From Sulfuricurvum sp. (GTDB taxonomy: Bacteria > Campylobacterota > Campylobacteria > Campylobacterales > Sulfurimonadaceae): a stretch of 64,000 nucleotides of DNA. This document shows, one piece after another, positions 1 through 64,000 of the stretch; the first letter of the stretch is position 1; the number at the start of each line of letters is the position of its first letter. The position numbers and the translations under genes were made by a program. Location: positions 1-64,000 of the forward strand of contig NZ_JAQTNN010000017.1 of assembly GCF_028713855.1 (NCBI RefSeq), read 5' to 3'. The notes under the pieces were generated by a model. The model worked only from the letters and a program-made list of their open reading frames with translations, was not told the DNA's origin and did no database searches.

Positions 1-23
1 AATTGTTCAAGGTGTTTGTTCAT
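1..23 (-). CDS. Start of a zinc-ribbon protein gene (partial)
   Basis: Only the first seven codons are inside the window (reads MNKHLEQ on the minus strand). They are preceded by a good ribosome binding site, AAAAGGAACCGT before the ATG. In Campylobacterota the gene after the Nif3-like gene is usually a coiled-coil protein with a C-terminal C4 zinc ribbon, and its N-terminus resembles these residues. The identity rests on this context and on very few residues, so it is tentative. It would be the last visible member of the minus-strand operon that starts at the TPR gene. Confidence 0.5.
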
Positions 24-62
24 ACGGTTCCTTTTGGAGTTACACGATTACCTAATTTTAGC

Positions 63-785
63 TCAAAGATAGGTGAAGGGGTTCTTAGATGGCGAAATTA
101 TAACACTCAATCCTAATTTTTCCAAATGCCCCCCTAAAACCTCGCCAAAATAGCGTTCGCTTTCGTAGTGTCCAATGTCAATCATGGATAATCCGAGCGA
201 TGAGGCTTCCATTGCATCATGGTATTTGATATCTCCGGTCAAAAAACACTCTGCCTCAACATTGCGCATTAATGATGCACCCGAACCGGTAACCAATGCA
301 CAGGTTCGGATGTATTCATGGCATTTTACCCCTCGGGTATGAGGTAATCCCAAAGCAGTTTTAATTTTCTCTGCAAACGTATCATAGGGTTCATCAACAC
401 CCAGATAAGCGACAAATCCCTCTTTGGCAATAATCGGATATCCCAAAATCTCCGTTGCGACATAATCGTTGAGATGCGTTTGGTCAAAGTTAGTATGCAT
501 CGCGATATTGGTGATATTTTTACGGATCATCGGAGCGAGAATTTTAGCAGGGTATTGGTTGAACTGAAGCTGTTTAAGTCCGCCGAAAATGATCGGATGG
601 TGGGTGATAAGCAGGGCGTTTTCAGGGATAGATTCAATCAATTCGGCATCAATATCAATGCTCAAAACCACATCGGTGATCTCTTGCGAAAAATCTCCAA
701 CCAAGAGTCCCGAGTTATCCCACCCCTCTTGCAGTGCAAACGGAGAAAGTTCGTCGAGGTACGTGTAAATATCTTGAACCGTCAT
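63..785 (-). CDS. Nif3-like dinuclear metal centre protein
   Basis: 240 aa, of the NIF3/YbgI (GTP cyclohydrolase I type 2-like) family, cytosolic. The family forms hexameric rings with a two-metal site; its true substrate is unsettled. Visible metal-ligand motifs are THHP (His62, His63), AMHTNFD (His97, Asp101) and, near the C-terminus, GHYESE (His and Glu). The length is normal for the short, insertion-free version. The start overlaps the stop of the NYN gene by four bases (ATGA), so translation is probably coupled. Family assignment is strong; biological role is unknown. Confidence 0.9.
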   Translation of the reverse strand: MTVQDIYTYLDELSPFALQEGWDNSGLLVGDFSQEITDVVLSIDIDAELIESIPENALLITHHPIIFGGLKQLQFNQYPAKILAPMIRKNITNIAMHTNFDQTHLNDYVATEILGYPIIAKEGFVAYLGVDEPYDTFAEKIKTALGLPHTRGVKCHEYIRTCALVTGSGASLMRNVEAECFLTGDIKYHDAMEASSLGLSMIDIGHYESERYFGEVLGGHLEKLGLSVIISPSKNPFTYL

Positions 786-1522
786 TTTTCATAACTCCTT
801 TTGTGCCGTTTTAACCGTACATGCACGGCCTGGGAGCCTGAAAGCGGATCGGAAAATTTAAACTCAAACTCTCCCAGCCCCTCGATCAGATCAAGCAGCT
901 TTTTATAACCGTAACTGCGAGGATCAAATTCGGGAGATTTGTTAATCAAATTTTGTCCGATGGAGCCTAGATACGACCACCCTGCTTCATTCGTCGTGTC
1001 TTCAACCGCATTTCGAACGAGTGCCAAAAGAGCTTTATTGTCCGGTTTGATTTTCGCTCCAATCGGCTCTTTATGATTTGCGTCACGGCGGAGGTTTTCG
1101 GTATAAATAAATTTATCGCACACCCCGATAAAAGATTTGGGTGTTTTTTGCTCTCCGAACCCGTACACTTTTATTCCCGATTCACGGATACGACTCGCGA
1201 GACGGGTGAAATCGCTGTCACTCGATACGATACAAAAACCGTCAAAATTTTTCGTATAAAGCAGATCCATCGCATCGATGATCATCGCGCTGTCCGTCGC
1301 ATTTTTTCCCGTCGTATAGGCAAACTGTTGCATCGGATGAAGACCGTGCTCTAAAAGGGCATTTTTCCACCCTTTGAGTTTGGTATCGGTCCAATCGCCG
1401 TAAATCCGTTTGACACTGGCGATACCGTGCGACGCAATCTCATCCATAAGTCCCGCGATAATAGAGGGCTGAGAGTTGTCCGCATCAATCAAAACGGCCA
1501 ATCGTGCTTGATCGTCGATCAT
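782..1522 (-). CDS. NYN-domain putative RNase with C-terminal OST-HTH/LOTUS domain
   Basis: 246 aa. Residues about 5-145 form a NYN (PIN-like, LabA/DUF88) domain: LIDADN (Asp13, Asp15), KNATDSAM (Asp77) and SSDSDF (residues 100-105) are the acidic residues expected to bind the catalytic metal. The C-terminal part (about 165-240) looks like an OST-HTH/LOTUS RNA-binding module (pattern LGSIGQNLI..KSPEFDPRSYGYKKLLDLI). Family members are thought to be metal-dependent RNases that act on structured RNA. The gene overlaps both neighbours by four bases, between the TPR gene and the Nif3-like gene. No specific target can be inferred. Confidence 0.85.
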   Translation of the reverse strand: MIDDQARLAVLIDADNSQPSIIAGLMDEIASHGIASVKRIYGDWTDTKLKGWKNALLEHGLHPMQQFAYTTGKNATDSAMIIDAMDLLYTKNFDGFCIVSSDSDFTRLASRIRESGIKVYGFGEQKTPKSFIGVCDKFIYTENLRRDANHKEPIGAKIKPDNKALLALVRNAVEDTTNEAGWSYLGSIGQNLINKSPEFDPRSYGYKKLLDLIEGLGEFEFKFSDPLSGSQAVHVRLKRHKRSYEK

Positions 1523-2097
1523 TTCATTCCTCCTAAGGATTTTAACGCTTCACGTGCCTGTGCAAAGTCATTTTGCAGTTCAAGTGCATGAGTGTACATT
1601 GTACGCGCTTCGTCAATCTCATTCATATCCACCAACAAATTTGCGTAATTGTAATAGGTTTGCGCATACGTATCATCGATCTCCAGCGCTTTTCGATAAT
1701 GATCCTGCGCACGTTCATAGGCATGCTCGGCACGATACAGCGAAGCAATAGCATTGTGGGTCAGATCATCGTTTTCATCCAGTTCCAAAGAATCTTCATA
1801 CAGTTCAATCGCTTTTATCCGTTCTCCCGATTTTGCGGTGACGAAAGCGAGTTTATTCAAAATTTCAACGTTTTTCGGCTCCGCTGCAAAAGCCTCTTCG
1901 AGATAGCCTTTTGCTCTCGCCGTATCTCCCGCTTCATAAGCACTGTCCGCTTGATCGATCAACGCCGATGATGGGGGAGAAGGCTCCTTAAAATCGGTAT
2001 TTTTGGGGGGGGAATCGTCTAAATTTTGAACATGGCGAAAAATCTGATATGCGAAATACAGTGTCATAGCAAACATCAAAATTTGGAATGTACTCAT
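1519..2097 (-). CDS. Membrane-anchored TPR-repeat protein
   Basis: 192 aa from the ATG at 2097, chosen over an upstream TTG-type extension because AAAGGGGAACATA gives it a proper binding site. An N-terminal hydrophobic segment (about residues 3-18) anchors it. A short proline/serine-rich linker follows, then about four tetratricopeptide repeats (about 45-190) with the usual A-x3-Y-x3-G/A spacing. TPR domains bind proteins, and the repeats could face either side of the inner membrane. It is the first gene of the small operon with NYN and Nif3-like genes. No partner is known. Confidence 0.8.
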   Translation of the reverse strand: MSTFQILMFAMTLYFAYQIFRHVQNLDDSPPKNTDFKEPSPPSSALIDQADSAYEAGDTARAKGYLEEAFAAEPKNVEILNKLAFVTAKSGERIKAIELYEDSLELDENDDLTHNAIASLYRAEHAYERAQDHYRKALEIDDTYAQTYYNYANLLVDMNEIDEARTMYTHALELQNDFAQAREALKSLGGMK

Positions 2098-2122
2098 TAT
2101 GTTCCCCTTTTGTAACTCTAAG

Positions 2123-2151
2123 TATAATATAATCACGTTAACTTAAACCAA
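2123..2151. promoter_or_regulatory. Divergent promoter region, TPR operon / ppk
   Basis: On the minus strand TTGGTT (2146-2151) and TATTAT (2124-2129) are separated by 16 bases, a reasonable sigma-70 promoter for the TPR-NYN-Nif3 operon. The same stretch reads TATAATATAAT on the plus strand (2123-2133), which could be the -10 of ppk without an obvious -35 box. The sites overlap, so the two directions probably compete. Seen by eye only. Confidence 0.5.
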
Positions 2152-2166
2152 AAATCGGTAGAAACT

Positions 2167-4266
2167 ATGCCCAGCAATTTTAAAGATCCAGCCCTTTATA
2201 TCAATCGTGAGCTCTCATGGCTCCAATTTAACACGCGTGTTTTGAGACAAGCACAAGACGAGTCGCTTCCTCTTTTTGAACGACTGAAATTTTTAGCCAT
2301 CTACGGAACGAATCTCGATGAATTTTACATGATCCGTGTCGCGGGACTAAAAAAACTTTTCAGTGCCGGAGTCAACGTTTCGGGAGCCGACCGCTTTACC
2401 CCGCTCCATCAACTTCGTGAAATCCGCGAGTATCTGCATAAAGAACAAGAATCTGTTGAATACTGTCTGCAGGGGATTATGAAAGAACTCGAAAAAGAGG
2501 GGATCTTTTTCCAATCGTACAAAGAGGTCACTCCCGATCAGCGTAAATATCTCGACAAATATTTTCATGAAAATATCTATCCGGTTGTCATCCCGATTGC
2601 TATCGATGCTACCCACCCATTCCCTCATCTCAATAACCTCGGGTTTGGACAAATTGTCAAACTTCGGGACAAAGAAGACGCTAACGTAGAGCGTTACGGA
2701 CTGATTCGTATTCCACGGGTACTTCCCCGTTTCGTCGAAATTAATAATCGTATCTACATTCCGATCGGAAGCATTGTTGCCGAGCACATCCAAGACCTGT
2801 TCCCAGGCTATGAACTGATCAAATTTGCCGCATTCCGTGTTACCCGAAACGCTGATATCGCAATCGAAGAGGAAGAAGCGGACGATTTTATGGAGATTCT
2901 CGAAGAGGGTCTTAAACTTCGTAAGAAAGGGGAATTGGTACGTCTTGAGCTGAGTGTCCATGCCGATGATGATCTCCTTAACTTCTTTAACCGTCACGCC
3001 AATGTTTACAAAGATGATATCTACCGTTTTCAAACGTATCTCAATCTCGGAAGTCTATGGCAAGTGGTCGGAAACAAAGATTTCGCTCATCTCACCAGTC
3101 CGAGTTTCAAGCCGCGCAATCTTCCGCCGCTTGACTCCGATGAGAGTCTCTATGCGACATTGGATAAACAAGACCTCTTGCTGTTTCATCCATTTGAAAG
3201 CTTTGAACCGGTCGTTCGGCTGATTCAGGTTGCCGCTAAAGATCCCGATGTTGTTTCCATCCGTATGACACTCTATCGTTCCGGCTCAAAGTCCCCTATT
3301 GTTCAGTCACTTATCAGTGCGGCGGAATCGGGTAAACAGGTCACGGTTATGGTCGAACTCAGAGCCCGTTTTGACGAAGAAAACAATCTCCACTGGGCTA
3401 AAGCACTTGAAAATTCCGGAGCACACGTTATCTACGGTATTGCAGGATTCAAAGTACACGCCAAAGCTGCCCTCATCACCCGGCGGGTGGACGGTAAACT
3501 CAAACAATACGCCCATATCGGAACCGGTAACTATAATCCCTCTACCGCGACTATCTACACCGACATCAGCTATATGACCAGCAATGATGCGATTACGCAT
3601 GACATGACCCGCTTCTTCCATTTCCTCACCGGATTCAGTAAAAAAGGGAAATTGCATGAGCTTTACATGGCACCGACCCAAATTAAACCTAAAGTCCTCT
3701 CCCTCATCCAAAATGAAACCCGCATGGGAAGTGAAGGGGTCATTATCGCCAAGATGAATGCTCTTGTCGATGAAGATATCATAAGAGCCCTCTATAAAGC
3801 ATCTCAAGCCGGGGTAAAAATCGAGCTTATCATCCGTGGAATTTGCTGTCTGCGTCCGGGAGTACCGGGAATCAGCGAAAATATCCGCGTTATCTCGATT
3901 ATCGGGAAATACCTTGAGCATGCCCGAATCTATTATTTTAAACATTCGACGCCGCAAACGTATATCTCAAGTGCCGATTGGATGCCGAGAAATCTCCTTC
4001 GCCGTATTGAACTTCTTACCCCTATTTCAGGGGAAGAGAGCACGAACAAGCTGATCCAGATTTTACAATTGCAAACATCCGATAATGTCCTCGCCCATGA
4101 GCTTCAAAACGATGGTACCTATGTCAGAATCAAACACGAGAGCGGCAATCTGATCGACAGTCATAAAATCGTTGAAACCCATACCAACAAAGTGTATAAT
4201 TCGGTCAAAAAACAGGCTCCTAATTACGTGCAACAACTCACCACGCGATTATTTAAAGAGAGCTGA
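2167..4266 (+). CDS. ppk: Polyphosphate kinase 1
   Basis: 699 aa, the usual PPK1 length. It reversibly transfers the gamma phosphate of ATP to inorganic polyphosphate. The N-terminal domain starts YINRELSWLQFNTRVL, a hallmark of the family. The phosphorylated catalytic histidine is His431 in the KVHAKAALI motif, and the second catalytic histidine is His593 in YFKHSTP. Arginines of the nucleotide-binding site are seen in the SIRMTLYRS stretch. GGTAGAAACT precedes the ATG. A Ppx/GppA phosphatase that could run the opposite reaction is at 51.1 kb. The following carbonic anhydrase gene starts 12 bases after the stop. Confidence 0.97.
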   Translation: MPSNFKDPALYINRELSWLQFNTRVLRQAQDESLPLFERLKFLAIYGTNLDEFYMIRVAGLKKLFSAGVNVSGADRFTPLHQLREIREYLHKEQESVEYCLQGIMKELEKEGIFFQSYKEVTPDQRKYLDKYFHENIYPVVIPIAIDATHPFPHLNNLGFGQIVKLRDKEDANVERYGLIRIPRVLPRFVEINNRIYIPIGSIVAEHIQDLFPGYELIKFAAFRVTRNADIAIEEEEADDFMEILEEGLKLRKKGELVRLELSVHADDDLLNFFNRHANVYKDDIYRFQTYLNLGSLWQVVGNKDFAHLTSPSFKPRNLPPLDSDESLYATLDKQDLLLFHPFESFEPVVRLIQVAAKDPDVVSIRMTLYRSGSKSPIVQSLISAAESGKQVTVMVELRARFDEENNLHWAKALENSGAHVIYGIAGFKVHAKAALITRRVDGKLKQYAHIGTGNYNPSTATIYTDISYMTSNDAITHDMTRFFHFLTGFSKKGKLHELYMAPTQIKPKVLSLIQNETRMGSEGVIIAKMNALVDEDIIRALYKASQAGVKIELIIRGICCLRPGVPGISENIRVISIIGKYLEHARIYYFKHSTPQTYISSADWMPRNLLRRIELLTPISGEESTNKLIQILQLQTSDNVLAHELQNDGTYVRIKHESGNLIDSHKIVETHTNKVYNSVKKQAPNYVQQLTTRLFKES

Positions 4267-4277
4267 TAAGGATATCG

Positions 4278-4814
4278 ATGCTTGGTAATTATTTACACTA
4301 CACCCCTGAAATGAAAGAACGCGTTTGGATCGCAGATTCCGCTGACGTAATCGGACGGGTAAGAATGGGGGAAGATGTGAGTATCTGGTTCGGATGTGTT
4401 GTACGTGCAGATGTACACACCATCACAATCGGCGATCGCAGCAATATCCAAGATTTAAGTATGGTTCACGTTACCCACTATAAACTTAGCGATATGAGCG
4501 ACGGATATCCAACCATCATCGGCAATGATGTGACGGTAGGACACCGTGTTATGCTCCATGGGTGTACAATCGAAGATGCATGTTTGATCGGTATGAGCGC
4601 AACCATCCTCGATGGAGCCGTGATCGGAAAAGAGTCGATCGTTGGTGCAGGTGCACTGGTGACCAAAAACAAAGTATTTCCACCCCGTTCACTTATCATG
4701 GGGAGCCCCGCTAAAGTAGTCAGAGAGCTCACCGATGAAGAGGTCGCAGAGCTTTACGCATCCGCTAAGCGTTACGTGAGCTTCAAAGAAAACTATCGCG
4801 TGCCTAATGTTTGA
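4278..4814 (+). CDS. Gamma-class carbonic anhydrase family protein (YrdA/PaaY type)
   Basis: 178 aa left-handed beta-helix protein with hexapeptide repeats through its whole length (for example VIGRVRMGEDVSIWFG). Three metal-binding histidines are in the expected places: MVHVTH, and VGHRVMLHG with two. Members bind Zn or Fe and some hydrate CO2, while others have no proven activity. It lies downstream of ppk and overlaps the TRIC-like gene by eight bases. A beta-class enzyme two genes further on suggests a shared theme of bicarbonate supply, which is inference. Confidence 0.9.
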   Translation: MLGNYLHYTPEMKERVWIADSADVIGRVRMGEDVSIWFGCVVRADVHTITIGDRSNIQDLSMVHVTHYKLSDMSDGYPTIIGNDVTVGHRVMLHGCTIEDACLIGMSATILDGAVIGKESIVGAGALVTKNKVFPPRSLIMGSPAKVVRELTDEEVAELYASAKRYVSFKENYRVPNV

Positions 4815-5424
4815 TATCGTCATTGCTGCCGATATTCTCGGAATTTGTGCCTTTGCTCTGAGCGGATTTTTGGTCGGGGTACGCAACAACCTCGATCTTC
4901 TCGGTTTAATTATCTCCGCTTCATTGACGGCTCTTGGCGGCGGTGTCGTTCGAGATGTTCTTTTGGGACGAACCCCGTTTGCCTTTAATGAATACTATCC
5001 GGCTATTACGGTCATCACCACAATCCTGCTTGCTTTCGCTTTTCGCCTTTACCGCCGTGAGCAGTTAGAACGCCAATGGCTGTTTGTCATCAGCGATACG
5101 ATCGGGCTTGTCGCATTTAGTATCACAGGGGCCCTGCTAGCCATCGAGGTTGAATTCAACTTTTTCGGGGTTATGATCCTTAGCTTTCTCACCGCCGTCG
5201 GCGGAGGGGTATTACGCGATACAATGATCAACCAAGTCCCCTCGGTCCTTATCAGTGACTTTTACGGCTCAATCGCTATTATCGTTTCTGTTTTACTCCT
5301 TCTCTTGGCACAAATGGATATGGTAAATACCTGGGGAGTCGCCGGCGTTGCAGGATTTGCAATCTTTTTACGGCTCCTTGCTTATTATAAGCAATGGCAT
5401 CTCCCTACACTCAATACGGATTAA
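4807..5424 (+). CDS. TRIC-type cation channel family membrane protein (YadS/UPF0126)
   Basis: 205 aa inner-membrane protein with about seven hydrophobic segments. It has the family's internal duplication: each half carries a glycine-rich kink followed by an arginine-aspartate pair, GGGVVRDVLL near residue 45 and GGGVLRDTMI near residue 137. Prokaryotic TRIC proteins form trimeric K+/cation channels; many members were earlier called UPF0126. The start codon lies inside the end of the carbonic anhydrase gene (ATG at 4807), so it is probably translationally coupled. Its ion is not predictable from sequence. Confidence 0.85.
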   Translation: MFDIVIAADILGICAFALSGFLVGVRNNLDLLGLIISASLTALGGGVVRDVLLGRTPFAFNEYYPAITVITTILLAFAFRLYRREQLERQWLFVISDTIGLVAFSITGALLAIEVEFNFFGVMILSFLTAVGGGVLRDTMINQVPSVLISDFYGSIAIIVSVLLLLLAQMDMVNTWGVAGVAGFAIFLRLLAYYKQWHLPTLNTD

Positions 5425-5426
5425 TC

Positions 5427-6284
5427 ATGACTAAAATCAAACTTTTTTTTATTCTCTTCCTCATCGGAGGCTTTATCGATATCGGGCGTTATCTCGTCTA
5501 CCCTAATATTTCCGATCTTCGTGACATCAAACCTATTCCTACCGCATTTATGGAGTATAGAGAAGCCGAATGGGCGGAACAAAATCGCGATATGGAAATT
5601 ACACAAAAATGGGTTCCGATGTCTCAAATCTCCCCTAATGTTATTAAAGCGGTTCTCATCGGGGAAGATGACAAATTTTGGAATCATGACGGTTTTGATG
5701 TAAAAGGGATGGAACAAGCACTGGAACGAACGCTCAAAAAAGGGAAAATGGCTGGGGGAAGTACTATCAGCCAACAGTTAGCCAAAAATCTCTATCTATC
5801 CCCGAGTAAAAATCCGGTACGCAAACTCAAAGAGGCGATCCTAACATGGCGAATAGAAAGTACACTCTCAAAACGCCGTATCCTCGAAATTTATCTCAAC
5901 GTCGCCGAATGGGGAGATGGTATCTTCGGGATCGAAGCGGCAGCCCGCCATTACTATCATAAAAGTGCCAAAAATCTGACCGGCATGGAAGCAGCCCGTC
6001 TGGCAGCTGTACTCCCCAATCCGATTCGCTTTCATGCGACCGGAAATCAAAAATACGTAAAGAACCGCTCCCGTATTATTTATAAAATCATGAAACGCCG
6101 CGGTATTGTCATTCCTCAGTTTCAAGAGGTTATGGCTCCGCCGAAACAAGAGGAAGCATCTCCCCTCAATGAAGAGAGCAATCAAAGTGTCACCGATTTA
6201 TTTGATGAAGCGACACCTACTGAACCTTCAATTGAATCTGAAATACCCACTTCAAACGATGAGAACAGCTCTATGACGTTTTAA
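5427..6284 (+). CDS. mtgA: Monofunctional peptidoglycan glycosyltransferase
   Basis: 285 aa from the ATG at 5427, just after the stop of the channel gene. It has an N-terminal membrane anchor (about residues 4-22), then a GT51 transglycosylase domain that polymerises lipid II glycan chains in the periplasm. GEDDKFWNHDG contains the catalytic glutamate, and AGGSTISQQLAKNLYL and KEAILTWRIE are the other conserved GT51 motifs. A second glutamate is in EIYLNVAEWG. There is no penicillin-binding domain. The last ~50 residues are a Glu/Pro/Ser-rich, apparently disordered tail longer than in E. coli MtgA. Confidence 0.95.
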   Translation: MTKIKLFFILFLIGGFIDIGRYLVYPNISDLRDIKPIPTAFMEYREAEWAEQNRDMEITQKWVPMSQISPNVIKAVLIGEDDKFWNHDGFDVKGMEQALERTLKKGKMAGGSTISQQLAKNLYLSPSKNPVRKLKEAILTWRIESTLSKRRILEIYLNVAEWGDGIFGIEAAARHYYHKSAKNLTGMEAARLAAVLPNPIRFHATGNQKYVKNRSRIIYKIMKRRGIVIPQFQEVMAPPKQEEASPLNEESNQSVTDLFDEATPTEPSIESEIPTSNDENSSMTF

Positions 6285-6334
6285 TGCGGCTCCTTTTATG
6301 GTACACTAAGTCTACCAAATCAGGAGGTTTTCCT

Positions 6335-7102
6335 ATGAATAAACGGACGTTCCTTAAATTTTTTGCCCTGACCTCAAGTTCGCTAGTTTTAGCCAATGAA
6401 CACGAGCCCTCTTCTGCCGCGCATCATGCTGTACCCAATACGCAAGAACTGCAAGAGATCGCTAAAAAAATGTTTGGAGAAGTCATCTCTCAAAACGATT
6501 ACTACGTCAATCACCATGGTTCAACATTTTTTGAAAAACTCAAAAACGGTCAAAATCCTCGTGCAACGGTAATCGGATGTTCAGATTCACGATTTCAAAG
6601 CGATTCGCTGGATGCAACCGCTGAAAATGATCTCTTTATTATCCGAAATATCGGCAATCAATTCAGTTCCAATATGGGAAGCGTCGAATATGGTGTACGC
6701 CATCTGAATACTCCGTTACTGATTATAGTAGGACATTCTCGATGCGGAGCGATCAAAGCCGCACTCAGTGATTATTCTGAAGAAGGTCCGCACATTATCC
6801 ATGAGCTCGATTCCCTCTCGCTAGCGGTTCGTAAAACCTCACTCATGGGTACGGATGAGACAAAATGGCTTGCCGCGGTTGTCAGCAATGTGCATCAGCA
6901 GGTTTATTACGCGGAAAAAGAGTTTAAAGGCGATATCGAGAGCGGTAAACTCACCGTTGTCGGGGTCGTATACGATTTAGCCAATGATTTCAACCACGGC
7001 TACGGCCGGCTAAAAATTGTTAATATCAACGGTGAAAGCAATCCTGAAAAAATGATAGAATTTCCATTAATGAAATCACTCTTTAAGCCGGTACACGTCT
7101 AA
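6335..7102 (+). CDS. Exported beta-class carbonic anhydrase
   Basis: 255 aa from the ATG at 6335, which follows a strong AGGAGG site; a longer reading frame starting at 6284 is not supported. The N-terminus NKRTFLKFFALTSSSLVLA resembles a signal peptide with a twin-arginine-like motif in which the first arginine is lysine. The beta-CA zinc site is complete: Cys82-x-Asp84-x-Arg86 (GCSDSRF) and His134-x2-Cys137 (GHSRCG). Periplasmic carbonic anhydrases are common in Campylobacterota and balance CO2/bicarbonate for CO2-fixing or acid-exposed cells. The 3' end overlaps the convergent transporter gene by 20 bases. Confidence 0.93.
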   Translation: MNKRTFLKFFALTSSSLVLANEHEPSSAAHHAVPNTQELQEIAKKMFGEVISQNDYYVNHHGSTFFEKLKNGQNPRATVIGCSDSRFQSDSLDATAENDLFIIRNIGNQFSSNMGSVEYGVRHLNTPLLIIVGHSRCGAIKAALSDYSEEGPHIIHELDSLSLAVRKTSLMGTDETKWLAAVVSNVHQQVYYAEKEFKGDIESGKLTVVGVVYDLANDFNHGYGRLKIVNINGESNPEKMIEFPLMKSLFKPVHV

Positions 7103-8321
7103 GGACAATCCACCCAATCGCCGATGCAACCGCAATAACATACGACGGAGCATAGGGATTACCGCTAAGCTGTGTGATCGACGTCATCATCGCGGGGGTA
7201 ATCCCTCCGATAATTCCTGCCGCACTCCCTAAAATCACTGCTGTGAACGAAGCACGATACCCATGATAGCGCAGAGCGTTCACCGTCGAAGCAAAAATCG
7301 GTGCCTGGAATGCACACAACAAAACAACCAATCCGATCGTTCCGCCGAGTGATCCCCAATAACCGCCGACACTCATCCAATAAAAGAGCGGATAAACGCT
7401 AATCGCGAGTGTGATAGCCGTTAGCCGCATCAGACGAAGTGAACCGATGCTATCCGCGACCATTGCCATCAAGGGGATGAAAATGACCCCTACGACAATG
7501 GAGAGAGTATTGATCTGTCCCGCTTGTGCTTTACTAAGACCAGCACTTCCCTCCAGCCAGATAGGGAGGTAAATAAATACCGTATAGTAGAAAACCCATA
7601 TTGCCGAGGCGATGGTCAGGAACTGCCAAAATTCACGACGGTGATGGCGTAAAATCGCTACGATCGGAACCGTTTTATCTTCGCTTGGTTCATAGTTATC
7701 GGTCAAGTTGCGGCGTAGATAAAGTCCTGCTGCGGCAATGACGATACTTCCCCAAAACGGAACCCTCCATCCCCACTCACCCATTGCATCGGCACCGATA
7801 TACCATAACAATGCTCCGCAAAAACCCGATCCCAATGCCATCCCGATTTTAGCCCCTACTGAAACAAACGAACCGTAAAGATTTTGGCGCTTAGGAGAAG
7901 ATTGTTCTACCAAATAAACGATGGAACTGGCATATTCACCACCAACCGAAAGTCCTTGGATCATCCGAAGTAGGACGAGTAGAATCGGAGCCATCATCCC
8001 GATTTGAGCGTAGGTAGGCAAAAAACCGATTAAAAAGGTGGGCAATGCCATCATGATTAAAGAGCTCATAAGAGCCGTGCGCCGACTGACACGATCGCCG
8101 ATGTGTCCGAAAATCAAAGCACCGACGGGGCGCATAATCATTCCGGCAGCAAATGCCCCGAACGAACCTAAAAGAGAGAGGAAAGGATCAGTGGAAGGAA
8201 AAAAGAGCTTTCCCATCATCACGGCTAAAAAACCGATGAGGGCAAAGTCGTAATACTCAATGACGTTGCCGATAATCCCTGCGGCAATAATACGTTTTTT
8301 TGATTTAATCAAACGATCCAT
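7083..8321 (-). CDS. MFS transporter, metabolite:H+ symporter (ProP-like) family
   Basis: 412 aa with about 12 membrane segments. The loop between TM2 and TM3 reads MIMRPVGALIFGHIGDRVSRR, matching the G-x3-D-R-x-G-R-R signature of the MHS group, which includes ProP, KgtP and citrate/shikimate carriers. A second conserved arginine stretch, RMIQGLSVGGEYASS, is in TM4. The substrate could be proline/betaine or a dicarboxylate and cannot be decided here. Its start lies 13 bases inside mnmA, and its end overlaps the beta-carbonic anhydrase gene from the other strand. Confidence 0.85.
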   Translation of the reverse strand: MDRLIKSKKRIIAAGIIGNVIEYYDFALIGFLAVMMGKLFFPSTDPFLSLLGSFGAFAAGMIMRPVGALIFGHIGDRVSRRTALMSSLIMMALPTFLIGFLPTYAQIGMMAPILLVLLRMIQGLSVGGEYASSIVYLVEQSSPKRQNLYGSFVSVGAKIGMALGSGFCGALLWYIGADAMGEWGWRVPFWGSIVIAAAGLYLRRNLTDNYEPSEDKTVPIVAILRHHRREFWQFLTIASAIWVFYYTVFIYLPIWLEGSAGLSKAQAGQINTLSIVVGVIFIPLMAMVADSIGSLRLMRLTAITLAISVYPLFYWMSVGGYWGSLGGTIGLVVLLCAFQAPIFASTVNALRYHGYRASFTAVILGSAAGIIGGITPAMMTSITQLSGNPYAPSYVIAVASAIGWIVLRRVPA

Positions 8322-9328
8322 CCGCCGCCAAGCAGTTTATCTCCGTCATAAAAGACACCCGCCTGCCCTGAGGCAACACCCAATACCGGTTCGTGCAACT
8401 CAACCACTGCATGATCTCCGTCAATTTTAACCGAACATCGTACTGCCGTGGTACGGTAGCGAAGTTTTATGTCACATTCGAACTCCGTGCGCGTATCGAA
8501 CATATTCACGCGCTCTAGCTCGACACGGTGACACTCCAAATCTTCGCGTGTTCCGACAACGATTTGATTGGTGTCAGGTTTGATTTCTACAACGAAATGG
8601 GGATCATGTGCACCGTGAACAGTAAAGCCTTTGCGTTTACCGATCGTATAGTGCATATATCCTTTATGTTTACCGACCACTTTGCCTTCCATATCGAGGA
8701 CGTCCCCTTCCTGATCGACAGGGACGTAAGGCTTTAAAACATCCATATAGGTCGTCTCGACAAAACAGATTTCACTCGATTCACCCTGAGACGCAAAAGA
8801 CTCTAACCCCTCAACACTCGCGGCGAACGCTTTAATATCGCTCTTGTGACGCTCACCCAACGGAAATAACAGACGCGGAACCAAAACAGGGTCAATGTAA
8901 AAAAGAAAATAACTCTGATCTTTCGTATCATCTTGAGCCTGAAGCAGATACTGACCGTCATGCCGAATGTAATGACCTGTTGCGACAAAATCAGCACCGA
9001 TACTGTCAGCAAATGTTACCATCGCGCCGAATTTAATATTACGGTTACATAATGCACACGGGTTCGGGGTCTTTCCCTCTTTATACGTTTCGATAAAAGG
9101 GGTAAAAACTTTTTCGTTAAACTGCTCCTGAAGATCGAGAATATGGAGTTTTACCCCTGCAAAAGCAGCCGCTTTCTGCGCACGGGCTTGATGGATTTCA
9201 TGATAGCCCGGTTTGGAGTGGAGTTTCATATAAACCCCTTCAACCTCATAACCCTGTTCTTTAAGCAGTAGTGTTGAAACGGTCGAATCAACACCGCCGC
9301 TCATCCCAATTAATACTTTTTTACCCAT
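8309..9328 (-). CDS. mnmA: tRNA-specific 2-thiouridylase MnmA
   Basis: 339 aa. It makes 2-thiouridine at tRNA position 34 (Lys, Glu, Gln) using ATP and a sulfur relay. The PP-loop GMSGGVDST is at residues 8-16. The catalytic cysteines are Cys94 in NPCALCN and Cys188 in SSEICFVE. The KDQSYFLF stretch and the beta-barrel C-terminus with LGGGWI are also typical. An additional cysteine, Cys91, makes a CxxC at the first site. The stop of the preceding LOG gene overlaps its start (TAATG). Confidence 0.96.
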   Translation of the reverse strand: MGKKVLIGMSGGVDSTVSTLLLKEQGYEVEGVYMKLHSKPGYHEIHQARAQKAAAFAGVKLHILDLQEQFNEKVFTPFIETYKEGKTPNPCALCNRNIKFGAMVTFADSIGADFVATGHYIRHDGQYLLQAQDDTKDQSYFLFYIDPVLVPRLLFPLGERHKSDIKAFAASVEGLESFASQGESSEICFVETTYMDVLKPYVPVDQEGDVLDMEGKVVGKHKGYMHYTIGKRKGFTVHGAHDPHFVVEIKPDTNQIVVGTREDLECHRVELERVNMFDTRTEFECDIKLRYRTTAVRCSVKIDGDHAVVELHEPVLGVASGQAGVFYDGDKLLGGGWIV

Positions 9329-10113
9329 TACACATCACTCCCGTCACAAATCGGTCTATTTTCGAAATAACTAGAAAGGATTTTGTAATACTTCGTATCA
9401 TTGAGCCCCTCTTTTTCCAGTGTAGCCATTTGTGCAACTAACGATTTTTCGATCTCTTTTACTACCAAATCCAAATCATCGGTAAGGATAAACAGTTTGA
9501 GATCCTTTTCATCGATCATCCCCTCTGCCAATAATTTATCTCGGATAAATTGGATCAAAGGGGCATAAAATTCCGTACCGATAATGAAAAGCCGCACGCC
9601 CCAAACTTTTCGGGTTTGAATGAGTGTCAGCGCTTCAAACATTTCATCAAGCGTTCCGAATCCACCCGGAAAAATAACGTAGGCCATTGAATATTTAACC
9701 AACATCACTTTACGCGAAAAGAAATAATCAAAACTTCGCCCTTTGGTAATATAAGGGTTCGGCTGCTGTTCAGAGGAAAGCTCGATATTTAGCCCGATTG
9801 ATTCTACATTCTCATGTTGATAAGCACCGCGGTTGGCCGCTTCCATGAGTCCCGGTCCGCCGCCGGTGATAATATTGTATCCGCGTTCGCCGAGCATACT
9901 TGCAAGTTGCGTGGCTTGTTGATAGTAAGGATGTTTCTCATCCACTCGCGCGCTTCCGAAAATGGTTACGGAAGGGCCGAGATCCCCTAATTCATCAAAT
10001 CCCTGAACAAAGTCGGCAATAATTTTAAAGACACTCCACACATCCGCTGATTTAATATCTTTAACATAGCGGCTGCTTGGGTACTCCTTTTTTTTCCCAT
10101 TTCTGCGCACCAT
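9328..10113 (-). CDS. LOG family (TIGR00730) Rossmann-fold protein
   Basis: 261 aa. The two defining motifs are present: GGGPGLMEAANRGA and PGGFGTLDEMFEALT (PGGxGTxxE). Proteins of this type hydrolyse nucleoside 5'-monophosphates, for example as cytokinin riboside 5'-monophosphate phosphoribohydrolases or pyrimidine/purine nucleotidases (PpnN-like); the substrate is unclear here. The N-terminal ~45 residues are an added helical segment rich in Lys/Arg. AAAAGGATAGTC before the ATG is a good binding site overlapping the fliY stop, so it is the distal gene of the flagellar operon. Confidence 0.88.
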   Translation of the reverse strand: MVRRNGKKKEYPSSRYVKDIKSADVWSVFKIIADFVQGFDELGDLGPSVTIFGSARVDEKHPYYQQATQLASMLGERGYNIITGGGPGLMEAANRGAYQHENVESIGLNIELSSEQQPNPYITKGRSFDYFFSRKVMLVKYSMAYVIFPGGFGTLDEMFEALTLIQTRKVWGVRLFIIGTEFYAPLIQFIRDKLLAEGMIDEKDLKLFILTDDLDLVVKEIEKSLVAQMATLEKEGLNDTKYYKILSSYFENRPICDGSDV

Positions 10114-10115
10114 GA

Positions 10116-10976
10116 CTATCCTTTTAATTTATTCAGACGATCACGTTTGGTTCCGATAGAGGTAATTTGAACACCAAAATTCCCATCCACGATCACCACT
10201 TCGCCCTGAGCGATTACATGGTCATCTACCAATATATCCAACGGATCATTGGCAAGTTGATTGAGTTCAATAACCGAACCGATGTCCATACTCAAAACAT
10301 CTTTTAGAAGCATCTTTTTCTTACCGATACGTACCCGCACAGGAAGTTTAACATCCATAATCAGAGAGATATTTTTCATCTCTCCCTCTTCAAGCTTCAC
10401 AGAAGACTCCGGAGCAGGTGTATCAAAAATACTTCCTGATGGAGCTATGGAAGATGAGGGCTTCCCGCCGTTTAAAGCACTGTTAATTCCCGAATCGATT
10501 GCGAACATCATAAGCGAATTGATCGTCCCGAGGGTAAACGAAAAAACAAACATTTTGGCATAGGCATCAAGGTTCACTTCACCGTTTTCGGCAATAAATT
10601 CGGCACGTTCGGGTTTGATCGTGAATTTCGGAAGTTCTTTTTGAGAACCTAATGTGGTACTCATTGCCCCGACGATATTGGAAATGATCTCTTTGGCTGC
10701 ATCAATGTCTTCATCCGACATCGTATCATGCGCCTCACCCTCTCCGCCAAGCATCATATCCCCCAGTGCCGTTGCCAACTGAGGAGGCATCATAATGAGA
10801 CCTCGACCCGAAGCATCACCGCTAAAGCTGACGTGAATCAGCGCTATCGGCGGAATAACATTGGAAACAATAGAGATATCTTCTGCCTCTTTAAGGACAA
10901 TCGAAGGGGTTTGACCTGTCAACCCCTCTATGGTAGCAACTGCCTCATTCGCAAATACTCCGGCAAAATCACTCAT
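10116..10976 (-). CDS. fliY: Flagellar motor switch protein FliY
   Basis: 286 aa. It is the Campylobacterota FliN-type switch protein with an extra N-terminal CheC/FliM-like domain. The last ~75 residues (from about 205) form the SPOA domain that docks into the C-ring: VKLPVRVRIGKKKMLLKDVLSMDIGSVIEL. The N-terminal part contains the CheC-like pattern DIDAAKEIISNIVGAMS. A Ser/Pro-rich linker separates the two. It starts eight bases inside fliM, as in Helicobacter and Campylobacter. A separate short fliN may lie elsewhere. Confidence 0.94.
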   Translation of the reverse strand: MSDFAGVFANEAVATIEGLTGQTPSIVLKEAEDISIVSNVIPPIALIHVSFSGDASGRGLIMMPPQLATALGDMMLGGEGEAHDTMSDEDIDAAKEIISNIVGAMSTTLGSQKELPKFTIKPERAEFIAENGEVNLDAYAKMFVFSFTLGTINSLMMFAIDSGINSALNGGKPSSSIAPSGSIFDTPAPESSVKLEEGEMKNISLIMDVKLPVRVRIGKKKMLLKDVLSMDIGSVIELNQLANDPLDILVDDHVIAQGEVVIVDGNFGVQITSIGTKRDRLNKLKG

Positions 10977-12066
10977 CGTCGTCCTCCTCTTCTTCTAATG
11001 GCCCGCGTATCATCTCTTTAACTCCGCTTATGCGTGCTTTACGTTTCGTTTCGAACTCTTTGAGTGCTCGCTTAACCGCATCTTTTTCGGTATCGATCAA
11101 TGAGGTAATCTGGATGGATTTTCGGAATCTTCGTAATCCCATCTGTCCTACAAAACGTTCTTTTCCATCGACACTGACATGTACAACATCATCCGCTGGA
11201 ATATTAAGCCGTATTATATCTCCCTCACCTAATTCCAACAACTCATGAAGCGTTAATTCCGCTTCACCAAGATTCACTTCAACATTCACATGCGCACCGC
11301 CGAGAAGAACTTGAAGCTCTTGATTACGGCTCTTTTTAGAATTGGTTTCGTTCAACATCAAATCACGGCTGGCAAGCTTTGGTAAAACCGGCTCAAGCGC
11401 GATGACAGGATAACAAATGTTCATCATACCCGAACTGTGCCCGATGATGATCTCCATAACAACCATCACGACAATCTCATTTTGTGCGACGATTTGGACG
11501 ACGTTGGGACTCGATTCTTTCGATTCTACCTGCGGATAAAGGTCGGTAACCGGGCTCCATGCCTCACGCAATGTCCCCATCATGACCCGTAAAATTGTTT
11601 CAAAAAGGGAAAGTTCGATGTCCGAAAACTCACGGTTTGCTTCGAACGGTTCACCCTTCCCACCCAAAATACGATCCAGCATCGGAAAGGCGATAGAGGG
11701 GTTAATCTCTAAAACACCATTTCCTTCCAACGGCTTCATCGAAAAGACGTTAAAGCTGGTCGGATTCGGTAACGACATCAAAAACTCCCCATAGGTCATC
11801 TGATCGACCGAATGGAGCTGAATTTCTACGATGGAGCGCATAATCGCCGAAATCTGAGATGCGATCGAACGTGCCATCTTGTCGTGAATCCCGCGAAATG
11901 CCCGAAGCTGCTCTTTGGAAACGCGGTTAGGACGTTTAAAGTCATACAGAGTGATTTGACGTTGAGGGAAAAGGGAATCATCACCCGATTCTAATATCCC
12001 TTCGCCTTCATCGTCTACGACATCGAGAAGGGCATCAATCTCTTCTTGCGATAAAATATCTGCCAT
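10969..12066 (-). CDS. fliM: Flagellar motor switch protein FliM
   Basis: 365 aa. The N-terminal peptide LSQEEIDALLDVV (residues 4-16) is the CheY-P binding motif. The middle domain has the FliM signature with GGKGEPFE, and a C-terminal SPOA domain (about 250-325) interacts with FliY/FliN in the cytoplasmic ring. The last ~40 residues are charged and end in an acidic tail, a local variation. GGGGGAGATA before the ATG is a strong binding site directly after the fliA stop. Confidence 0.97.
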   Translation of the reverse strand: MADILSQEEIDALLDVVDDEGEGILESGDDSLFPQRQITLYDFKRPNRVSKEQLRAFRGIHDKMARSIASQISAIMRSIVEIQLHSVDQMTYGEFLMSLPNPTSFNVFSMKPLEGNGVLEINPSIAFPMLDRILGGKGEPFEANREFSDIELSLFETILRVMMGTLREAWSPVTDLYPQVESKESSPNVVQIVAQNEIVVMVVMEIIIGHSSGMMNICYPVIALEPVLPKLASRDLMLNETNSKKSRNQELQVLLGGAHVNVEVNLGEAELTLHELLELGEGDIIRLNIPADDVVHVSVDGKERFVGQMGLRRFRKSIQITSLIDTEKDAVKRALKEFETKRKARISGVKEMIRGPLEEEEDDDE

Positions 12067-12758
12067 TATCTCCCCCCTACCGCGTCTTTAATACGCCGAA
12101 TTACCGATTTGTGAATTTGCGAAATGCGCGATTCCGTGATGTTGACGATTTCACTGATCTCTTTAAGGGTTAACTCTTCAAAATAGTAAAGCTGAATAAT
12201 CATTTGCTCACGCTCTTCAAACCCATCCAAAACTTTTTTAATCGCTTCAATCAAATCTTCATGTTCTAGTCGCTCTAACATTCCACCCTCTTCGGGAGTA
12301 CCCAGTTGATCATCCAACGGTAAAACAGTATAAATGTCCGAGGCAATACGTGCTTCATGAATTTTTTCGACTTCGATCCCTAAAATTTGAGCTAGTTCTG
12401 CATCGCTAGGCTCATCATCATGATCGGCCATATAGGTTTCGATCGCACTATCAATCTCTTTGATCAGCCGTCGGCTTGATCGGCTTACTAAATCAAGTGA
12501 ACGCAGATAATCGAGCATTGCACCGTATACTCTCGTCTTCGCATAGCCCCAAAACGAATCATTTTGCGCTTCATCGTAACGGCGTGCCAATTTGACTAAT
12601 TCTTCCGTCCCGATTGCACTTAAATCCATGTAATCAATCGAGCTGGGAAGACGCTCTTTCAGACGAAACGACATCGCTTTTACGGCAGGAAGATACTGAA
12701 GTGCTAGCTGATCTTCACGGTGTTTTAATTCTTGCGTATAAACATGTGCGCCGCTCAT
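12066..12758 (-). CDS. fliA: RNA polymerase sigma factor FliA (sigma-28)
   Basis: 230 aa, the normal length. It directs transcription of late flagellar genes. Region 2 includes YMDLSAIGTEELVKLARRYD and FWGYAKTRVYGAMLDYLRSLD, and region 3 includes SDAELAQILGIEVEKI. Region 4 ends with an HTH, LTLKEISEIVNITESRISQIHKS. The start overlaps the stop of the preceding small membrane gene (GGATGA). The upstream flhG and flhF products are the known regulators of polar flagellar number in this lineage. Confidence 0.96.
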   Translation of the reverse strand: MSGAHVYTQELKHREDQLALQYLPAVKAMSFRLKERLPSSIDYMDLSAIGTEELVKLARRYDEAQNDSFWGYAKTRVYGAMLDYLRSLDLVSRSSRRLIKEIDSAIETYMADHDDEPSDAELAQILGIEVEKIHEARIASDIYTVLPLDDQLGTPEEGGMLERLEHEDLIEAIKKVLDGFEEREQMIIQLYYFEELTLKEISEIVNITESRISQIHKSVIRRIKDAVGGR

Positions 12759-13078
12759 CCCTGCCCCCGTCCGTTATCATCTAACAACTCCGCTTTATGG
12801 GTATAAAACGCATCAATAAACTGTTCTCGTTTGTTGATCTCACGTACAAAGAAATCGAGATTATGCTCATGGGCATTTTTAGGAAAAGGATGGGTCTTGA
12901 CACCGAGTGTTTGAAAGAAAAATCCAACACACAGATGGGCGAAAAGATAAAAAAATGCGCTTATCAGGATCACAAATCCCAAAAAACTTTCCGGAGATGT
13001 CGACTTAAGTATCCCAAAAACAATACCGATAAAAAAACCTTGTACCGTTAGAAAAGAGACAAAATTCGAACCTCGCAT
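12755..13078 (-). CDS. Small membrane protein of the flhG-fliA interval
   Basis: 107 aa. Two hydrophobic segments occupy about residues 8-30 and 33-55. A soluble tail of about 50 residues follows, with HPFPKNAHEHNLDFFVREINKREQFIDAFYTH. No family function is recognised. Helicobacter (HP1033) and Campylobacter (Cj0062c) have a small membrane protein of similar size at exactly this position between flhG and fliA, so it is likely their counterpart. Conserved placement hints at a flagellar or polar role, but nothing in the sequence proves it. GAAGGTGCGCCA precedes the ATG. Confidence 0.75.
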   Translation of the reverse strand: MRGSNFVSFLTVQGFFIGIVFGILKSTSPESFLGFVILISAFFYLFAHLCVGFFFQTLGVKTHPFPKNAHEHNLDFFVREINKREQFIDAFYTHKAELLDDNGRGQG

Positions 13079-13095
13079 TGGCGCACCTTCTAGAA

Positions 13096-13968
13096 TTAAA
13101 AGTGCTCCATAAGACGCTTGAACAAGCCTCCAAGACCACTCTCTTTGGGATCTACTAGCACATTTCGTTCCAGTTTTTTTGCAATACGCTTAACAATCTG
13201 CTCTAATTCAACACTCGGCGTAGAACTCGGAAAATCACGACTGAAAAGGGCCCGTTTTTTGACACTGTTCGAAATTTTAGGATCGCTCGATACCTGTCCC
13301 AAATAGTTTAATCGCAATCCCCCGCCGATATTAGCTTGCGCCACTTTATGAATTTTTTCAAACAGCCCTTCTGCTTCTTTTGACGAGCGAACCTGATTCA
13401 TAATAACGTTAATCTCATCGCGTAGACGTGCCGTGACCTTGATCGTCGCATACGCATCGGTAATGGCGGCTGGATCGGGAACCGTAACGACAATCACATC
13501 ATCGCATGCGCGTAAAAAAAGTTGAATATGTTCACCGATTCCGGCTCCCGTATCGATAATCATAACGTCTAAATCGTCCAATACGGACGCCTGTTCCATA
13601 AACCGCTCAAATAACCCGCCGGATGCGTATTTAAAAATCTCTTCTCCGCTTTCTCCTGGGATAAGGACAAGATTTTTTTCAATCGGAACCAAAATATCTT
13701 CGACTCTTGCTTCCCCTTTGAGAACATGCAAGATATTTTTCTGGATTTTAACATTGAACATGACATCCAGATTTGCCAACCCGATATCGGCATCAAAAAT
13801 TCCTACTTTAAGTCCATATTTTGCCATGATATAGGCCATATTAGAACTAATGGTACTTTTTCCGACACCGCCTTTTCCGCTTGTTATTGCGATAAATCGG
13901 GTCTTTTTAGCTGCCGTATTTCGGTTTTGATTCACTAACGCTTCAAGTTTGGCGGCTTGGTGCTTCAT
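13096..13968 (-). CDS. flhG: MinD-like ATPase FlhG (YlxH/FleN)
   Basis: 290 aa deviant-Walker ATPase. The P-loop SGKGGVGKST (residues about 29-38) carries the signature lysine of the ParA/MinD class. The switch motif is DADIGLANLDV, and DVMIIDTGAGIGEH is Walker B-like. A C-terminal amphipathic helix for membrane binding is expected (LFKRLMEHF). It limits flagellar number and, in Campylobacter, also influences division. Its ATG overlaps the flhF stop by four bases. Confidence 0.95.
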   Translation of the reverse strand: MKHQAAKLEALVNQNRNTAAKKTRFIAITSGKGGVGKSTISSNMAYIMAKYGLKVGIFDADIGLANLDVMFNVKIQKNILHVLKGEARVEDILVPIEKNLVLIPGESGEEIFKYASGGLFERFMEQASVLDDLDVMIIDTGAGIGEHIQLFLRACDDVIVVTVPDPAAITDAYATIKVTARLRDEINVIMNQVRSSKEAEGLFEKIHKVAQANIGGGLRLNYLGQVSSDPKISNSVKKRALFSRDFPSSTPSVELEQIVKRIAKKLERNVLVDPKESGLGGLFKRLMEHF

Positions 13969-15227
13969 ACACTCTCACCTTTGATAAATCCGTTCATCAG
14001 GCAGTCGACTAAAAAATCGCTCGTAGCCACTGCTAAATCTTCGGGAACTTCCTGCCCTACGGAAAAGTAACTGATCGGAACTTTGGTCTCATAGACCAGC
14101 GAAAAAATATTTCCGAACCCTCTGGTTTCGTCCAGTTTGGTAAACATCATCGTATCGATCCCAAGCGGAGCAAAATTCTCATACGTTGCTTTGAGATCCT
14201 CGTATTTGATCGAGCTGGGCATTACCAGTACCACATCGACACTGTAATCGGTATCGTTACCGCGCAGACACTCATAAATCTTTTCGATTTTTCCTTTGTC
14301 ATACGGGGAAGAACCCATCGTATCAATCAGAATATAGTCGCTGTAACGCAGTGCATTCAAAGCACTCGAAAATTCCGGAGGATCGACCACCGTCTCGATC
14401 CCCAGTTTCATCATCCGTGCGTACTGCATCAGCTGCTCAACGGCTCCAATGCGGTACGTATCGAGAACCACCAGACCCACTTTGTATTTTTTATCGAGCA
14501 GATACGAAAAACGAGCGGCAAGCTTGGCAATCGAGGTTGTTTTACCGACGCCCGTCGGACCAACCAGCATTATCACCTTTTTACCGCCGTTTTTAGGGGG
14601 AGTTTCCATCCGTACCGGGATCATTTTTCGCATCAATACCTGAAAATAACGCTTAACTGTTTCGGAGCTCTCTCTCATTTTTGAGGGCATATGTTCCAGT
14701 GTCAGATGCATAATCTCATCAAGATGGGCTTGATCCATTCCGCTTTGTTGGGCGAGACGATAAATCTCGGCAAATTCCGGGGGAATAGCGGCAGTCGTTT
14801 TGGGGGATTTTTCAGACCAAAACATATTTTGGATCAGCTTGACTTTATCTCCGAGTTTTTCGATCTCCTCTTTGATCCGTTTTAGATCTTCGCTCTCTCG
14901 AACGGGTGCTTGAGTGGGAGTACGCTCTTCTTCGGTCACTTCGGCAATTTTAGAAATTTGTTTGGCGGCTTCAGAGATATTATAAAGGACATCACTGCTT
15001 TTTTGAGCCAAAGGACGCTGCTTCATCAAAGGCTCTTCGACTTTTGCTCTTGGTTTGGGAAGAGTATGTTCTTCAACCCCAACCACAATCTCATACAAAG
15101 CACTTTTGCCGAGGGACTTTTTTTGTACCTCACGCGTTTCAATCAACATCGCCTCTTCACCGACTTCCAATTGTGCTTTTTTAAGCGCTTCGGCAGGGGT
15201 GGCACCGCTAAATGTCAAGATTTTCAT
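13965..15227 (-). CDS. flhF: SRP-type GTPase FlhF, flagellar placement
   Basis: 420 aa from the ATG at 15227, chosen because GGAGACAAT precedes it and the protein then starts MKILTFSGATPAEALKKA, the normal FlhF N-terminus; an upstream start would add 12 unrelated residues. The basic/variable B domain runs to about residue 150, an N domain follows, and the G domain has G1 GPTGVGKTTSIAKLA, DTYRIGAVEQL and TKLDETRGFG. It determines the polar site and, in this lineage, expression of flagellar genes. It overlaps the end of folK by 20 bases. Confidence 0.95.
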   Translation of the reverse strand: MKILTFSGATPAEALKKAQLEVGEEAMLIETREVQKKSLGKSALYEIVVGVEEHTLPKPRAKVEEPLMKQRPLAQKSSDVLYNISEAAKQISKIAEVTEEERTPTQAPVRESEDLKRIKEEIEKLGDKVKLIQNMFWSEKSPKTTAAIPPEFAEIYRLAQQSGMDQAHLDEIMHLTLEHMPSKMRESSETVKRYFQVLMRKMIPVRMETPPKNGGKKVIMLVGPTGVGKTTSIAKLAARFSYLLDKKYKVGLVVLDTYRIGAVEQLMQYARMMKLGIETVVDPPEFSSALNALRYSDYILIDTMGSSPYDKGKIEKIYECLRGNDTDYSVDVVLVMPSSIKYEDLKATYENFAPLGIDTMMFTKLDETRGFGNIFSLVYETKVPISYFSVGQEVPEDLAVATSDFLVDCLMNGFIKGESV

Positions 15228-15732
15228 ATTGTCTCCGTACGCTCTGTCGAGCCAAACTTCCAAGCGGAATCGTCACACTGACCCGCTCACTCCAGTGAGG
15301 ATGAGGAATACTCAACTCTGCCGTCTGAACTGAGCGATTCTCAAAGAATAGTATATCCAAGTCTAACGTCCTCGGCGCATTCGCAAAACTGCGACGACGC
15401 CCAAAACGTTTCTCTATCCGCCACACCAGTCGCAGGAGTGCTTTCGGTTGCAATGAAGTGGCAATTTCTATAACCGTATTATCAAAATCGCTTTGCTCAT
15501 GAAACCCAAACGGAGGATTTTTTAAAATCACTCCGCTTCGAATTCTGCATATTTGCGGTAATGTTCCCAAATAGTGCCAAAGATGATTCAGCCGGCGCTG
15601 TGTATCGCCGATGTTCCCCCCTACTCCTAAAACAACCCGATAGCGATAACCGGTAGCCTTTCGAAGTACTTTAGGGAAATTGCGATCCACATAAATACGA
15701 TGGCTCTTATCCAAAATACGGCAGAGCGGCAT
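15208..15732 (-). CDS. folK: Dihydropterin pyrophosphokinase FolK
   Basis: 174 aa. It transfers pyrophosphate from ATP to 6-hydroxymethyl-dihydropterin in folate synthesis. The core is recognisable: LGVGGNIGDTQRRL, NPPFGFHEQSDFDNTV, RIEKRFGRRRSFANAPRTLDLDILFF (metal-binding DLD) and the final IPHPHWSER. An N-terminal extension of about 30 residues precedes the usual start of the fold, as in other Campylobacterota FolK. A FolB-like aldolase is encoded at 47.6 kb. The start lies three bases after the aroQ stop. Confidence 0.92.
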   Translation of the reverse strand: MPLCRILDKSHRIYVDRNFPKVLRKATGYRYRVVLGVGGNIGDTQRRLNHLWHYLGTLPQICRIRSGVILKNPPFGFHEQSDFDNTVIEIATSLQPKALLRLVWRIEKRFGRRRSFANAPRTLDLDILFFENRSVQTAELSIPHPHWSERVSVTIPLGSLARQSVRRQYENLDI

Positions 15733-15735
15733 GAT

Positions 15736-16221
15736 TTATTCTTCTACCGCGCCTTGCTGAGCAGCAGTCGCTTGGCGCATTGCATTGATTTCGCTGAGGA
15801 TTTGCATCATCCCAACCATAGCCAAATGGTATCCGAAAGGACCGAAGCCGATCACAGAAGAGGTACATACCGGAGCCGTCATACTTTTTTGACGAAACTC
15901 TTCACGACGGTAAATATTGCTGATATGTACTTCGATAGTCGGGAGGTTCACCGCACTGATCGCATCACGAATCGCGATCGAAGTGTGGGTATACGCCGCA
16001 GGATTGATAATGATCCCGTCCGCATCGCCGTAACATTCTTGAATACGGTCTACGATTTCACCCTCAAGATTGCTTTGGTAAAACTCGATTTCAACACCGT
16101 TTTGCGTTGCAACATCTTTCATTTGTGCATGAATCTGCTCTAAACGCATCGGTCCGTATACTTGTTGCTCTCGAACACCTAACATATTGAGATTTGGCCC
16201 TTGGATAACGACTATTTTCAT
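15736..16221 (-). CDS. aroQ: Type II 3-dehydroquinate dehydratase
   Basis: 161 aa. It dehydrates 3-dehydroquinate in the shikimate pathway as a dodecamer. Motifs: [16 protein letters not shown] with the catalytic tyrosine loop, [31 protein letters not shown] (catalytic His) and [14 protein letters not shown]. The C-terminus has an extra ~15-residue Ala/Gln-rich stretch. AAGGTTTAATCA precedes the ATG. It heads the apparent operon aroQ-folK-flhF-flhG-x-fliA-fliM-fliY, so housekeeping synthesis genes are transcribed into flagellar regulators. Confidence 0.96.
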
Positions 16222-16254
16222 TGATTAAACCTTGAGTTCTGTTTTTAAGGATAG

Positions 16255-16277
16255 ATTATAAGAGGTTCTATATTATA
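16255..16277 (-). promoter_or_regulatory. Tandem -10 boxes upstream of aroQ
   Basis: Two perfect TATAAT hexamers on the minus strand lie at 16255-16260 and 16272-16277, 35-55 bases before the aroQ start. No convincing -35 box is seen, which is common for sigma-70 promoters in Campylobacterota. Confidence 0.45.
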
Positions 16278-16316
16278 AGGAACTAAATCCCTTCCAAATG
16301 ATCATTTATACGCTTC

Positions 16317-16325
16317 TGCTATACT
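16317..16325 (+). promoter_or_regulatory. Extended -10 upstream of the deaminase gene
   Basis: TGCTATACT, an extended -10 element, sits 33 bases before the GTG start of the deaminase gene and is followed by a T-rich tract. The -35 region is not recognisable. Confidence 0.45.
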
Positions 16326-16357
16326 TTCTTTTTTTGAATTTTGATTAAAGGCATTAG

Positions 16358-17569
16358 GTGCAAATACTTTTAAGTGACGCTATTTTCACAAACGGGACTC
16401 TCTACCGCAATCACGGCATTGTGATTGATAAAACGGTTCTCGAAGTGAGTCCGAACGATGATTTACGTTCCCGTTACGGTGAGCAGTGCATTGAACTGGG
16501 AGAAGGGTCTGTTCTCCTTCCGGGACTCATAAATGCCCATGTCCATTTGGAATTCAGTGCCAACCGTTCCAGTCTTACCTACGGAGAGTTTATGCCGTGG
16601 CTCTCCAGTGTTATCGCATCTCGTGATGAACTGATCAACGAATGCGACGATGGATGCACAACGCGTGCTATCGATATGATGCTCTCCAACGGTATCACCG
16701 CATTCGCAGCAGTCAGTTCGTACGGTTTTGATTTGGAACCGTGTTTCAAAGCCCCTCAAAAAGTGGTCTTTTTTAATGAACTCATCGGCTCCGATCCTAT
16801 CATGGCCGATGCGTTGTATGGCAATTTTCAAGAGCGTCTTTTTGCCTCCCAAGAGATGAAACGTGACGGTTTTTATCCCTCTGTTGCCATCCATTCTCCC
16901 TACTCCGTCCATCGGATTTTGATCCAAAAAGCCCTCAAATATGCGAAGAGCAAAGAGCTGCGAGTTACCGCCCATTTACTGGAAAGTCCGGCAGAGCGCG
17001 AATGGCTGGACAGCAACAGCGGAGCCTTCCAACCGTTTTTCCAAAACTTTTTAAAACAAACTCAAGCCGCCAATACGGTTAAAGAATTTTTGACCTATTT
17101 TAACGGCGTCCCTACCTTATTTACCCATGCCATTCAAGCAAACGATGATGAACTCTCCGCCATCAAAGCGGGGGGACATAGCATTATCCATTGTCCTATC
17201 TCCAATCGCCTTCTCGGAAACGGCGTACTCGATTTACAGTGCCTCGATGCGCATTCAATCCCATGGTTATGTGGTACCGACGGATTAAGTTCCAACTACA
17301 CATTAGATTTGTTCGAAGAGATGAAAGCAGCCCTCTTTATGCACCCTAATGACAACCTCCTCTCTTTGGCGCATCGTCTTTGGGAAAGTGTTACGAGCAA
17401 CGCGGCGGAAGCATTGCGCCTCAATTGTGGTACAATCGCACCTACATACGATGCCGATATTCTCATTATGCGGGTCAATTATCCGATCAATGACCAATTA
17501 CCGATCCATCTGATCGTTCAACCGCACACTATCGAATCGGTTTATATCCAAGGGGAAAAAATCAAATGA
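16358..17569 (+). CDS. Aminofutalosine deaminase-type metal-dependent hydrolase
   Basis: 403 aa amidohydrolase (COG0402 type). Metal and catalytic motifs: NAHVHLEFS (HxH), IHSPYSVHR, TAHLLESPAE (His and Glu), and GTDGLSSN (Asp). Campylobacterota make menaquinone from futalosine, and members of this family (for example HP0267-like proteins) are assigned as 6-aminodeoxyfutalosine deaminase; a plain adenosine or S-adenosylhomocysteine deaminase role is the alternative. The start is GTG at 16358 behind AAAGG. The stop overlaps sppA (ATGATGG). Confidence 0.75.
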   Translation: MQILLSDAIFTNGTLYRNHGIVIDKTVLEVSPNDDLRSRYGEQCIELGEGSVLLPGLINAHVHLEFSANRSSLTYGEFMPWLSSVIASRDELINECDDGCTTRAIDMMLSNGITAFAAVSSYGFDLEPCFKAPQKVVFFNELIGSDPIMADALYGNFQERLFASQEMKRDGFYPSVAIHSPYSVHRILIQKALKYAKSKELRVTAHLLESPAEREWLDSNSGAFQPFFQNFLKQTQAANTVKEFLTYFNGVPTLFTHAIQANDDELSAIKAGGHSIIHCPISNRLLGNGVLDLQCLDAHSIPWLCGTDGLSSNYTLDLFEEMKAALFMHPNDNLLSLAHRLWESVTSNAAEALRLNCGTIAPTYDADILIMRVNYPINDQLPIHLIVQPHTIESVYIQGEKIK

Positions 17570-18438
17570 TGGAATTTATCCGAAAAATCGGCTCATGCCT
17601 TGCGACAGGGCTTAAATTTATCCAAGAACATTTTAAAGCGACCGTTTTAGTATTGGTTGTACTTTGGCTGATTCTCCCTTCCGGCGAAGATGGAATATCA
17701 CCCCATAATCTCCAAAAAATCTCCCTGATGGGCCCGATTATAGATGCGACACCCATCGTCGAACAAATCGATGAAGCACGTGAAAACAAAGATATCAAAG
17801 GGGTATTGTTCAGTATTGACTCCCCCGGCGGTGCAGTAGCTCCTTCGGTTGAAATCGCCTATGCCATTAAACGTCTCTCTGAAACCAAACCAACCGTTGT
17901 TTATGCGGCCGGAATCATGGCCAGCGGCGGATATTACTCCGGTATCTGGGGCAATGAGATCGTTGCAAATCCGGGCAGTATGATCGGTTCTATCGGTGTC
18001 ATCATGGAGGGAGCCGATATCTCAGCACTCATGGAAAAAGTAGGAGTAAAAACCCAAGTCGTCCATGCCGGAACCTACAAACAAGTGGGGACATTTGACC
18101 GCCCTTGGAGCGCCGTAGAGCGAGCCGAACTCGATAAAGTGATCGGCGGAACCTATGATCTGTTTGTCGGAGATGTCGCACGCGCTCGCAAACTCGATCT
18201 TAATCGCAGCACTGAATATGCCGATGCCCATATCTTTACCGCTGTACAAGCCAAAAAAGTGGGTCTCGTGGATAGTATCGGAGTGGAATTCGATGCGAAA
18301 AAACGGGTAGAAGCATTGACCAAAATCAGTGATCCGGTTTGGAATAAAGATGATCCGATGGATAAATTTTTCAAACGGTTCGCCGCAGAGGGAGCCAGTT
18401 TAGCTCACATGTATTTTCCGCCGGTTACATTGAAATAA
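17566..18438 (+). CDS. sppA: Signal peptide peptidase SppA (short form)
   Basis: 290 aa S49 peptidase with a single anchor (about residues 22-40). The nucleophile serine is in GIMASGGYYSG and the general-base lysine in HAGTYKQVG. LFSIDSPGGAVAPS is the conserved loop, and NPGSMIGSIGVI completes the site. It is the short, one-domain type (E. coli SppA has a tandem duplication). It degrades leftover signal peptides in the membrane. The gene overlaps the deaminase stop by four bases and its last 14 bases overlap xseA from the other strand. Confidence 0.93.
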   Translation: MMEFIRKIGSCLATGLKFIQEHFKATVLVLVVLWLILPSGEDGISPHNLQKISLMGPIIDATPIVEQIDEARENKDIKGVLFSIDSPGGAVAPSVEIAYAIKRLSETKPTVVYAAGIMASGGYYSGIWGNEIVANPGSMIGSIGVIMEGADISALMEKVGVKTQVVHAGTYKQVGTFDRPWSAVERAELDKVIGGTYDLFVGDVARARKLDLNRSTEYADAHIFTAVQAKKVGLVDSIGVEFDAKKRVEALTKISDPVWNKDDPMDKFFKRFAAEGASLAHMYFPPVTLK

Positions 18439-19678
18439 TCTCTACCACCTCCGAGCGGACAACGCGCCGCTCGTTCATCGCATCAAACCGATCCCCGACA
18501 CTCAGTTCATCCAAATCGATCACTTTCCCATCACGGGCGATCTGCGCAAATCCGCTTTTATTTTTATTCTTCGGGTGGTTGGCATTAAACCCTTCGGTGA
18601 GTTGCGTAATCATAAACCGCTTTTGTCGCAATGTCGATTCGATGCTTTGGGTTAACCGCTCCATTAGTGGTGTAAGCTCTCGTCTGCTTTGTTCCAACCG
18701 TTGTGTCATTTGTCGATTTAACCGCTCTCGCAACTCTTTGACCAGCTCACGTTGAACTTCCAAACGATGCTCTACTCCGTGACGTTTAAATGCCTCTTGC
18801 ATCGAGAGGAGCTGTTCGCGTTTACGCTCCAACCGCTGAGTAATCATCCCATAAGCACTGTATCGAATCTCATCGATACTTTGAGATAGCTCGTTTTGAT
18901 CGGGGAGAAGCATCTGCATCGCGGCGCTCGGTGTCGGTGCGCGCATATCGCACACGTAGTCGCTGATTACCCAATCGATCTCATGCCCTACAGCTGACAT
19001 CACGGGAGTGTTCATGGCGAAAATCGCATCGGCAACGATCTCCTCGTTAAATGCCCATAAATCCTCGATACTTCCACCGCCCCGTCCGACAACCACCGCA
19101 TCCGCGTTTAACGTATCAGCATAGCGAAGTGCATCGGCAATTTGTCCTGATGCACTTGATCCTTGAACCAATACATCCAGTACGATGAGTTTAACTAACG
19201 GCCATCGCCCAGAGGCGACTCTTTGCATGTCCTGCAATGCCGCTCCCGTCGCCGAGGTGACTAACACTATGATTTCGGGGAATTTAGGAAAGGTTTTTTT
19301 GCGTGCAGGGTCGAAGTAGCCTTTGGCTTCCAGTTTTTGTTTTAACTGCTCAAATGCTACCGCCAATGCCCCAGCACCGTAAGGCTCGGCGCTAAATGCG
19401 TTGATCTGATACTCGCCTCGCGGTTTGTAGAGTGATAATGCCCCGTGTAGGATGATATGAGCCCCCTCTTCGAGAGAGAACTTCAGCCGTGCGGCATTTC
19501 CCTTGAACATCACACATTTGATCGCGGAATCGTTGTCTTTGAGGGTGAAGTAGATATGTCCGCTGCCGTGTTTGGTGACACGGGAGAGTTCACCCTCGAC
19601 GCTGACAAATTCAAAAGAGGTTTCTAAAAGCGTCTTGATCTGCTCATTAAGACCGCTGACGCTGAGAGTGGAAGCCAT
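18425..19678 (-). CDS. xseA: Exodeoxyribonuclease VII large subunit
   Basis: 417 aa. With XseB it degrades single-stranded DNA. It has the N-terminal OB fold (about 1-100: VEGELSRVTKHGSGHIYFTLKD) and the catalytic domain, with VTSATGAALQDM, VVVGRGGGSIEDLWAFNEE and AVGHEIDW. A long coiled-coil segment (about 265-370) rich in Arg/Glu/Leu follows, and a C-terminal beta-hairpin ends the protein. The binding site is weak (AAAAAGTAGTTTT before ATG), and the gene follows ubiE by four bases. Confidence 0.95.
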   Translation of the reverse strand: MASTLSVSGLNEQIKTLLETSFEFVSVEGELSRVTKHGSGHIYFTLKDNDSAIKCVMFKGNAARLKFSLEEGAHIILHGALSLYKPRGEYQINAFSAEPYGAGALAVAFEQLKQKLEAKGYFDPARKKTFPKFPEIIVLVTSATGAALQDMQRVASGRWPLVKLIVLDVLVQGSSASGQIADALRYADTLNADAVVVGRGGGSIEDLWAFNEEIVADAIFAMNTPVMSAVGHEIDWVISDYVCDMRAPTPSAAMQMLLPDQNELSQSIDEIRYSAYGMITQRLERKREQLLSMQEAFKRHGVEHRLEVQRELVKELRERLNRQMTQRLEQSRRELTPLMERLTQSIESTLRQKRFMITQLTEGFNANHPKNKNKSGFAQIARDGKVIDLDELSVGDRFDAMNERRVVRSEVVEIISM

Positions 19679-19682
19679 AAAA

Positions 19683-20393
19683 CTACTTTTTACGGGCGAT
19701 CATCAGGGTCGAAATATCCATTGAAAAGCTTTTGGTATAAAGCATCTCAAATCCTGCTTCTTCGAGCTCCGTTTTCATCTTGCCGACGGTTAAAAATCCC
19801 TCAATAGAATCGGGGAGATAGCGGTATGCTTCATAGTTGTTGGAAATCAATCCGCCGATACGCGGAAGGACATTGTTCATGTACCAATCGCGTACTTTTC
19901 CAAGAGTTGACGGATTTTCATTTTTCATAAATTCGAGGATGACAACCAATCCGCCCGGTTTGAGAACACGGTTAAATTCACGCAATCCTGCCTGACGTTC
20001 GACAACGTTACGAATACCGTACGAAATACTGATGATATCGGCTGACGTGTCAGGCTTCGGAAGTTCCGTTGCCGGAGCGATGTGAAACGACATCAGCGGA
20101 AACTTCTCTACTCCGACACTGACCATCCCCTCGGAAGGGTCGACACCGACGATTTCGCTGACACTAATTCCGGCTTTGTCTGCACGGCGTTTCCAGTATC
20201 CCATCATATCGCCCGTACCGCATGCCACATCGACAATCGAATCAATGCTTTTCGTCGAACAATAACCAAATGCCAAATCACACGCTTTGCGGCGCCAAAA
20301 GGTATCGACACCCATACTAAGCACCCGATTTGCACGATCATACGTCGGTGCAATGTCGTTGAACATCGATACGATTTTCTCTTGTTTGGTCAT
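19683..20393 (-). CDS. ubiE: Demethylmenaquinone methyltransferase UbiE/MenG
   Basis: 236 aa from the ATG at 20393, which overlaps the ribD stop (TTATGA) and is preceded by AGGAACTTTT. It is a class I SAM-dependent methyltransferase: motif I DVACGTGDMMG, UbiE signatures YDRANRVLSMG and ISISYGIRNV, and FNRVLKPGGLVVILEF. It does the last step of menaquinone synthesis, matching the futalosine-type deaminase encoded 2 kb away. Organisms of this lineage normally lack ubiquinone, so the menaquinone role is preferred. Confidence 0.93.
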   Translation of the reverse strand: MTKQEKIVSMFNDIAPTYDRANRVLSMGVDTFWRRKACDLAFGYCSTKSIDSIVDVACGTGDMMGYWKRRADKAGISVSEIVGVDPSEGMVSVGVEKFPLMSFHIAPATELPKPDTSADIISISYGIRNVVERQAGLREFNRVLKPGGLVVILEFMKNENPSTLGKVRDWYMNNVLPRIGGLISNNYEAYRYLPDSIEGFLTVGKMKTELEEAGFEMLYTKSFSMDISTLMIARKK

Positions 20394-21412
20394 AAAAGTT
20401 CCTGTTGTTTCTTCATCCAAAGAATTATATTATCGGTGATTTTAGCGTGCAGTACCTCAAAATCCTCTGTAACGGTTCCAAGAGTTTGTGTTCCACCGCC
20501 GATTTTAGGCGCAATGTAACCGAGATACCAATCACATAGATTAGAGCTTGCTTCTAACATCCCTGCTCCACCCTCAATCATCACTAATCGATAATTGTGA
20601 ATCTGTTCAAAATCCGATGCAATAAATACCTGTCGGTTGGGAATATTAAAAAGAGGAATGGTTCGGTCAAAGTCTTCATCACGAGAATAAATCAGTACAT
20701 CGGGAGCGTTACCGTTCACCAACCGCGCATCTAACGTCGGTTTGTCTTGCCGTACGGTATTGCCGCCGATCACGATCAAATCACATTTATCCCGTAATGC
20801 GTGCATATGCGTCCTTGAAGCGGCAGAGCTGATCGTTCCGTTATCAATTGTCCCATCAAGTCGCTGTGCCCATTTAAAGAAAACGAAGGGATTGGTTTGC
20901 CATTTCAAAAACGGCTCCAGCAGTTTTTTTCCCTCTGTTTCCATTATCCCAAAAACACACTCTGCCCCTGAAACACTCACTATTTCAGCACCCCCTGCAG
21001 CTGCCGGATTGGGATCTTTGCAACTGATAAAAAGAGATTTTATCCCTAAATCACGAATCAATAAAGCACATGAAGGGGTTTTTCCGCTGTGAGAACACGG
21101 TTCCAGTGTCACTGCCATAGAAACTGTATGAAATAGTCCATTGTGATGAGTTCGAAGGTAATCATGTATGTAATGAGAATCGTCCGAATCCGCTATCGAT
21201 ACATCACCGCTTAAAAGCGTATAAGCATCACGTAGAGCATAGACTTCGGCATGAGGACCGCCTGCAATTTTATGTGCACCTACGGATACAATTGAACCGT
21301 TTTCAGAAATACAAGCTGCACCGACGGCAGGGTTAGGAAAAGTGAGTAGTTGATAATCCCACGCCGCATTCAGGGCGAGGGTCATAGCGTGGGTAGCAGT
21401 GGTGGGTTTCAT
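20390..21412 (-). CDS. ribD: Riboflavin bifunctional deaminase/reductase RibD
   Basis: About 340 aa. The N-terminal deaminase domain has the zinc motifs PHAEVYAL and LEPCSHSGKTPSC, and the C-terminal reductase domain starts near LKWQTNPFVFFKWAQRLDG and includes GGNTVRQDKPTLDARL and MIEGGAGML. It catalyses two early riboflavin steps. The ATG at 21412 overlaps the rimP stop by one base (TAATG); a GTG two codons upstream is possible. The deaminase has a longer insertion (DDSHYIHDYLRTHHNG) than E. coli RibD. Confidence 0.93.
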   Translation of the reverse strand: MKPTTATHAMTLALNAAWDYQLLTFPNPAVGAACISENGSIVSVGAHKIAGGPHAEVYALRDAYTLLSGDVSIADSDDSHYIHDYLRTHHNGLFHTVSMAVTLEPCSHSGKTPSCALLIRDLGIKSLFISCKDPNPAAAGGAEIVSVSGAECVFGIMETEGKKLLEPFLKWQTNPFVFFKWAQRLDGTIDNGTISSAASRTHMHALRDKCDLIVIGGNTVRQDKPTLDARLVNGNAPDVLIYSRDEDFDRTIPLFNIPNRQVFIASDFEQIHNYRLVMIEGGAGMLEASSNLCDWYLGYIAPKIGGGTQTLGTVTEDFEVLHAKITDNIILWMKKQQELL

Positions 21413-21843
21413 TACCACTCGAAGTAGGTTTTTGCCTTGCTAATCGAGCGAAAAGGGATACGCTTTTCGCCATCTTCTTTGGTTTTAAGGATGACTTCGT
21501 CGTTTTCAACGCCGATCACTTCACCCTCATATTTTTCTTTTGAAAGGGTACTCAAAGAGGCTTTTTCACCTACCGATTGGATAAAGTGCTCTAATGTTTT
21601 GAGTTTACGCTCAATCCCCGGAGAGCTTACTTCCAAACGATACTCACCGCTAACCGGTGACGTGACGTCTAACAAAGGGGAGATCAAATGGGTCACTTCA
21701 ACACATTTATCCAGTGTTACACCGCCCGGAGCTGTGACGCTTACGCGGAAAATAGTGTTTTCATTTTCATTGAAGACAGCTGTATCGTATAACGATAAGC
21801 CGACCGATTCAACCATTTTTTTGATATCGCTCTCAAGACTCAT
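21412..21843 (-). CDS. rimP: Ribosome maturation factor RimP
   Basis: 143 aa from the ATG at 21843; AAGGAGAAAAAAG gives a strong binding site, while a longer frame would start inside rbfA without one. Features: an N-terminal alpha/beta domain with VEVTHLISPLLD, EYRLEVSSPGIERKL, and a C-terminal SH3-like domain ending KAKTYFEW. It assists 30S assembly. It overlaps the end of rbfA by 11 bases in the conserved infB-rbfA-rimP group. Confidence 0.93.
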   Translation of the reverse strand: MSLESDIKKMVESVGLSLYDTAVFNENENTIFRVSVTAPGGVTLDKCVEVTHLISPLLDVTSPVSGEYRLEVSSPGIERKLKTLEHFIQSVGEKASLSTLSKEKYEGEVIGVENDEVILKTKEDGEKRIPFRSISKAKTYFEW

Positions 21844-22198
21844 CTTTTTTCTCCTTCGCGATTTGGGCGAACAATGCCTCGATATTTTGGCTTCGTTTAA
21901 GGGTGTCATCAAACACGAATGTCATACGTGGGGAACGGAACCACCCTTGATCTTTCATACAGTGCTCTTCGATAATCGGACGGGCTTTTTCAAGCAGTTT
22001 TAAAAAGACAGCCTGCTCTTGCGGCGTATAGTGATGAGGGTCAAGATACACTTTTGCATCGCTTCGTCCGCGTGAGCAATGGACATCAATGACGTCCACT
22101 TCACGCACACGCGCATCGGAAAGTTGTGAAATCGCTTCGGGAATCAACTCTTTTAGAATCGACTCCGTTCGCTTGATTTTTATTTGTGCCGGCGTCAC
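21833..22198 (-). CDS. rbfA: Ribosome-binding factor A
   Basis: 121 aa KH-type 30S maturation factor. Typical segments are [41 protein letters not shown] and [22 protein letters not shown]. The start codon is GTG (22198), overlapping the infB stop as GTGA, so its translation is probably coupled to IF-2. The charged tail ends KEKKDES. Confidence 0.92.
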
Positions 22199-24738
22199 AG
22201 GGATACTTTTGTCTCGATTTTTTTGAAGGTTTCGATAACGTCACCCACTTTGACATCGCTGTATCCGTTAAGAACAACACCACAGTCAAACCCTTTACCG
22301 ACCTCTTTGACATCGTCTTTGAAACGTCGAAGAGAGGTGAGATCACCCTCATGGATAACAACGCCGTCACGGATAACGCGTACCATTCCGCCGCGTACCA
22401 ATTTACCGTCAACAACCACACATCCTGCGATGGTTCCTGCACCTTTAGGCATTGGGAACGTATCACGAACTTCGGCTTGTCCTGTATTCTCTTCACGGAA
22501 TTGTGGTGCCATCATACCGCCAAGCAACAATTTAACATCGTCGATCAACTGATAAATGATAGAGTACGTTTTAATCTCCACACCCATTTGTTTTGCCATA
22601 GCATTGACATTACCGGTAGGACGAACATTAAATCCAAGTAGAGCACAGTTTTCACTGTTGTTCACCAACGCAACGTCGTTTTCGGTAATGCCACCGACAC
22701 CGCTGGAGATCACTTCAACTTTTACTTCTTCATTACGCAACTCTGCAAGAGCCGATTTAATCGCTTCAAGAGAACCGTGAACGTCTGTTTTAAGAACCAC
22801 TTTAAGCGCTTTGATACGCCCCTCAGCAATCAATGACGTCAAGTCATCAAACGATGCTTTAGTACTCAATGAAAGCTCACGGTGACGATCATACTCAGCA
22901 CGTTTTTGTGCTACTTCACGCGCTTCACGATCACTTTCCATCGCCATCATTACTTCGCCCGATGGCGGTACGTCACTCAAACCGACAACAACGGCGGTTT
23001 GACTCGGTCCGATTTGTTGAAGCTGTACTTTGCGATCATTGATCAACGCACGAACGCGTCCATAAGCACCACCGCACACGATGTTGTCTCCGACACGTAA
23101 CGTTCCGTTTTGAACGATGACGGTAGCAACCGGTCCACGTCCTTTTTCTAACGTACTCTCGACAACTACCGCTTTCGCCATAACATCAGGATTCGCTTTG
23201 AGCTCCATCACTTCGGATTGGAGCAAGATCGCTTCTAATAGTTCATCAATACCGGTCATAGCTTTTGCTGAAACGCCGACGAACTCGACATCTCCGCCCC
23301 ACTCGGTAGGGTTAAGTCCAAGTTCCGCCATTTGTGCTTTAACCATATCCGGATTTGCACCCGGTTTGTCCATTTTATTGACCGCAACGATCACAGGAAC
23401 TTTTGCATCTTTCGCATGCTGAACCGATTCGCGGGTTTGAGGTTTAACCCCATCGTCTGCCGCAACGACAATAACGATAATATCGGTCAACTGTGCACCG
23501 CGTGAACGCATTGCACTAAACGCTTCGTGTCCCGGAGTATCCAAGAAAGTAATCAATTTACCTTTTTGCTCTACCGAGTAAGCACCGATATGCTGAGTAA
23601 TTCCTCCCGCTTCGCCGTGTGCCACTTTGGCATTACGGATCGCGTCAAGGAGAGAGGTTTTACCATGGTCAACGTGTCCCATGATCGTGATAACCGGAGG
23701 ACGCTCAACGGAACCTTCACTGTCTTCGTGCTCTTCATCGTAAGCCGTTTCAAGATTAAACGCATCTTTTGGATCGATGGTGGTCACTTCGACACCAAAC
23801 TCACTCGCCAAGATTTCAATCTCATCTTTGCCCAAAAAGTCATTTTTAGTAACCATCATCCCAAGATCAAAAAGGACTTTGATAACCGCAGAAATACTCT
23901 GCCCTACTTTTTCAGCAAATTCATAAACACGGACATCTTCTGCAATTTCAACGTGAGTGATAACTTCGTCTTCTTTTGCATCTTTCGTATAACGCTTACG
24001 TGCTTCACGAGAGACTTGACGCGGTTTACCACGATTAGCACCTTGTTTTTTACCCGCATTACGACCGATAGGTTTTTTCTCTTTCGGTTTTTGCTCTTCT
24101 TCCGGTGGTAAACTTGCACCCAAATCGTTGAAATCCATCAATACGACTTGATCTTGCTCGTAATCCATTGATACGTCAGAAATTCCGCCGCCAAAGATAT
24201 CAAGACGAACCCCTTGATCTTTTTTCTGTACCGGTGCACTGCTGCTTTGTGTTTTTTTCGCTCGTTTAGCTTCTAACTCACGTTGAGCCTGCTCACTGAG
24301 TTTGCCATAACTGGAGACATGAGTACTCTCATGACGAACCGGTGCTATGACTTCTTCTTCAACTGGACGCTTTTTCTTAACGATTTTCAGCCCCGAACGT
24401 TTTGGTACTTCTACCTCTATTGGTGCTTCGACTGATGTTTCATCTTTTGTTTCGACCACCGATGCTACGGATTGAATACTTTCTTCTGTTACGGCAACAG
24501 CAGCAACAGCAACGGGAGCTTCTTCTGGCGAAGCAGCTTTAGAGGAAGACTTGGGCGCTGTATTTTCAGCAGATGCCCCGCTCATGATATAGTTCATGAT
24601 TTGTTCAGCTTCTTCGATCGAAACCGAACTTGAGGCAGTTTTTACATTGAGCCCCATTGCGGCTGCTTTATCCACTACCTCTTTTGAATTGATACCAAGC
24701 TCTTTGGCAATTTCATGAACTCTAACTTTATCCATCAT
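22195..24738 (-). CDS. infB: Translation initiation factor IF-2
   Basis: 847 aa. It places fMet-tRNA in the ribosomal P site. The small IF2_N module is at residues about 2-55, followed by a long Ala/Glu/Lys-rich linker with a second IF2_N-like segment near residue 270. The GTPase domain has [20 protein letters not shown] and NKMDKPGA, and domains II-IV reach the C-terminus. The start lies in the end of ylxR, and two consecutive ATGs (24738, 24735) follow AAAGGAGATCATCGTTA. Size and motif content are normal. Confidence 0.98.
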
Positions 24739-24982
24739 TAACGATGATCTCCTTTAACCGATTCATTAGCTCTACCGTTGCGCCGCTTTTACATTGACGG
24801 GACAACTGACCCGGAGTCTTCTTATGCTCAATACAAGATCGACACATATAAAAACTTCTTCCTATATGACTATAAGGTTCCAATAACCCATTGCGACATT
24901 GAAGGCGTAAAAGTGCAGATTGAGCGAAGCGCTCACGACAAACCACGCACATGCGTATAGGCTGATGTAACTTTTGCGCCAT
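24728..24982 (-). CDS. ylxR: YlxR family (DUF448) RNA-binding protein
   Basis: 84 aa from the ATG at 24982; an in-frame TTG three codons earlier is the alternative start. The family signature is [10 protein letters not shown] near the N-terminus with Arg-rich surface, plus [11 protein letters not shown], so four cysteines form a possible zinc site (CxxC ... CxxC). YlxR proteins are small, basic RNA-binding or nucleoid-associated proteins encoded next to infB. The gene overlaps infB by 11 bases. Confidence 0.85.
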
Positions 24983-25002
24983 TATATCCAATACTTTCTT
25001 AG

Positions 25003-25884
25003 TTATCGTTCGACAACTAAACCGTCATTATCAAAGCCCAAAATTTTGACCTCGAAATCGGTAAATTCCGACTTAAACTTATCCGCTAACATTTGAGCAT
25101 CTTGATCATACACCATGTTGAAAAAAGTCGATCCGCTACCGGAGAGGGTACTCATCAATGCACCATTTTCATAGGCCATTTTTTGGACGGCAAACAGTTC
25201 TGGAAGCATCTTCATCCGTATTTTTTGATGGAAACGGTCTTGTGTCGTAAGGCGCAGCATCTCCCAATCTTCATTGAAAAATGCCCCTACCGTTACCGCC
25301 GTATGCGAGAGGTTAAACACAGCGTTCTCTTTGCTGTACGATTTAGGGAGGGTTGTACGCGATTTGGCGGTTGAGATCGGCTTGTTCGGAATGACTACGA
25401 CCGCTTTGAGATAATCAGGGAGGTGTTTTTGCTGGGAAAAAACTTTTTGTTTCTCCACCATTGCGGCATTAAATCCTCCCATGACTGCCGGAGTGATATT
25501 GTCAGGATGACTTTCATACACAAGGGCGTGATTGAGGATACGACGCTTTGACACCTTGACCCCTGCGGCTTCGTGTGCACAGCTGATCGCGCTTACGATG
25601 ACCGCCGAAGAACTCCCAAGTCCTCGAGACATCGGGATTTGGTTGTAAAACGTAAATTTGAAGTTTTGCCGTTTTTGGGTTAAACGGCGGTAATGTTCGT
25701 TGAAAATACTGACGAACAGATTGTTCCCTTTAAGACGTGGATTGTTTTCCCCCTCACCTTTGATCGAAACGGCAAAAAAGCGGGAAGGAACCAATTCAAC
25801 TTGGTTACGTAAATCGACGGCAAGGCCTAATGAGTCAAATCCGGGTCCTAAATTCGCACTCGTTGCGGGTACACTAACGAACAA
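25003..25884 (-). CDS. thrB: Homoserine kinase
   Basis: 293 aa GHMP kinase that phosphorylates homoserine in threonine synthesis. Motifs: [19 protein letters not shown] at the N-terminus, ATP-binding [15 protein letters not shown] (about 88-102) and the C-terminal [11 protein letters not shown]. The start is TTG at 25884, placed six bases after AAGGA; no ATG gives the conserved N-terminus. Its position between tsaB and ylxR is as in Helicobacter. Confidence 0.95.
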
Positions 25885-25893
25885 ATAATTTCC

Positions 25894-26346
25894 TTATCCT
25901 ACGGCATCAATCCCATAATAAGGGAGATTGTCCGAATCAAATTTTTCTAAATCGATATTTTTGGGGAGTTCAAATGCGATAATCTCAGGTGAGACTATCG
26001 GTTCTAACTCAATGGTTGTCCTATTTTTAACAAAATAGAGCTTTCCTACTGCTTTGATGGGGCTATTTTGGTTGAAAAAAAAGGCATCCGTTGCTAAAAG
26101 GGGGATTTTTAGCGTAATACTGAGGGTTTTGAGAAACAAATAGGTGACCTTAATCCCCATAAAACTTCCCGGCCCTTTAGCATAAATGAAATTTGAAAAG
26201 GTGTAGCGTTTCAGCAGTGAATCAAAAATCTCTGCCAAAACATCCGAACTCATCCCCTCGGAACGAATCTCTTCGACTAAAATTCCGTCTTTGTAGATAC
26301 CGACAAGTACAGGGGAACTCAGAGCAATGACAAGGGCATCATGCAT
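25894..26346 (-). CDS. tsaB: TsaB-like protein (t6A tRNA modification), short form
   Basis: 150 aa from the ATG at 26346, which overlaps the lpxC stop (ATGCATGA). The diagnostic stretch is IYAKGPGSFMGIKVTYLFLKTLS, matching the GPGSFTGLR motif of TsaB, the partner of TsaD in making threonylcarbamoyl-adenosine at tRNA position 37. It is much shorter than E. coli TsaB (231 aa): the second actin-like half is mostly missing. Helicobacter has an equally short gene (HP1051) at this position. The family call is moderately secure. Confidence 0.72.
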   Translation of the reverse strand: MHDALVIALSSPVLVGIYKDGILVEEIRSEGMSSDVLAEIFDSLLKRYTFSNFIYAKGPGSFMGIKVTYLFLKTLSITLKIPLLATDAFFFNQNSPIKAVGKLYFVKNRTTIELEPIVSPEIIAFELPKNIDLEKFDSDNLPYYGIDAVG

Positions 26347-27223
26347 ACGCTTTGGCCAACTCTTTGGACTCAGCAGTGGCGAGCTCGACAATCTCGTAGT
26401 TGGCAGGATCTTTGAGAAGTTCGAGGGTTAATTTGTGGTTAAGATCATGACTCCCTGCGTAAGCTTCGTAATTACCTATAAAATTCATTCCGATCAGAGA
26501 CATATCACCGATTGCATCGAGAATTTTATGACGAACGAATTCATCTCCGAATCTAAGTCCTTCGGGATTGAGTACTTTTTTATCGTCCAATACAACTGCA
26601 TTCTCCAAACTTCCGCCCAGTGCCAACCCTTTGGAACGAAGATACTGTACTTCATGGACAAATCCGAAGGTACGCGCCCGGGCAATCTCTTTTTTGTAGT
26701 TTTCTTTCGTAAACTTCAAAATATAACTTTGCTTATCGATAACGGGATGAGCGAATTTGATCGTAAAATCGTAATTCATATCATTCGAGGGGATCAGTTT
26801 GACATACTTATCCCCCTCTTGAACAATAACCTCTTTTTTGATTCTCATGATTTTTTTGGCGGTATCTTGCATGATGATTCCGGCTTCTTCGAGAAGCATA
26901 CAAAAACTCATTGAAGAGCCATCCATCACAGGGACTTCATCCGCATCCACAATAACGCGAAGGTTATCGATACCGTAAGCATAAATAGCCGATAACATAT
27001 GCTCAATCGTCGAAATAGTTACTCCGTCTTTACCGATAACCGTGGCCATTTTGGTATCAACAACGTTTGCAGGGATCAGAGGAATTGAGACTCCGGCGTC
27101 ACTGCGGTAAAAAACAATACCGCTGTTGACCCCTAACGGCTCCAGCCGCAATTTGACAGGGGAACCCCGATGCAAACCGATCCCTACGAGTTCGACATTT
27201 TTACCTATCGTTGTTTGCATCAT
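26339..27223 (-). CDS. lpxC: UDP-3-O-acyl-N-acetylglucosamine deacetylase LpxC
   Basis: 294 aa zinc amidase, the committed step of lipid A synthesis. Zinc ligands: His in STIEHMLSA, and His plus Asp in VRHKILDAIGD. The catalytic base region is AYAGSHDLNHKL. QTTIGKNVELVGIGLHRGSPVKLRL is the standard N-terminus. Start at one of two adjacent ATGs (27223 or 27220) after AAGGAAAAC. Essential enzyme; the length is normal. Confidence 0.97.
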   Translation of the reverse strand: MMQTTIGKNVELVGIGLHRGSPVKLRLEPLGVNSGIVFYRSDAGVSIPLIPANVVDTKMATVIGKDGVTISTIEHMLSAIYAYGIDNLRVIVDADEVPVMDGSSMSFCMLLEEAGIIMQDTAKKIMRIKKEVIVQEGDKYVKLIPSNDMNYDFTIKFAHPVIDKQSYILKFTKENYKKEIARARTFGFVHEVQYLRSKGLALGGSLENAVVLDDKKVLNPEGLRFGDEFVRHKILDAIGDMSLIGMNFIGNYEAYAGSHDLNHKLTLELLKDPANYEIVELATAESKELAKAYA

Positions 27224-27257
27224 ATGAGTGTTTTCCTTAGCTCTTTCAACTTATAAA

Positions 27258-27263
27258 ATTATA
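27258..27263 (-). promoter_or_regulatory. -10 box upstream of lpxC
   Basis: TATAAT on the minus strand in the 47-base gap between the M23 peptidase stop and lpxC, 35 bases before the start. The short gap still allows an independent lpxC promoter; no clear -35 is seen. Confidence 0.4.
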
Positions 27264-27270
27264 GCGTGTT

Positions 27271-28641
27271 TCAGCGTTGGTTAATGATAACCTTGGCACT
27301 CTCAATGACACTGGTGACGTTGTCATATATCCATTTAGTATCCATCCACTCTTCCGGGCGCACTTCTATTCCTTGTACCAAAACACCAAAATGAAGGTGG
27401 TCACCCATTGCATAGCCGCTGAGCCCTGTTTTGGCAATCTCTTGGGCGATACTGACATTATCATGTTCTTGTACATGTAGTTCTGAACAATGGCCATATA
27501 GAGTATATAATCCGAATCCATGATCGATGATCGGTAAATTTCCATAAATGCCGTTAGGCTGCGCAAAAACAACTTTTCCGCCGTTGGAAGCGAGGATAGG
27601 CCCCATATGAACACTCGCTAAATCCAGACCCATATGGTAGGCATTAGAAATATTTTGCTGCCCTTTATAGCTGTAAATACGGTGATCTCCGAAATCGGCT
27701 ACTTTCTGACCGTTAACCAACGGATAAAAAGGCTGCGGATTAAAGTCAGTGATCATTGTGTTAGAAACTTTTGAGGTGATCTCATGGATGACTTTTTCGT
27801 TATCGGAACGCACTTTTTCGTTGATGATGCGGAATTGTTCCAATCGATCGGTTACTCCTGCCGTTTGATCATACGTATTGGCAAGTTCCGCGATTTTACC
27901 ATCCAAAAATGCATCGCTAAGTTCGATGTTTGAAACACGATATTCATGATCTTTGAGACGGAGAGGAACACCGCTTCGCGCCTCATTCCCGGCACTGTCA
28001 CGTGCGATAACGGTTGCACTGAAACTTGCTTCCTGCACCGGCCATGCGACCAATGAGGCGTAGTATCCCTCTTTCATAAACGGCTGAGCGATAAAAGTCT
28101 TACCAAAATTCGTCTGAATTTTCAGACTTTGCAAGTGGGTGTCTTCGGCTTTAAAGATAACAATCGCCGATCCCCCTTTTTGAATTTTATACGAGTTTCC
28201 GATAATAGCGAGAATCGGCTGATGCTGATCGATAACGAGGGTATACTCCTGTTTAAAAGTATTGCCCATGAAAAGTCCCCATAGACTGTTATCGGTTGCT
28301 TCTATTTTCAGGGTAACGGAAGTGGCTTCTACTCGACGAACTCCTTTTGGAGGAAGAACATCAAACGTTTTTTTGGTTTCCAAAGACGGAGTATTGTCAT
28401 CAACCACAACCCACTCATCATGAGGAGTCGACAGGGTCGCTTTAAACGATTTTAACCCGCTCACATCTTGGATATTCACATGTATAGGATCTCTAAAATT
28501 CCAATAACCGTCTTGAGAAATACTTACCTGAGGGGCTTGACGCTCAAACTTTGGCGAAAAGCCCATAAAGCCAACAGCTCCCAAAACTAAAACCACTAAT
28601 ATCCATCCAATAATCCCTGAACCGTTTCGGCCTCTTCTCAC
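27271..28641 (-). CDS. M23 (LytM-type) peptidoglycan endopeptidase
   Basis: 456 aa. One N-terminal membrane anchor (about residues 11-27) is followed by a ~290-residue periplasmic region with Ig-like beta character. The C-terminal LytM domain (about 315-430) has metal ligands in YHMGLDLAS (His, Asp) and HLHFG, and the PIIDHGFGLYTLYGHCSEL core. It would cut peptide cross-links or stem peptides; related enzymes (Csd/Pgp) shape helical Campylobacterota cells. The start is GTG overlapping the DHH gene stop, behind AAGGAGTTTGA. Confidence 0.88.
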   Translation of the reverse strand: MRRGRNGSGIIGWILVVLVLGAVGFMGFSPKFERQAPQVSISQDGYWNFRDPIHVNIQDVSGLKSFKATLSTPHDEWVVVDDNTPSLETKKTFDVLPPKGVRRVEATSVTLKIEATDNSLWGLFMGNTFKQEYTLVIDQHQPILAIIGNSYKIQKGGSAIVIFKAEDTHLQSLKIQTNFGKTFIAQPFMKEGYYASLVAWPVQEASFSATVIARDSAGNEARSGVPLRLKDHEYRVSNIELSDAFLDGKIAELANTYDQTAGVTDRLEQFRIINEKVRSDNEKVIHEITSKVSNTMITDFNPQPFYPLVNGQKVADFGDHRIYSYKGQQNISNAYHMGLDLASVHMGPILASNGGKVVFAQPNGIYGNLPIIDHGFGLYTLYGHCSELHVQEHDNVSIAQEIAKTGLSGYAMGDHLHFGVLVQGIEVRPEEWMDTKWIYDNVTSVIESAKVIINQR

Positions 28642-29570
28642 TCAAACTCCTTTTTTATCATCATCATCATATTCTCTACGAGCTCTGTAAAATTTTCCTG
28701 TTTTAAACGCATCCCTGCCCGCTGAACATGTCCGCCACCGCCAAAAGAACCCATAATTTTCGAAGCATCGATCGTTCCATCGGTGCGCATTGAAAGTTTT
28801 GCGCCCCCCTTGGGGTGTTCAATTTGCATTATCGCGGCTTGAACGCAATGCATTCCCAAAGCGTCATCCAAAACTCTTTTGCATTCGGCGAGTCCGGCTC
28901 CGGTCTCTTCCAAAAGGGAGAGTGGGACGTCAAAAACAGCCAAACGCCCATCTATCAAGAGTTTCATCTGCTTTAAAAGAACTCCTTGTATTCGGAGCGA
29001 TGCGAGAGAACGACGATGATACAGCCACTCTACGCACAGCGCGTGCTCCGCACCCAACTCAATAAGCGAATGTGCCAAAGCAAAAGTTTTGGCAGTACAC
29101 TGGGACGCACTAAAACATTTTGAATCATCTATCAGTCCCGCGTAAAGCGAAAGCGCCATTTTACCATTGATTTTTATACTGTTAGCAACAAAAAAATCAT
29201 AAACCACTTCTGTGGTGCTGATTGCAGAGGTGTTAATGAGATTATGTGTGCCGAAAAAATCGTTGCTAACATGATGATCAACGTTTATTAGGGGGAGCTC
29301 TTTTTCAATTCCAAGCCGTCCATAACTGCCACAATCGAAACTGATCATACAATCCGCATCTTCAGGAAAGCGATCGGTCAGTTTATCAAACCACGGCAGA
29401 AAAGCAAGGTTGGGATTAACCTCGGAAGAGGCGCAAAAAAGGGTGACCTTTTTATGAGTGCGAAGCAAATAAGAATAAAAAGCCGATGCTGCACCCAGCG
29501 AATCCGCATCGGGATTTTGGTGAGCTATTAAAACAATATGGTGAGCAGAATCGATAAGTGAATGCGGCAT
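28638..29570 (-). CDS. DHH/DHHA1 phosphoesterase (NrnA-like)
   Basis: 310 aa. N-terminal DHH domain: IAHQNPDADSLGAA (metal Asp residues), MISFDCGSYGRLG and the NVDHHVSN motif. The C-terminal DHHA1 domain carries GSFGGGGHVQRAGM, which binds the nucleotide. Members are oligoribonucleases (nanoRNase) and/or pAp phosphatases; which activity dominates here is open. It is followed with overlap by the M23 gene. An extended -10 box lies 25-33 bases upstream. Confidence 0.88.
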   Translation of the reverse strand: MPHSLIDSAHHIVLIAHQNPDADSLGAASAFYSYLLRTHKKVTLFCASSEVNPNLAFLPWFDKLTDRFPEDADCMISFDCGSYGRLGIEKELPLINVDHHVSNDFFGTHNLINTSAISTTEVVYDFFVANSIKINGKMALSLYAGLIDDSKCFSASQCTAKTFALAHSLIELGAEHALCVEWLYHRRSLASLRIQGVLLKQMKLLIDGRLAVFDVPLSLLEETGAGLAECKRVLDDALGMHCVQAAIMQIEHPKGGAKLSMRTDGTIDASKIMGSFGGGGHVQRAGMRLKQENFTELVENMMMMIKKEFE

Positions 29571-29594
29571 ACGACCCCTTATAGTATTGAGGCG

Positions 29595-29603
29595 ATTATA
29601 CCA
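29595..29603 (-). promoter_or_regulatory. Extended -10 promoter of the DHH-M23 pair
   Basis: TGGTATAAT on the minus strand, an extended -10 element, 25 bases before the DHH gene. No good -35 hexamer is present, as expected for extended -10 promoters. Confidence 0.5.
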
Positions 29604-29637
29604 TGGTTTTATCGAACTATTTTACTTTACAAGTGAG

Positions 29638-31611
29638 TTAAAACGCTTCAAAATTATAATAAGTGATACGATTACGCCCCATCTCTTTGGAACGGTACAT
29701 AGCTGCATCGGCATGACGGATAAGAATATCAATTTCCTCACAATCATCCGGAAATAACGTTGCACCGATACTGACACCGATATTTATCGTAATCCCATCA
29801 ACCTCGATTGGCTCTTTCAAAGCATCGAGAATACGCATCAGTAACTCATGAGCGGCTTCAATACTTATATCACTTAGGAGAATGACAAATTCATCCCCTC
29901 CGATACGGGCGATGATATCACTTTGACGTAACTGCTGCGCTAAGCGTGCTCCGGCTTGTTTTAATATTCGGTCTCCCATCGCATGACCGTAACCGTCGTT
30001 TACCTGTTTGAAACCATCTAAATCCAAAAAGGCTACGATGGCTTTAGACCCTTTACGTTTGGAAAATGCCAACATTTGTTCTGCTAATATCATATACATA
30101 TGACGGTTAGGGAGGTTGGTCAACGGATCATAATTAACCAGCCGATGCAGCTGTTCTTCCTGTTTTTTATGTTCCGTAATATCGCTGAAAATACCGATAA
30201 AATTTTCAATCTCTCCCGTAATGTTACGTACGGCATCGATGCGTAAAAATTCAGCGTATTCCTGCCCGCCTTTTTTCTTGTTCCAAATTTCACCGCGCCA
30301 TGATCCATCCCGCTCGAGCGCCTGATCCATTAACGCATAAAAAAACTGGCTATGTCGTCCGGAACGCAATATCAAAGGCTTTTGTCCAATAACATCATCT
30401 CTTGTATACTCAGTCAATGTACAAAAAGCTTCATTAACATCGATAATGATCTTATTGGCATCGGTTATAACAATTCCCTCTCTAGAATTATGGAAAACGC
30501 TGGCAATCCGTCTGAGATATTTTTGAGCCTCCTCACGGATAGCTATTTGTTCCTCCAAGGCTTGTGATTCCGATTTGAGGGTGATGGTCAGTTTTCGTAA
30601 TCTACGTGCAAAAAAAAGCAATATTGCAATCATTACACCTAATGAGATAATAATCATCAATGCATATTTTCGTATAACATCATTTATGGTAAAGACAGGG
30701 GCTTTGTCAAAGGGGGTCACTCTCATGTCTTCCATAAGGGCACGTATCCCTTCGTATGCAAGCGGGATATTCCAACCGTAATAACCTGCTGTTTTGGGTA
30801 TTTCAGAACCTCGTGGAAGGCTGAGCAATGCAATCGCCACCTGATTGGCCAACTCCGGATCCGTCTCTTTAAACGCGACAAACGGCCACTCCGGAAAGAG
30901 TTGAGTAGAAAGAGCCTGAGGAAAGTTTGCAATTTTTTGCGGGTTGATAATTTTAAAATCATCTCGGTTGACTTTCCCCTCTTTAGCCATTTTTTCCAAC
31001 ACACCTGTACGGATAAATCCTGCATCCGCTGAACCGCTCTCAACAATATAGACGACTTTATCATGAGGCATATCAGTAAATATCACTCTGTCATCGTGGG
31101 TAACATCAATTCCCTTCGTTAATAACAGACTGCTTTGCGCTAAATACCCCCCCAACGATAGCTGATCGACTGCCGCAATATTTTTATTTTTTAGGTCTTC
31201 CCAACCCGTTATATCTTTTCGATCACTTCGGGCGATAATCACCCCTCCAAACTCTTTTAGCTCATTACCACCCACATTGGCTCGGATCAGGGTAGCGATC
31301 CTTGTAGCGTTATATTTAACGGAGAAGTAAACGTAATGTTCCGGATTGGTAAAGGCGAAATCAAGCTCTTTTTTGGCAACGGCATCGTTAAATTCTTTGT
31401 AGCTTAGTGGTCTGATAGTAAAAGTGCGGGAAGGTATTTGTTTGTTTAAATAGTGGGTGAGCGGAATCCATTCGTTTAGCGTATCTTGTTTGGAACGAAA
31501 GGCCAAAATACCAATCACCACTTGGTGTTTATCCGCCGAAGCGGATACGGCATACAAGGGAAAAAAAAGGGCTATTAGAATAAAAACAACATTAAGAATA
31601 ACTTTGTTCAT
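29638..31611 (-). CDS. Diguanylate cyclase with PhnD-like sensor and PAS domain
   Basis: 657 aa from the ATG at 31611 (GAGGTATAAG before it; the TTG four codons earlier is less likely). Order: signal peptide/anchor (about 4-22); periplasmic PhnD-type binding domain (about 30-295: VVIGILAFRSKQ, FAFTNPEHYVYFS); membrane helix (about 315-338); PAS domain (about 365-490); GGDEF domain with IARIGGDEFVILL. An RQSD I-site lies five residues before GGDEF, so product inhibition by c-di-GMP is likely. PhnD-type domains bind phosphonate/phosphite-like oxyanions. Position after the sox block suggests sensing of a sulfur or phosphorus oxyanion, which is inference. Confidence 0.88.
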   Translation of the reverse strand: MNKVILNVVFILIALFFPLYAVSASADKHQVVIGILAFRSKQDTLNEWIPLTHYLNKQIPSRTFTIRPLSYKEFNDAVAKKELDFAFTNPEHYVYFSVKYNATRIATLIRANVGGNELKEFGGVIIARSDRKDITGWEDLKNKNIAAVDQLSLGGYLAQSSLLLTKGIDVTHDDRVIFTDMPHDKVVYIVESGSADAGFIRTGVLEKMAKEGKVNRDDFKIINPQKIANFPQALSTQLFPEWPFVAFKETDPELANQVAIALLSLPRGSEIPKTAGYYGWNIPLAYEGIRALMEDMRVTPFDKAPVFTINDVIRKYALMIIISLGVMIAILLFFARRLRKLTITLKSESQALEEQIAIREEAQKYLRRIASVFHNSREGIVITDANKIIIDVNEAFCTLTEYTRDDVIGQKPLILRSGRHSQFFYALMDQALERDGSWRGEIWNKKKGGQEYAEFLRIDAVRNITGEIENFIGIFSDITEHKKQEEQLHRLVNYDPLTNLPNRHMYMILAEQMLAFSKRKGSKAIVAFLDLDGFKQVNDGYGHAMGDRILKQAGARLAQQLRQSDIIARIGGDEFVILLSDISIEAAHELLMRILDALKEPIEVDGITINIGVSIGATLFPDDCEEIDILIRHADAAMYRSKEMGRNRITYYNFEAF

Positions 31612-31631
31612 CTTATACCTCAATTAGAGAC

Positions 31632-31637
31632 AGTATA
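31632..31637 (-). promoter_or_regulatory. Possible -10 box of the diguanylate cyclase gene
   Basis: TATACT on the minus strand, 20 bases upstream of the ATG in the 57-base gap after the DUF302 gene. It would uncouple the cyclase from the sox transcript. Weak evidence. Confidence 0.3.
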
Positions 31638-31667
31638 AGAAGATTAGCTTTAAGAAAATATTAACTG

Positions 31668-32579
31668 TTATTCTATCGTGCTTTGAAGCACACCTTCAAA
31701 ATCTTTTTGTGCTTGCAGCAACACCGATTTGGCTTCCGCATCCTCAACGCGGGCACTGCTCATCCAGTTATAGACACCGGGGAATCCCATAACGATTTCG
31801 CCTGCATCTTTTTTCTTATACACCATCAACGTACACGGAGCGAATGCCGCCGCTTCCGGACGGGTTTTTGCTACGGTGTAAATCACTTTTAGTTTACAAA
31901 TAGAGTAGGTATCGTAAAAATCAAACGGACTCTCTTCACCATTTTCAGTCAACATAAACTGATAGTCGGTAAAGTTGGAAAGGACAAATCCGGCAGGCTT
32001 TAGCCCTTCTTCGATCATCATCTCCGCATCGTCTTTATCACTCTTCCAGTTGTTAACATCAATCTTCTTCACAAATCGGGTGACCAATTTTCCCTCTGCA
32101 GGTAAAGAAGTACCACTCAAGGCATGCTTCGTTGCTTTAGGAAGGACTGTTTTCAAGGTAGCAAACACCTCTTTTTCGATTTTAGTGAACTCAGGAGCTT
32201 TAAAGCCGGCGATTTTTTTCATCGCATCGGCAGTCAATACGGATACGTGCAAATCACTCTCACCTTTACGCTGATAGATGCCGACTCCCATCGGGACAAA
32301 AACACCGCCGTCCGGATGCGATTTGACTAGAGAAGCCGCTTCTTTTTTAGGGATGACCGTCATCAAGTTAAAGACAGTAAAATCACTGCCGCCGAACTGT
32401 TTGGTAAACGGTCCTGTCATCTCCGTGTCCGCAGAGATCACGAAGCCATTGGCTTCAAATGCCTTTTCAATCATCGCAGGGGTAATTTTACCATCAGCAT
32501 TAGGGGCGCTAAAAAGGTGTAAATCACCTCCAAAAAGGGATAAAAATCCCGCTAAAACTACAAGTATAATTGCTTTCAT
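31668..32579 (-). CDS. Periplasmic protein with two DUF302 domains
   Basis: 303 aa from the ATG at 32579 after AAGGAGTCAACC; a longer frame adds 15 unlikely residues. A Sec signal peptide (MKAIILVVLAGFLSLFGG) is followed by two DUF302 units, about residues 60-150 and 200-295, each with the pattern FTVFNLMTVIPK...VGIYQR or YSICKLKVIYTVAK...LMVYKK. DUF302 proteins are small alpha/beta proteins of unknown function often found with sulfur oxidation or heme genes. Cysteines are seen in SICK and APCTL of the second unit only. It follows the DsrE gene by 11 bases. Confidence 0.85.
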   Translation of the reverse strand: MKAIILVVLAGFLSLFGGDLHLFSAPNADGKITPAMIEKAFEANGFVISADTEMTGPFTKQFGGSDFTVFNLMTVIPKKEAASLVKSHPDGGVFVPMGVGIYQRKGESDLHVSVLTADAMKKIAGFKAPEFTKIEKEVFATLKTVLPKATKHALSGTSLPAEGKLVTRFVKKIDVNNWKSDKDDAEMMIEEGLKPAGFVLSNFTDYQFMLTENGEESPFDFYDTYSICKLKVIYTVAKTRPEAAAFAPCTLMVYKKKDAGEIVMGFPGVYNWMSSARVEDAEAKSVLLQAQKDFEGVLQSTIE

Positions 32580-32589
32580 GGTTGACTCC

Positions 32590-33024
32590 TTAGGGTTGAA
32601 TATAAAATGCGCCGTCATGCGCACGCTCTATAACTTCCGCGATACCGGCACTGACAATTTCGACATCTTCGATCAATGCGGAAGCGGGAATTTTCTTCGT
32701 CTCCATCGTATTGCCACAGGCAACGAATTCGACACCGTATTGCTGTAACGCACGAACGCGAACCGCAATATCTTTTTCATCTTTGAGCAATGTCCGGATA
32801 CCGTGATAATAGGCGACTATGCGGATATGTACTTTCTCAGGGCCGTAAAATTTGAGTACATTGTTTGCGGTGCTTAGACCGTGGTTAATCGACTCATCAT
32901 CCCCCTGACTGATCCCCATCACCACTTCACGCGGTTTTTCCATGCTAGGGATCGGTTCGGAGAGTCTAACATCCGCACTTAAAAACGATGATGCTAAAAG
33001 AACTATCAAGGCAATACGTTTCAT
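32590..33024 (-). CDS. Periplasmic DsrE/DsrF-like protein
   Basis: 144 aa from the ATG at 33024 (GGGAGTGATA before it). Residues 1-17 form a Sec signal peptide, so the protein is exported, unlike the cytoplasmic DsrE/TusD sulfur carriers. The fold signature is seen in NNVLKFYGPEKVHIRIVAYYHGIRTLL and in VEFVACGNTMETKKI, which holds the single conserved cysteine. A role in binding or transferring sulfane sulfur near the Sox proteins is plausible but not shown. The start overlaps the metallohydrolase stop (TGATAATG). Confidence 0.82.
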   Translation of the reverse strand: MKRIALIVLLASSFLSADVRLSEPIPSMEKPREVVMGISQGDDESINHGLSTANNVLKFYGPEKVHIRIVAYYHGIRTLLKDEKDIAVRVRALQQYGVEFVACGNTMETKKIPASALIEDVEIVSAGIAEVIERAHDGAFYIQP

Positions 33025-33026
33025 TA

Positions 33027-33935
33027 TCACTCCCATTCTAATACTCGATAAGATGCTTCAACATTTCCGCTTTGCATCGCATCGTATAGTTTATATTTTT
33101 GATATTCTACCATCTGAACTTTTTTAATCGTCTCATCAATCCCCAATCCGGATTCGATCGCAAAGCGGATTTCGGAACGCATTTGAGTGAGATATTCATG
33201 GGTCATTTTGGAACTGTTTTTATCGGTATTTCGACCATGTCCGCCGATCACATGCAATGCGCCCATCGCTTCAAGCTCTTCAAGTGTGGTAATCCAGCCG
33301 TTGATATTACCCCCTTTTACTGAGGGCAAACGATCATTAAAGACTAAATCACCGGCAAACAGCACTCCCAATTTGGGTAGATATACGACCAAATCTTTAG
33401 CAGTATGTGCCGTACGGGAGATAAGTTTGAGTTCAATATCCTGATTGCCGACCTTTTTACGGGTGCTTTCCAAAATAATCTCGGTAGGAAGTGTCGATAC
33501 GGTACCCTCATATGCGGCAGGGGAGATAGTATTTTGCATTCGCGTCGCTTCATGCACATTCACATTATGCAAAAAGTCATCCGAACCCACAACACTAACC
33601 CCGTTTTGGGTAAAAAATCCGTTTCCGAGCCAATGATCGTCATGTATATGGGTATTGATCACCAATTTGACAGGTAAGGGTTTGATGCGCTGCATTGCGT
33701 TATACGCTGATTGCGCATAGGCATACGAGGGACCGGTGTCAACGACCACGTATCCCTCACCTGTATCGATATAACAGCTGTTAACGATGTTGCCGTTGTT
33801 GGTTTTATTCATCACTTCAGGGGCACCGAAAAAACATGTGACATCTGATGTGATACGCTCCGGTTTAAGGGCGTAATCAAACGCACTCAAACTCGTCACA
33901 GCAAAAAATAAAGATCCCAACAACGCTTTCATCAT
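33027..33935 (-). CDS. Exported metallo-beta-lactamase-fold hydrolase (SoxH-like)
   Basis: 302 aa with a Sec signal peptide (MMKALLGSLFFAVTSLSAF). The MBL metal site is complete: THIHDDHWLGNG (HxHxDH), ISRTAHTAKDLVVYL, LFAGDLVFNDRLP (Asp) and IGGHG (His). Similar proteins are encoded in sox operons as SoxH or in quinoprotein clusters; the substrate is unknown, and SoxH is not needed for thiosulfate oxidation in model organisms. It lies between the porin and the DsrE gene. Start at either of two adjacent ATGs. Confidence 0.85.
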   Translation of the reverse strand: MMKALLGSLFFAVTSLSAFDYALKPERITSDVTCFFGAPEVMNKTNNGNIVNSCYIDTGEGYVVVDTGPSYAYAQSAYNAMQRIKPLPVKLVINTHIHDDHWLGNGFFTQNGVSVVGSDDFLHNVNVHEATRMQNTISPAAYEGTVSTLPTEIILESTRKKVGNQDIELKLISRTAHTAKDLVVYLPKLGVLFAGDLVFNDRLPSVKGGNINGWITTLEELEAMGALHVIGGHGRNTDKNSSKMTHEYLTQMRSEIRFAIESGLGIDETIKKVQMVEYQKYKLYDAMQSGNVEASYRVLEWE

Positions 33936-33942
33936 TCAGCCT

Positions 33943-35481
33943 TTAGAAGAGGTAGTTTACTTCGAAACGGTACTCATTGTATGAAGCATAATCAACGGTA
34001 ACCGGTGTCGCTGTCGTCGTTACAGGATCAGCATTAACGGTTGCAAAACGGAATTTAAACTCCGTGTTTGGAAGGGATTTAAAGGTCTGCCATGCATCAA
34101 CGTGGAAAATAGTTCTATCTGAGAATGCACTGGCTCCTGACAACATTTTGGCATCATCAAAGTTCATATCTTCATAATCCGCCGCTACTTTTAATCCCGG
34201 TACGATTCCGGCTTTGCCAAAGTCGTACGTTGCTTTTACAGCCCAGTTTTTAGTGTTTGCAACCCAGTCGACTTGCGCCATTGAACGGGTATATCCTCCC
34301 GTAGGGAATCCACGCCATGGAGCGATGATATCGGCATCATCCGCAATTTTAGAGTATCCTGCTGCCAATTCCAACGGACCGCTAGCCAATACTAAACGTG
34401 CCATAAAAATACTACCGTCAACGCTGGTAGGATTTGTATATGAAGCTCGGCCTGCAGCGCTACCGCCATTGACAGTAACTGCGGCCTTTCCACTTAACGC
34501 AGCTCCACCGATCGCACCCGCGCCGTCATCCATTTGACGTAAATAACGGATACCCGGAGTCAATGTCCAAGAATCGTTTAGTTTGATTTGGTAGTTAGCT
34601 TCAGCAATGGCCGTATTAAAATAGCCGTCCAATCCGATGTATTCACCATTTAATTTCAAGTTCGGAATGGATTTATTCTCCACTGTTACCAAAACCATTT
34701 CCGGATCAGCGTCACCGTTTACTTTAGCAATATTTGCTAGAGTTAATCCTTTATGTGCACCTGAATCATCATTCTCATTGACTTTTGTAAACGAAGTAGT
34801 GCCGTCATACGCAATCACGCTGTGAAAGAGTTGGTGGTCACGAAGTTTTTGGCTCATGATATATCCGGCACGAAGCGCTGTGTTCGGAATATCTTTGTTT
34901 TCAATAACAGCCCCTTCGAAGGTATTAGGAACCATTTTGGTATCATTGGTTGCCAACATCACAGTGTCGATCCCTTGACGACCCACTTTTACATCGGTTT
35001 TACCATTTTTATACTCAAGGTACGCTTCTGCAAAAACACCGATTGCAGCTTCAGAACCGTCCATACGGGTACGGTAGGTATCTTTACCCATTTTACCGAA
35101 GTTGGTATTGGCTACTGCAGGGTCAGTATTTTCACTGTCCATAGGAATTGTTCCGTAAAATCCTGCTGTTGCCCCAAAACCATGGAAAAATCCGGTTTTA
35201 TAAACTAAACTTCCGCCAAGACCCCACATGTTATTGTTACGCGTTGGGCTTGATCCAAATTTTTCATTATCCCAGACGTTCCAAAACATGTTTGAACGAA
35301 TACGTCCGTATACTTCACCTTTCGTAAGCATTTCACCAAGTGAATTGACTTCACCAGGAGTTTTAAGATAATCAACTTGATAATTTCCCAAAAGATTACG
35401 ATCTTCTGTTTTAAGCGCATACGCCGACGTAGTCAATAAACAAGCAGCAGCTGCTGCAATACTCATTTTAATCATTTTCAT
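33943..35481 (-). CDS. Outer-membrane porin, OprD-like (Campylobacterota type)
   Basis: 512 aa. Signal peptide MKMIKMSIAAAAACLLTTSAYA, cleaved near residue 22. The rest alternates hydrophobic and polar residues in beta-hairpins and ends in the aromatic EYRFEVNYLF, typical of an outer-membrane barrel. Recognisable segments: MLTKGEVYGRIRSNMFW, KTDVKVGRQGIDT and LNGEYIGLDGYFN. Related OprD-type porins take up small anions or amino acids. Position directly after soxB suggests a thiosulfate or sulfate channel, an inference. AAGGAGTTAAG precedes the ATG. Confidence 0.85.
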   Translation of the reverse strand: MKMIKMSIAAAAACLLTTSAYALKTEDRNLLGNYQVDYLKTPGEVNSLGEMLTKGEVYGRIRSNMFWNVWDNEKFGSSPTRNNNMWGLGGSLVYKTGFFHGFGATAGFYGTIPMDSENTDPAVANTNFGKMGKDTYRTRMDGSEAAIGVFAEAYLEYKNGKTDVKVGRQGIDTVMLATNDTKMVPNTFEGAVIENKDIPNTALRAGYIMSQKLRDHQLFHSVIAYDGTTSFTKVNENDDSGAHKGLTLANIAKVNGDADPEMVLVTVENKSIPNLKLNGEYIGLDGYFNTAIAEANYQIKLNDSWTLTPGIRYLRQMDDGAGAIGGAALSGKAAVTVNGGSAAGRASYTNPTSVDGSIFMARLVLASGPLELAAGYSKIADDADIIAPWRGFPTGGYTRSMAQVDWVANTKNWAVKATYDFGKAGIVPGLKVAADYEDMNFDDAKMLSGASAFSDRTIFHVDAWQTFKSLPNTEFKFRFATVNADPVTTTATPVTVDYASYNEYRFEVNYLF

Positions 35482-35514
35482 TCTTAACTCCTTAAGTTTT
35501 AACTATCGCAGGGC

Positions 35515-37281
35515 TTAGCAGCCCTTTGAACCTTTACGAGGACAACCGCAGTCATAATCGAGGATATCCACATTGCTGTGACCGTCGATATTGACATTCT
35601 TTTGACGTCGGATGTACGATGCCGTCACATCATAAACCGGGCGCGTCAGAGAATCTCTTAGGTTGGTTCCTGCATTTTGCAAATTACCGCCCCATGAAGA
35701 GACTTTGTAGGTTTTGTTATCATCCAAAGGTTTCCCTTTGACTAAGATATTACTGATACGTTTTCCGCTTGGTGCACCGATTTTGATACTGTACGTTACA
35801 CCGCCCAAACGGCTCATATCTCCCCCTTGCTGGTACAGAGGATTCGGGTTGAAGACGTTATCGGCTATGTCTTCGAGAAGTGAACGGATATGTTTTCCAC
35901 TCAATTCAAACGTGTAGACATTAGGATAGGTAATCGCCGTCATATCATAAACGCTGTCCATAGTGATCGTGTCACCGCCGAGAACGGTTGTTCCCCAGCG
36001 ATATCCCGGAGTAAACGAAATATCTGAATCCATCGTATCAATGATCGCATCATTGATAAGTTCATCGAACGGAGAATGGAACGTATCGCGTTTGTACAAG
36101 ATATTTTTTGTCACACCGAGCACTTCACTGAATTCTTTCTCATGCGGAGCATAGAGAGAATTGACCAAATCAACCCCTTCAGGATCGGCTGGAATCAAGT
36201 TCGCCGCTACAGGGATCAGTTTATACTCATACCCTTTAACACGGTGGTTTTGGATGTCGATATCCAAACGCCCGATATATTTACCGTGGCTTCCCGCGAT
36301 CACGATCACCGTACCGTTGATAACCGTCGGCTGTGGAGATGGATCATGCGTATGCCCACTGAGGATAAAATCGATCCCCTTGACTTGGCGCGCAACCTCT
36401 TGGTCAACACTGAAACCGTCATGCGACAATACGACGACACAATCCACTTTTTCTTCTTTGCGAAGTTTGTCCACATACGTTTGAAGCGTATCCAAACGAA
36501 GACCGAAACTCCACCCCTGGGTAAACTCTTTCGGGTTTGCCGTCGAAGTAAACGGAAACGACTGACCGATAATACCGATCTTCGCACCGCCGCGCTCCAT
36601 AATCGTATACGGTTTGAAAATCAACTCTTCAAAATCATCGGCAAATGAATCGTCACCGATAATATTTTGAGAGATAAACGTCGCGTTGAGCATCTCGATC
36701 AGCTCTTTAACCCGTGTTTTACCGTACGTAAACTCCCAGTGACCGACCATAACGTCTACACCGAGATAGTTTTGCGCTTTAACGATCGCTTCACCGGTTG
36801 TTTTGAGTGCCAATCCGGTACCTTGCCAGGTATCGCCCGAATCGAGCAACATGACATTGTCCGCACCGCGCTCTTTTTTGATATGGTTGATGAGGGTTTT
36901 CATATGGGCGATCCCCCCCATTTTTCCGAATTTATGTGCCAACGCATCAAAATTCATATGGGTATCGAAATAAGCATCAAGTGTTTTGCCCTTCATCCCA
37001 TAATGTTTCAAAAACGATTCACCGCACAAAAATCCCGGTGTTCCGGTGAGATTCGGCGCTGAAATCAGTGTCGAAGGCTCACGCCAGTACAACGGTTTGA
37101 TATGGGCATGCATGTCACAGATATGCAACAACGTCACATTTCCGCGAGCATTAAAAGAATAAATATCTTTTAATCCTACCTCATCCGCCCGTTTAGGTGT
37201 CGAAGCAGCTGATCCAAGGGTCGGCATACCGATTCCTAATGCAGCGGCAATGTGGAAAAAATCTCTACGTGATACGTCCAT
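35515..37281 (-). CDS. soxB: Thiosulfohydrolase SoxB
   Basis: 588 aa. It hydrolyses the terminal sulfone from SoxY-bound cysteine-S-thiosulfonate, releasing sulfate, in the periplasm. The N-terminus MDVSRRDFFHIAAALG is a Tat signal. Dimanganese motifs of the 5'-nucleotidase superfamily: HICDMHAH, LLDSGDTWQG, GHWEFTYG, VLSHDGFS and SGHTHDPSP. The C-terminal domain includes NDAIIDTMDSDISFTPGYRWG. The last residues, DCGCPRKGSKGC, are cysteine-rich. GGGGGAGAAAG precedes the ATG, 11 bases after soxA. Confidence 0.97.
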   Translation of the reverse strand: MDVSRRDFFHIAAALGIGMPTLGSAASTPKRADEVGLKDIYSFNARGNVTLLHICDMHAHIKPLYWREPSTLISAPNLTGTPGFLCGESFLKHYGMKGKTLDAYFDTHMNFDALAHKFGKMGGIAHMKTLINHIKKERGADNVMLLDSGDTWQGTGLALKTTGEAIVKAQNYLGVDVMVGHWEFTYGKTRVKELIEMLNATFISQNIIGDDSFADDFEELIFKPYTIMERGGAKIGIIGQSFPFTSTANPKEFTQGWSFGLRLDTLQTYVDKLRKEEKVDCVVVLSHDGFSVDQEVARQVKGIDFILSGHTHDPSPQPTVINGTVIVIAGSHGKYIGRLDIDIQNHRVKGYEYKLIPVAANLIPADPEGVDLVNSLYAPHEKEFSEVLGVTKNILYKRDTFHSPFDELINDAIIDTMDSDISFTPGYRWGTTVLGGDTITMDSVYDMTAITYPNVYTFELSGKHIRSLLEDIADNVFNPNPLYQQGGDMSRLGGVTYSIKIGAPSGKRISNILVKGKPLDDNKTYKVSSWGGNLQNAGTNLRDSLTRPVYDVTASYIRRQKNVNIDGHSNVDILDYDCGCPRKGSKGC

Positions 37282-37292
37282 CTTTCTCCCCC

Positions 37293-38060
37293 TTAGCGTT
37301 TCAAGCCCGGGATTTGAATCTCGTTGCCTTTGGTTTTGTTGGTAACATAGACTTCAAGCGCTACCATCTCACGCGAACCGAGAGGGATTTTGGCTAACAG
37401 CGCATTTTCCATACATTGCTGAAAACGTTTATCCAATGTTACCATCTGACTTTGCGTCATACGATATGCCGGCCATGTTCCGCCCGCTTTATTCACACCC
37501 AAATCCGGAAGCGGCTGCATACGCAAACGTTGACCTATAACATCCGCACTGTGACAACTGTTGCACGAAAGTCCCCGTCCGCCACGGCGTTGTTCAAATA
37601 CCTCTTGACCGAGAGCCATCATCTCTTTCATTTGAGTGTCACTTTTAACATCAATAGAAGTTTTTTGACCGTTTGCCAACGATTTCACGTACGCCGACAT
37701 TTTGACAATCTCGTTACTTTCCAATTTTGGAACGCTTTGTCCACGATCTGACATCACCATTTGAAGCGTTTGTGCGATCGTTACCACTTTACCTGCCGCT
37801 TTGACGACACGTGGAAATCCGGCAAGGTATTTCGGAAGATCTTTCTCTTTGACCCCTAACATTTGAGCGTAAGCCGCATTACCGATAAGACGGTTAAACA
37901 TCTCTTCGCCTTCAGAAACATCCATCGCTGCAGGATTGTTTTCAAGCATTTCGGCATACATTGCTTTATCGGCATCGCTCATGCTCAATTTTTCTTCAGC
38001 ATTGGCATTGCTCAAAAGTGCCAGAGTAATCAATGCGGCACTTATAGATAGATTACGCAT
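37293..38060 (-). CDS. soxA: SoxA, diheme-family cytochrome c with one visible heme site
   Basis: 255 aa. With SoxX it links thiosulfate oxidatively to SoxY cysteine. Sec signal peptide MRNLSISAALITLALLSNANA. Only one CxxCH is seen, CNSCH near residue 165, followed by the SoxA pattern GTWPAYRMTQSQM and the cysteine ligand/active-site region RFQQCMENAL. SoxA proteins occur in one-heme and two-heme forms; this is the one-heme form. CCAAAAGGATAAATC gives a clear ribosome site at the SoxZ stop. Confidence 0.95.
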   Translation of the reverse strand: MRNLSISAALITLALLSNANAEEKLSMSDADKAMYAEMLENNPAAMDVSEGEEMFNRLIGNAAYAQMLGVKEKDLPKYLAGFPRVVKAAGKVVTIAQTLQMVMSDRGQSVPKLESNEIVKMSAYVKSLANGQKTSIDVKSDTQMKEMMALGQEVFEQRRGGRGLSCNSCHSADVIGQRLRMQPLPDLGVNKAGGTWPAYRMTQSQMVTLDKRFQQCMENALLAKIPLGSREMVALEVYVTNKTKGNEIQIPGLKR

Positions 38061-38063
38061 GAT

Positions 38064-38390
38064 TTATCCTTTTGGAGTAATTTGTTCGCTACTCTCGACG
38101 CTTTGCCCTTTGTTATCTTTGGCAATTACTTTGAGGGTTCCCGCACCCGATACTTTAAAACTGATACTCATCAACGGGTTGACTGACAATGATTCCCAAA
38201 TGATCATTTTTGTAATCAACTGATCGTTGAACATAAATTTCACTTCATCGATATAATTTGCAGGAATAATCTCTCCCGTATCTTTGTTTTTACGCATACC
38301 GGTTTCCATCGGGTGCATTGCCATAAAGTCCACTTTTACGACGTCCCCGACTTTATACTCTTTCGGTTTGATTTTTATCAATGTTTTCAT
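38064..38390 (-). CDS. soxZ: Sulfur carrier complex subunit SoxZ
   Basis: 108 aa, Ig-like fold, no signal peptide; it is exported bound to SoxY by the Tat route. Typical residues: IKIKPKEYKVGDVVKVDFMAMHPMETG and the ending VESSEQITPKG. It forms the SoxYZ heterodimer that carries the sulfur intermediates. AAAGGACTAATATT precedes the ATG. The gene is 54 bases from soxY, and that gap shows no clear element. Confidence 0.95.
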   Translation of the reverse strand: MKTLIKIKPKEYKVGDVVKVDFMAMHPMETGMRKNKDTGEIIPANYIDEVKFMFNDQLITKMIIWESLSVNPLMSISFKVSGAGTLKVIAKDNKGQSVESSEQITPKG

Positions 38391-38444
38391 AATATTAGTC
38401 CTTTATCTATTTTACTTTGAATCATGCTGTAGGATTGATATGAA

Positions 38445-38918
38445 TCAACCGCATCCGCCGATGGTTACTTTGACATTTTGCTTTGCACTCAAGAACGTTC
38501 CATCGCTCATTTCTGCAATCGCAACCACATCCTGAGTTCCTCCGAGTTTTACCCGTGTACCGAAATACGCTTCCCCGTTAGCCGGAGTGAGATAAATATT
38601 TGCACATCGGACATTTCCGTTTTTAGACGCCAATACATGAATCGCTTTGACATAATCTTTATTTGTCATTGGGCTCTCAACCGTTACTTTAACAGGAACA
38701 ACCGCACCGTTTTCCGCAATTTCAGGTGCAGAAATAGCTACTTTAGCCGAAGGAGTTACCGGTTTTCCTCCTGTAATCGCCGCCACTGCCGAATCGTAGT
38801 TCATCTCATTAGGACCTACAACTTTTTTTGCTTCCTCAGCCGCGTTAGCGATTTGAGGGATAAGTGCCGTACATGCGGCTACAACTCCAAATCCTTTTAA
38901 AAATGATCTGCGTTCCAT
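38445..38918 (-). CDS. soxY: Sulfur carrier protein SoxY
   Basis: 157 aa. Tat signal peptide with MERRSFLKGFGVVAA (RRSFLK). The C-terminus VTIGGCG is the swinging arm whose cysteine (residue 156) holds the thiosulfate-derived intermediates. The middle domain has the Ig-like SoxY pattern ENGAVVPVKVTVESPM. It is the central substrate carrier of the periplasmic Sox pathway. Confidence 0.97.
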   Translation of the reverse strand: MERRSFLKGFGVVAACTALIPQIANAAEEAKKVVGPNEMNYDSAVAAITGGKPVTPSAKVAISAPEIAENGAVVPVKVTVESPMTNKDYVKAIHVLASKNGNVRCANIYLTPANGEAYFGTRVKLGGTQDVVAIAEMSDGTFLSAKQNVKVTIGGCG

Positions 38919-38934
38919 AGTTTCTCCTTGGGAA

Positions 38935-39453
38935 TTATTTTTTTGATACGATATAAGAGGTCAAATCACACACTTCACGCTCATTCATCAAACCGTTAGT
39001 CATATTAATCGTCATGTGTGTAGTCGGATTATCGACACGGGCATCCGCTATTTTTTGATACACAAACTCATGTTTTCGTGCACCGCTATCCACATACAGC
39101 CCTTTATAGTTGCTCAAATCAGGACCGATGTTGCCGTATCCTTTAGCCCCTTCGATATTGTGACAGGCGACACAGTTACCGAATTGTTTCTCTTTTCCGT
39201 CGGGAAGGATTTTGACCAACCCTTCAGGAGCAGGATCTTTAGCATCTTTTCCATTTAAATTATGAAAAATATATTTACCTCGTGCAATAGCAGCGGGATC
39301 TTCACTGATACACCCCTCAGGCATTACAAAACTTTTTGCTGCAGGAAGGGCATCTTTTTTCAAAATGGCCGTCGCATCGGGACTTTCAATTACTGACGAA
39401 AGATCCGCCGCTCCCAAAAGGGTGGCGATTCCAAGCATGATTGCTATTCGCAT
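38935..39453 (-). CDS. soxX: Cytochrome c SoxX
   Basis: 172 aa. Sec signal peptide (MRIAIMLGIATLLGAA). One heme site CVACH at residues 94-98 and a distal methionine candidate in NPTTHMTINM. GNIGPDLSNYKGLYVDS is typical of SoxX. It takes electrons from SoxA in the SoxAX complex. It is the first gene of soxXYZAB, preceded by AAGGAGAGCCA, and 77 bases after the histidine kinase stop. Confidence 0.94.
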   Translation of the reverse strand: MRIAIMLGIATLLGAADLSSVIESPDATAILKKDALPAAKSFVMPEGCISEDPAAIARGKYIFHNLNGKDAKDPAPEGLVKILPDGKEKQFGNCVACHNIEGAKGYGNIGPDLSNYKGLYVDSGARKHEFVYQKIADARVDNPTTHMTINMTNGLMNEREVCDLTSYIVSKK

Positions 39454-39483
39454 TGGCTCTCCTTATTCTAATGTTCGCTTAGC

Positions 39484-39489
39484 ATTGTA
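39484..39489 (-). promoter_or_regulatory. Possible -10 box of the sox operon
   Basis: TACAAT on the minus strand 31 bases before soxX. Upstream is an A/T-rich tract with two TTTACA-like boxes at unsuitable spacing, so -35 recognition may need an activator such as the adjacent response regulator. The short gap cannot exclude read-through from the kinase gene. Confidence 0.4.
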
Positions 39490-39529
39490 AAGGAGGAGTG
39501 TAAAATTAATGTAAAAAAAGGGGGGTAAA

Positions 39530-40696
39530 TTATTCGCCAATGAAGACAGGGGGGTAAAAAGTATACGAAAAGGTGCTCCCTTTACCGTAAACAGAATCGA
39601 TTTTCAGCTCAATGCCCGCTTTGTCAATAATGGATTTAACGATATTCAGTCCGATACCGAATCCCCCTTTATCGCGGTTTTCTCGATAATAACGTTCGAA
39701 AATACGGTTTACGTCTTCAATTCCGACACCGTCATCTTGAAAACGCATCACGCATTTCTCTTCAGAGTGTTCCAATATCACTTCGATTTTCCCCTCTTCA
39801 TGGGAATATTTAATCGCATTGGAAAGATTATTGTCGATGATGCGCTGCAACTGTGTCGGATTAAACAGTATAAAAATACCGTCTTCGATATGGGGAAGAA
39901 TTGTAATATTTTTCAAAGCTGCTACTTCCGAAAAATAATCAATCCGATCCTGCAAATAATGACTCAACTCAATCCGCTCATACTCAAATGCCAAACGCTC
40001 ATTTTTGATCAGATAATCCATATCGTTATAGAGGGTTGCTAATGTTTTTGTGGCCGCCTTGATTCGCTGAAGGTATTTGTTTTGCGGATTGGCACGATGG
40101 TAGAGATCGATATTGACATTAATAATAGATAGCGGCGTATTGATTTCGTGCATCGAATCTTTAATAAACTGATCGAGACGTTTATTGATCCGCTGAAACG
40201 GAAGGGCGAAGCGATCCAGAAAAAAGAGGGAAAGGATAAAAATAAGGGCGGCAATAGAGAGGAGGATAATCACGACATCCTGATAAATCCGTGCATACGA
40301 CAGCTCTCCCCCCACTACGAGATACGATGCCTGAAAATAACGCTCTTCCGGAAGCGCCACGATCAAATAGGCATACCCGTTCTGCACATGATAACCCGAT
40401 TCTTGAGTTTCCAGTGGAGTATGAATGAGGGTAAAAACAGGCTTAAAATGTTCATCGTACAACCCTGACTGAAACGACCGGAACCGAGGGTAATCAAAGG
40501 CTCGTTTCTCTTTGGGGTCGAACTCTTCCATCGCACGCAAAATTAGATGCGATTGGTGCTTAAGCTTGAACTCATACTGTATCTCATAGACGTATTTCAT
40601 GTAGGTAACGTACAGATACGTCGGAACCAGCAGCAATACTGCCACGAGCATCGTATAGATAAAGGCATTTTTGAGAGCGTAGCGATTATCGTTCAA
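39530..40696 (-). CDS. Sensor histidine kinase next to the sox operon
   Basis: 388 aa. TM helices near residues 10-32 and 142-162 flank a ~110-residue periplasmic domain. The H-box is DSMHEINTPLSIINVN with the phospho-accepting histidine, N-box IDNNLSNAIKYS, and G-boxes DDGVGIEDVNRIFERYY and GGFGIGLNIVK. No HAMP is obvious. The start is TTG overlapping the response regulator stop by 11 bases. It transfers phosphate to the neighbouring regulator and is transcribed towards soxX. The ligand is unknown. Confidence 0.87.
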   Translation of the reverse strand: MNDNRYALKNAFIYTMLVAVLLLVPTYLYVTYMKYVYEIQYEFKLKHQSHLILRAMEEFDPKEKRAFDYPRFRSFQSGLYDEHFKPVFTLIHTPLETQESGYHVQNGYAYLIVALPEERYFQASYLVVGGELSYARIYQDVVIILLSIAALIFILSLFFLDRFALPFQRINKRLDQFIKDSMHEINTPLSIINVNIDLYHRANPQNKYLQRIKAATKTLATLYNDMDYLIKNERLAFEYERIELSHYLQDRIDYFSEVAALKNITILPHIEDGIFILFNPTQLQRIIDNNLSNAIKYSHEEGKIEVILEHSEEKCVMRFQDDGVGIEDVNRIFERYYRENRDKGGFGIGLNIVKSIIDKAGIELKIDSVYGKGSTFSYTFYPPVFIGE

Positions 40697-41339
40697 TGAT
40701 GTATCCCAGCCCGCGCCGATTTTGGATGATCTCTATAGGGAGCTTTTTTCGTAAATTATTGATCTGCACCCGTATGTTGGCAGGATCGACATACTCACCC
40801 CAAATCTCGTCTTGAAACATCTCTACCGATACGACTTGATTCGTATGTTTGAGTAACACCGTAAAAATCTCTTTTTCTGTTTTACTCAGAGCGATATTAT
40901 GCCCGTTATGGGTCAAGGTGAAATTTTCGGTGTCGTAAATCAGTTCTGAGCCGAAATCGATTTTATTTTCACCGTCATGATAAAAACTTTTCAGCGCATG
41001 CATAATCCGTATCTGCAATTCGGTCAAATCAAACGGTTTGCGGATATAGTCACAACACCCTGATTTATACCCCTCTTGCAAATCGCTCACATTAACCATC
41101 GAGGTGAGAAAAATGGCCGGAGTTTTATTCCCCTCTTTACGCAGGGTACGGAGCAAATCAAAACCGTTCATTCCCGGGACATTGACATCGAGCAGATAAA
41201 GATCAAAATGGGTCTCATAGATAGCATCAAATGCCTTTTCGCCATTGGAGAATCCGGATACTTCATACCCCATATCCTCTAAAAACTCAGTAATGCTGAT
41301 ACGCAGCATATACTCATCTTCGAGTAACAATACCTTCAT
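40686..41339 (-). CDS. OmpR-family response regulator next to the sox operon
   Basis: 217 aa. Receiver domain: acidic pair in LLLEDEYML, phospho-acceptor aspartate in LYLLDVNVPGMNG, threonine/serine in IFLTSM and lysine in DYIRKPFD. The C-terminal winged helix runs from about residue 130, ending RGLGYIIER. GAGGGGGAGATCCG precedes the ATG, which overlaps the cache gene stop. Probable regulator of soxX and following genes, by position only. Confidence 0.9.
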   Translation of the reverse strand: MKVLLLEDEYMLRISITEFLEDMGYEVSGFSNGEKAFDAIYETHFDLYLLDVNVPGMNGFDLLRTLRKEGNKTPAIFLTSMVNVSDLQEGYKSGCCDYIRKPFDLTELQIRIMHALKSFYHDGENKIDFGSELIYDTENFTLTHNGHNIALSKTEKEIFTVLLKHTNQVVSVEMFQDEIWGEYVDPANIRVQINNLRKKLPIEIIQNRRGLGYIIER

Positions 41340-42466
41340 CGGATCTCCCCCTCTATCTTTTTATTCACTTTATAATCCAACATAATCCCGATCAATTCTT
41401 CTTTGGAATAGTTCTCCAGCCGCTCATGCGCCTCCTGCAAAAACAGTTCACGATCTTCAGGCGCTACCGTATCTTTGAGATAGAGTAAATCTTTATCATA
41501 CACACTTTGAAACAAAGCGTTATCCAGCGATTTTTTAACCATGACATCATAAAGCTCATTTCGGGAAAGATGGATAAGAAATGAGATATCTTCTTCATCC
41601 GAATGCGCATACGTTTTGATCTGCTTCGGCGACAGTGAAAAGACAAAAGCGCCTATTGTCTCCCCCTCACCGTTTTTCATCGGCTCATAAAACAGATAAC
41701 GCCCTCCGCTGAACATAACACGGCTGTGCTTAAGAGTATTAAAATCTATTCCCCCCAGAAGCTTTAGATCACTTTGAGTATATTTGGGATTTGCCAAAAT
41801 ATAATTTTTACCAATGGCAGGATTTTCTTGCATAAAAACAGCCGTTTCATAGAACCGCTCATCCATCAGGATGTACAGATTGATCCCCAAACGATCGAAA
41901 TATTCCTGCGTCGATTCGAAAAACGATACCACCTCCACAAATCCGTTCATTTTATCCTGATGGTAGATCGGAACGGTTGCTTTTACCCCAAGCTTTCGCC
42001 CGACTTCGATCGCCGAACGAGGATTTTTATGGGTTTGAAAATAAAGCAGATCGGGACGATGAAAATCCAGCGGCATCCCTGCATACGAGTTATCCCAACT
42101 GCGGGCAAAAATAATATAATCGGAAGTGATAATCTGAGAGCGGATCAACGAATCGGTGTGAACTTTGATCGACTCCATCCCCTCCGAGAGGATTTTAAAT
42201 CCTTTGTCCTCATCGTCTTGCTCCAACGCGTCACTGAGCGCCGTATTTTGAGAAAGGATTAGGGCGTAACGCAAGGCTGTGGAACGTTCTTTATCGAGTT
42301 GATTGTTCAATGCCAATGAGAGTTGATCGCTCAAACGTTCCAGCGTCTGTGAAGTCACTTTCTTCTCCAACTGCCATAAAACAATCCCCAAAATCATTAT
42401 AATGACCAAAAACACCGCTGCAATTGTCTTTTTATTCGCAAAAAATTGAACCCAGCGATCCATCAC
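41336..42466 (-). CDS. Periplasmic double-cache sensor-like protein without output domain
   Basis: 376 aa. One N-terminal membrane helix (about residues 15-34) is followed by a large extracytoplasmic region: a long helix (LERLSDQLSLALNNQLDKERSTALRYALIL), then two alpha/beta cache-like modules including FARSWDNSYAGMPLDFHRPDLLYFQ and KATVPIYHQDKMNGFVEVVSFF. No second membrane helix, HAMP, kinase, MCP or GGDEF domain is seen. It is coupled by overlap to flhB upstream and the response regulator downstream. It may be an accessory ligand sensor for the kinase. The start is GTG or ATG at 42466/42463. Confidence 0.75.
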   Translation of the reverse strand: MMDRWVQFFANKKTIAAVFLVIIMILGIVLWQLEKKVTSQTLERLSDQLSLALNNQLDKERSTALRYALILSQNTALSDALEQDDEDKGFKILSEGMESIKVHTDSLIRSQIITSDYIIFARSWDNSYAGMPLDFHRPDLLYFQTHKNPRSAIEVGRKLGVKATVPIYHQDKMNGFVEVVSFFESTQEYFDRLGINLYILMDERFYETAVFMQENPAIGKNYILANPKYTQSDLKLLGGIDFNTLKHSRVMFSGGRYLFYEPMKNGEGETIGAFVFSLSPKQIKTYAHSDEEDISFLIHLSRNELYDVMVKKSLDNALFQSVYDKDLLYLKDTVAPEDRELFLQEAHERLENYSKEELIGIMLDYKVNKKIEGEIR

Positions 42467-43530
42467 AGCGTCTCCTTCTTCTTTTTACCCATCTTATAAA
42501 CATATGCCAACACCTCAGCAACTGCGGCAAACATCATATCAGGAATGGCCCGATCAATCTCTACCTCTTTATAAAGAGAACGTGCCAGCGGAGGGTTTTG
42601 AACAATGTGCACTCCGTTTTCACGGGCTATTTTTTTAATCTGAATCGCAATATTATCGACCCCTTTCGCAACCACGACCGGCGCATTATGTTTCGTTTCA
42701 TCATACATAATCGCTACGGCATAGTGCGTTGGATTGGTGATAACCACATCGGCAGTAGGGACAGAGGCCATCATCCGCTTTCGCGCCGCCTGCATCTGAA
42801 TCTGGCGGATTTTTGCCTTGATATGGGGATCTCCTTCCATATTTTTCATCTCATCTTTTATCTCTTGTTTGGACATTTTGAGTTTGTCGAAATATTGTTT
42901 CCGTGTCAGGAGGAGATCGATCATCGCATACACAGTAATGATGATAAGCATGACAGCCGCAAGGACAATCGCTTTGTCTCGGAGCCATCCCATCTGATCT
43001 TGGAGCGTAAACAGAGCAACCGTCGGGAGTTCTTGGATGTAATACCAAAAGAATAGAAAACCGACCCCCAGTGCCGTCAAAGACTTGAGGGTAATTTTAA
43101 TCGATTCGAGCCCTTTTTGGAGGGTGAAAAGATTTCCAAACCCCTTGATCGGATCGATTTTGGAAAAATTCGGCATCAACGGTTTGGTCGTAAAATTAAA
43201 TCCGATTTGCGCTATCGTTCCGGCGATCCCGGCAACAGCCACAACAATACTGATCGGCAATGCCATGATCAAAAACTCCCGAAACGTGATCCACGCCATA
43301 TCAAACATCAGTTCCCGCGTCAACGGCTGTCCAATCAATGAAAAATAATACTGGGATAGTTTCAAAATGCGATCGGTAATGAAGTTGAACATCATCAATA
43401 ACCCTAAAATGGCAACGAATAAAACGAGAACTCCGACGATATCCTGACTTTTGGCAACATTCCCCTCAGCTCGGGCGTCTTCAATCTTCTTGGAGGTGGG
43501 TTCCTCCGTTTTTTCCATATCGTCAGCCAC
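42463..43530 (-). CDS. flhB: Flagellar export switch protein FlhB
   Basis: 355 aa. N-terminal EKTEEPTSKKIEDARAEGNVAKS, four membrane helices (about 30-210), then the cytoplasmic domain with the self-cleavage motif NPTH in VITNPTHYAVAI. It switches substrate specificity of the flagellar type III secretion gate. The start is GTG (43530) a few bases after nadC, with ATG four codons later as alternative. Here it stands alone from other flagellar genes and overlaps the cache gene (TGTGATGG). Confidence 0.96.
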   Translation of the reverse strand: MADDMEKTEEPTSKKIEDARAEGNVAKSQDIVGVLVLFVAILGLLMMFNFITDRILKLSQYYFSLIGQPLTRELMFDMAWITFREFLIMALPISIVVAVAGIAGTIAQIGFNFTTKPLMPNFSKIDPIKGFGNLFTLQKGLESIKITLKSLTALGVGFLFFWYYIQELPTVALFTLQDQMGWLRDKAIVLAAVMLIIITVYAMIDLLLTRKQYFDKLKMSKQEIKDEMKNMEGDPHIKAKIRQIQMQAARKRMMASVPTADVVITNPTHYAVAIMYDETKHNAPVVVAKGVDNIAIQIKKIARENGVHIVQNPPLARSLYKEVEIDRAIPDMMFAAVAEVLAYVYKMGKKKKETL

Positions 43531-43533
43531 AGA

Positions 43534-44349
43534 TTAATCCATTTTCATTGACATATCGATCCAGTTGGCTTGATGGATAAGAGATCCGGTGCTAATCGCA
43601 TCAACACCTGTTTTGGCATACTTTTCAATGGTCTCTAGCGTAATATTACCGCTCGCTTCGAGCAACACACTGCTATGGTGCTCCCATTTATATTCCACAA
43701 CTTCGCGAAGCTGTTCAGATGTCATATTGTCACACATCACGATATCGGCACCTACCTCCATCGCCTTTTTTGCCATCTCGATGGTTTCAGCTTCAATCTC
43801 GATTTTAGAGGTAAACGGAATCTTCTGCCGAGCACGCTCCATAAATATTTCCAGATTATCAATCGTTTTAAGATGGGTGTCTTTGAGCATCAGCGCATCA
43901 TCCAACCCCATCCGATGATTCGTCGCCCCACCGATACGGGTAGCGTATTTCTCAAAATTGCGAAGAAGAGGGCGGGTTTTTCGGGTATCGAGGAGTTTTG
44001 TGCCGTACGGCGCGATGAGATCGACGTATTTGCGCGTCAGTGTCGCGATAGAGCTGGCATGCAGCAGCATATTAAGAAGCGTCCGCTCAATACGCAAAAG
44101 GGTATGAGAATCGCCACTAAGACCTAACAGCACTTCCCCTTTTGTAAATCGTTCGCCGTCACGTTTATACGATACCATATTGAACTTTTCGATATCGGCC
44201 AGTACACGCAAATACTCTTCTCCCGCCAAAACACCGTCACTTTTAGCGATTATCTTCGCACTGGCAGGAACAGCCTCAGAAACCCGCGCATACAAATCCC
44301 CACGTCCCACATCTTCGGCTAATACTTCACGGATAAATTGTTCGATCAT
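43534..44349 (-). CDS. nadC: Nicotinate-nucleotide pyrophosphorylase NadC
   Basis: 271 aa quinolinate phosphoribosyltransferase. Motifs: EDVGRGDLYA, RTLLNMLLHASSIATLTRKYV, LDTRKTRPLLRNFEKYA, IGGATNHRMGLDDALMLKDTHL and LLEASGNI. It converts the NadA product quinolinate into nicotinate mononucleotide. AAAAGGTAACCGT precedes the ATG. NadA is encoded 1.5 kb away on the same strand with three accessory genes in between. Confidence 0.96.
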   Translation of the reverse strand: MIEQFIREVLAEDVGRGDLYARVSEAVPASAKIIAKSDGVLAGEEYLRVLADIEKFNMVSYKRDGERFTKGEVLLGLSGDSHTLLRIERTLLNMLLHASSIATLTRKYVDLIAPYGTKLLDTRKTRPLLRNFEKYATRIGGATNHRMGLDDALMLKDTHLKTIDNLEIFMERARQKIPFTSKIEIEAETIEMAKKAMEVGADIVMCDNMTSEQLREVVEYKWEHHSSVLLEASGNITLETIEKYAKTGVDAISTGSLIHQANWIDMSMKMD

Positions 44350-44371
44350 ACGGTTACCTTTTTCACTTTTT

Positions 44372-44782
44372 TTACAGAACTTTTATCTCTTCGATAGAGA
44401 TGTTCAAAACACTACAAACCTCTGCAAATAAGTTATTTGTAAACTCCAGCATAGATTTGATTTCTTCCTTTGAGGGTAGTCTTCTATGGGGTGATGGATA
44501 CGATTCACGGATATGGTATTCACTTATAATGTCTAAAAAAGAGAGATCACATTCAGGTAGAGTTAATCGATGTTTTATAAGCTTGTATATTTCTATCAAA
44601 TCGTGAATTTTTACAATTTTACTGTTTTCAAATGCTAATATCGATTTTAACGTTATCTCAGCAGAATAATGAATTTCAACGGCAACAATATCGCTGTAAT
44701 GGTTTAGATCATACAGTAAATTAGCCGTGCTTAAGTGATGCCAAGCCTTTGTTAACCACTCTTTAGCTGACGTTTCGTTCAT
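44372..44782 (-). CDS. HEPN-domain protein (putative RNase toxin of a MNT/HEPN pair)
   Basis: 136 aa from the ATG at 44782, 20 bases inside the end of the nucleotidyltransferase gene; the longer frame adds five residues. It is an all-helical HEPN domain with the R-x6-H motif Arg92...His99 (IRESYPSPH), the expected RNase site. The start NETSAKEWLTKAWHHLSTANLLYD is typical. The tyrosine two residues after the histidine that is AMPylated in HepT-type proteins is absent. AT-rich relative to neighbours. Toxin, immune or simple nucleotide-related roles remain possible. Confidence 0.8.
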   Translation of the reverse strand: MNETSAKEWLTKAWHHLSTANLLYDLNHYSDIVAVEIHYSAEITLKSILAFENSKIVKIHDLIEIYKLIKHRLTLPECDLSFLDIISEYHIRESYPSPHRRLPSKEEIKSMLEFTNNLFAEVCSVLNISIEEIKVL

Positions 44783-45101
44783 ACAACACTTTTCCATTTT
44801 GCAGGATGTCTACTTTGTAAAAATAATCTTCACGTGCATTGATAAAACTCGATGGAGCGGATAAAACATCAATGCCGTTTGTATGATGATTCATGATGAT
44901 GGATCGCAGTTGTTTTCTTGCTTTTAAATTATAATCTCTACCATCTTCTATGTTCAAATCATCTTTGACCAAAAATAGATCAATGTCACTATCTTCCGTA
45001 GGAGTGCCATAGGCATAAGAACCAAACAAGATAATCTTATCAGGATCAAGAGGCTTAAGACATTCAACAATTTCATGTTTGAGTGCTTCAATATCTACCA
45101 T
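44763..45101 (-). CDS. MNT-type nucleotidyltransferase (putative antitoxin)
   Basis: 112 aa minimal nucleotidyltransferase. The catalytic motif GSYAYGTPTEDSDID has Gly27-Ser28 and, after ten residues, Asp39-x-Asp41; a third acidic residue is Asp78 in NGIDVL. All three metal ligands are therefore intact, so it may be an active AMP-transferase of the MntA type that neutralises the paired HEPN protein. AGAGGAGGGATCAG gives a strong ribosome site, and a TATAAT box lies 29 bases upstream. Confidence 0.88.
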   Translation of the reverse strand: MVDIEALKHEIVECLKPLDPDKIILFGSYAYGTPTEDSDIDLFLVKDDLNIEDGRDYNLKARKQLRSIIMNHHTNGIDVLSAPSSFINAREDYFYKVDILQNGKVLYERNVS

Positions 45102-45129
45102 CTGATCCCTCCTCTTTGCAATTGAGTAA

Positions 45130-45135
45130 ATTATA
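45130..45135 (-). promoter_or_regulatory. -10 box of the MNT/HEPN pair
   Basis: TATAAT on the minus strand, preceded by GGGA, 29 bases before the MNT gene, in the 71-base gap after the transglutaminase-like gene. It shows the pair can be transcribed on its own. The -35 is unclear. Confidence 0.5.
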
Positions 45136-45171
45136 TCCCAAAACTCATAAAGAGATTCACAACTGATAGTT

Positions 45172-45768
45172 TTATATTTTTTTAGTCTTTAGATACTGCA
45201 AAATATTATTCCAATCATCTTTATAATAATTTTTTATATAAGTTTTAATGCTCTTTATCTCTGTCATTCTCCGTTTTTCCAACATTATTAGACTACCATC
45301 CGCTTCTAATATTTCCAACCAACCTTGGAGAGCATTCTCTTCCTCTTCTGTTCGATTTGGAATATTTTTCAGTAAATATTCATGATATGTTGCTTGTTCT
45401 ATTTTGTCCAAATAATCTTTAGGTAAATTATTGTAATCATGATAAATCACATTATTACCTTTTGCGATATATATTTCATCCAATATCAGACAATCTGAAT
45501 TAATTTCATTTATAAGTTGATTGTGAATAGTCACATCTATTTTTTGACCTTCATAACTATTCCACTGATGTAGCGCATATTTAGCATTATGCTCGATAAG
45601 ACCAAAATGAAGACCGATATCAATATGATAATATCGATGCAAATAATATTTTAGTATAAATGGTATCCGGTCACAAGCACCTTTAATATTATCTTCTTCA
45701 ATTTTATCTGCTAACAAAGAGCTTGTTTTTGTAATTATTTCCTGAGCAGATACCGAATTTTTATTCAT
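45172..45768 (-). CDS. Unknown protein with a transglutaminase-like Cys-His-Asp pattern
   Basis: 198 aa, visibly AT-rich. No confident family match. The order GACDRIP (Cys32), ALHQWN (His67) and GQKIDVT (Asp78) reproduces the spacing and surroundings of transglutaminase/NAT-like cysteine enzymes, where Cys starts a helix, His-x-W precedes a turn and I-D-V/P-T follows. The C-terminal ~60 residues are charged and helical. No signal peptide. A cytosolic cysteine peptidase, acyltransferase or toxin-like function is possible. Weak AAAGTGA binding site. It sits beside a palindromic repeat and a MNT/HEPN pair. Confidence 0.55.
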   Translation of the reverse strand: MNKNSVSAQEIITKTSSLLADKIEEDNIKGACDRIPFILKYYLHRYYHIDIGLHFGLIEHNAKYALHQWNSYEGQKIDVTIHNQLINEINSDCLILDEIYIAKGNNVIYHDYNNLPKDYLDKIEQATYHEYLLKNIPNRTEEEENALQGWLEILEADGSLIMLEKRRMTEIKSIKTYIKNYYKDDWNNILQYLKTKKI

Positions 45769-45799
45769 AATAAGTCACTTTCTTAATATAACTGGATTC

Positions 45800-45864
45800 C
45801 CGTTCGCCCTGAGCCTGTCGAAGGGTAATAAAAGTTCATGGTTCGACAAGCTCAGGGCGAACGG
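45800..45864 (+). repeat. 65-base palindromic dispersed element, copy 1
   Basis: Two 23-base arms (45800-45822 and 45842-45864) are inverted complements with one mismatch; the loop is 19 bases and ends in CATGG. It sits 8 bases beyond the nadA stop and before the accessory gene. The second copy is at 52537-52601 in the opposite orientation. As RNA the arms would form a long GC-rich hairpin, so it may act as a terminator for nadA. Sequences with CTGAGC.TGTCGAA cores are familiar as scattered repeats in many unrelated bacteria. Confidence 0.88.
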
Positions 45865-45871
45865 AGATTAC

Positions 45872-46876
45872 TTATAACGCCATCATCCTCTCTAATGCGA
45901 TTCTTGCCCAATAGGCAGTATCTTCGTCCACTTCGATCTCATTGATCGGAGCACCGTCCTCGATCGATTTAAGGACATTATACAAATCTTCCAGCGTCGT
46001 TTCATTCATCGTCGGACATTCGGGTTTTGTAGAAGAAAGAATATACGTATTGGATGGACGGAGGCGGTTGACCATATTAAACTCCGTCCCTACTGCCACC
46101 TTTTGATCCGCTGGAAGTTCCATGATGTATTTGATGAGTTGCGAAGTCGAACCGACGAAATCGGCGCGGTCACAGATGGCGGGATCGCATTCAGGATGAA
46201 CGGCGATCAAAATGTCGGGATATTTATTGCGATAAAACTCGATGTCATCGACACTGAAAAGCTGATGAACAGAGCAAAATCCGTCGTAGCAAATGATGTC
46301 GGCTTCTTTAGGATCGGTTCCATCACCTAGTACGCACGATTTGAGTCCCATCATATTGGCGATGTTTTGCCCCAGACAGCGATCAGGGACGAAAAGGATC
46401 TTTTTCCCCTCGGCGAGTGCATTGGTGATAATCGTTTTGGCGTTGGAGCTGGTGCAGACCATCCCCCCCATTTTCCCGACACGCGCTTTGACGTCGGCAT
46501 TGGAGTTGATGTAGGTGATCGGGAGGATATTCTCTTGCGCGATCCCGCTCGCTTCCAGCTTGGCAATCGATTCGTCATAGTAAAGACCGTCGATCATTTT
46601 TGCCATCGCACAACACGCGAGTTTTGGCATAACAACCCGTTTGTGTGGGCTGAGAATTTTGACACTTTGCCCCATAAATCCGACACCACAGAACACGACG
46701 AACTCTTTATCATCCGCCATCGTCCGCTTGGCGAGTTCGAGCGAATCTCCCGTTATATCTCCCATCTCGAACACTTCATCGCGCTGATAGAAATGCGCTA
46801 CGACGGTGACGCTGAGGCGATTTTTTAGATCAATAATTTTTTGTTTTAACTCTTCTGCACTAGTATTCAAAACCAT
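45872..46876 (-). CDS. nadA: Quinolinate synthase NadA
   Basis: 334 aa [4Fe-4S] enzyme that condenses iminoaspartate and dihydroxyacetone phosphate. Motifs: VVAHFYQRDEVFEMGDITGDSLELA, FCGVGFMGQSVKIL, cysteines in LACCAMAK, VHPECDPAICDRADFVGSTSQ and KPECPTMNETTL. The ATG at 46876 has AAGGA directly adjacent, too close for normal use; TTG at 46870 would have a six-base spacing, so the true start may be two codons later. It belongs with nadC. Confidence 0.95.
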   Translation of the reverse strand: MVLNTSAEELKQKIIDLKNRLSVTVVAHFYQRDEVFEMGDITGDSLELAKRTMADDKEFVVFCGVGFMGQSVKILSPHKRVVMPKLACCAMAKMIDGLYYDESIAKLEASGIAQENILPITYINSNADVKARVGKMGGMVCTSSNAKTIITNALAEGKKILFVPDRCLGQNIANMMGLKSCVLGDGTDPKEADIICYDGFCSVHQLFSVDDIEFYRNKYPDILIAVHPECDPAICDRADFVGSTSQLIKYIMELPADQKVAVGTEFNMVNRLRPSNTYILSSTKPECPTMNETTLEDLYNVLKSIEDGAPINEIEVDEDTAYWARIALERMMAL

Positions 46877-46897
46877 TCCTTACTCTCATTAGGATGT

Positions 46898-46919
46898 TAT
46901 TATATCTTTTGAAATATAA
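46898..46919. promoter_or_regulatory. Divergent -10 boxes for nadA and plsY
   Basis: TATAAT on the minus strand at 46898-46903 (for nadA) and on the plus strand at 46914-46919 (for plsY), ten bases apart in the 79-base intergenic gap. No clear -35 boxes. Polymerases would overlap, so the two genes probably compete. Confidence 0.5.
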
Positions 46920-46955
46920 TACCATCCAAAATTTACCAACAAAGAGTCACCTATT

Positions 46956-47570
46956 ATGGATTTTTTATTTAACCTCAATGTTCAGTTTTATTTAGCAGCC
47001 TATCTCCTCGGCGGTATTCCGTTCGGGCTTATTTTGGCAAAAGTATTTGCAGGGGTCAACATCACCGATTCAGGCTCAGGAAGCATCGGGGCAACTAATG
47101 TATTGCGTGTTGTCAAAGAGACCAACCCTGCCCTCGCCAAAAAACTCGGAGCCGCGACGTTAGCCCTCGATGCCCTCAAAGGGATCGCCGTCGTCCTCGC
47201 TGCCAAATATTTTGAAATGAGTGATTCGGTTCAATGGATGGTTGCCGTCCTCGCTGTTATCGGACATTGCTTTAGTCCGTATATGTGGTTCGAGGGGGGT
47301 AAAGGGGTTGCGACGGGCATGGGCGTTATGGCGGTTATGCTACCGATCCCTACCGCCATTGCACTCATCGTTTGGGGCGTTGCGGCAAAAACCATCCGTA
47401 TCTCATCCCTTTCCTCGATGCTCGGACTTCTTGCCCTCGTCGTGGCATCATTTCTCCTTTATCCGGCAATGTTTCACGCTCCGGTAGTTTTCATCGCCTT
47501 TATCCTCTTTTATAAACATATTCCGAATTTTATCCGTCTATTCCAAGGCGAAGAGAAACGGGTCGCATGA
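46956..47570 (+). CDS. plsY: Glycerol-3-phosphate acyltransferase PlsY
   Basis: 204 aa with five or more membrane helices. It makes lysophosphatidate from acyl-phosphate. The three conserved loops are present: GGIPFGLILAKVF, GSGSIGATNVLRV and GHCFSPYMWFEGGKGVATGMG. Start ATG at 46956; a GAGTCACCT element precedes it. It overlaps folB by four bases. Confidence 0.95.
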   Translation: MDFLFNLNVQFYLAAYLLGGIPFGLILAKVFAGVNITDSGSGSIGATNVLRVVKETNPALAKKLGAATLALDALKGIAVVLAAKYFEMSDSVQWMVAVLAVIGHCFSPYMWFEGGKGVATGMGVMAVMLPIPTAIALIVWGVAAKTIRISSLSSMLGLLALVVASFLLYPAMFHAPVVFIAFILFYKHIPNFIRLFQGEEKRVA

Positions 47571-47893
47571 AAATCCTAATCGAAAATCTCACCTTTGATA
47601 CCATCATCGGGATTCTCGATTTTGAACGTATGACCCCTCAAAAAGTGCATATTGATTGCACGATTGACTACCCCTATTCTCACGGTAATTTTATCAACTA
47701 CGCCGAAGTTGCCGAAATCATTGAAATGACCCTGCACAGAGAGCAATTCGAGCTCATCGAAACCGCCCTCGAAGTTTTAAGCGCAACCCTTAAAGAACAC
47801 TTCCCCCTCATCAAAGAGCTCTCATTAACCATCCGAAAACCGAATATTCTTCCGCACTGCACCGTCGGCGTACACCACACAACCCGGTTTTAA
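47567..47893 (+). CDS. folB: Dihydroneopterin aldolase family protein FolB
   Basis: 108 aa. It cleaves dihydroneopterin to 6-hydroxymethyl-dihydropterin in folate synthesis, supplying FolK. Recognisable parts: ENLTFDTIIGILDFERMTPQKVHIDCTIDY (with the catalytic Glu region) and the C-terminal LTIRKPNILPHCTVGV, where the conserved lysine is seen. Its start overlaps the plsY stop (GCATGA). Confidence 0.87.
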   Translation: MKILIENLTFDTIIGILDFERMTPQKVHIDCTIDYPYSHGNFINYAEVAEIIEMTLHREQFELIETALEVLSATLKEHFPLIKELSLTIRKPNILPHCTVGVHHTTRF

Positions 47894-47929
47894 CCTCATA
47901 ACGTCAACAATTCATTCACGATTGCTTAT

Positions 47930-47935
47930 TATAAT
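47930..47935 (+). promoter_or_regulatory. -10 box of the OmpA-family lipoprotein gene
   Basis: TATAAT in TTATTATAATTGCGA, 33 bases before the ATG at 47968. A TCAACA sequence lies 20 bases upstream, longer than ideal. Confidence 0.45.
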
Positions 47936-47967
47936 TGCGATTATCAAACTTTAAAGGATACTTTATT

Positions 47968-48609
47968 ATGAAAAAAACAGCCCTATCTCTTTTAACGGCA
48001 AGTCTCTTATTCGTCGGATGTACCGGCATGGATACCGGACTTACCAATGCCCAAACCGGAGCACTCATCGGCGGCGTTGCCGGAGCGGTTGCAGGTAAAG
48101 CGACTTCCAACCACAGTACCAAACGAACCCTTATCGGCGGTGCCGTCGGAGCATTGGCCGGATACGGAATCGGTGCCTATATGGACAAACAACAAGCCGA
48201 ACTTAACCAAGAACTCAAAGGAAGCGGTGTAGAAGTACAACGCCAAGGCGATACGATCAACCTCAATATGCCCGGCGGCATTACTTTCGATACGGGCAAA
48301 GCTACGATCAAACCTAACTTTAATCCTGTCCTCAATGACATCGCGAATGTTATGAGCAAATACCCTGAAACCCGAATTGAGATTCAAGGCCATACCGATA
48401 ATGTCGGAAGCGACGCAGACAATCAAAAACTTTCCGAATTGCGTGCCCAAAGTGTCACATCAGCCCTTATCGGTATGGGAGTCACAAGCACACGTCTAAG
48501 CCCTGTCGGATACGGCGAGACCAAACCGATCGCGACCAATGACACACCCGCAGGTCGTGAAGCCAACCGCCGCGTTGAAATCAAAATCATCCCTAATCCT
48601 GCCAAATAA
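47968..48609 (+). CDS. OmpA-family outer-membrane lipoprotein (YiaD-like)
   Basis: 213 aa from the ATG at 47968, chosen because it starts a clean lipoprotein signal, MKKTALSLLTASLLFVGC (lipidated Cys18); the longer frame adds 11 residues before it. Glycine-zipper segments follow (ALIGGVAGAVAGKA and GGAVGALAGYGIGAY, about 30-75). The C-terminal OmpA domain (about 100-210) binds peptidoglycan: IQGHTDNVGSDADNQKLSELRAQSV. It probably links the outer membrane to the wall. It is similar to YiaD-type proteins. Confidence 0.92.
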   Translation: MKKTALSLLTASLLFVGCTGMDTGLTNAQTGALIGGVAGAVAGKATSNHSTKRTLIGGAVGALAGYGIGAYMDKQQAELNQELKGSGVEVQRQGDTINLNMPGGITFDTGKATIKPNFNPVLNDIANVMSKYPETRIEIQGHTDNVGSDADNQKLSELRAQSVTSALIGMGVTSTRLSPVGYGETKPIATNDTPAGREANRRVEIKIIPNPAK

Positions 48610-48729
48610 TCTTCTTCCTCTCTTTTTGTGAGGGGTAATATCACTCTCCAAGAAGCACCGTTATTGTTCAAAAAAATTCCAATATTTAAAATAAATTGAA
48701 AAAGAGTTTAAATTTTCCTAAAATTGTGG

Positions 48730-48735
48730 TATCAT
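48730..48735 (+). promoter_or_regulatory. Possible -10 box of the HsrA-like regulator gene
   Basis: TATCAT preceded by TGTGG, 30 bases before the ATG at 48766. The upstream 60 bases are very A/T-rich with phased T/A tracts, as in Campylobacterota promoters. The remainder of the 156-base gap shows only a weak stem near 48617. Confidence 0.4.
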
Positions 48736-48765
48736 TTCCGGAAAATTTCGCACCGAGGAGCGTGA

Positions 48766-49437
48766 ATGCGCATTCTGATCATTGAAGATGAAGTAACCCT
48801 CAACAAAACCCTTGCAGAAGGGCTCAAAGAGTTCGGTTACCAAAGCGATGTCGTCGAGACCCTGAAAGACGGTGAGTACTATCTCGATATCCGTAACTAT
48901 GACTTGATCTTGATGGATTGGATGCTGCCAGATGGCAATAGCATCGATATCATCCCAGACATTAAAACTAATACCCCTAAAACCGTGATCGTCGTTCTCT
49001 CTGCACGTGATGATAACGAAAGTGAAATTGAAGCGCTTCGCGCCGGTGCTGATGATTACATCCGCAAACCGTTTGATTTTGACGTACTTGTTGCCCGTGT
49101 TGAAGCACGTTTGCGTTTCGGCGGCAGCAATATCATCGAAATTGATGATTTGACAATCAATCCTGAAGAGGAAAAAATCATCTACAAAGAAAAAGAGATC
49201 GAACTCAAAGGGAAACCTTTTGAAGTATTGACTCATCTTGCACGTCACCGTGATCAAATTGTTTCGAAAGAACAATTGCTTGATGCGATCTGGGAAGAAC
49301 CAGAACTCGTTACCCCGAACGTTATCGAGGTTGCGATCAACCAAATCCGTCAAAAAATGGATAAACCTCTCGGCATTACAACAATCGAGACGGTACGTCG
49401 CCGTGGATACCGCTTTTGTTTTCCAAAAGAAGTATAA
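48766..49437 (+). CDS. hsrA: HsrA/CosR-like OmpR-family response regulator
   Basis: 223 aa. The C-terminal 90 residues (GSNIIEIDDLTINPEEEKIIYK, GKPFEVLTHLARHRDQIVSKEQ, ETVRRRGYRFC) are almost the same as I recall for HP1043/HsrA of Helicobacter and CosR of Campylobacter, which are essential orphan regulators of redox and respiratory genes. Unlike HsrA, the receiver here looks fully functional: acidic Glu7-Asp8, phospho-acceptor Asp51 in LMDWMLPDG and Lys101 in IRKPFD. A histidine kinase gene overlaps its end. GAGGAGCGTGA precedes the ATG. Confidence 0.9.
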   Translation: MRILIIEDEVTLNKTLAEGLKEFGYQSDVVETLKDGEYYLDIRNYDLILMDWMLPDGNSIDIIPDIKTNTPKTVIVVLSARDDNESEIEALRAGADDYIRKPFDFDVLVARVEARLRFGGSNIIEIDDLTINPEEEKIIYKEKEIELKGKPFEVLTHLARHRDQIVSKEQLLDAIWEEPELVTPNVIEVAINQIRQKMDKPLGITTIETVRRRGYRFCFPKEV

Positions 49438-50717
49438 GACGACGCTTCCTTTTTCAACTCATTGTCGCCTCGGCGGCATTGGTTATTCTCTTTTCCTCTT
49501 TTCTGTATCTTTTTATCAAACAATCCATATACGATGAAAAACAAGCTGAACTGATTACCTACGCTGAAAACATCTCTGCCTATAAATCTTTATTAGCTTC
49601 TCAACAAAATAATGCGGATGCCCTTATGGGTCTAAGTGTTGAACTGCTCACCCTTCATACTCAAGAAGAACATCTTGACTTTTATGAAACCATTCATCGG
49701 GATAAAACCACAACATTAACGTTAATTTACCCTTTTGATTTTGAACACTCTTCGTATCTAAAAGTAAGCCGTGATATTACTTCGACGAAACGGCTATTAG
49801 CTAAAATCCTCAACTCTATTTTTCTGATCAATGCTGTCGGTTTTGTTGTAATTATCCTCTACGCGATCGCCTTTTCAAAAATGCTGATCGCTCCCATCAG
49901 TGCCCTTACCCGCCGACTAGCCAATATGAATGAGCATCTAATACGCCCAATCAAAGTCGAACAGCTCCCTGATGAATTCGAGCCTCTGGGGGAGACTCTC
50001 AATCGCCTGATGGCACGCATTCAAAATTTCGTAAAATACCAAAAAGAGCTCTTTATCGGTGCGGCACATGAGCTTAAAACGCCTCTTGCCGTCATCAAAC
50101 TCAAAAATCAGGTTACTCTGATCAAAAAACGGAGTCCGGAAGAGTACATTGAGGCGATCCGAATCACCAATAAAAGCGTCGATGAAATGAATAAAATTGT
50201 TGCTGATATTCTCAATATCGGTCGACAGGAAGGGGCACAACTGGAAATCCCTGTCGAAGCCGATATTATCCAAGTTCTCAAAAAATGGGAAGGGGATTTT
50301 GCCTTGCTGGCACACAGTGAGAACAAAACATTGAAGGCCCATTTTATCCCAGACTCGTTTATGGCTGTTTTACAAGTGACGCTGCTTAATCAAATCCTCC
50401 AAAATTTCTTGCAAAATGCGCTGAAATTTACCCCTGAAGGGAAGAATATTACTTTCCAAAGTTATCTCAGCGATATCGGTATTGTCATCGAAGTGATCGA
50501 TGAAGGGTGTGGAATTGATGAAAGCGTCGATCTGTTTGCCCCGTTTAAACGACAAGGAAATAAATCCGGAGTCGGATTGGGTCTCTTTTTAGCAAAAAGT
50601 GCCGCAGAAGCAATAGGGGCGAAAATCACCCTTACCAACCGTGAGGATGGAATTGACGGTTCATGTGCCCGTCTTGTTCTCCCTTCGAAACTGTGTTGTG
50701 TCCTTCCGCAGCGATAA
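49416..50717 (+). CDS. Histidine kinase paired with the HsrA-like regulator
   Basis: 433 aa. The start is TTG at 49416, 22 bases inside the regulator gene; no ATG gives the N-terminus before the first membrane helix (about 12-32). A periplasmic stretch, second helix (about 128-150) and HAMP domain (about 152-205) follow. H-box AAHELKTPLAVIKLKNQ, N-box NQILQNFLQNALKFT, G-boxes DEGCGIDESV and GVGLGLFLAKSAAE. Cognate kinase of the HsrA-like protein by position. Its 3' end is followed by an 82-base gap to the ferredoxin gene. Confidence 0.88.
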   Translation: MFSKRSIRRRFLFQLIVASAALVILFSSFLYLFIKQSIYDEKQAELITYAENISAYKSLLASQQNNADALMGLSVELLTLHTQEEHLDFYETIHRDKTTTLTLIYPFDFEHSSYLKVSRDITSTKRLLAKILNSIFLINAVGFVVIILYAIAFSKMLIAPISALTRRLANMNEHLIRPIKVEQLPDEFEPLGETLNRLMARIQNFVKYQKELFIGAAHELKTPLAVIKLKNQVTLIKKRSPEEYIEAIRITNKSVDEMNKIVADILNIGRQEGAQLEIPVEADIIQVLKKWEGDFALLAHSENKTLKAHFIPDSFMAVLQVTLLNQILQNFLQNALKFTPEGKNITFQSYLSDIGIVIEVIDEGCGIDESVDLFAPFKRQGNKSGVGLGLFLAKSAAEAIGAKITLTNREDGIDGSCARLVLPSKLCCVLPQR

Positions 50718-50798
50718 GTTTGAGTAGTTTAAAACTCCTCAAAGGTTCCTTTCGCTATAAATCGCGCAATAACCAATAAAAAAACCGAGGTTTACCCT

Positions 50799-51053
50799 AT
50801 GCCACTATTAATAGTCGATGAATGTATTGCATGCGACGCATGCCGTGAAGAGTGCCCGATGGATGCAATTGAAGAGGGCGATCCGATTTATATCATTGAC
50901 CCGGACCGTTGTACCGAATGTGTAGGAACCTACGATGAACCTGCTTGTATCGCCGTGTGTCCGGTAGATTGTATTATCCCTGATAAAGACAATGTCGAAA
51001 CGATGCAAGAACTCCTCTATAAGCATAAGCAATTGCAAGAGGAAGAGGAGTAA
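50799..51053 (+). CDS. YfhL-type 2[4Fe-4S] ferredoxin
   Basis: 84 aa. Two cluster motifs: Cys9, Cys12, Cys15, Cys19 (CIACDACREECP) and Cys38, Cys41, Cys50, Cys54 with an extra Cys58 (the 8-residue insertion between Cys41 and Cys50 is typical of YfhL/Alvin-type ferredoxins). It carries electrons at low potential. The C-terminal 25 residues are charged helix. ACCGAGGTTTACCCT precedes the ATG. The phosphatase gene follows with no gap. Confidence 0.93.
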   Translation: MPLLIVDECIACDACREECPMDAIEEGDPIYIIDPDRCTECVGTYDEPACIAVCPVDCIIPDKDNVETMQELLYKHKQLQEEEE

Positions 51054-52514
51054 ATGGCAAAATGTACCGCGGTTATCGATATTGGAAGCAATTCCATGCG
51101 TCTTGCGGTATTTCAAAAAACCAGCCGCTTTGCTTTTCATATTCTTCATGAGGTCAAAAGCTCCGTTCGTATAAGTGAACATGCCTATATAAACGGTGGC
51201 CATCTCCAAAACGAAGCAATGGATCGGACTTCCCGTGCTATAGCGGAATTTTTATCGATTGCCCACTCATTTGACGCACGTAAAATTTTATGTGTTGCTA
51301 CGTCCGCCCTCCGAGATGCTCCCAATGCTAATACCTTCCTTTCTCGTATACGACGTGAATACAATCTTTCGATCAAAGTAATCACAGGAGAAAAAGAAGC
51401 GTATTTTGGAGGAATGGCCTGTGCCAACCTCTTACCTCGAATGGACGCTATTACTGTTGATGTCGGAGGAGGATCGAGCGAGTTCACCCGCCTTCGAAAC
51501 GGTAAAGTCGAAAGCCTCTTCTCTCTTAATATCGGTACCGTTCGGATTAAAGAACTTTTTTTTGATCAGAACAATATTGCCGGAGCAATCGCCTATATTG
51601 ACGAAGCTCTAACGCAGCTCCCGGAGTTTGATATCGATACTCTGATTGGAATCGGCGGGACTTTTCGTGCCCTCTCCCGATCTCTGATGAAAAAAGAGGA
51701 ATACCCTCTTAAAAAACTACATGGATTTATGACTGATGAGAGCCGTTTTCTAGGATTCACAGACCAAATTCTTGAAGCAGGGCCTAAAAAACTTCGATCC
51801 CTTTTTATTAAGCCCGATCGATTCGATACTATCAAGCCCGGCGCATTAATCCTTCAACGTATCATACGTAAAACACGTACCAAAAAACTTGTATGCAGCG
51901 GTGTCGGAGTACGTGAAGGGGTCTTTTTAAGCGATCTTTTACGTAATTCGGGCGATGTATTTCCGGCCAATTACAATCCCAGTGTTCGCTATCTCCTCGA
52001 TACATACGCAATTCACAGTGATCACGGATTACAGTGCGCTCATTTATCCAAACGTCTTTTTGAACTCCTCCATAGTCCGTTGAATCTTGACCCTGCTTAT
52101 CAGCATGAACTCATCATCGCAGCCAAACTTCTCTCGATCGGTGTCGGCGTGCGATATTACACCTATCAGCGTCACAGCCACTATTTAGCGATAAATGCTT
52201 TGGACTATGCCCTGAGCCATTCGCAGATCGCGTTGATTTCCCACCTGCTCTTGTTTAAAAAAGGGCATACCTCTTCCGCTTTGATCACCAAAGAGGGATA
52301 CGGTTCACTCTTACCCGATAATACGACCGTAGATACCCTCTCAGCGCTTCTTCGACTCGCACATATCCTCTTGGCCGGTCGCGTGAATGCATCGTCTATA
52401 ACGCTTAGCTACGAAGAGGAAATATTAACTGTACGGGGAAGCCATCTCTATCTGGCAAAAGAGCAGTTGAAAAATATCATTCTTCCAAAAAATTTGACTG
52501 TGGTGTTTGATTAG
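51054..52514 (+). CDS. ppx: Ppx/GppA phosphatase family protein
   Basis: 486 aa. Actin-like fold with VIDIGSNSMRLAVFQ at residues 8-22, GEKEAYFGGMA, TVDVGGGSSEFTRL and GIGGTFRALSRSLM. The C-terminal half (about 310-480) is the HD-like helical domain. It hydrolyses polyphosphate and/or pppGpp; in Campylobacterota both activities are reported for family members. With Ppk at 2.2 kb it could govern polyphosphate level. The start directly follows the ferredoxin stop, behind GAGGAGTAA. Confidence 0.9.
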   Translation: MAKCTAVIDIGSNSMRLAVFQKTSRFAFHILHEVKSSVRISEHAYINGGHLQNEAMDRTSRAIAEFLSIAHSFDARKILCVATSALRDAPNANTFLSRIRREYNLSIKVITGEKEAYFGGMACANLLPRMDAITVDVGGGSSEFTRLRNGKVESLFSLNIGTVRIKELFFDQNNIAGAIAYIDEALTQLPEFDIDTLIGIGGTFRALSRSLMKKEEYPLKKLHGFMTDESRFLGFTDQILEAGPKKLRSLFIKPDRFDTIKPGALILQRIIRKTRTKKLVCSGVGVREGVFLSDLLRNSGDVFPANYNPSVRYLLDTYAIHSDHGLQCAHLSKRLFELLHSPLNLDPAYQHELIIAAKLLSIGVGVRYYTYQRHSHYLAINALDYALSHSQIALISHLLLFKKGHTSSALITKEGYGSLLPDNTTVDTLSALLRLAHILLAGRVNASSITLSYEEEILTVRGSHLYLAKEQLKNIILPKNLTVVFD

Positions 52515-52536
52515 GGGTCAATGCAGAAGTGCTCTC

Positions 52537-52601
52537 CCGTTCGTGGTGAGCATGTCGAACCATGGACCTGTCACACCCTTCGACAAGCTCAGGGCGAACG
52601 G
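52537..52601 (-). repeat. 65-base palindromic dispersed element, copy 2
   Basis: Read on the minus strand it matches copy 1 at 45800-45864: arm of 23, loop of 19 starting GGGT and ending CATGG, arm of 23. The arm at 52579-52601 is identical to the 45842-45864 arm of copy 1; the other arm (52537-52559) has several changes (GTGGTGAGCATG). It lies in the 95-base gap between the convergent ends of ppx and bamA, where it could terminate both transcripts. Confidence 0.87.
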
Positions 52602-52609
52602 ATGCAGTA

Positions 52610-54862
52610 TTAGAATCTCTGTCCAATCGTAAACTCGAAGTGGGCGACATCGTCTCCTGCTTTACTGCCGATCGGATTGGCAAATACTAGCTGTAACGGT
52701 CCGACAGGGCTGAACCACTCTAGTGACACCCCATAGCCTCCCCGTTTGATTTCAGTTAAGCTGCTCTCTCCGATCATCCCGTAGTCGACAAAAGCCGTTG
52801 CCCGCATTTTTGCTTCAGGAACAAGAGGGAAACTAAATTCAAGGTTATTAGAAAAAGTTTGGGTTCCACCGATTTTAAACGGTTTAAGATTTATATCTAA
52901 CCCATCAGTCGGAGAAAGAGAATACGATTGATATCCACGAACCGAACCGATTCCCCCCATGTAAAATTTCTCTGCAATCGGTAATTCGCCGGTGTTTCTG
53001 GCATAATTAAAACGAGCTTTGTAGCGGAGAATCAAGTCGAAATCGGTCAGTTTTTGCAACCCTTGATAGATACCAAAACTGGTTTTACTGGTCCAGAAAT
53101 CAGTATCTCCCCCCAATCCCGCTTTTTCAAAACTCTGTGAGAGGGTCATCCCCTCGCGAGGTATATAGTAATCGTCAGTATTATCAAACGTTGCTGAAAC
53201 AGAAACCGAGCTTTTCGTATAGTTTGCATAATAGCGTGGATCAACCGCCGTTGTTGTGGTATTAACATCCGTATTATTGACATCCGTATAATTATTTTGG
53301 GAGTAGTTATACCCGACATAACCGCTCACATAACGGTTAAATCGATGCCCTGTTCCGATACTCAATCCTGTAGAGTTGATAGTATAGCTGTCATATTCCG
53401 TTGAGCTTTTTTTAACTGCAAAGTTGCCGCTGAAATCGCTGTCATTGAGACGAGGATTCGAAACGTTGAACGCATAGTTTTTGGTTCGTTGGGATTTTTC
53501 AAGATTTATCCCCACATTGATACCCGATCCGAAGATATTACGATCACTCACCGCGACACTCATCAAGATACCGCCGAAACTACCGTATCCTCCGCCGAGT
53601 TGAATATTCCCTGTCGGCGCTTCTTTCGTCTGAACAATCAGATCCATATTCTCATCGTCTATACGTTTCTCTTCGATCGTGTTGCTCTCAAAATATCCCG
53701 TACGCCCGATCGCATTGCGGGAGTCTTTGAGATTACTCAGACTGTACAAATCACCCGGTGCCAAGAAAAGCTCACGGCGTACCACCCGGTCTAATGAACG
53801 ACTGTTACCGGCAACGACGACATTGCGGATATGTACTTTTTTACCCGGAACAATGCGATAGACAACGTCAACGCTTTTCCCCTCTTTGTCTTTTTTCAAA
53901 TCAGGCTGCACCTGTGCGTAAGCGTATCCCAAATCGGCGATCTTGGTTTTGATCCGATCGGCGTCATCACGGAATGTCTTGATATTAAACGGTTTGTTTT
54001 TTTCGAGACTGATAACATCCATTAGGTCTTTATCGGCGATAACCTGAGTATCCTGAAAAATCAGAATATCACTGACGCGATATATATCGCCTTCGAAAAC
54101 AGTGTAATCCATCTGCGCTGTATAATGATCAAAATCGACTTGGACAAACGGTGCATCGACTTTAGCATCGAGGAATCCGCGCTGCATATAAAAGTCACGG
54201 ATACGCAACGGATCGTACTGCAACTCTCCCACTTTCATCTTACCGTCATTACGCCCCCAAAGCCATCCCATGAATTGCTCTTCTTTATTCGCGATCATAC
54301 TGTCAAATTCATCACTCTCTTGCGTTATGACACCCGTATAACGGATTTTTTTGATAATAATCTCTTGTCCTTCATTGACAATAAAAGTGACCTGCATACT
54401 GCCGTTATCAAGCTTAGTCGTCTCAATCTCGACAACCGAATCGATTTTACCGTCTTGACTTAGTGCATCAATAATCCGCTTTTTTGCCCCTTCGAGCCGT
54501 TTTTCATCGTATAAAGAACCTTTATCGATCTGCAGCAACGTTTTTTTAGCCTCTTCGTCGTTATCTTTATAACCCTTGAGTTCGATTTTAGAGATGCTCG
54601 GTTTCTCTTTGAAATGAAACGTCACCTTTCCGTCGTTCTCATCTGCCCAAACATCTTGAAAATACCCTTGGTCAAAGAAATTTTTGATCGTCTTGTCAAC
54701 CGCAACCGTATCTAAAGGGGCTCCGATTTTAACCTCATTAAGACGTTTAGCAACCGTCTCGGATATATGGACCATGCCGTCATACTGAATCGATTGGACA
54801 TTTTGCGTAGATGCGTGCGCCAATGCACTCGCTACTATCAATGAGAGGGTTATTGTTTTCAA
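52610..54862 (-). CDS. bamA: Outer-membrane assembly factor BamA
   Basis: 750 aa. Signal peptide (MKTITLSLIVASALAHAS), five POTRA domains (about 20-410), for example KIRYTGVITQESDEF and KVHIRNVVVAGNSRSLDRVVRRELFLAPGD, then a beta barrel with the VRGYQSY motif and terminal EFTIGQRF. It inserts barrel proteins into the outer membrane. The start is TTG at 54862, after GGAAATCTTGGC. An NV/NT-rich external loop (TDVNNTDVNTTTT) is a local oddity. Confidence 0.96.
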   Translation of the reverse strand: MKTITLSLIVASALAHASTQNVQSIQYDGMVHISETVAKRLNEVKIGAPLDTVAVDKTIKNFFDQGYFQDVWADENDGKVTFHFKEKPSISKIELKGYKDNDEEAKKTLLQIDKGSLYDEKRLEGAKKRIIDALSQDGKIDSVVEIETTKLDNGSMQVTFIVNEGQEIIIKKIRYTGVITQESDEFDSMIANKEEQFMGWLWGRNDGKMKVGELQYDPLRIRDFYMQRGFLDAKVDAPFVQVDFDHYTAQMDYTVFEGDIYRVSDILIFQDTQVIADKDLMDVISLEKNKPFNIKTFRDDADRIKTKIADLGYAYAQVQPDLKKDKEGKSVDVVYRIVPGKKVHIRNVVVAGNSRSLDRVVRRELFLAPGDLYSLSNLKDSRNAIGRTGYFESNTIEEKRIDDENMDLIVQTKEAPTGNIQLGGGYGSFGGILMSVAVSDRNIFGSGINVGINLEKSQRTKNYAFNVSNPRLNDSDFSGNFAVKKSSTEYDSYTINSTGLSIGTGHRFNRYVSGYVGYNYSQNNYTDVNNTDVNTTTTAVDPRYYANYTKSSVSVSATFDNTDDYYIPREGMTLSQSFEKAGLGGDTDFWTSKTSFGIYQGLQKLTDFDLILRYKARFNYARNTGELPIAEKFYMGGIGSVRGYQSYSLSPTDGLDINLKPFKIGGTQTFSNNLEFSFPLVPEAKMRATAFVDYGMIGESSLTEIKRGGYGVSLEWFSPVGPLQLVFANPIGSKAGDDVAHFEFTIGQRF

Positions 54863-54977
54863 GCCAAGATTTCCGTTGCGTTAAAATAGTCTCTCATTCT
54901 ATCACTTAGATGATTAATGTTCCGTAAATTAAACTTAAAGCGGCTAAAATAGCACTATTAAAGTAAAAAGGAAACGG

Positions 54978-55814
54978 ATGCGGATCGGGATAGTCGGATT
55001 GGGGTTAATGGGGGGTTCTATGGCATTAGCCCTCAAACACCTCTCATTTATCACTTCAATCGTCGGTAGCGATCACAATGAAGAGCATCAGCGTATTGCG
55101 TTGGCACGCGGATTAGTGCAGGCAATCGTTCCCTTCTCCAAGCTCAAAGAAGAGTGCGATGTTATTTTTTTAGCCGTCCCCGTCAACGGCGTTATCGCAC
55201 TCTTAAATGAATGCACCGATTTAGAAGGAAGTGATAAAACCCTTATTGATTTGGGAAGTACCAAAGCACTTATTGTGGATGCCGTTCCTCCTTGTATACG
55301 GGAAAATTTCATCCCTGCCCACCCAATGACGGGAACAGAACAGTTCGGTCCAAATGCTGCACTAGAAGGGCTCTATGCCGATAAAGTGGTCGTATTATGT
55401 GACTTGGAACACAGCGGCAATACCCAGCGTGATACCGCATTGCGTATTTTCCGATCCATCGGAATGCAGGTACACACGATGGGTGCGGCACAACACGATC
55501 GCCATGCGGCTTTTATCAGCCATATGCCCCACGTCATCTCCTATGCGCTTGCCAACACTGTGCTAGCCCAAGAAGAAAAAGAGAATATTCTCGCCCTCGC
55601 CGCGGGGGGATTTCGCTCCATGAGCCGTCTTGCTAAAAGTTCTCCGGCAATGTGGGAAGATATTTTCCGTCAAAACCGTGAAAATGTTCTGGAAGCGGTA
55701 GAATTTTTCGAAACAGAGCTTCAAGCCCTCAAAACTGCCCTCAAAAATCAAGATTATACCGAGCTGCGTCGTGAGATGAAGGGGGCAAACAAGCTCTACG
55801 AAATCTTTTCGTAA
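54978..55814 (+). CDS. tyrA: Prephenate dehydrogenase
   Basis: 278 aa. NAD(P)-dependent oxidative decarboxylation of prephenate (or arogenate) in tyrosine synthesis. N-terminal dinucleotide-binding motif IVGLGLMGGSMALAL; PAHPMTGTEQFGP and the HDRHAAFISHMPHVISYAL stretch hold the catalytic histidines. The C-terminal domain is helical, with LAAGGFRSMSRLAKSSPAMWEDI. AAAAGGAAACGG precedes the ATG. Its tail is directly opposite the end of the BatB-like gene. Confidence 0.94.
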   Translation: MRIGIVGLGLMGGSMALALKHLSFITSIVGSDHNEEHQRIALARGLVQAIVPFSKLKEECDVIFLAVPVNGVIALLNECTDLEGSDKTLIDLGSTKALIVDAVPPCIRENFIPAHPMTGTEQFGPNAALEGLYADKVVVLCDLEHSGNTQRDTALRIFRSIGMQVHTMGAAQHDRHAAFISHMPHVISYALANTVLAQEEKENILALAAGGFRSMSRLAKSSPAMWEDIFRQNRENVLEAVEFFETELQALKTALKNQDYTELRREMKGANKLYEIFS

Positions 55815-55815
55815 A

Positions 55816-56958
55816 TCACATCGAATAAAGCCTCGTTTTTCCCTGTATCCCCATTGGTTTCCCCTGTTTTCGCACTGACCTTTTCAGAAAAACAGAGGGA
55901 TTCCGTACGGATTTTTTTACTCTATGCACTTCAGTATCGTCATAAATCCGCTGTTCGCACAATCCAAGGTTATAAGCCGTTCGTTGAATCAAAAGACGAT
56001 CACTTGTGTGAACGCTTCTAAACCAATACCGCGCTTTTTCATACTCTCCGGCTTTGTATAGAGCATTGGCGAGGTTATAACGTATTTCTGGAGAATCATG
56101 CTCTTTTTGATACCATCTAAAGGACTCTGCACTTTGAATGTAATTCCCTCTCTCATACGCTTCATATCCGTCATCTAACTGCTTAAAATCCAAGATTCCC
56201 GCATCTATGGGAACAGTGTAGAAACTCAACATCACCAATATCACTGAAATAGATACACTTTGCCGTTTGCTCATAGAAGAGAGTGCGAACCAAATCAACA
56301 GCATCGCCAATCCAAGCGGATAATAAAAGAGAGGGATATGGGCATAAAGACGCTGGGACTTTTTGATCTTTTCTATTGTCTTTTCAATATCGGAAAGCTG
56401 TGTATTGTGTTCGGGGATCGGATCACCGATAATGATTTTAAGCCCTTCGTCTGTTTGAATCTTCCCTACTACAGAACTATCACTCACAAAATGCTGCATC
56501 GCCTCCGAGTCCAGTCCTTTGATCAAACTAACCATCATATCCGTGTCCGTCGAGAAGGGAGAAATACGGTACAGCTGTGTATCGTAACCAACCAAAGAAA
56601 TATTTTCTCCCCGAAGAAGCCGGAGCATATCAATCGCCAAGCGCTTCTGTGCTTCAAACGCATCAGGAGATTTTTTGGATAAATCGAGTGCAATGAGTAC
56701 GTCGGCTTTCCCATCAGCTGCCGCTTCATCTTGGAATATTATCGGCTGTGCCATTGCGGTTATCAGTAAAATTGCCGCCATCAGAAATAACGTATTACGT
56801 CCACGAAGAGTCATTGTTATCACCGGAGAGCGCAAACGATCCAAAATAGTTTCACTAAACACAGCCGATTGGGGCGATTTTTGAGTCTGCCAGAAATAGA
56901 ACAATACGGCAATCGGAGGGAACATCCAGTAAAAAAATTCAGGATGTAAAAAAGTCAT
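55816..56958 (-). CDS. Second BatB-like VWA/TPR protein, with probable frameshift near the end
   Basis: 380 aa in the uninterrupted frame. Two N-terminal membrane helices (about 6-23, 55-72), a VWA-like domain whose MIDAS reads Asp92-x-Ser94-x-Lys96 instead of DxSxS, helices near 212-226 and 236-254, then TPR-like repeats (about 260-350). After an A7 run (55912-55918) the frame continues with 31 basic, low-complexity residues; the -1 frame instead gives 38 protein-like residues ending EKIS, with its stop at 55796-55798. Sister of the intact gene at 60959-62485. Last gene of the Bat cluster. Confidence 0.75.
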   Translation of the reverse strand: MTFLHPEFFYWMFPPIAVLFYFWQTQKSPQSAVFSETILDRLRSPVITMTLRGRNTLFLMAAILLITAMAQPIIFQDEAAADGKADVLIALDLSKKSPDAFEAQKRLAIDMLRLLRGENISLVGYDTQLYRISPFSTDTDMMVSLIKGLDSEAMQHFVSDSSVVGKIQTDEGLKIIIGDPIPEHNTQLSDIEKTIEKIKKSQRLYAHIPLFYYPLGLAMLLIWFALSSMSKRQSVSISVILVMLSFYTVPIDAGILDFKQLDDGYEAYERGNYIQSAESFRWYQKEHDSPEIRYNLANALYKAGEYEKARYWFRSVHTSDRLLIQRTAYNLGLCEQRIYDDTEVHRVKKSVRNPSVFLKRSVRKQGKPMGIQGKTRLYSM

Positions 56959-57695
56959 TTAATCCCCTTTTGATTCCGTCCGTACAGATACGCAAGCATG
57001 GCCAAAAATCCTAAAAACAAGGGATACACATAGTAATAGTCAAAATAACGGCTCGTCAATTGAACTTTGTAAGGGGGATAGGTACGTCTGAGGGTATCTA
57101 ACCAGCGCGTTTCTCTCTTGGGAGAAATCACCGCCGTTTGTATCCCGCTCGGTAAAGTATAGACAAACGATTTTGGATTATTCGAGAGGATAACAGCCAC
57201 TCCTCTACCCTCCCCTGATGTCGCAAAAAAACGGCTGATACTCCGGTTTACCGATGTGGAAGTATCTTGTTTAGGAGTCTGCATCACAATAGATTTAAGT
57301 ACATCATGCTCATAGGTTAGAGGTACAACCGTGTTTTCCGGTATCCAAAGGGCTATCCGCTCATCGGGACGGCTCTCGATAAATGAGGTGATTTGGGTGA
57401 GTGCTTCAGGGTTGATGAGTGCGGGATCGACAACCAAAAGGATATCCCATCCTCCTTCGTGATGCATTATTTTACGATCATGTACCGGCGACATCAATGC
57501 CACAATCAAAAAGGAAATCATCGCCCATTTGGCAATCCATAACCATAACGAAGGCTTTACCCCTACTTCACCGAATAAAAGGGTTCTGGGAAAATAGAGG
57601 GGATTGGTGCGCAGAGGGCAAAGTGCTTCACAAGCGAGGAAAAAAAAGAGGAGAAATCCCAGTTTTGGAAACTGGAAACAAATCCCATCAAACAT
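56955..57695 (-). CDS. Second BatA-like protein with degenerate VWA domain
   Basis: 246 aa from the ATG at 57695 (a TTG one codon upstream is possible). N-terminal helix (about 9-26), second helix (about 52-70), a reduced VWA-like domain where the MIDAS is replaced (VVDPALI: Asp90 but no following serines), and a C-terminal helix (about 215-235). Overall layout equals BatA at 62482-63390 but shorter. Metal binding is probably lost, so a scaffold role in the membrane complex is possible. Overlaps neighbours by 8 and 4 bases. Confidence 0.7.
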   Translation of the reverse strand: MFDGICFQFPKLGFLLFFFLACEALCPLRTNPLYFPRTLLFGEVGVKPSLWLWIAKWAMISFLIVALMSPVHDRKIMHHEGGWDILLVVDPALINPEALTQITSFIESRPDERIALWIPENTVVPLTYEHDVLKSIVMQTPKQDTSTSVNRSISRFFATSGEGRGVAVILSNNPKSFVYTLPSGIQTAVISPKRETRWLDTLRRTYPPYKVQLTSRYFDYYYVYPLFLGFLAMLAYLYGRNQKGIK

Positions 57696-58086
57696 CAATT
57701 ATCTCAAGGTAGAGATGATAGTACCCGAGTGTCTCCTGATCGATCGGCTCCACTTTCGGAGCATATTTATACGGTTCGAGTCGCTCAAAAAGATTGTGGT
57801 AGGCACGCTCCGTCCGCTCATTATCATGGACAAAGACTCTGCCGAGCTCACTGATCCGATAAGCCGCATGTTTGGGATCGGAGAGATTAATTGATTCAAA
57901 AGCTTTATAGGCAAGTTTACGCTCGCTAGTACGACGATTACGCCATTTTTTAAGGACAAACAGAATAAAACTCAGCATTACAACAATCGACATCGCAATA
58001 GATCCGCCGAAAAGATAAATCGAATAGTCATGTACCTCTACAAGCGGTGCGATATCGTTAACTGGGATATCTACCATCTGGCTCAT
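57688..58086 (-). CDS. DUF4381-like membrane protein of the Bat cluster
   Basis: 132 aa. One membrane helix (about 25-46) following a short N-terminal segment (VDIPVNDIAPLVEVHDYSIYLF), then a basic cytosolic region KKWRNRRTSERKLAYKAFESI and a helical domain. Size, topology and position between the DUF58 gene and a VWA gene match the DUF4381 component of MoxR-Bat operons. Sequence similarity by eye is weak. The start overlaps the DUF58 stop. Confidence 0.68.
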   Translation of the reverse strand: MSQMVDIPVNDIAPLVEVHDYSIYLFGGSIAMSIVVMLSFILFVLKKWRNRRTSERKLAYKAFESINLSDPKHAAYRISELGRVFVHDNERTERAYHNLFERLEPYKYAPKVEPIDQETLGYYHLYLEIIDV

Positions 58087-58916
58087 ACGCGCCCCTCAAA
58101 TAATCTTCGCAACGTCACCGAAACCGAGACGTCCGTATAGAGTTTCGTAGCACGAATCCCGTCACGGCGGAATCGATCAAACAACGCGGCATCATGCTCA
58201 CGAACTTTTTCATGATATTTACGGACACTCCGAGCGTTAAAATCTCCCTCCAACACCGCTGCGTTCTCGGGATCGATCAAAGCAGTAAATCCCATCGGTT
58301 CCGGCTTCTCTTCGAACCGATCCCGTACAACAATGGCAACCACTTCATGTTTTTTCGCCAACAGCCGCAAATCGGGAATCTCGAAAAAATCCCCGATCAC
58401 CACGATCAGCGAACGCCGTTTTAGACGTCGATAAAGTGTCGCCGCCATCGCATTGTAATCGGCGCGGCGTTGAAGCAGTTCGGAATCCATAATCCCCTCG
58501 ACACTCTGTGCGACGGCAAAGCGCTTTTTACTCGCACGCACCTCATCGCGCAAGGTTTCGGAGAAATTGATGTGGGTAAAAAGATCGCCGTTGCCAAGTG
58601 CCGAATACCCGATCAAAGCCACCGCTTCGGCTAAAGAGTCAATCTTGAACCGCTCTTTCCCAAAATGAAGACTCCCTGAAAGCATCGCCACCGTGACGAC
58701 TGAAAGTTCCCGTTCTTCGCGAAAGACCTTCACAAACGGACGCTGCATCTTGGCCGTGATATTCCAGTCGATATGGCGAGTATCATCGCCGCTGACGTAT
58801 TCGCGCAATTCGATAAAATCGTACCCTTCCCCCCGAAACATGGAGGGGTTGTTACCGATACGATCGCCGATAATCTGGCGGCGGGCTTTAAGAAGGATGT
58901 GACGGCTGTTTTTCAT
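58083..58916 (-). CDS. DUF58 domain protein (MoxR partner)
   Basis: 277 aa. The DUF58 signature is GEGYDFIELREYVSGDDTRHIDWNITAKMQRPFVKVFREE (about 27-67). The rest is VWA-like: SVVTVAMLSGSLHFG and SLIVVIGDFFEIPDL. These proteins work with MoxR AAA+ ATPases in assembling or activating metal-dependent complexes. No membrane helix is visible. It is two bases after moxR. Confidence 0.92.
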   Translation of the reverse strand: MKNSRHILLKARRQIIGDRIGNNPSMFRGEGYDFIELREYVSGDDTRHIDWNITAKMQRPFVKVFREERELSVVTVAMLSGSLHFGKERFKIDSLAEAVALIGYSALGNGDLFTHINFSETLRDEVRASKKRFAVAQSVEGIMDSELLQRRADYNAMAATLYRRLKRRSLIVVIGDFFEIPDLRLLAKKHEVVAIVVRDRFEEKPEPMGFTALIDPENAAVLEGDFNARSVRKYHEKVREHDAALFDRFRRDGIRATKLYTDVSVSVTLRRLFEGRV

Positions 58917-58918
58917 CG

Positions 58919-59866
58919 TTACGGAATCGGTACCGCTTTGATAATCTGCTCAATCAGATCGTCGATTTCAATCCCCTCCGCTTCCGCTTCATACGTCATG
59001 ACGATCCGGTGACGCATCAACTCTTTGATAATAGAGGCAATATCACTCGGCGTAACGAACTCTTTTCCGCGTAAAAAAGCAACCGCACGTACCGCTTTAA
59101 ACATATCGATACTGACACGGGGACTGGCGCCGAATTGTAAATACCGCTTAATCGATTCAAGTCCATATTTTTCAGGTTCACGCGTCGCGGTGACGAGGGT
59201 GATCATATAACGTTCCACCTCCTCGTCAATATGGATCGTCTTGACCTTCTCTTTGAGAGAATTGAGGGTATCGACATCGATAACCGTAGTGATCGCTTCC
59301 GCAGTTGATGAAGCAATACGGCGAGCTATGGAGAGTTCCTCTTCGGCAGTGTTATAACCGACGGTAATTTTGAGCATGAAACGATCCAATTGCGCTTCAG
59401 GAAGAGGATATACCCCCTCGTTTTCAATCGGATTCTGCGTCGCCATAACCAAAAACGGCGGGGAGAGTTTAAAACTCTCATCTCCCAGTGTCACCTGACG
59501 TTCCTGCATTACTTCCAACAATGCAGACTGTACTTTTGCCGGAGCACGGTTGATCTCATCGGCGAGAAGAAGATTAGTGAAAATAGGCCCTTTTTTGATT
59601 TTAAAGGCATTATGTTGAGGATCATAGACCTCAGCCCCCAAAATATCGCTCGGCAGCAAATCGGGGGTAAACTGCACCCGTTTAAACCCGAGTCCCAATG
59701 CCGCTGAGAGGGCTTTGACGGTTGTCGTTTTCGCCAGTCCCGGAATCCCTTCGATCAGGATATGTCCGTCGCACAGCAACCCGATCAACAGCCCGTCGAT
59801 CATCTTATCTTGCCCGACAACGACTTTGGCTACTTCGGAGCGTATTTGGTTAATAATATTTATCAT
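58919..59866 (-). CDS. MoxR-family AAA+ ATPase
   Basis: 315 aa. Walker A GIPGLAKTTTVKALS (about 38-52), Walker B LLLADEINRAPAKVQSALLEVMQE, sensor 1 MATQNPIENEGVYPLPEAQLDRF, and the C-terminal lid with LQFGASPRVSIDMFKAVRA. MoxR chaperones act with DUF58 and VWA partners, here the Bat proteins. The ATG overlaps the BatD stop (ATGA). Confidence 0.96.
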   Translation of the reverse strand: MINIINQIRSEVAKVVVGQDKMIDGLLIGLLCDGHILIEGIPGLAKTTTVKALSAALGLGFKRVQFTPDLLPSDILGAEVYDPQHNAFKIKKGPIFTNLLLADEINRAPAKVQSALLEVMQERQVTLGDESFKLSPPFLVMATQNPIENEGVYPLPEAQLDRFMLKITVGYNTAEEELSIARRIASSTAEAITTVIDVDTLNSLKEKVKTIHIDEEVERYMITLVTATREPEKYGLESIKRYLQFGASPRVSIDMFKAVRAVAFLRGKEFVTPSDIASIIKELMRHRIVMTYEAEAEGIEIDDLIEQIIKAVPIP

Positions 59867-60978
59867 GCTTTCACCTCTTTTTCTGTTGTGAGTGTACTTA
59901 ATTTCTTTTTGGCTTCGCTTAAACTGATCGTATTTGATTCAAGAGCGGTAATAATGGCTTCATAACGCTTATCCCCGCTAAGGGCCAACATCAATATCAG
60001 TTCTTTGGTATTCTTGCTTCTCTCCCAAAATTGTGCCGTTTTTCGGCGTGGGCGACGTTTCCAAAGCACTCTTCCTGCTTCCCCAAAAATGACTCCCAAA
60101 ATAACCAATCCGATGTTGTAGGCGTAGTGTTTAAGCGTTGACATATCGGTCAAATCAGGAGCATCGAGGAGCGATGCAGGGTCATATCCTTCGTTGATCT
60201 CAACCTGAATTGGAGCACTTTGAAGCAGCACAGCTCGATTATGTGCAGTATCAAAGACACTCAGTTTAAACGTTGGGATTACATACGATTTCTCCGCCAC
60301 GAGGGCAAATTCTTGACGAATCTCCCCCTCTACACCATCGCTGGAAGGGGTAAAAAGTTTTTGTGCCGGTTCCGAGAATACCTTTACCCCGCTGATATTA
60401 AGTTCATACGGGATAAATTGTTCGAGATTTCCTGAACCTTTGATGATAACGCTCAAATGGAGCGGTTCGTGAGCGCGTACACTGGTACGATCCACTTGTG
60501 CTTCCATCGTAATATTCCCCGTCAATGCCGCACTGTTTTCTTGCGAACGGATACTTATACCAGGAAGAGCCACCTCTTCTTCGGAGATATCGTCACGGCT
60601 AAGGTTATCACGGCCCAATACTGTATTTTCAACCGCACCGGGTGAGGTATAACGTACGTCTGCCTTCATACGAATCTCTATCACCCCTGCAGTTTTAGGG
60701 GTAATGAGCAGATCGATCGTATCAATCCGTTTTCCCTGTACCACCCTGGTGTTTTGAGAGAGAACCGAAGTGCCGTACTGTGGGGTATCGACGAGTTTCA
60801 ACTTGGTCGAATATTCTGCCGCACTCCCCTCAAAAGTACATGCGTAGCGTATCACACCGCTTTGTCCCACTCGAAGCGATTGCGGAGATTCTAGAACGCT
60901 CCATCGATAGCTCATCCCCCAGAGGGTAGTATGGAATATCACGAACCATACGATTATCCTACCAAGGCTTCGTCTCAT
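59863..60978 (-). CDS. batD: BatD-like exported protein
   Basis: 371 aa from the ATG at 60978 (AAAGGAGTGTGC before it). Signal peptide about 1-22, then beta-rich repeats: a BatD-type domain with VRVGQSGVIRYACTFEGSA and QVDRTSVRAHEPLHLSVIIKGSGNLEQFIPYELNISGVKVF. A C-terminal membrane helix (about 290-308) and cytosolic tail follow. BatD is the large periplasmic partner in Bat (Bacteroides aerotolerance) complexes. It overlaps the preceding BatB gene by 20 bases. Confidence 0.87.
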   Translation of the reverse strand: MRRSLGRIIVWFVIFHTTLWGMSYRWSVLESPQSLRVGQSGVIRYACTFEGSAAEYSTKLKLVDTPQYGTSVLSQNTRVVQGKRIDTIDLLITPKTAGVIEIRMKADVRYTSPGAVENTVLGRDNLSRDDISEEEVALPGISIRSQENSAALTGNITMEAQVDRTSVRAHEPLHLSVIIKGSGNLEQFIPYELNISGVKVFSEPAQKLFTPSSDGVEGEIRQEFALVAEKSYVIPTFKLSVFDTAHNRAVLLQSAPIQVEINEGYDPASLLDAPDLTDMSTLKHYAYNIGLVILGVIFGEAGRVLWKRRPRRKTAQFWERSKNTKELILMLALSGDKRYEAIITALESNTISLSEAKKKLSTLTTEKEVKA

Positions 60979-62485
60979 GCACACTCCTTTGATTAATCAG
61001 TTCATACTGGCGGGAACTGAGTTTCGCCTTCCCTTGCGACATTGAAAAACGGGGATCACTTTGGACCTTTTTTCCCTCGTCTCCGCCGCCACCGGAAGCC
61101 GTGTCGGTTTTCATGTTCGAACCACCTCCCTCTTTGGAGGATTTTTTCTCACCCGTCGGCTTGTTCTCCTCGGCGGAAAAGGTATCTTTTTTCTCTTTAC
61201 GGACATTCAGAGTCTGCTGTTCCTTAACCCCCTCAACAGCACGGAGGTTTTGATCGGCGGCTTTGGTATAACGCAGTGTCAGCGATTTTAAAAATGCTTC
61301 ACGGGCTTCGGCAAACTTTTGCAACCGTATCTGACAATTACCCATATTGTAAAAAGTATTGGCTTTAAAGGAGGCGTTATCGGTACGTATGGAGTGATAA
61401 ATACCCAAAGCATCCGCGTATTTTCCTGCTTTATAAAGAGCATTGGCACGGTTATAACGAGCCCTATCCCCTTCAATATGACGATAAAGCTCCGCCGAAC
61501 GCTCAAAGTGCCCTTGCTGATAATTGCGCTCGGCCAAATACGCATAACCAAAATCGAGCATTCCCCCCTGCGCCGATACCCCGATTAATGCCAAGATAGG
61601 GATAAAGCGAGTGGTAAATTTTCTCCCTATCGTCGTAAATGCCGCGATAAAAGTGATCAATGCCAACACAAGAGGAATATAAAAAAGCTCTTGATAGCGC
61701 ATCACCGAAGATTTGCCGGCAAAATCATTTTGTCGAGCATCATCAATGAGCGAAAGAATTGCCCCCGCATCAGAGCCTCGAATCATTTTCCCCTTATGGA
61801 CGATCTCTTCGATGGCATCGTTACGTGAACTCACGACAATATGCCCCGCATCGTCTTTCAATGATGATCCATCCGCTGTCGGAAGGGTACTTCCGTCATT
61901 GGAAGCGAGCATCACCACACTTACCGCCAAGTTATTTTCACGGACAAAATCAGCCTCTTTGCTGTACGACGTTTCATCTCCTCCATCGGTAAGGAGGATC
62001 ACGTTAGGACGTACCGAATGGGACATTTTTCGCGCCAATTCCAGCGCACTCATCACATCGGTCCCTTTGGTAATGATCTGCGATTCATCGAGGGAACCAA
62101 AAAGGTGTTCGAGAAGCTCCGTATCTTTGGTGAGCGGTGAAAGGACAATGGCACTCGTCGTAAATCCGATCACCCCGAAACGATCCCTCTGATCGGTATG
62201 GACAACCTCATGCAGTATTTTTTTGGCCACTTCCAGACGACTGGGAGCGAGATCCGTTCCCCGCATCGAATACGATAAATCCACTGCCAAGATTACATCC
62301 GATCCCGCCTCTTCGACACTAATCGGCTTCTGCGGCAATACGGGACGGGCAAGCGATACGATTAACAGCGCTATCGAGAAGATTAGCCATCCCTGCTTAT
62401 TCCACCCTTTGCGTCGACCTATCCACAGATAAAGTACAACTGCGACCAATCCACTAAGCCAAAAAGGAGATAAAAATGTCATCAT
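60959..62485 (-). CDS. batB: BatB VWA protein fused to TPR (BatB/BatC)
   Basis: 508 aa from the first of two adjacent ATGs at 62485, after AGGAGAGGGGT. Two N-terminal helices, VWA domain with intact MIDAS Asp69-x-Ser71-x-Ser73 (AVDLSYSM) and LLTDGGDETS, then helices near 285-335, TPR repeats (about 340-430) and a charged, Gly/Ser/Lys-rich tail. Combining BatB and BatC in one chain is common in this type of operon. It is inferred to act as a periplasm-facing scaffold with BatA and BatD. Confidence 0.9.
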   Translation of the reverse strand: MMTFLSPFWLSGLVAVVLYLWIGRRKGWNKQGWLIFSIALLIVSLARPVLPQKPISVEEAGSDVILAVDLSYSMRGTDLAPSRLEVAKKILHEVVHTDQRDRFGVIGFTTSAIVLSPLTKDTELLEHLFGSLDESQIITKGTDVMSALELARKMSHSVRPNVILLTDGGDETSYSKEADFVRENNLAVSVVMLASNDGSTLPTADGSSLKDDAGHIVVSSRNDAIEEIVHKGKMIRGSDAGAILSLIDDARQNDFAGKSSVMRYQELFYIPLVLALITFIAAFTTIGRKFTTRFIPILALIGVSAQGGMLDFGYAYLAERNYQQGHFERSAELYRHIEGDRARYNRANALYKAGKYADALGIYHSIRTDNASFKANTFYNMGNCQIRLQKFAEAREAFLKSLTLRYTKAADQNLRAVEGVKEQQTLNVRKEKKDTFSAEENKPTGEKKSSKEGGGSNMKTDTASGGGGDEGKKVQSDPRFSMSQGKAKLSSRQYELINQRSVHETKPW

Positions 62486-63390
62486 ACCCCTCTCCTGCGC
62501 CACATTAACAGTGCCATAATTGCTAATGACCCTGCGCCGAACCACTGATAATAATGCTCTTCAAAGGTGTGTTGTTTGCTTTTGATCTTCGAGCGTTCCA
62601 ACGTATCGATCTCATCATAAACCGATTGAAGCTCTTTTTGATTGGCTGCCGCAAAAAATTTCCCGTTTCCGTCCTCGGCGAGTTGTTTGAGAAGAGCGTT
62701 ATCAAACTCCCCTTTTTCCCCTATCCCGATGGTGTAAAGCTTGATATGAGCCTGTTGTACCATCCCTACCGCTTCTTTGGGAGAGATAGAACCGCTGTTG
62801 TTTTCCCCATCCGTGAGGAGGATAATCACCTTGCTTTTGGCTTTTGAGTCACGTAATGCCCGAACACTCATCGCAATTCCCTCGCCGATGGCGGTATTTT
62901 GTCCTGCCATACCATGGTTGAGATACCCGATCATCTCAGAAATGATCTCTTTTTCATACGTTACGGGAGTCGCGATAAAAGCGAAATCCCCAAACAGCAC
63001 CACCCCGACATTGTCTTCGATGCGCTTCATCACAAAATCACTGGCGATTTTCTGGACAATTTCAAATCGGCTTGCTCTGGGCTCGTCGCTGCTGAATCCC
63101 GATGCGTTCATCGATCCGCTCCCGTCGATGGAGAGAACGATATCGATCCCGTTACGGTTACGCGGATCCGAATAATCGGTCATTACCGGTGTCGCCAATG
63201 CAGCGACCATCAACGTCACTGCAAGCGCTTTGAGCAACCAATCGAGATTACCCCATTTGCCCGGCGTTCCGAAAAAATGCAGATGTGGAAAATGGCTTGG
63301 GTTAAGAGCAATTTTGCATTTGTAGAGGCAATAAAGCAGTGGAGGAAGGAGTAAAAAAAACCATACAAAATCAAATGACCAAATATTCAT
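62482..63390 (-). CDS. batA: BatA VWA-domain membrane protein
   Basis: 302 aa. N-terminal helices (about 8-24 and 53-70), VWA domain with complete MIDAS Asp89-x-Ser91-x-Ser93 (SIDGSGSM), threonine in GQNTAIG and Asp in LLTDGENNSG, then a C-terminal helix (about 282-298) and RRR tail. The first gene of the eight-gene cluster. No Shine-Dalgarno sequence lies before the ATG (TTTTACAAT), and a -10 box sits only nine bases upstream, so the message may be nearly leaderless. Confidence 0.93.
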   Translation of the reverse strand: MNIWSFDFVWFFLLLPPLLYCLYKCKIALNPSHFPHLHFFGTPGKWGNLDWLLKALAVTLMVAALATPVMTDYSDPRNRNGIDIVLSIDGSGSMNASGFSSDEPRASRFEIVQKIASDFVMKRIEDNVGVVLFGDFAFIATPVTYEKEIISEMIGYLNHGMAGQNTAIGEGIAMSVRALRDSKAKSKVIILLTDGENNSGSISPKEAVGMVQQAHIKLYTIGIGEKGEFDNALLKQLAEDGNGKFFAAANQKELQSVYDEIDTLERSKIKSKQHTFEEHYYQWFGAGSLAIMALLMWRRRGV

Positions 63391-63398
63391 ATTGTAAA

Positions 63399-63404
63399 AT
63401 TATA
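63399..63404 (-). promoter_or_regulatory. -10 box of the Bat/MoxR operon
   Basis: TATAAT in GTAGTATAATTTT on the minus strand, nine bases upstream of the batA ATG. The expected transcription start would be at or within a few bases of the start codon. A clear -35 is lacking (TCGATA at 17 bases). Confidence 0.45.
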
Positions 63405-63601
63405 CTACTTTGATGAAAAATTATCGACCTTTATCACAAATTCATCTACTAATATACACATAAGTTTTTCTTTTAGTGACAAGCCTCGTCTTTAACCTAG
63501 TGCAAATGAAGTCTCATTTAGATAGATACTCCAAATGTTCTCAAGATTTTCTCATGTTGATCCTATAGAATCCCATTATATTTTTATACAAAGGATAAAT
63601 A

Positions 63602-63961
63602 GTGAAACGTATTTTCTCTATCTATTTGACATTTCTTTCCTTGTCTCTTTATGGTGCAATGGGTTCATCGGTCACTATTCCGACACAAGAACATATGAAA
63701 TATACTTTTGGGAATCACAGAAACCATTTAGTAAAAAGTATGCAAGAACAGCAGTATTATCAATCAATGGCACCTATGAATGAAGAGGATATCCGCAAGC
63801 ATCTTTTAGATGAAGGATATGGTGTCCGCGGTGTCAAACTTCGAGACATTGCTTCTGAATTGGTGTATCAAGTCTACGCTACGGATGCCACTGCAAAAGA
63901 TATTAAACTTTATGTCGACCCTGCTAACGGATCGATTTTAAAAATGGAGCCGATACAATGA
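63602..63961 (+). CDS. Small exported PepSY-like protein
   Basis: 119 aa with a GTG start (63602) after AAAGGATAAATA; no ATG precedes the signal peptide MKRIFSIYLTFLSLSLYG. The C-terminal half (about 56-119: MNEEDIRKHLLDEGYGVRGVKLRD ... KLYVDPANGSILKMEPIQ) has the PepSY pattern, in which two strands end in a D-x-x-x-G-x-I motif. PepSY domains are thought to inhibit or bind in the periplasm, often beside sensor kinases or cytochromes. The stop overlaps the next start (ATGA). The 211-base upstream gap shows only A/T-rich promoter-like sequence. Confidence 0.78.
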   Translation: MKRIFSIYLTFLSLSLYGAMGSSVTIPTQEHMKYTFGNHRNHLVKSMQEQQYYQSMAPMNEEDIRKHLLDEGYGVRGVKLRDIASELVYQVYATDATAKDIKLYVDPANGSILKMEPIQ

Positions 63962-64000
63962 AAATGTCATGGGCATATAGTGCTATTTTAATACCGTTTT
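63958..64000 (+). CDS. Start of a gene coupled to the PepSY gene (partial)
   Basis: An ATG overlapping the PepSY stop (ATGA) opens a frame reading MKMSWAYSAILIPF to the window end. The start is hydrophobic, as for a signal peptide or membrane helix. Too short to identify; a cytochrome b561-type, sensor or redox membrane protein would be common next to PepSY genes, but this is guesswork. Confidence 0.45.
   Translation, partial: MKMSWAYSAILIPF

Follow-up and report, generated by a model that had tools for sequence, protein, structure and literature searches.

A three-gene unit encoding a double-Cache protein, an OmpR-type response regulator and a histidine kinase lies directly upstream of soxXYZAB in a Sulfuricurvum contig. 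It is probably (about 0.74) a dedicated three-component regulator of Sox that senses thiosulfate or a related sulfur anion and activates soxXYZAB. Sox is present in 30.7% of Campylobacterota species (PMC10451225, in the part available), and the accessible portions of the open-licence literature found name no regulator that switches on thiosulfate oxidation in the Campylobacterota sulfur oxidisers of vents, redoxclines and groundwater. Since the triad stands before sox in many related sulfur oxidisers together with a conserved promoter element, it is probably the switch for thiosulfate oxidation in this group. With a candidate sensor, kinase, regulator, 32-base promoter element and predicted transcript start in hand, the question becomes directly testable, and the triad suggests a possible new source of thiosulfate biosensors.

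The window, meaning the whole 64,000-nucleotide stretch of DNA analysed, carries the following features around the unit.

42463–43530, minus strand: flhB, which runs into the cache start; adjacent in most Sulfuricurvum loci
41336–42463, minus strand: cache gene, dCache_3 protein of 375 aa (Pfam, alignments, structure model)
40686–41339, minus strand: regulator gene, OmpR/PhoB-type response regulator of 217 aa (Pfam, family alignment)
39530–40696, minus strand: kinase gene, HisKA histidine kinase of 388 aa (Pfam, alignment, structure model)
39499–39515, minus strand: tandem repeat TTTACA-N5-TTTACA, predicted site of the phosphorylated regulator (cross-locus conservation)
39484–39489, minus strand: TACAAT, predicted -10 of the soxX promoter, 9 bases past the repeat
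38935–39453, minus strand: soxX (Cytochrom_C match, conserved order)
38445–38918, minus strand: soxY (SoxY Pfam match)
38064–38390, minus strand: soxZ (SoxZ Pfam match)
37293–38060, minus strand: soxA (SoxA-TsdA_cyt-c Pfam match)
35515–37281, minus strand: soxB (5_nucleotid_C and Metallophos matches, conserved order)
31668–35481, minus strand: possible remainder of the sox run, four genes
33943–35481, minus strand: OprD-type porin, possible member of the run
33027–33935, minus strand: SoxH-like metallohydrolase, possible member (match below the NCBIfam cut-off)
32590–33036, minus strand: DsrE-like protein, possible member
31668–32624, minus strand: DUF302 protein, possible member

The names soxX and soxB also draw on gene order and relatives, beyond the generic Pfam matches. 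Overlaps of 4 nt (cache/regulator) and 11 nt (regulator/kinase), the latter with the TTG start of the kinase inside the regulator gene, and the Pfam domains bear out the original prediction of a coupled unit of output-less double-Cache protein, OmpR regulator and kinase. Within a set of 80 named loci, 78 of 79 preserve the first overlap and 62 of 78 the second, and TTG was called as the start of the kinase in 73 of 78 despite a start picker that favours ATG; the order cache-regulator-kinase is still found at about 25% cache identity. Two positions given earlier needed revision: the kinase ends 76 rather than 77 bases before soxX (39454–39529), and the cache gene is better started at the ATG at 42463, used in most Sulfuricurvum orthologues, than at the GTG at 42466. 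The flhB gene had also been overlooked. Its stop is fused to the cache start as TGATG, and, because it runs into the cache gene and is itself preceded by nadC, the triad in Sulfuricurvum closes a run of genes that includes nadC and flhB.

The link between the unit and sox extends well beyond the window, and the outcome that would have refuted the original prediction, a triad distant from sox in the majority of relatives, did not occur. In the order sample, the triad immediately precedes soxX, on its strand, in 19 of the 25 genomes with a window-type soxB; the others comprise two with a 1.7–2.2 kb insert, one with the triad nearby on the other strand, two cut by contig ends and one with a lone cache gene on another contig. 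The family sample of 200 genomes holds cache and soxB together in 90, cache only in 6, soxB only in 10 and neither in 94, so that the two genes are concordant in 184, and soxB is downstream of cache on the same strand in all 84 one-contig cases. Contig ends account for 15 of the 16 discordant genomes (10/10 soxB-only and 5/6 cache-only; G249 and G197 were counted here via named loci L075 and L098, matched by coordinates). The true exception, G187 (L107 by coordinates), has the triad and soxX with no soxYZAB. Chance adjacency is rejected by the linkage in both samples. The triad is present with sox not nearby in L118/G258 and L143, and in G021 the cache gene stands alone while the sox run begins at the contig edge. 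In L054, kinase and soxX are not separated by a stop.

Might the Sulfuricurvum triad instead belong to flhB and motility, with sox reached by read-through? The fused flhB and cache genes fit such a view, and a scan of the window found no terminator before soxX, so that read-through from upstream is possible. However, the loci named Sulfurimonas keep the sox link, and no flhB was found adjacent to their triad; L087 and L088 likewise have none next to it. A motility unit with flhB is rejected as a general rule by the Sulfurimonas loci, and for Sulfuricurvum itself we consider this reading very improbable.

The interval that the original prediction had named for regulator binding (39454–39530) contains a tandem repeat of the OmpR/PhoB type that is strongly conserved. 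The full element before soxX reads TTTACA-N5-TTTACA-N9-TAnnnT over 32 bases (39484–39515) and is probably the output site, new here. All 62 of the named loci have the repeat with one mismatch at most (45 exact), against 0.7% in shuffles, and TAnnnT lies exactly 9 bases past it in 63 of 63 (the 62 named loci and the window), against a background of 6%. The direct repeat, with its spacing of about 11 bases, is conserved at the presumed target promoters, where the regulator is predicted to bind. On this strand, a promoter scan found no ordinary -35/-10 pair covering the element, and the soxX transcript is predicted to start at about 39476–39478.

The element follows soxX. It is retained there after inserts (L087, L108, L053, L060, L206, L208), and also when the triad is split (L207), lies on the opposite strand (L043) or sits on a different contig (G258, L203). 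On this ground we reject the idea that the repeat is part of the 3′ end of the kinase gene. One metagenome-assembled genome (L128) lacks the regulator and the kinase, and some 20 codons of the former lead into soxX; a deletion and a misassembly are indistinguishable here, and the locus is no independent test of the element because the element was lost with the missing piece. A scan of 31 Sulfuricurvum genomes gave 68 element sites against 8 with the reversed pattern, and the 35 of the 68 that were read precede soxX (20), a DsrE/rhodanese operon (9), an unknown 145-aa gene (5) and a dCache_3 chemoreceptor (1). Elements are absent from two cache-less genomes of the genus (G231, G241). Five soxCD loci have no repeat copy with a -10, and two of the five carry a one-mismatch repeat on the other strand without one; this comparison was drawn from other genomes because all soxC matches in the window's own genome fell below the cut-off. 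In Sulfurovum indicum, soxABXY1Z1 is up on thiosulfate and soxCDY2Z2 up on sulfur, according to the available part of PMC10045233.

The regulator is linked to the element by association, which leaves room for a reading in which another OmpR-type regulator recognises TTTACA, or the element is a strong constitutive promoter, and the position of the triad reflects inherited gene order only. Consistent with this, elements are present, though not at soxX, in two incomplete genomes (G245 and G259, 81% and 93% complete) in which cache was not found at E 1e-40. Yet the triad stays with sox across many families, cache and soxB are present or absent together as described above, and the repeat recurs in related cassettes next to their respective targets; we regard this reading as quite improbable. 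The sign of control is a separate matter. A site overlapping the promoter is compatible with either repression or activation, and the regulator might repress sox when substrate is absent; this is improbable, given that, as in PhoB-type activation, the repeat stands where the -35 box would be, with 9 bases between its end and the -10. The PhoB box has direct half-sites with 11-base spacing and substitutes for the -35 box; the soxX element shares this architecture but differs in sequence and signal, and its binding is predicted.

The regulator scores 91.6 bits with Response_reg and 51.5 bits with Trans_reg_C (Pfam), and thus has the receiver and winged helix of the OmpR/PhoB type. Acceptor D51 is invariant in the rows aligned, as is K101 in the family alignment, which also features the helix ANIRVQINNLRKK. 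The kinase, a HisKA histidine kinase by its HisKA and HATPase_c domains (Pfam), has invariant H183, E184, N289 and N293 in its alignment. The small domain of its own that had been ascribed to it appears in the structure model as a sensor domain of about 100 residues, with a helix at 4–58, strands at 76–131 and a helix at 135–202.

The cache protein belongs to dCache_3 (PF14827; residues 42–278, 42.5 bits against a curated cut-off of 25.7) and carries no output domain. It is predicted to be periplasmic, with one N-terminal hydrophobic helix, judged by eye, as its anchor; inspection of the tail by eye showed no second hydrophobic span. The approximately 95 residues beyond the Cache domain (about 279–375) are modelled as helical, in part with low confidence (pLDDT 81.3 overall, partly below 50 in the tail), and alignments show conserved positions in them. 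Citrate-bound CitA is a match for the distal lobe (Z 16.3, rmsd 1.8, 122 aligned). Fold matches include carboxylate, amino-acid and other sensors, with no sulfur-anion sensor among the matches listed, and no solved structure matched the cache profile by sequence (best E 0.21).

Related cassettes offer a further line of evidence. Diverged versions adjoin TsdA-type cytochromes, PhsA-type molybdoenzymes, porin/DsrE genes and multihaem cytochromes. All 25 short-cache loci fetched, from about 32 such matches, adjoin TsdA-type (18) or PhsA-type (7) genes, the former named from SoxA-TsdA_cyt-c and Cytochrom_C in three loci run through Pfam and otherwise by tblastn (the SoxA model was under cut-off), the latter from NF012032, which may include polysulfide reductases, in four of the seven phs-class loci and by tblastn in the remainder. 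Thiosulfate is the common substrate of Sox, TsdA and PhsA. In the cytochrome class, whose regulator has a near-identical C-terminal helix, an exact repeat follows the kinase in 8 of 10 testable loci (none with at most one mismatch in L065 and L068). In the DsrE class, 6 of 9 testable loci have a one-mismatch repeat and TAnnnT upstream of the porin (L182 and L186 have none with at most one mismatch, L183 none in front of the porin). Six of 10 testable phsA loci carry repeat and TAnnnT 61–65 bases before phsA (4 exact, 2 one-mismatch; none with at most one mismatch in L269, L272, L274 and L277), and no repeat was found before the TsdA-type gene in the loci scanned. Both the cache tree and the kinase tree need 4 changes to place the five target labels, the minimum possible.

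These comparisons tip the balance slightly towards a Campylobacterota family of three-gene cassettes, in which an exchangeable, output-less, membrane-anchored dCache receptor would be joined to conserved regulator/kinase transmission to control Sox, TsdA-type cytochromes, Phs-type thiosulfate reductase, porin/DsrE sulfur trafficking and multihaem cytochromes, with at least four branches (sox, cytochrome, porin/DsrE and phs) sharing one DNA element. They also speak to two earlier proposals, each carried so far by comparison. A sulfur-compound ligand is suggested by the related cassettes beside TsdA- and PhsA-type genes, and an accessory-sensor role by the cache gene travelling with regulator and kinase. 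Cache and kinase, whose gene trees are similar and whose gene order is constant, may be in contact.

An unlikely alternative keeps the control of sox and drops thiosulfate as the signal: the cache protein would bind an organic acid, an amino acid or another small anion, or report respiratory or redox state, and sox would be one of several electron-transfer systems under the triad. The nearest solved folds are citrate, dicarboxylate and amino-acid sensors, the multihaem cytochrome clade (not clearly tied to sulfur) has no obvious thiosulfate enzyme yet the same DNA repeat, and K161 is absent from the DsrE-class cache protein aligned. For a carboxylate sensor, however, the sulfur theme of the short-cache loci, and of a third class at DsrE-like genes, would be unexpected.

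In the preferred reading, in which the triad senses a sulfur anion and activates Sox, the cache protein would be held at the inner membrane and bind a reduced-sulfur anion, most likely thiosulfate, in its periplasmic, CitA-like distal lobe. Its state would pass to the partner kinase via the small sensor domain of the latter, perhaps through the helical tail, and the kinase would phosphorylate the OmpR-type regulator. Occupying TTTACA-N5-TTTACA where a -35 box would otherwise stand, 9 bases upstream of the -10, the bound regulator would recruit RNA polymerase to soxXYZAB. In Sulfuricurvum, a DsrE/rhodanese operon is likewise preceded by this element.

Several known systems share parts of this design. 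TorT-TorS-TorR and LuxP-LuxQ pair a kinase with a separate periplasmic ligand-binding partner, a soluble periplasmic-binding protein. The triad resembles them in this pairing, with ligand binding here conjectural, but its partner is dCache_3 by sequence and model and has a predicted N-terminal anchor. The sensor of ThsS is of the phosphonate-binding type, and ThsR is not known to be OmpR-type; no phosphonate-binding-type domain was found in the triad kinase at E 0.1 (Pfam). ThsSR and TtrSR of Shewanella are two-component systems for thiosulfate and tetrathionate, and ThsSR is encoded next to the thiosulfate reductase operon that it activates (PMC5408782, available part). Like the triad in its presumed role, they place a sulfur-anion pathway under two-component control; according to the same portion of PMC5408782, two proteins are enough in E. 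coli, whereas the triad adds a separate dCache protein and would target Sox. RsrSR and TspSR of Acidithiobacillus caldus lie beside tetH and sox clusters, and the accessible part of the source describes TspSR as sigma-54-dependent and mentions no stand-alone Cache partner (PMC5093147), which the triad has. SoxR, an ArsR-type one-component sulfane-sulfur repressor of sox, is reported to be strictly confined to Proteobacteria (PMC10451225, available part). It likewise regulates sox genes, as the triad would, but lacks a receiver, whereas the triad regulator, in Campylobacterota, is OmpR-type with receiver and Trans_reg_C. Searches of open-licence PubMed Central found no description, in the parts available, of the triad, of a sox regulator in Campylobacterota or of a stand-alone Cache accessory sensor. 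The cassette family, if real, would fill the place of SoxR in Campylobacterota and sense sulfur anions through a new architecture. Closer to home, dCache_3 chemoreceptors of the same bacteria share the sensor domain but have a fused chemotaxis output, whereas the cache protein lacks an output domain and carries an extra C-terminal tail; in G136, one such chemoreceptor copy is preceded by the same repeat.

The sulfur-oxidation genes of the window are preceded, on the same strand, by genes for a cache protein, a response regulator and a histidine kinase, here called the triad.

Features of the sox region in the window
41336-42463, (-): cache protein
40686-41339, (-): OmpR-type response regulator
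39530-40696, (-): histidine kinase
39499-39515: tandem repeat TTTACA-N5-TTTACA
39484-39489: TAnnnT, predicted -10
38935-39453, (-): soxX
Gene order as read, (-): nadC, flhB, cache, response regulator, histidine kinase, soxX, soxY, soxZ, soxA, soxB
After soxB in this order, (-): porin, SoxH-like hydrolase, DsrE-like protein, DUF302 protein

We propose, with a probability of about 0.74 for the reading as a whole, that the triad is a sulfur-anion sensor that activates soxXYZAB. The cache protein would sense the anion and, through a putative contact with the kinase, set off a phosphorelay that would switch on soxXYZAB from the soxX promoter; thiosulfate is the likely ligand, though with less confidence than the reading as a whole. 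Separate periplasmic sensors are already known from other two-component systems, and passages of PMC5408782 describe thiosulfate two-component sensors. In contrast to both, the unit described here combines an output-less dCache partner carrying a predicted membrane anchor with a Sox target in Campylobacterota, and it belongs to a family of such cassettes. Searches of open-licence papers found no description of the triad or the cassettes. SoxR is strictly confined to Proteobacteria according to an excerpt of PMC10451225, and the available sections of a review of Campylobacterota respiration (PMC6682613), of PMC2147049 and of PMC7952632 name no sox regulator.

Linkage to sox was followed in order (149 genomes) and family (200 genomes) samples, both drawn evenly from larger groups. 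Window-type soxB (60-100% identity) occurs in 25/149 order genomes, and a more distant soxB in 19 further genomes. In 19 of the 25 with window-type soxB, the triad immediately precedes soxX in the same orientation; an insert of 1.7-2.2 kb intervenes in two (G042, G050), the triad is nearby on the other strand in one (G023), the contig stops just past the kinase in two (G063, G141), and one (G021) has a lone cache gene on another contig. When the family sample was scored for the cache (E 1e-40) and window-type soxB, with two more distant soxB set aside, 90 genomes had both, 6 the cache only, 10 soxB only and 94 neither. Where both share a contig, soxB follows the cache gene in the same orientation in 84/84, at a distance of <=5.5 kb in 81 and about 6.7 kb in 3; the other six genomes have them on different contigs, and G258 has the entire triad and sox on separate contigs. 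Reading the exceptions locus by locus attributes 15 of 16 to contig ends: all 10 soxB-only contigs break off in the regulator gene or from there up to soxA, and contig ends cut the cache-only loci of G160, G294, G334, G249 and G197 (the last two being L075 and L098 by coordinates). The one real exception is G187 (L107 by coordinates, a Sulfurimonas MAG), whose contig runs on past soxX without soxYZAB; at 7149-10852 a SoxH-like gene, a porin and a DsrE-like gene come straight after soxX.

A set of named loci comprised the best 80 of 129 relatives found when one genome per species was searched with a profile built from 21 cache proteins. As these loci were selected for similarity to proteins that are mostly linked to sox, the set is not unbiased. 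Here soxX follows within 260 bases of the kinase in 62/80. Among the remaining 18, the contig ends in 13, inserts of about 2.5-2.7 kb separate kinase and soxX in L087 and L108, no sox was found inside the flank read in L118 (S. crateris MAG) and L143, and regulator and kinase are missing from L128. Among these best 80 of 129, the closest named relatives of the window cache protein come from Sulfuricurvum MAGs (up to 92% identity), in keeping with a Sulfuricurvum-like genome. In L128 (Sulfurimonas MAG, 11040-11200), about 20 regulator codons continue into soxX and the kinase is absent, reflecting either a deletion or a misassembly; a rare break of the triad is seen in L207 (4306-6138), where regulator and kinase are separated by an oppositely oriented gene of 610 aa.

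Alignment of the kinase-soxX intervals revealed the tandem repeat TTTACA-N5-TTTACA, present at <=1 mismatch in 62/62 and exact in 45, against 0.7% in dinucleotide shuffles. TAnnnT lies exactly 9 bases past the repeat in 63/63, window included (background 6%), and information peaks at both half-sites and the -10 among 44 dissimilar rows kept after thinning. The window element (39484-39515), a predicted soxX promoter, holds the sole exact repeat copy within 64 kb. It occupies the position expected of a -35 box, a layout that we take to be that of PhoB-type activation. As judged from sequence, the element goes with soxX and not with the position of the triad. Copies with <=1 mismatch precede soxX despite intervening genes (L087, L108, L053, L060, L206, L208), and likewise where the triad is split (L207), on opposite strands (L043) or on another contig (L203); no copy lies within 3 kb after a relocated kinase (L202). 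Five soxCD loci of other genomes lack a copy with a -10, which agrees with the description, in part of PMC10045233, of two sox clusters in Sulfurovum indicum that are controlled separately.

In Sulfuricurvum the triad abuts flhB without a gap, so it is probably made together with housekeeping genes, which would leave the soxX promoter as the switch. No terminator was found ahead of soxX in the window, and read-through into soxX is therefore possible. The cache gene also adjoins flhB, divergently, in L051 and L053 from another family, and thus this neighbourhood is not limited to Sulfuricurvum. The kinase start, inside the regulator gene (40686-40696), is called as TTG in 73/78 loci, perhaps a means of holding the kinase level under that of the regulator. 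Beyond the sox run, 29638-31623 encodes a protein that combines PAS and GGDEF with a periplasmic domain of the phosphonate-binding type, possibly a second small-anion sensor beside sox.

The window cache protein matches dCache_3 above the cut-off, has no output domain, and carries a single hydrophobic helix at its N terminus, seen both by eye and in the structure model. About 95 mostly helical residues extend past the Cache domain, with a conserved K354-E-L-I motif. In the model (pLDDT 81.3), the closest match of the distal lobe (53-182) is citrate-bound CitA (Z 16.3, 122 aligned, rmsd 1.8), and that of the entire cache domain is DctB (Z 14.6, 209 aligned, rmsd 3.7); both of these closest folds bind small organic anions. 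Across 20 sox-type, 11 cytochrome-type and one DsrE-type protein, every sox-type cache (20/20) has R121, R136 and K161, which occur in 8/11, 10/11 and 9/11 of the cytochrome type. Position 156 is R in 19/20 sox-type caches and L or V in 7/11 cytochrome-type caches, while the single DsrE-type protein keeps R156 and has I at 161. From this alignment, R156 emerges as a candidate determinant of which ligand is bound. In the kinase model, the small sensor domain is spanned by two long helices with five strands between them.

Related cassettes adjoin other genes. Full-length caches at about 21-28% identity, with regulators (about 53%) and kinases (about 47%), adjoin multihaem cytochrome genes in L058, L059, L062, L063, L064, L066 and L069 (Pfam checked in L058 only). 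The exact repeat follows the kinase in 8/10 testable loci of this class, mostly before a cytochrome gene, and the regulators have a C-terminal helix almost identical to that of the sox type. After the kinase, L058, L059 and L063 have a run of multihaem CxxCH, NHL-repeat and PpiC/SurA-type isomerase proteins (Pfam for L058) under the same repeat, resembling an extracellular electron-transfer cluster. In a third group, from within the family, a porin and a DsrE-like gene precede the cassette where the locus reaches far enough; a one-mismatch repeat with TAnnnT stands before the porin in 6/9 testable loci and is absent there in L182, L183 and L186.

Short caches (mostly 270-330 residues, no tail) have regulator and kinase at 25/25 loci read, and neighbour a TsdA-type di-haem cytochrome in 18 and a PhsA-type molybdoenzyme in 7. 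Six PhsA-type enzymes, two of them from TsdA-class loci, score 1040-1123 bits against an NCBIfam cut-off of 694. The repeat with TAnnnT lies 61-65 bases before phsA, about the repeat-soxX distance, in 6/10 loci with a visible phsA start (exact in L257, L268, L270 and L271, one mismatch in L267 and L276), and is absent before phsA in L269, L272, L274 and L277; the TsdA-type genes scanned have no copy ahead of them. The exact copies, with TAnnnT, stand 65 bases ahead at L271 10336, L270 11328, L257 9245 and L268 1153. In separately built kinase and cache trees (68 rows, L257 with its split kinase left out), the five target labels need 4 changes, which is the fewest possible, where shuffles need about 39, and the groups are mostly the same. 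Since both trees group by target, sensor and kinase seem to evolve together; the theme of the targets is sulfur. In the TsdA-linked L257 (2256-4350), a transposase-like reading frame lies between the pieces of the kinase gene.

In 31 genomes of the genus, the full pattern occurs at 68 sites and its reversed version at 8. Of the 68, 35 were read: 20 precede soxX, 9 an operon starting DsrE, rhodanese, DsrE (followed by DsbD and thioredoxin in the window's own genome), 5 an unknown 145-aa protein and 1 a dCache_3 chemoreceptor. At E 1e-40, four of the 31 lack the cache. Element sites are absent from two of these, G231 and G241, and present in the other two, G245 and G259, where those read precede the DsrE operon and the 145-aa gene. 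At L169 (G000 C2:247500-254500, about 1130-5270), the operon DsrE, rhodanese, DsrE, DsbD, thioredoxin, porin is divergent from an ArsR-like gene and has an exact repeat and -10; its first genes and site are those recurring in 9/35 Sulfuricurvum sites. The 145-aa protein (L170 3702-4139 and orthologues in Sulfuricurvum genomes) has no Pfam match and a recurring element copy, its second half-site often TTAACA. The chemoreceptor (L172 1932-4061) pairs dCache_3 with a zinc-binding CZB domain behind the same repeat, and a large protein similar to it follows an element copy in G102.
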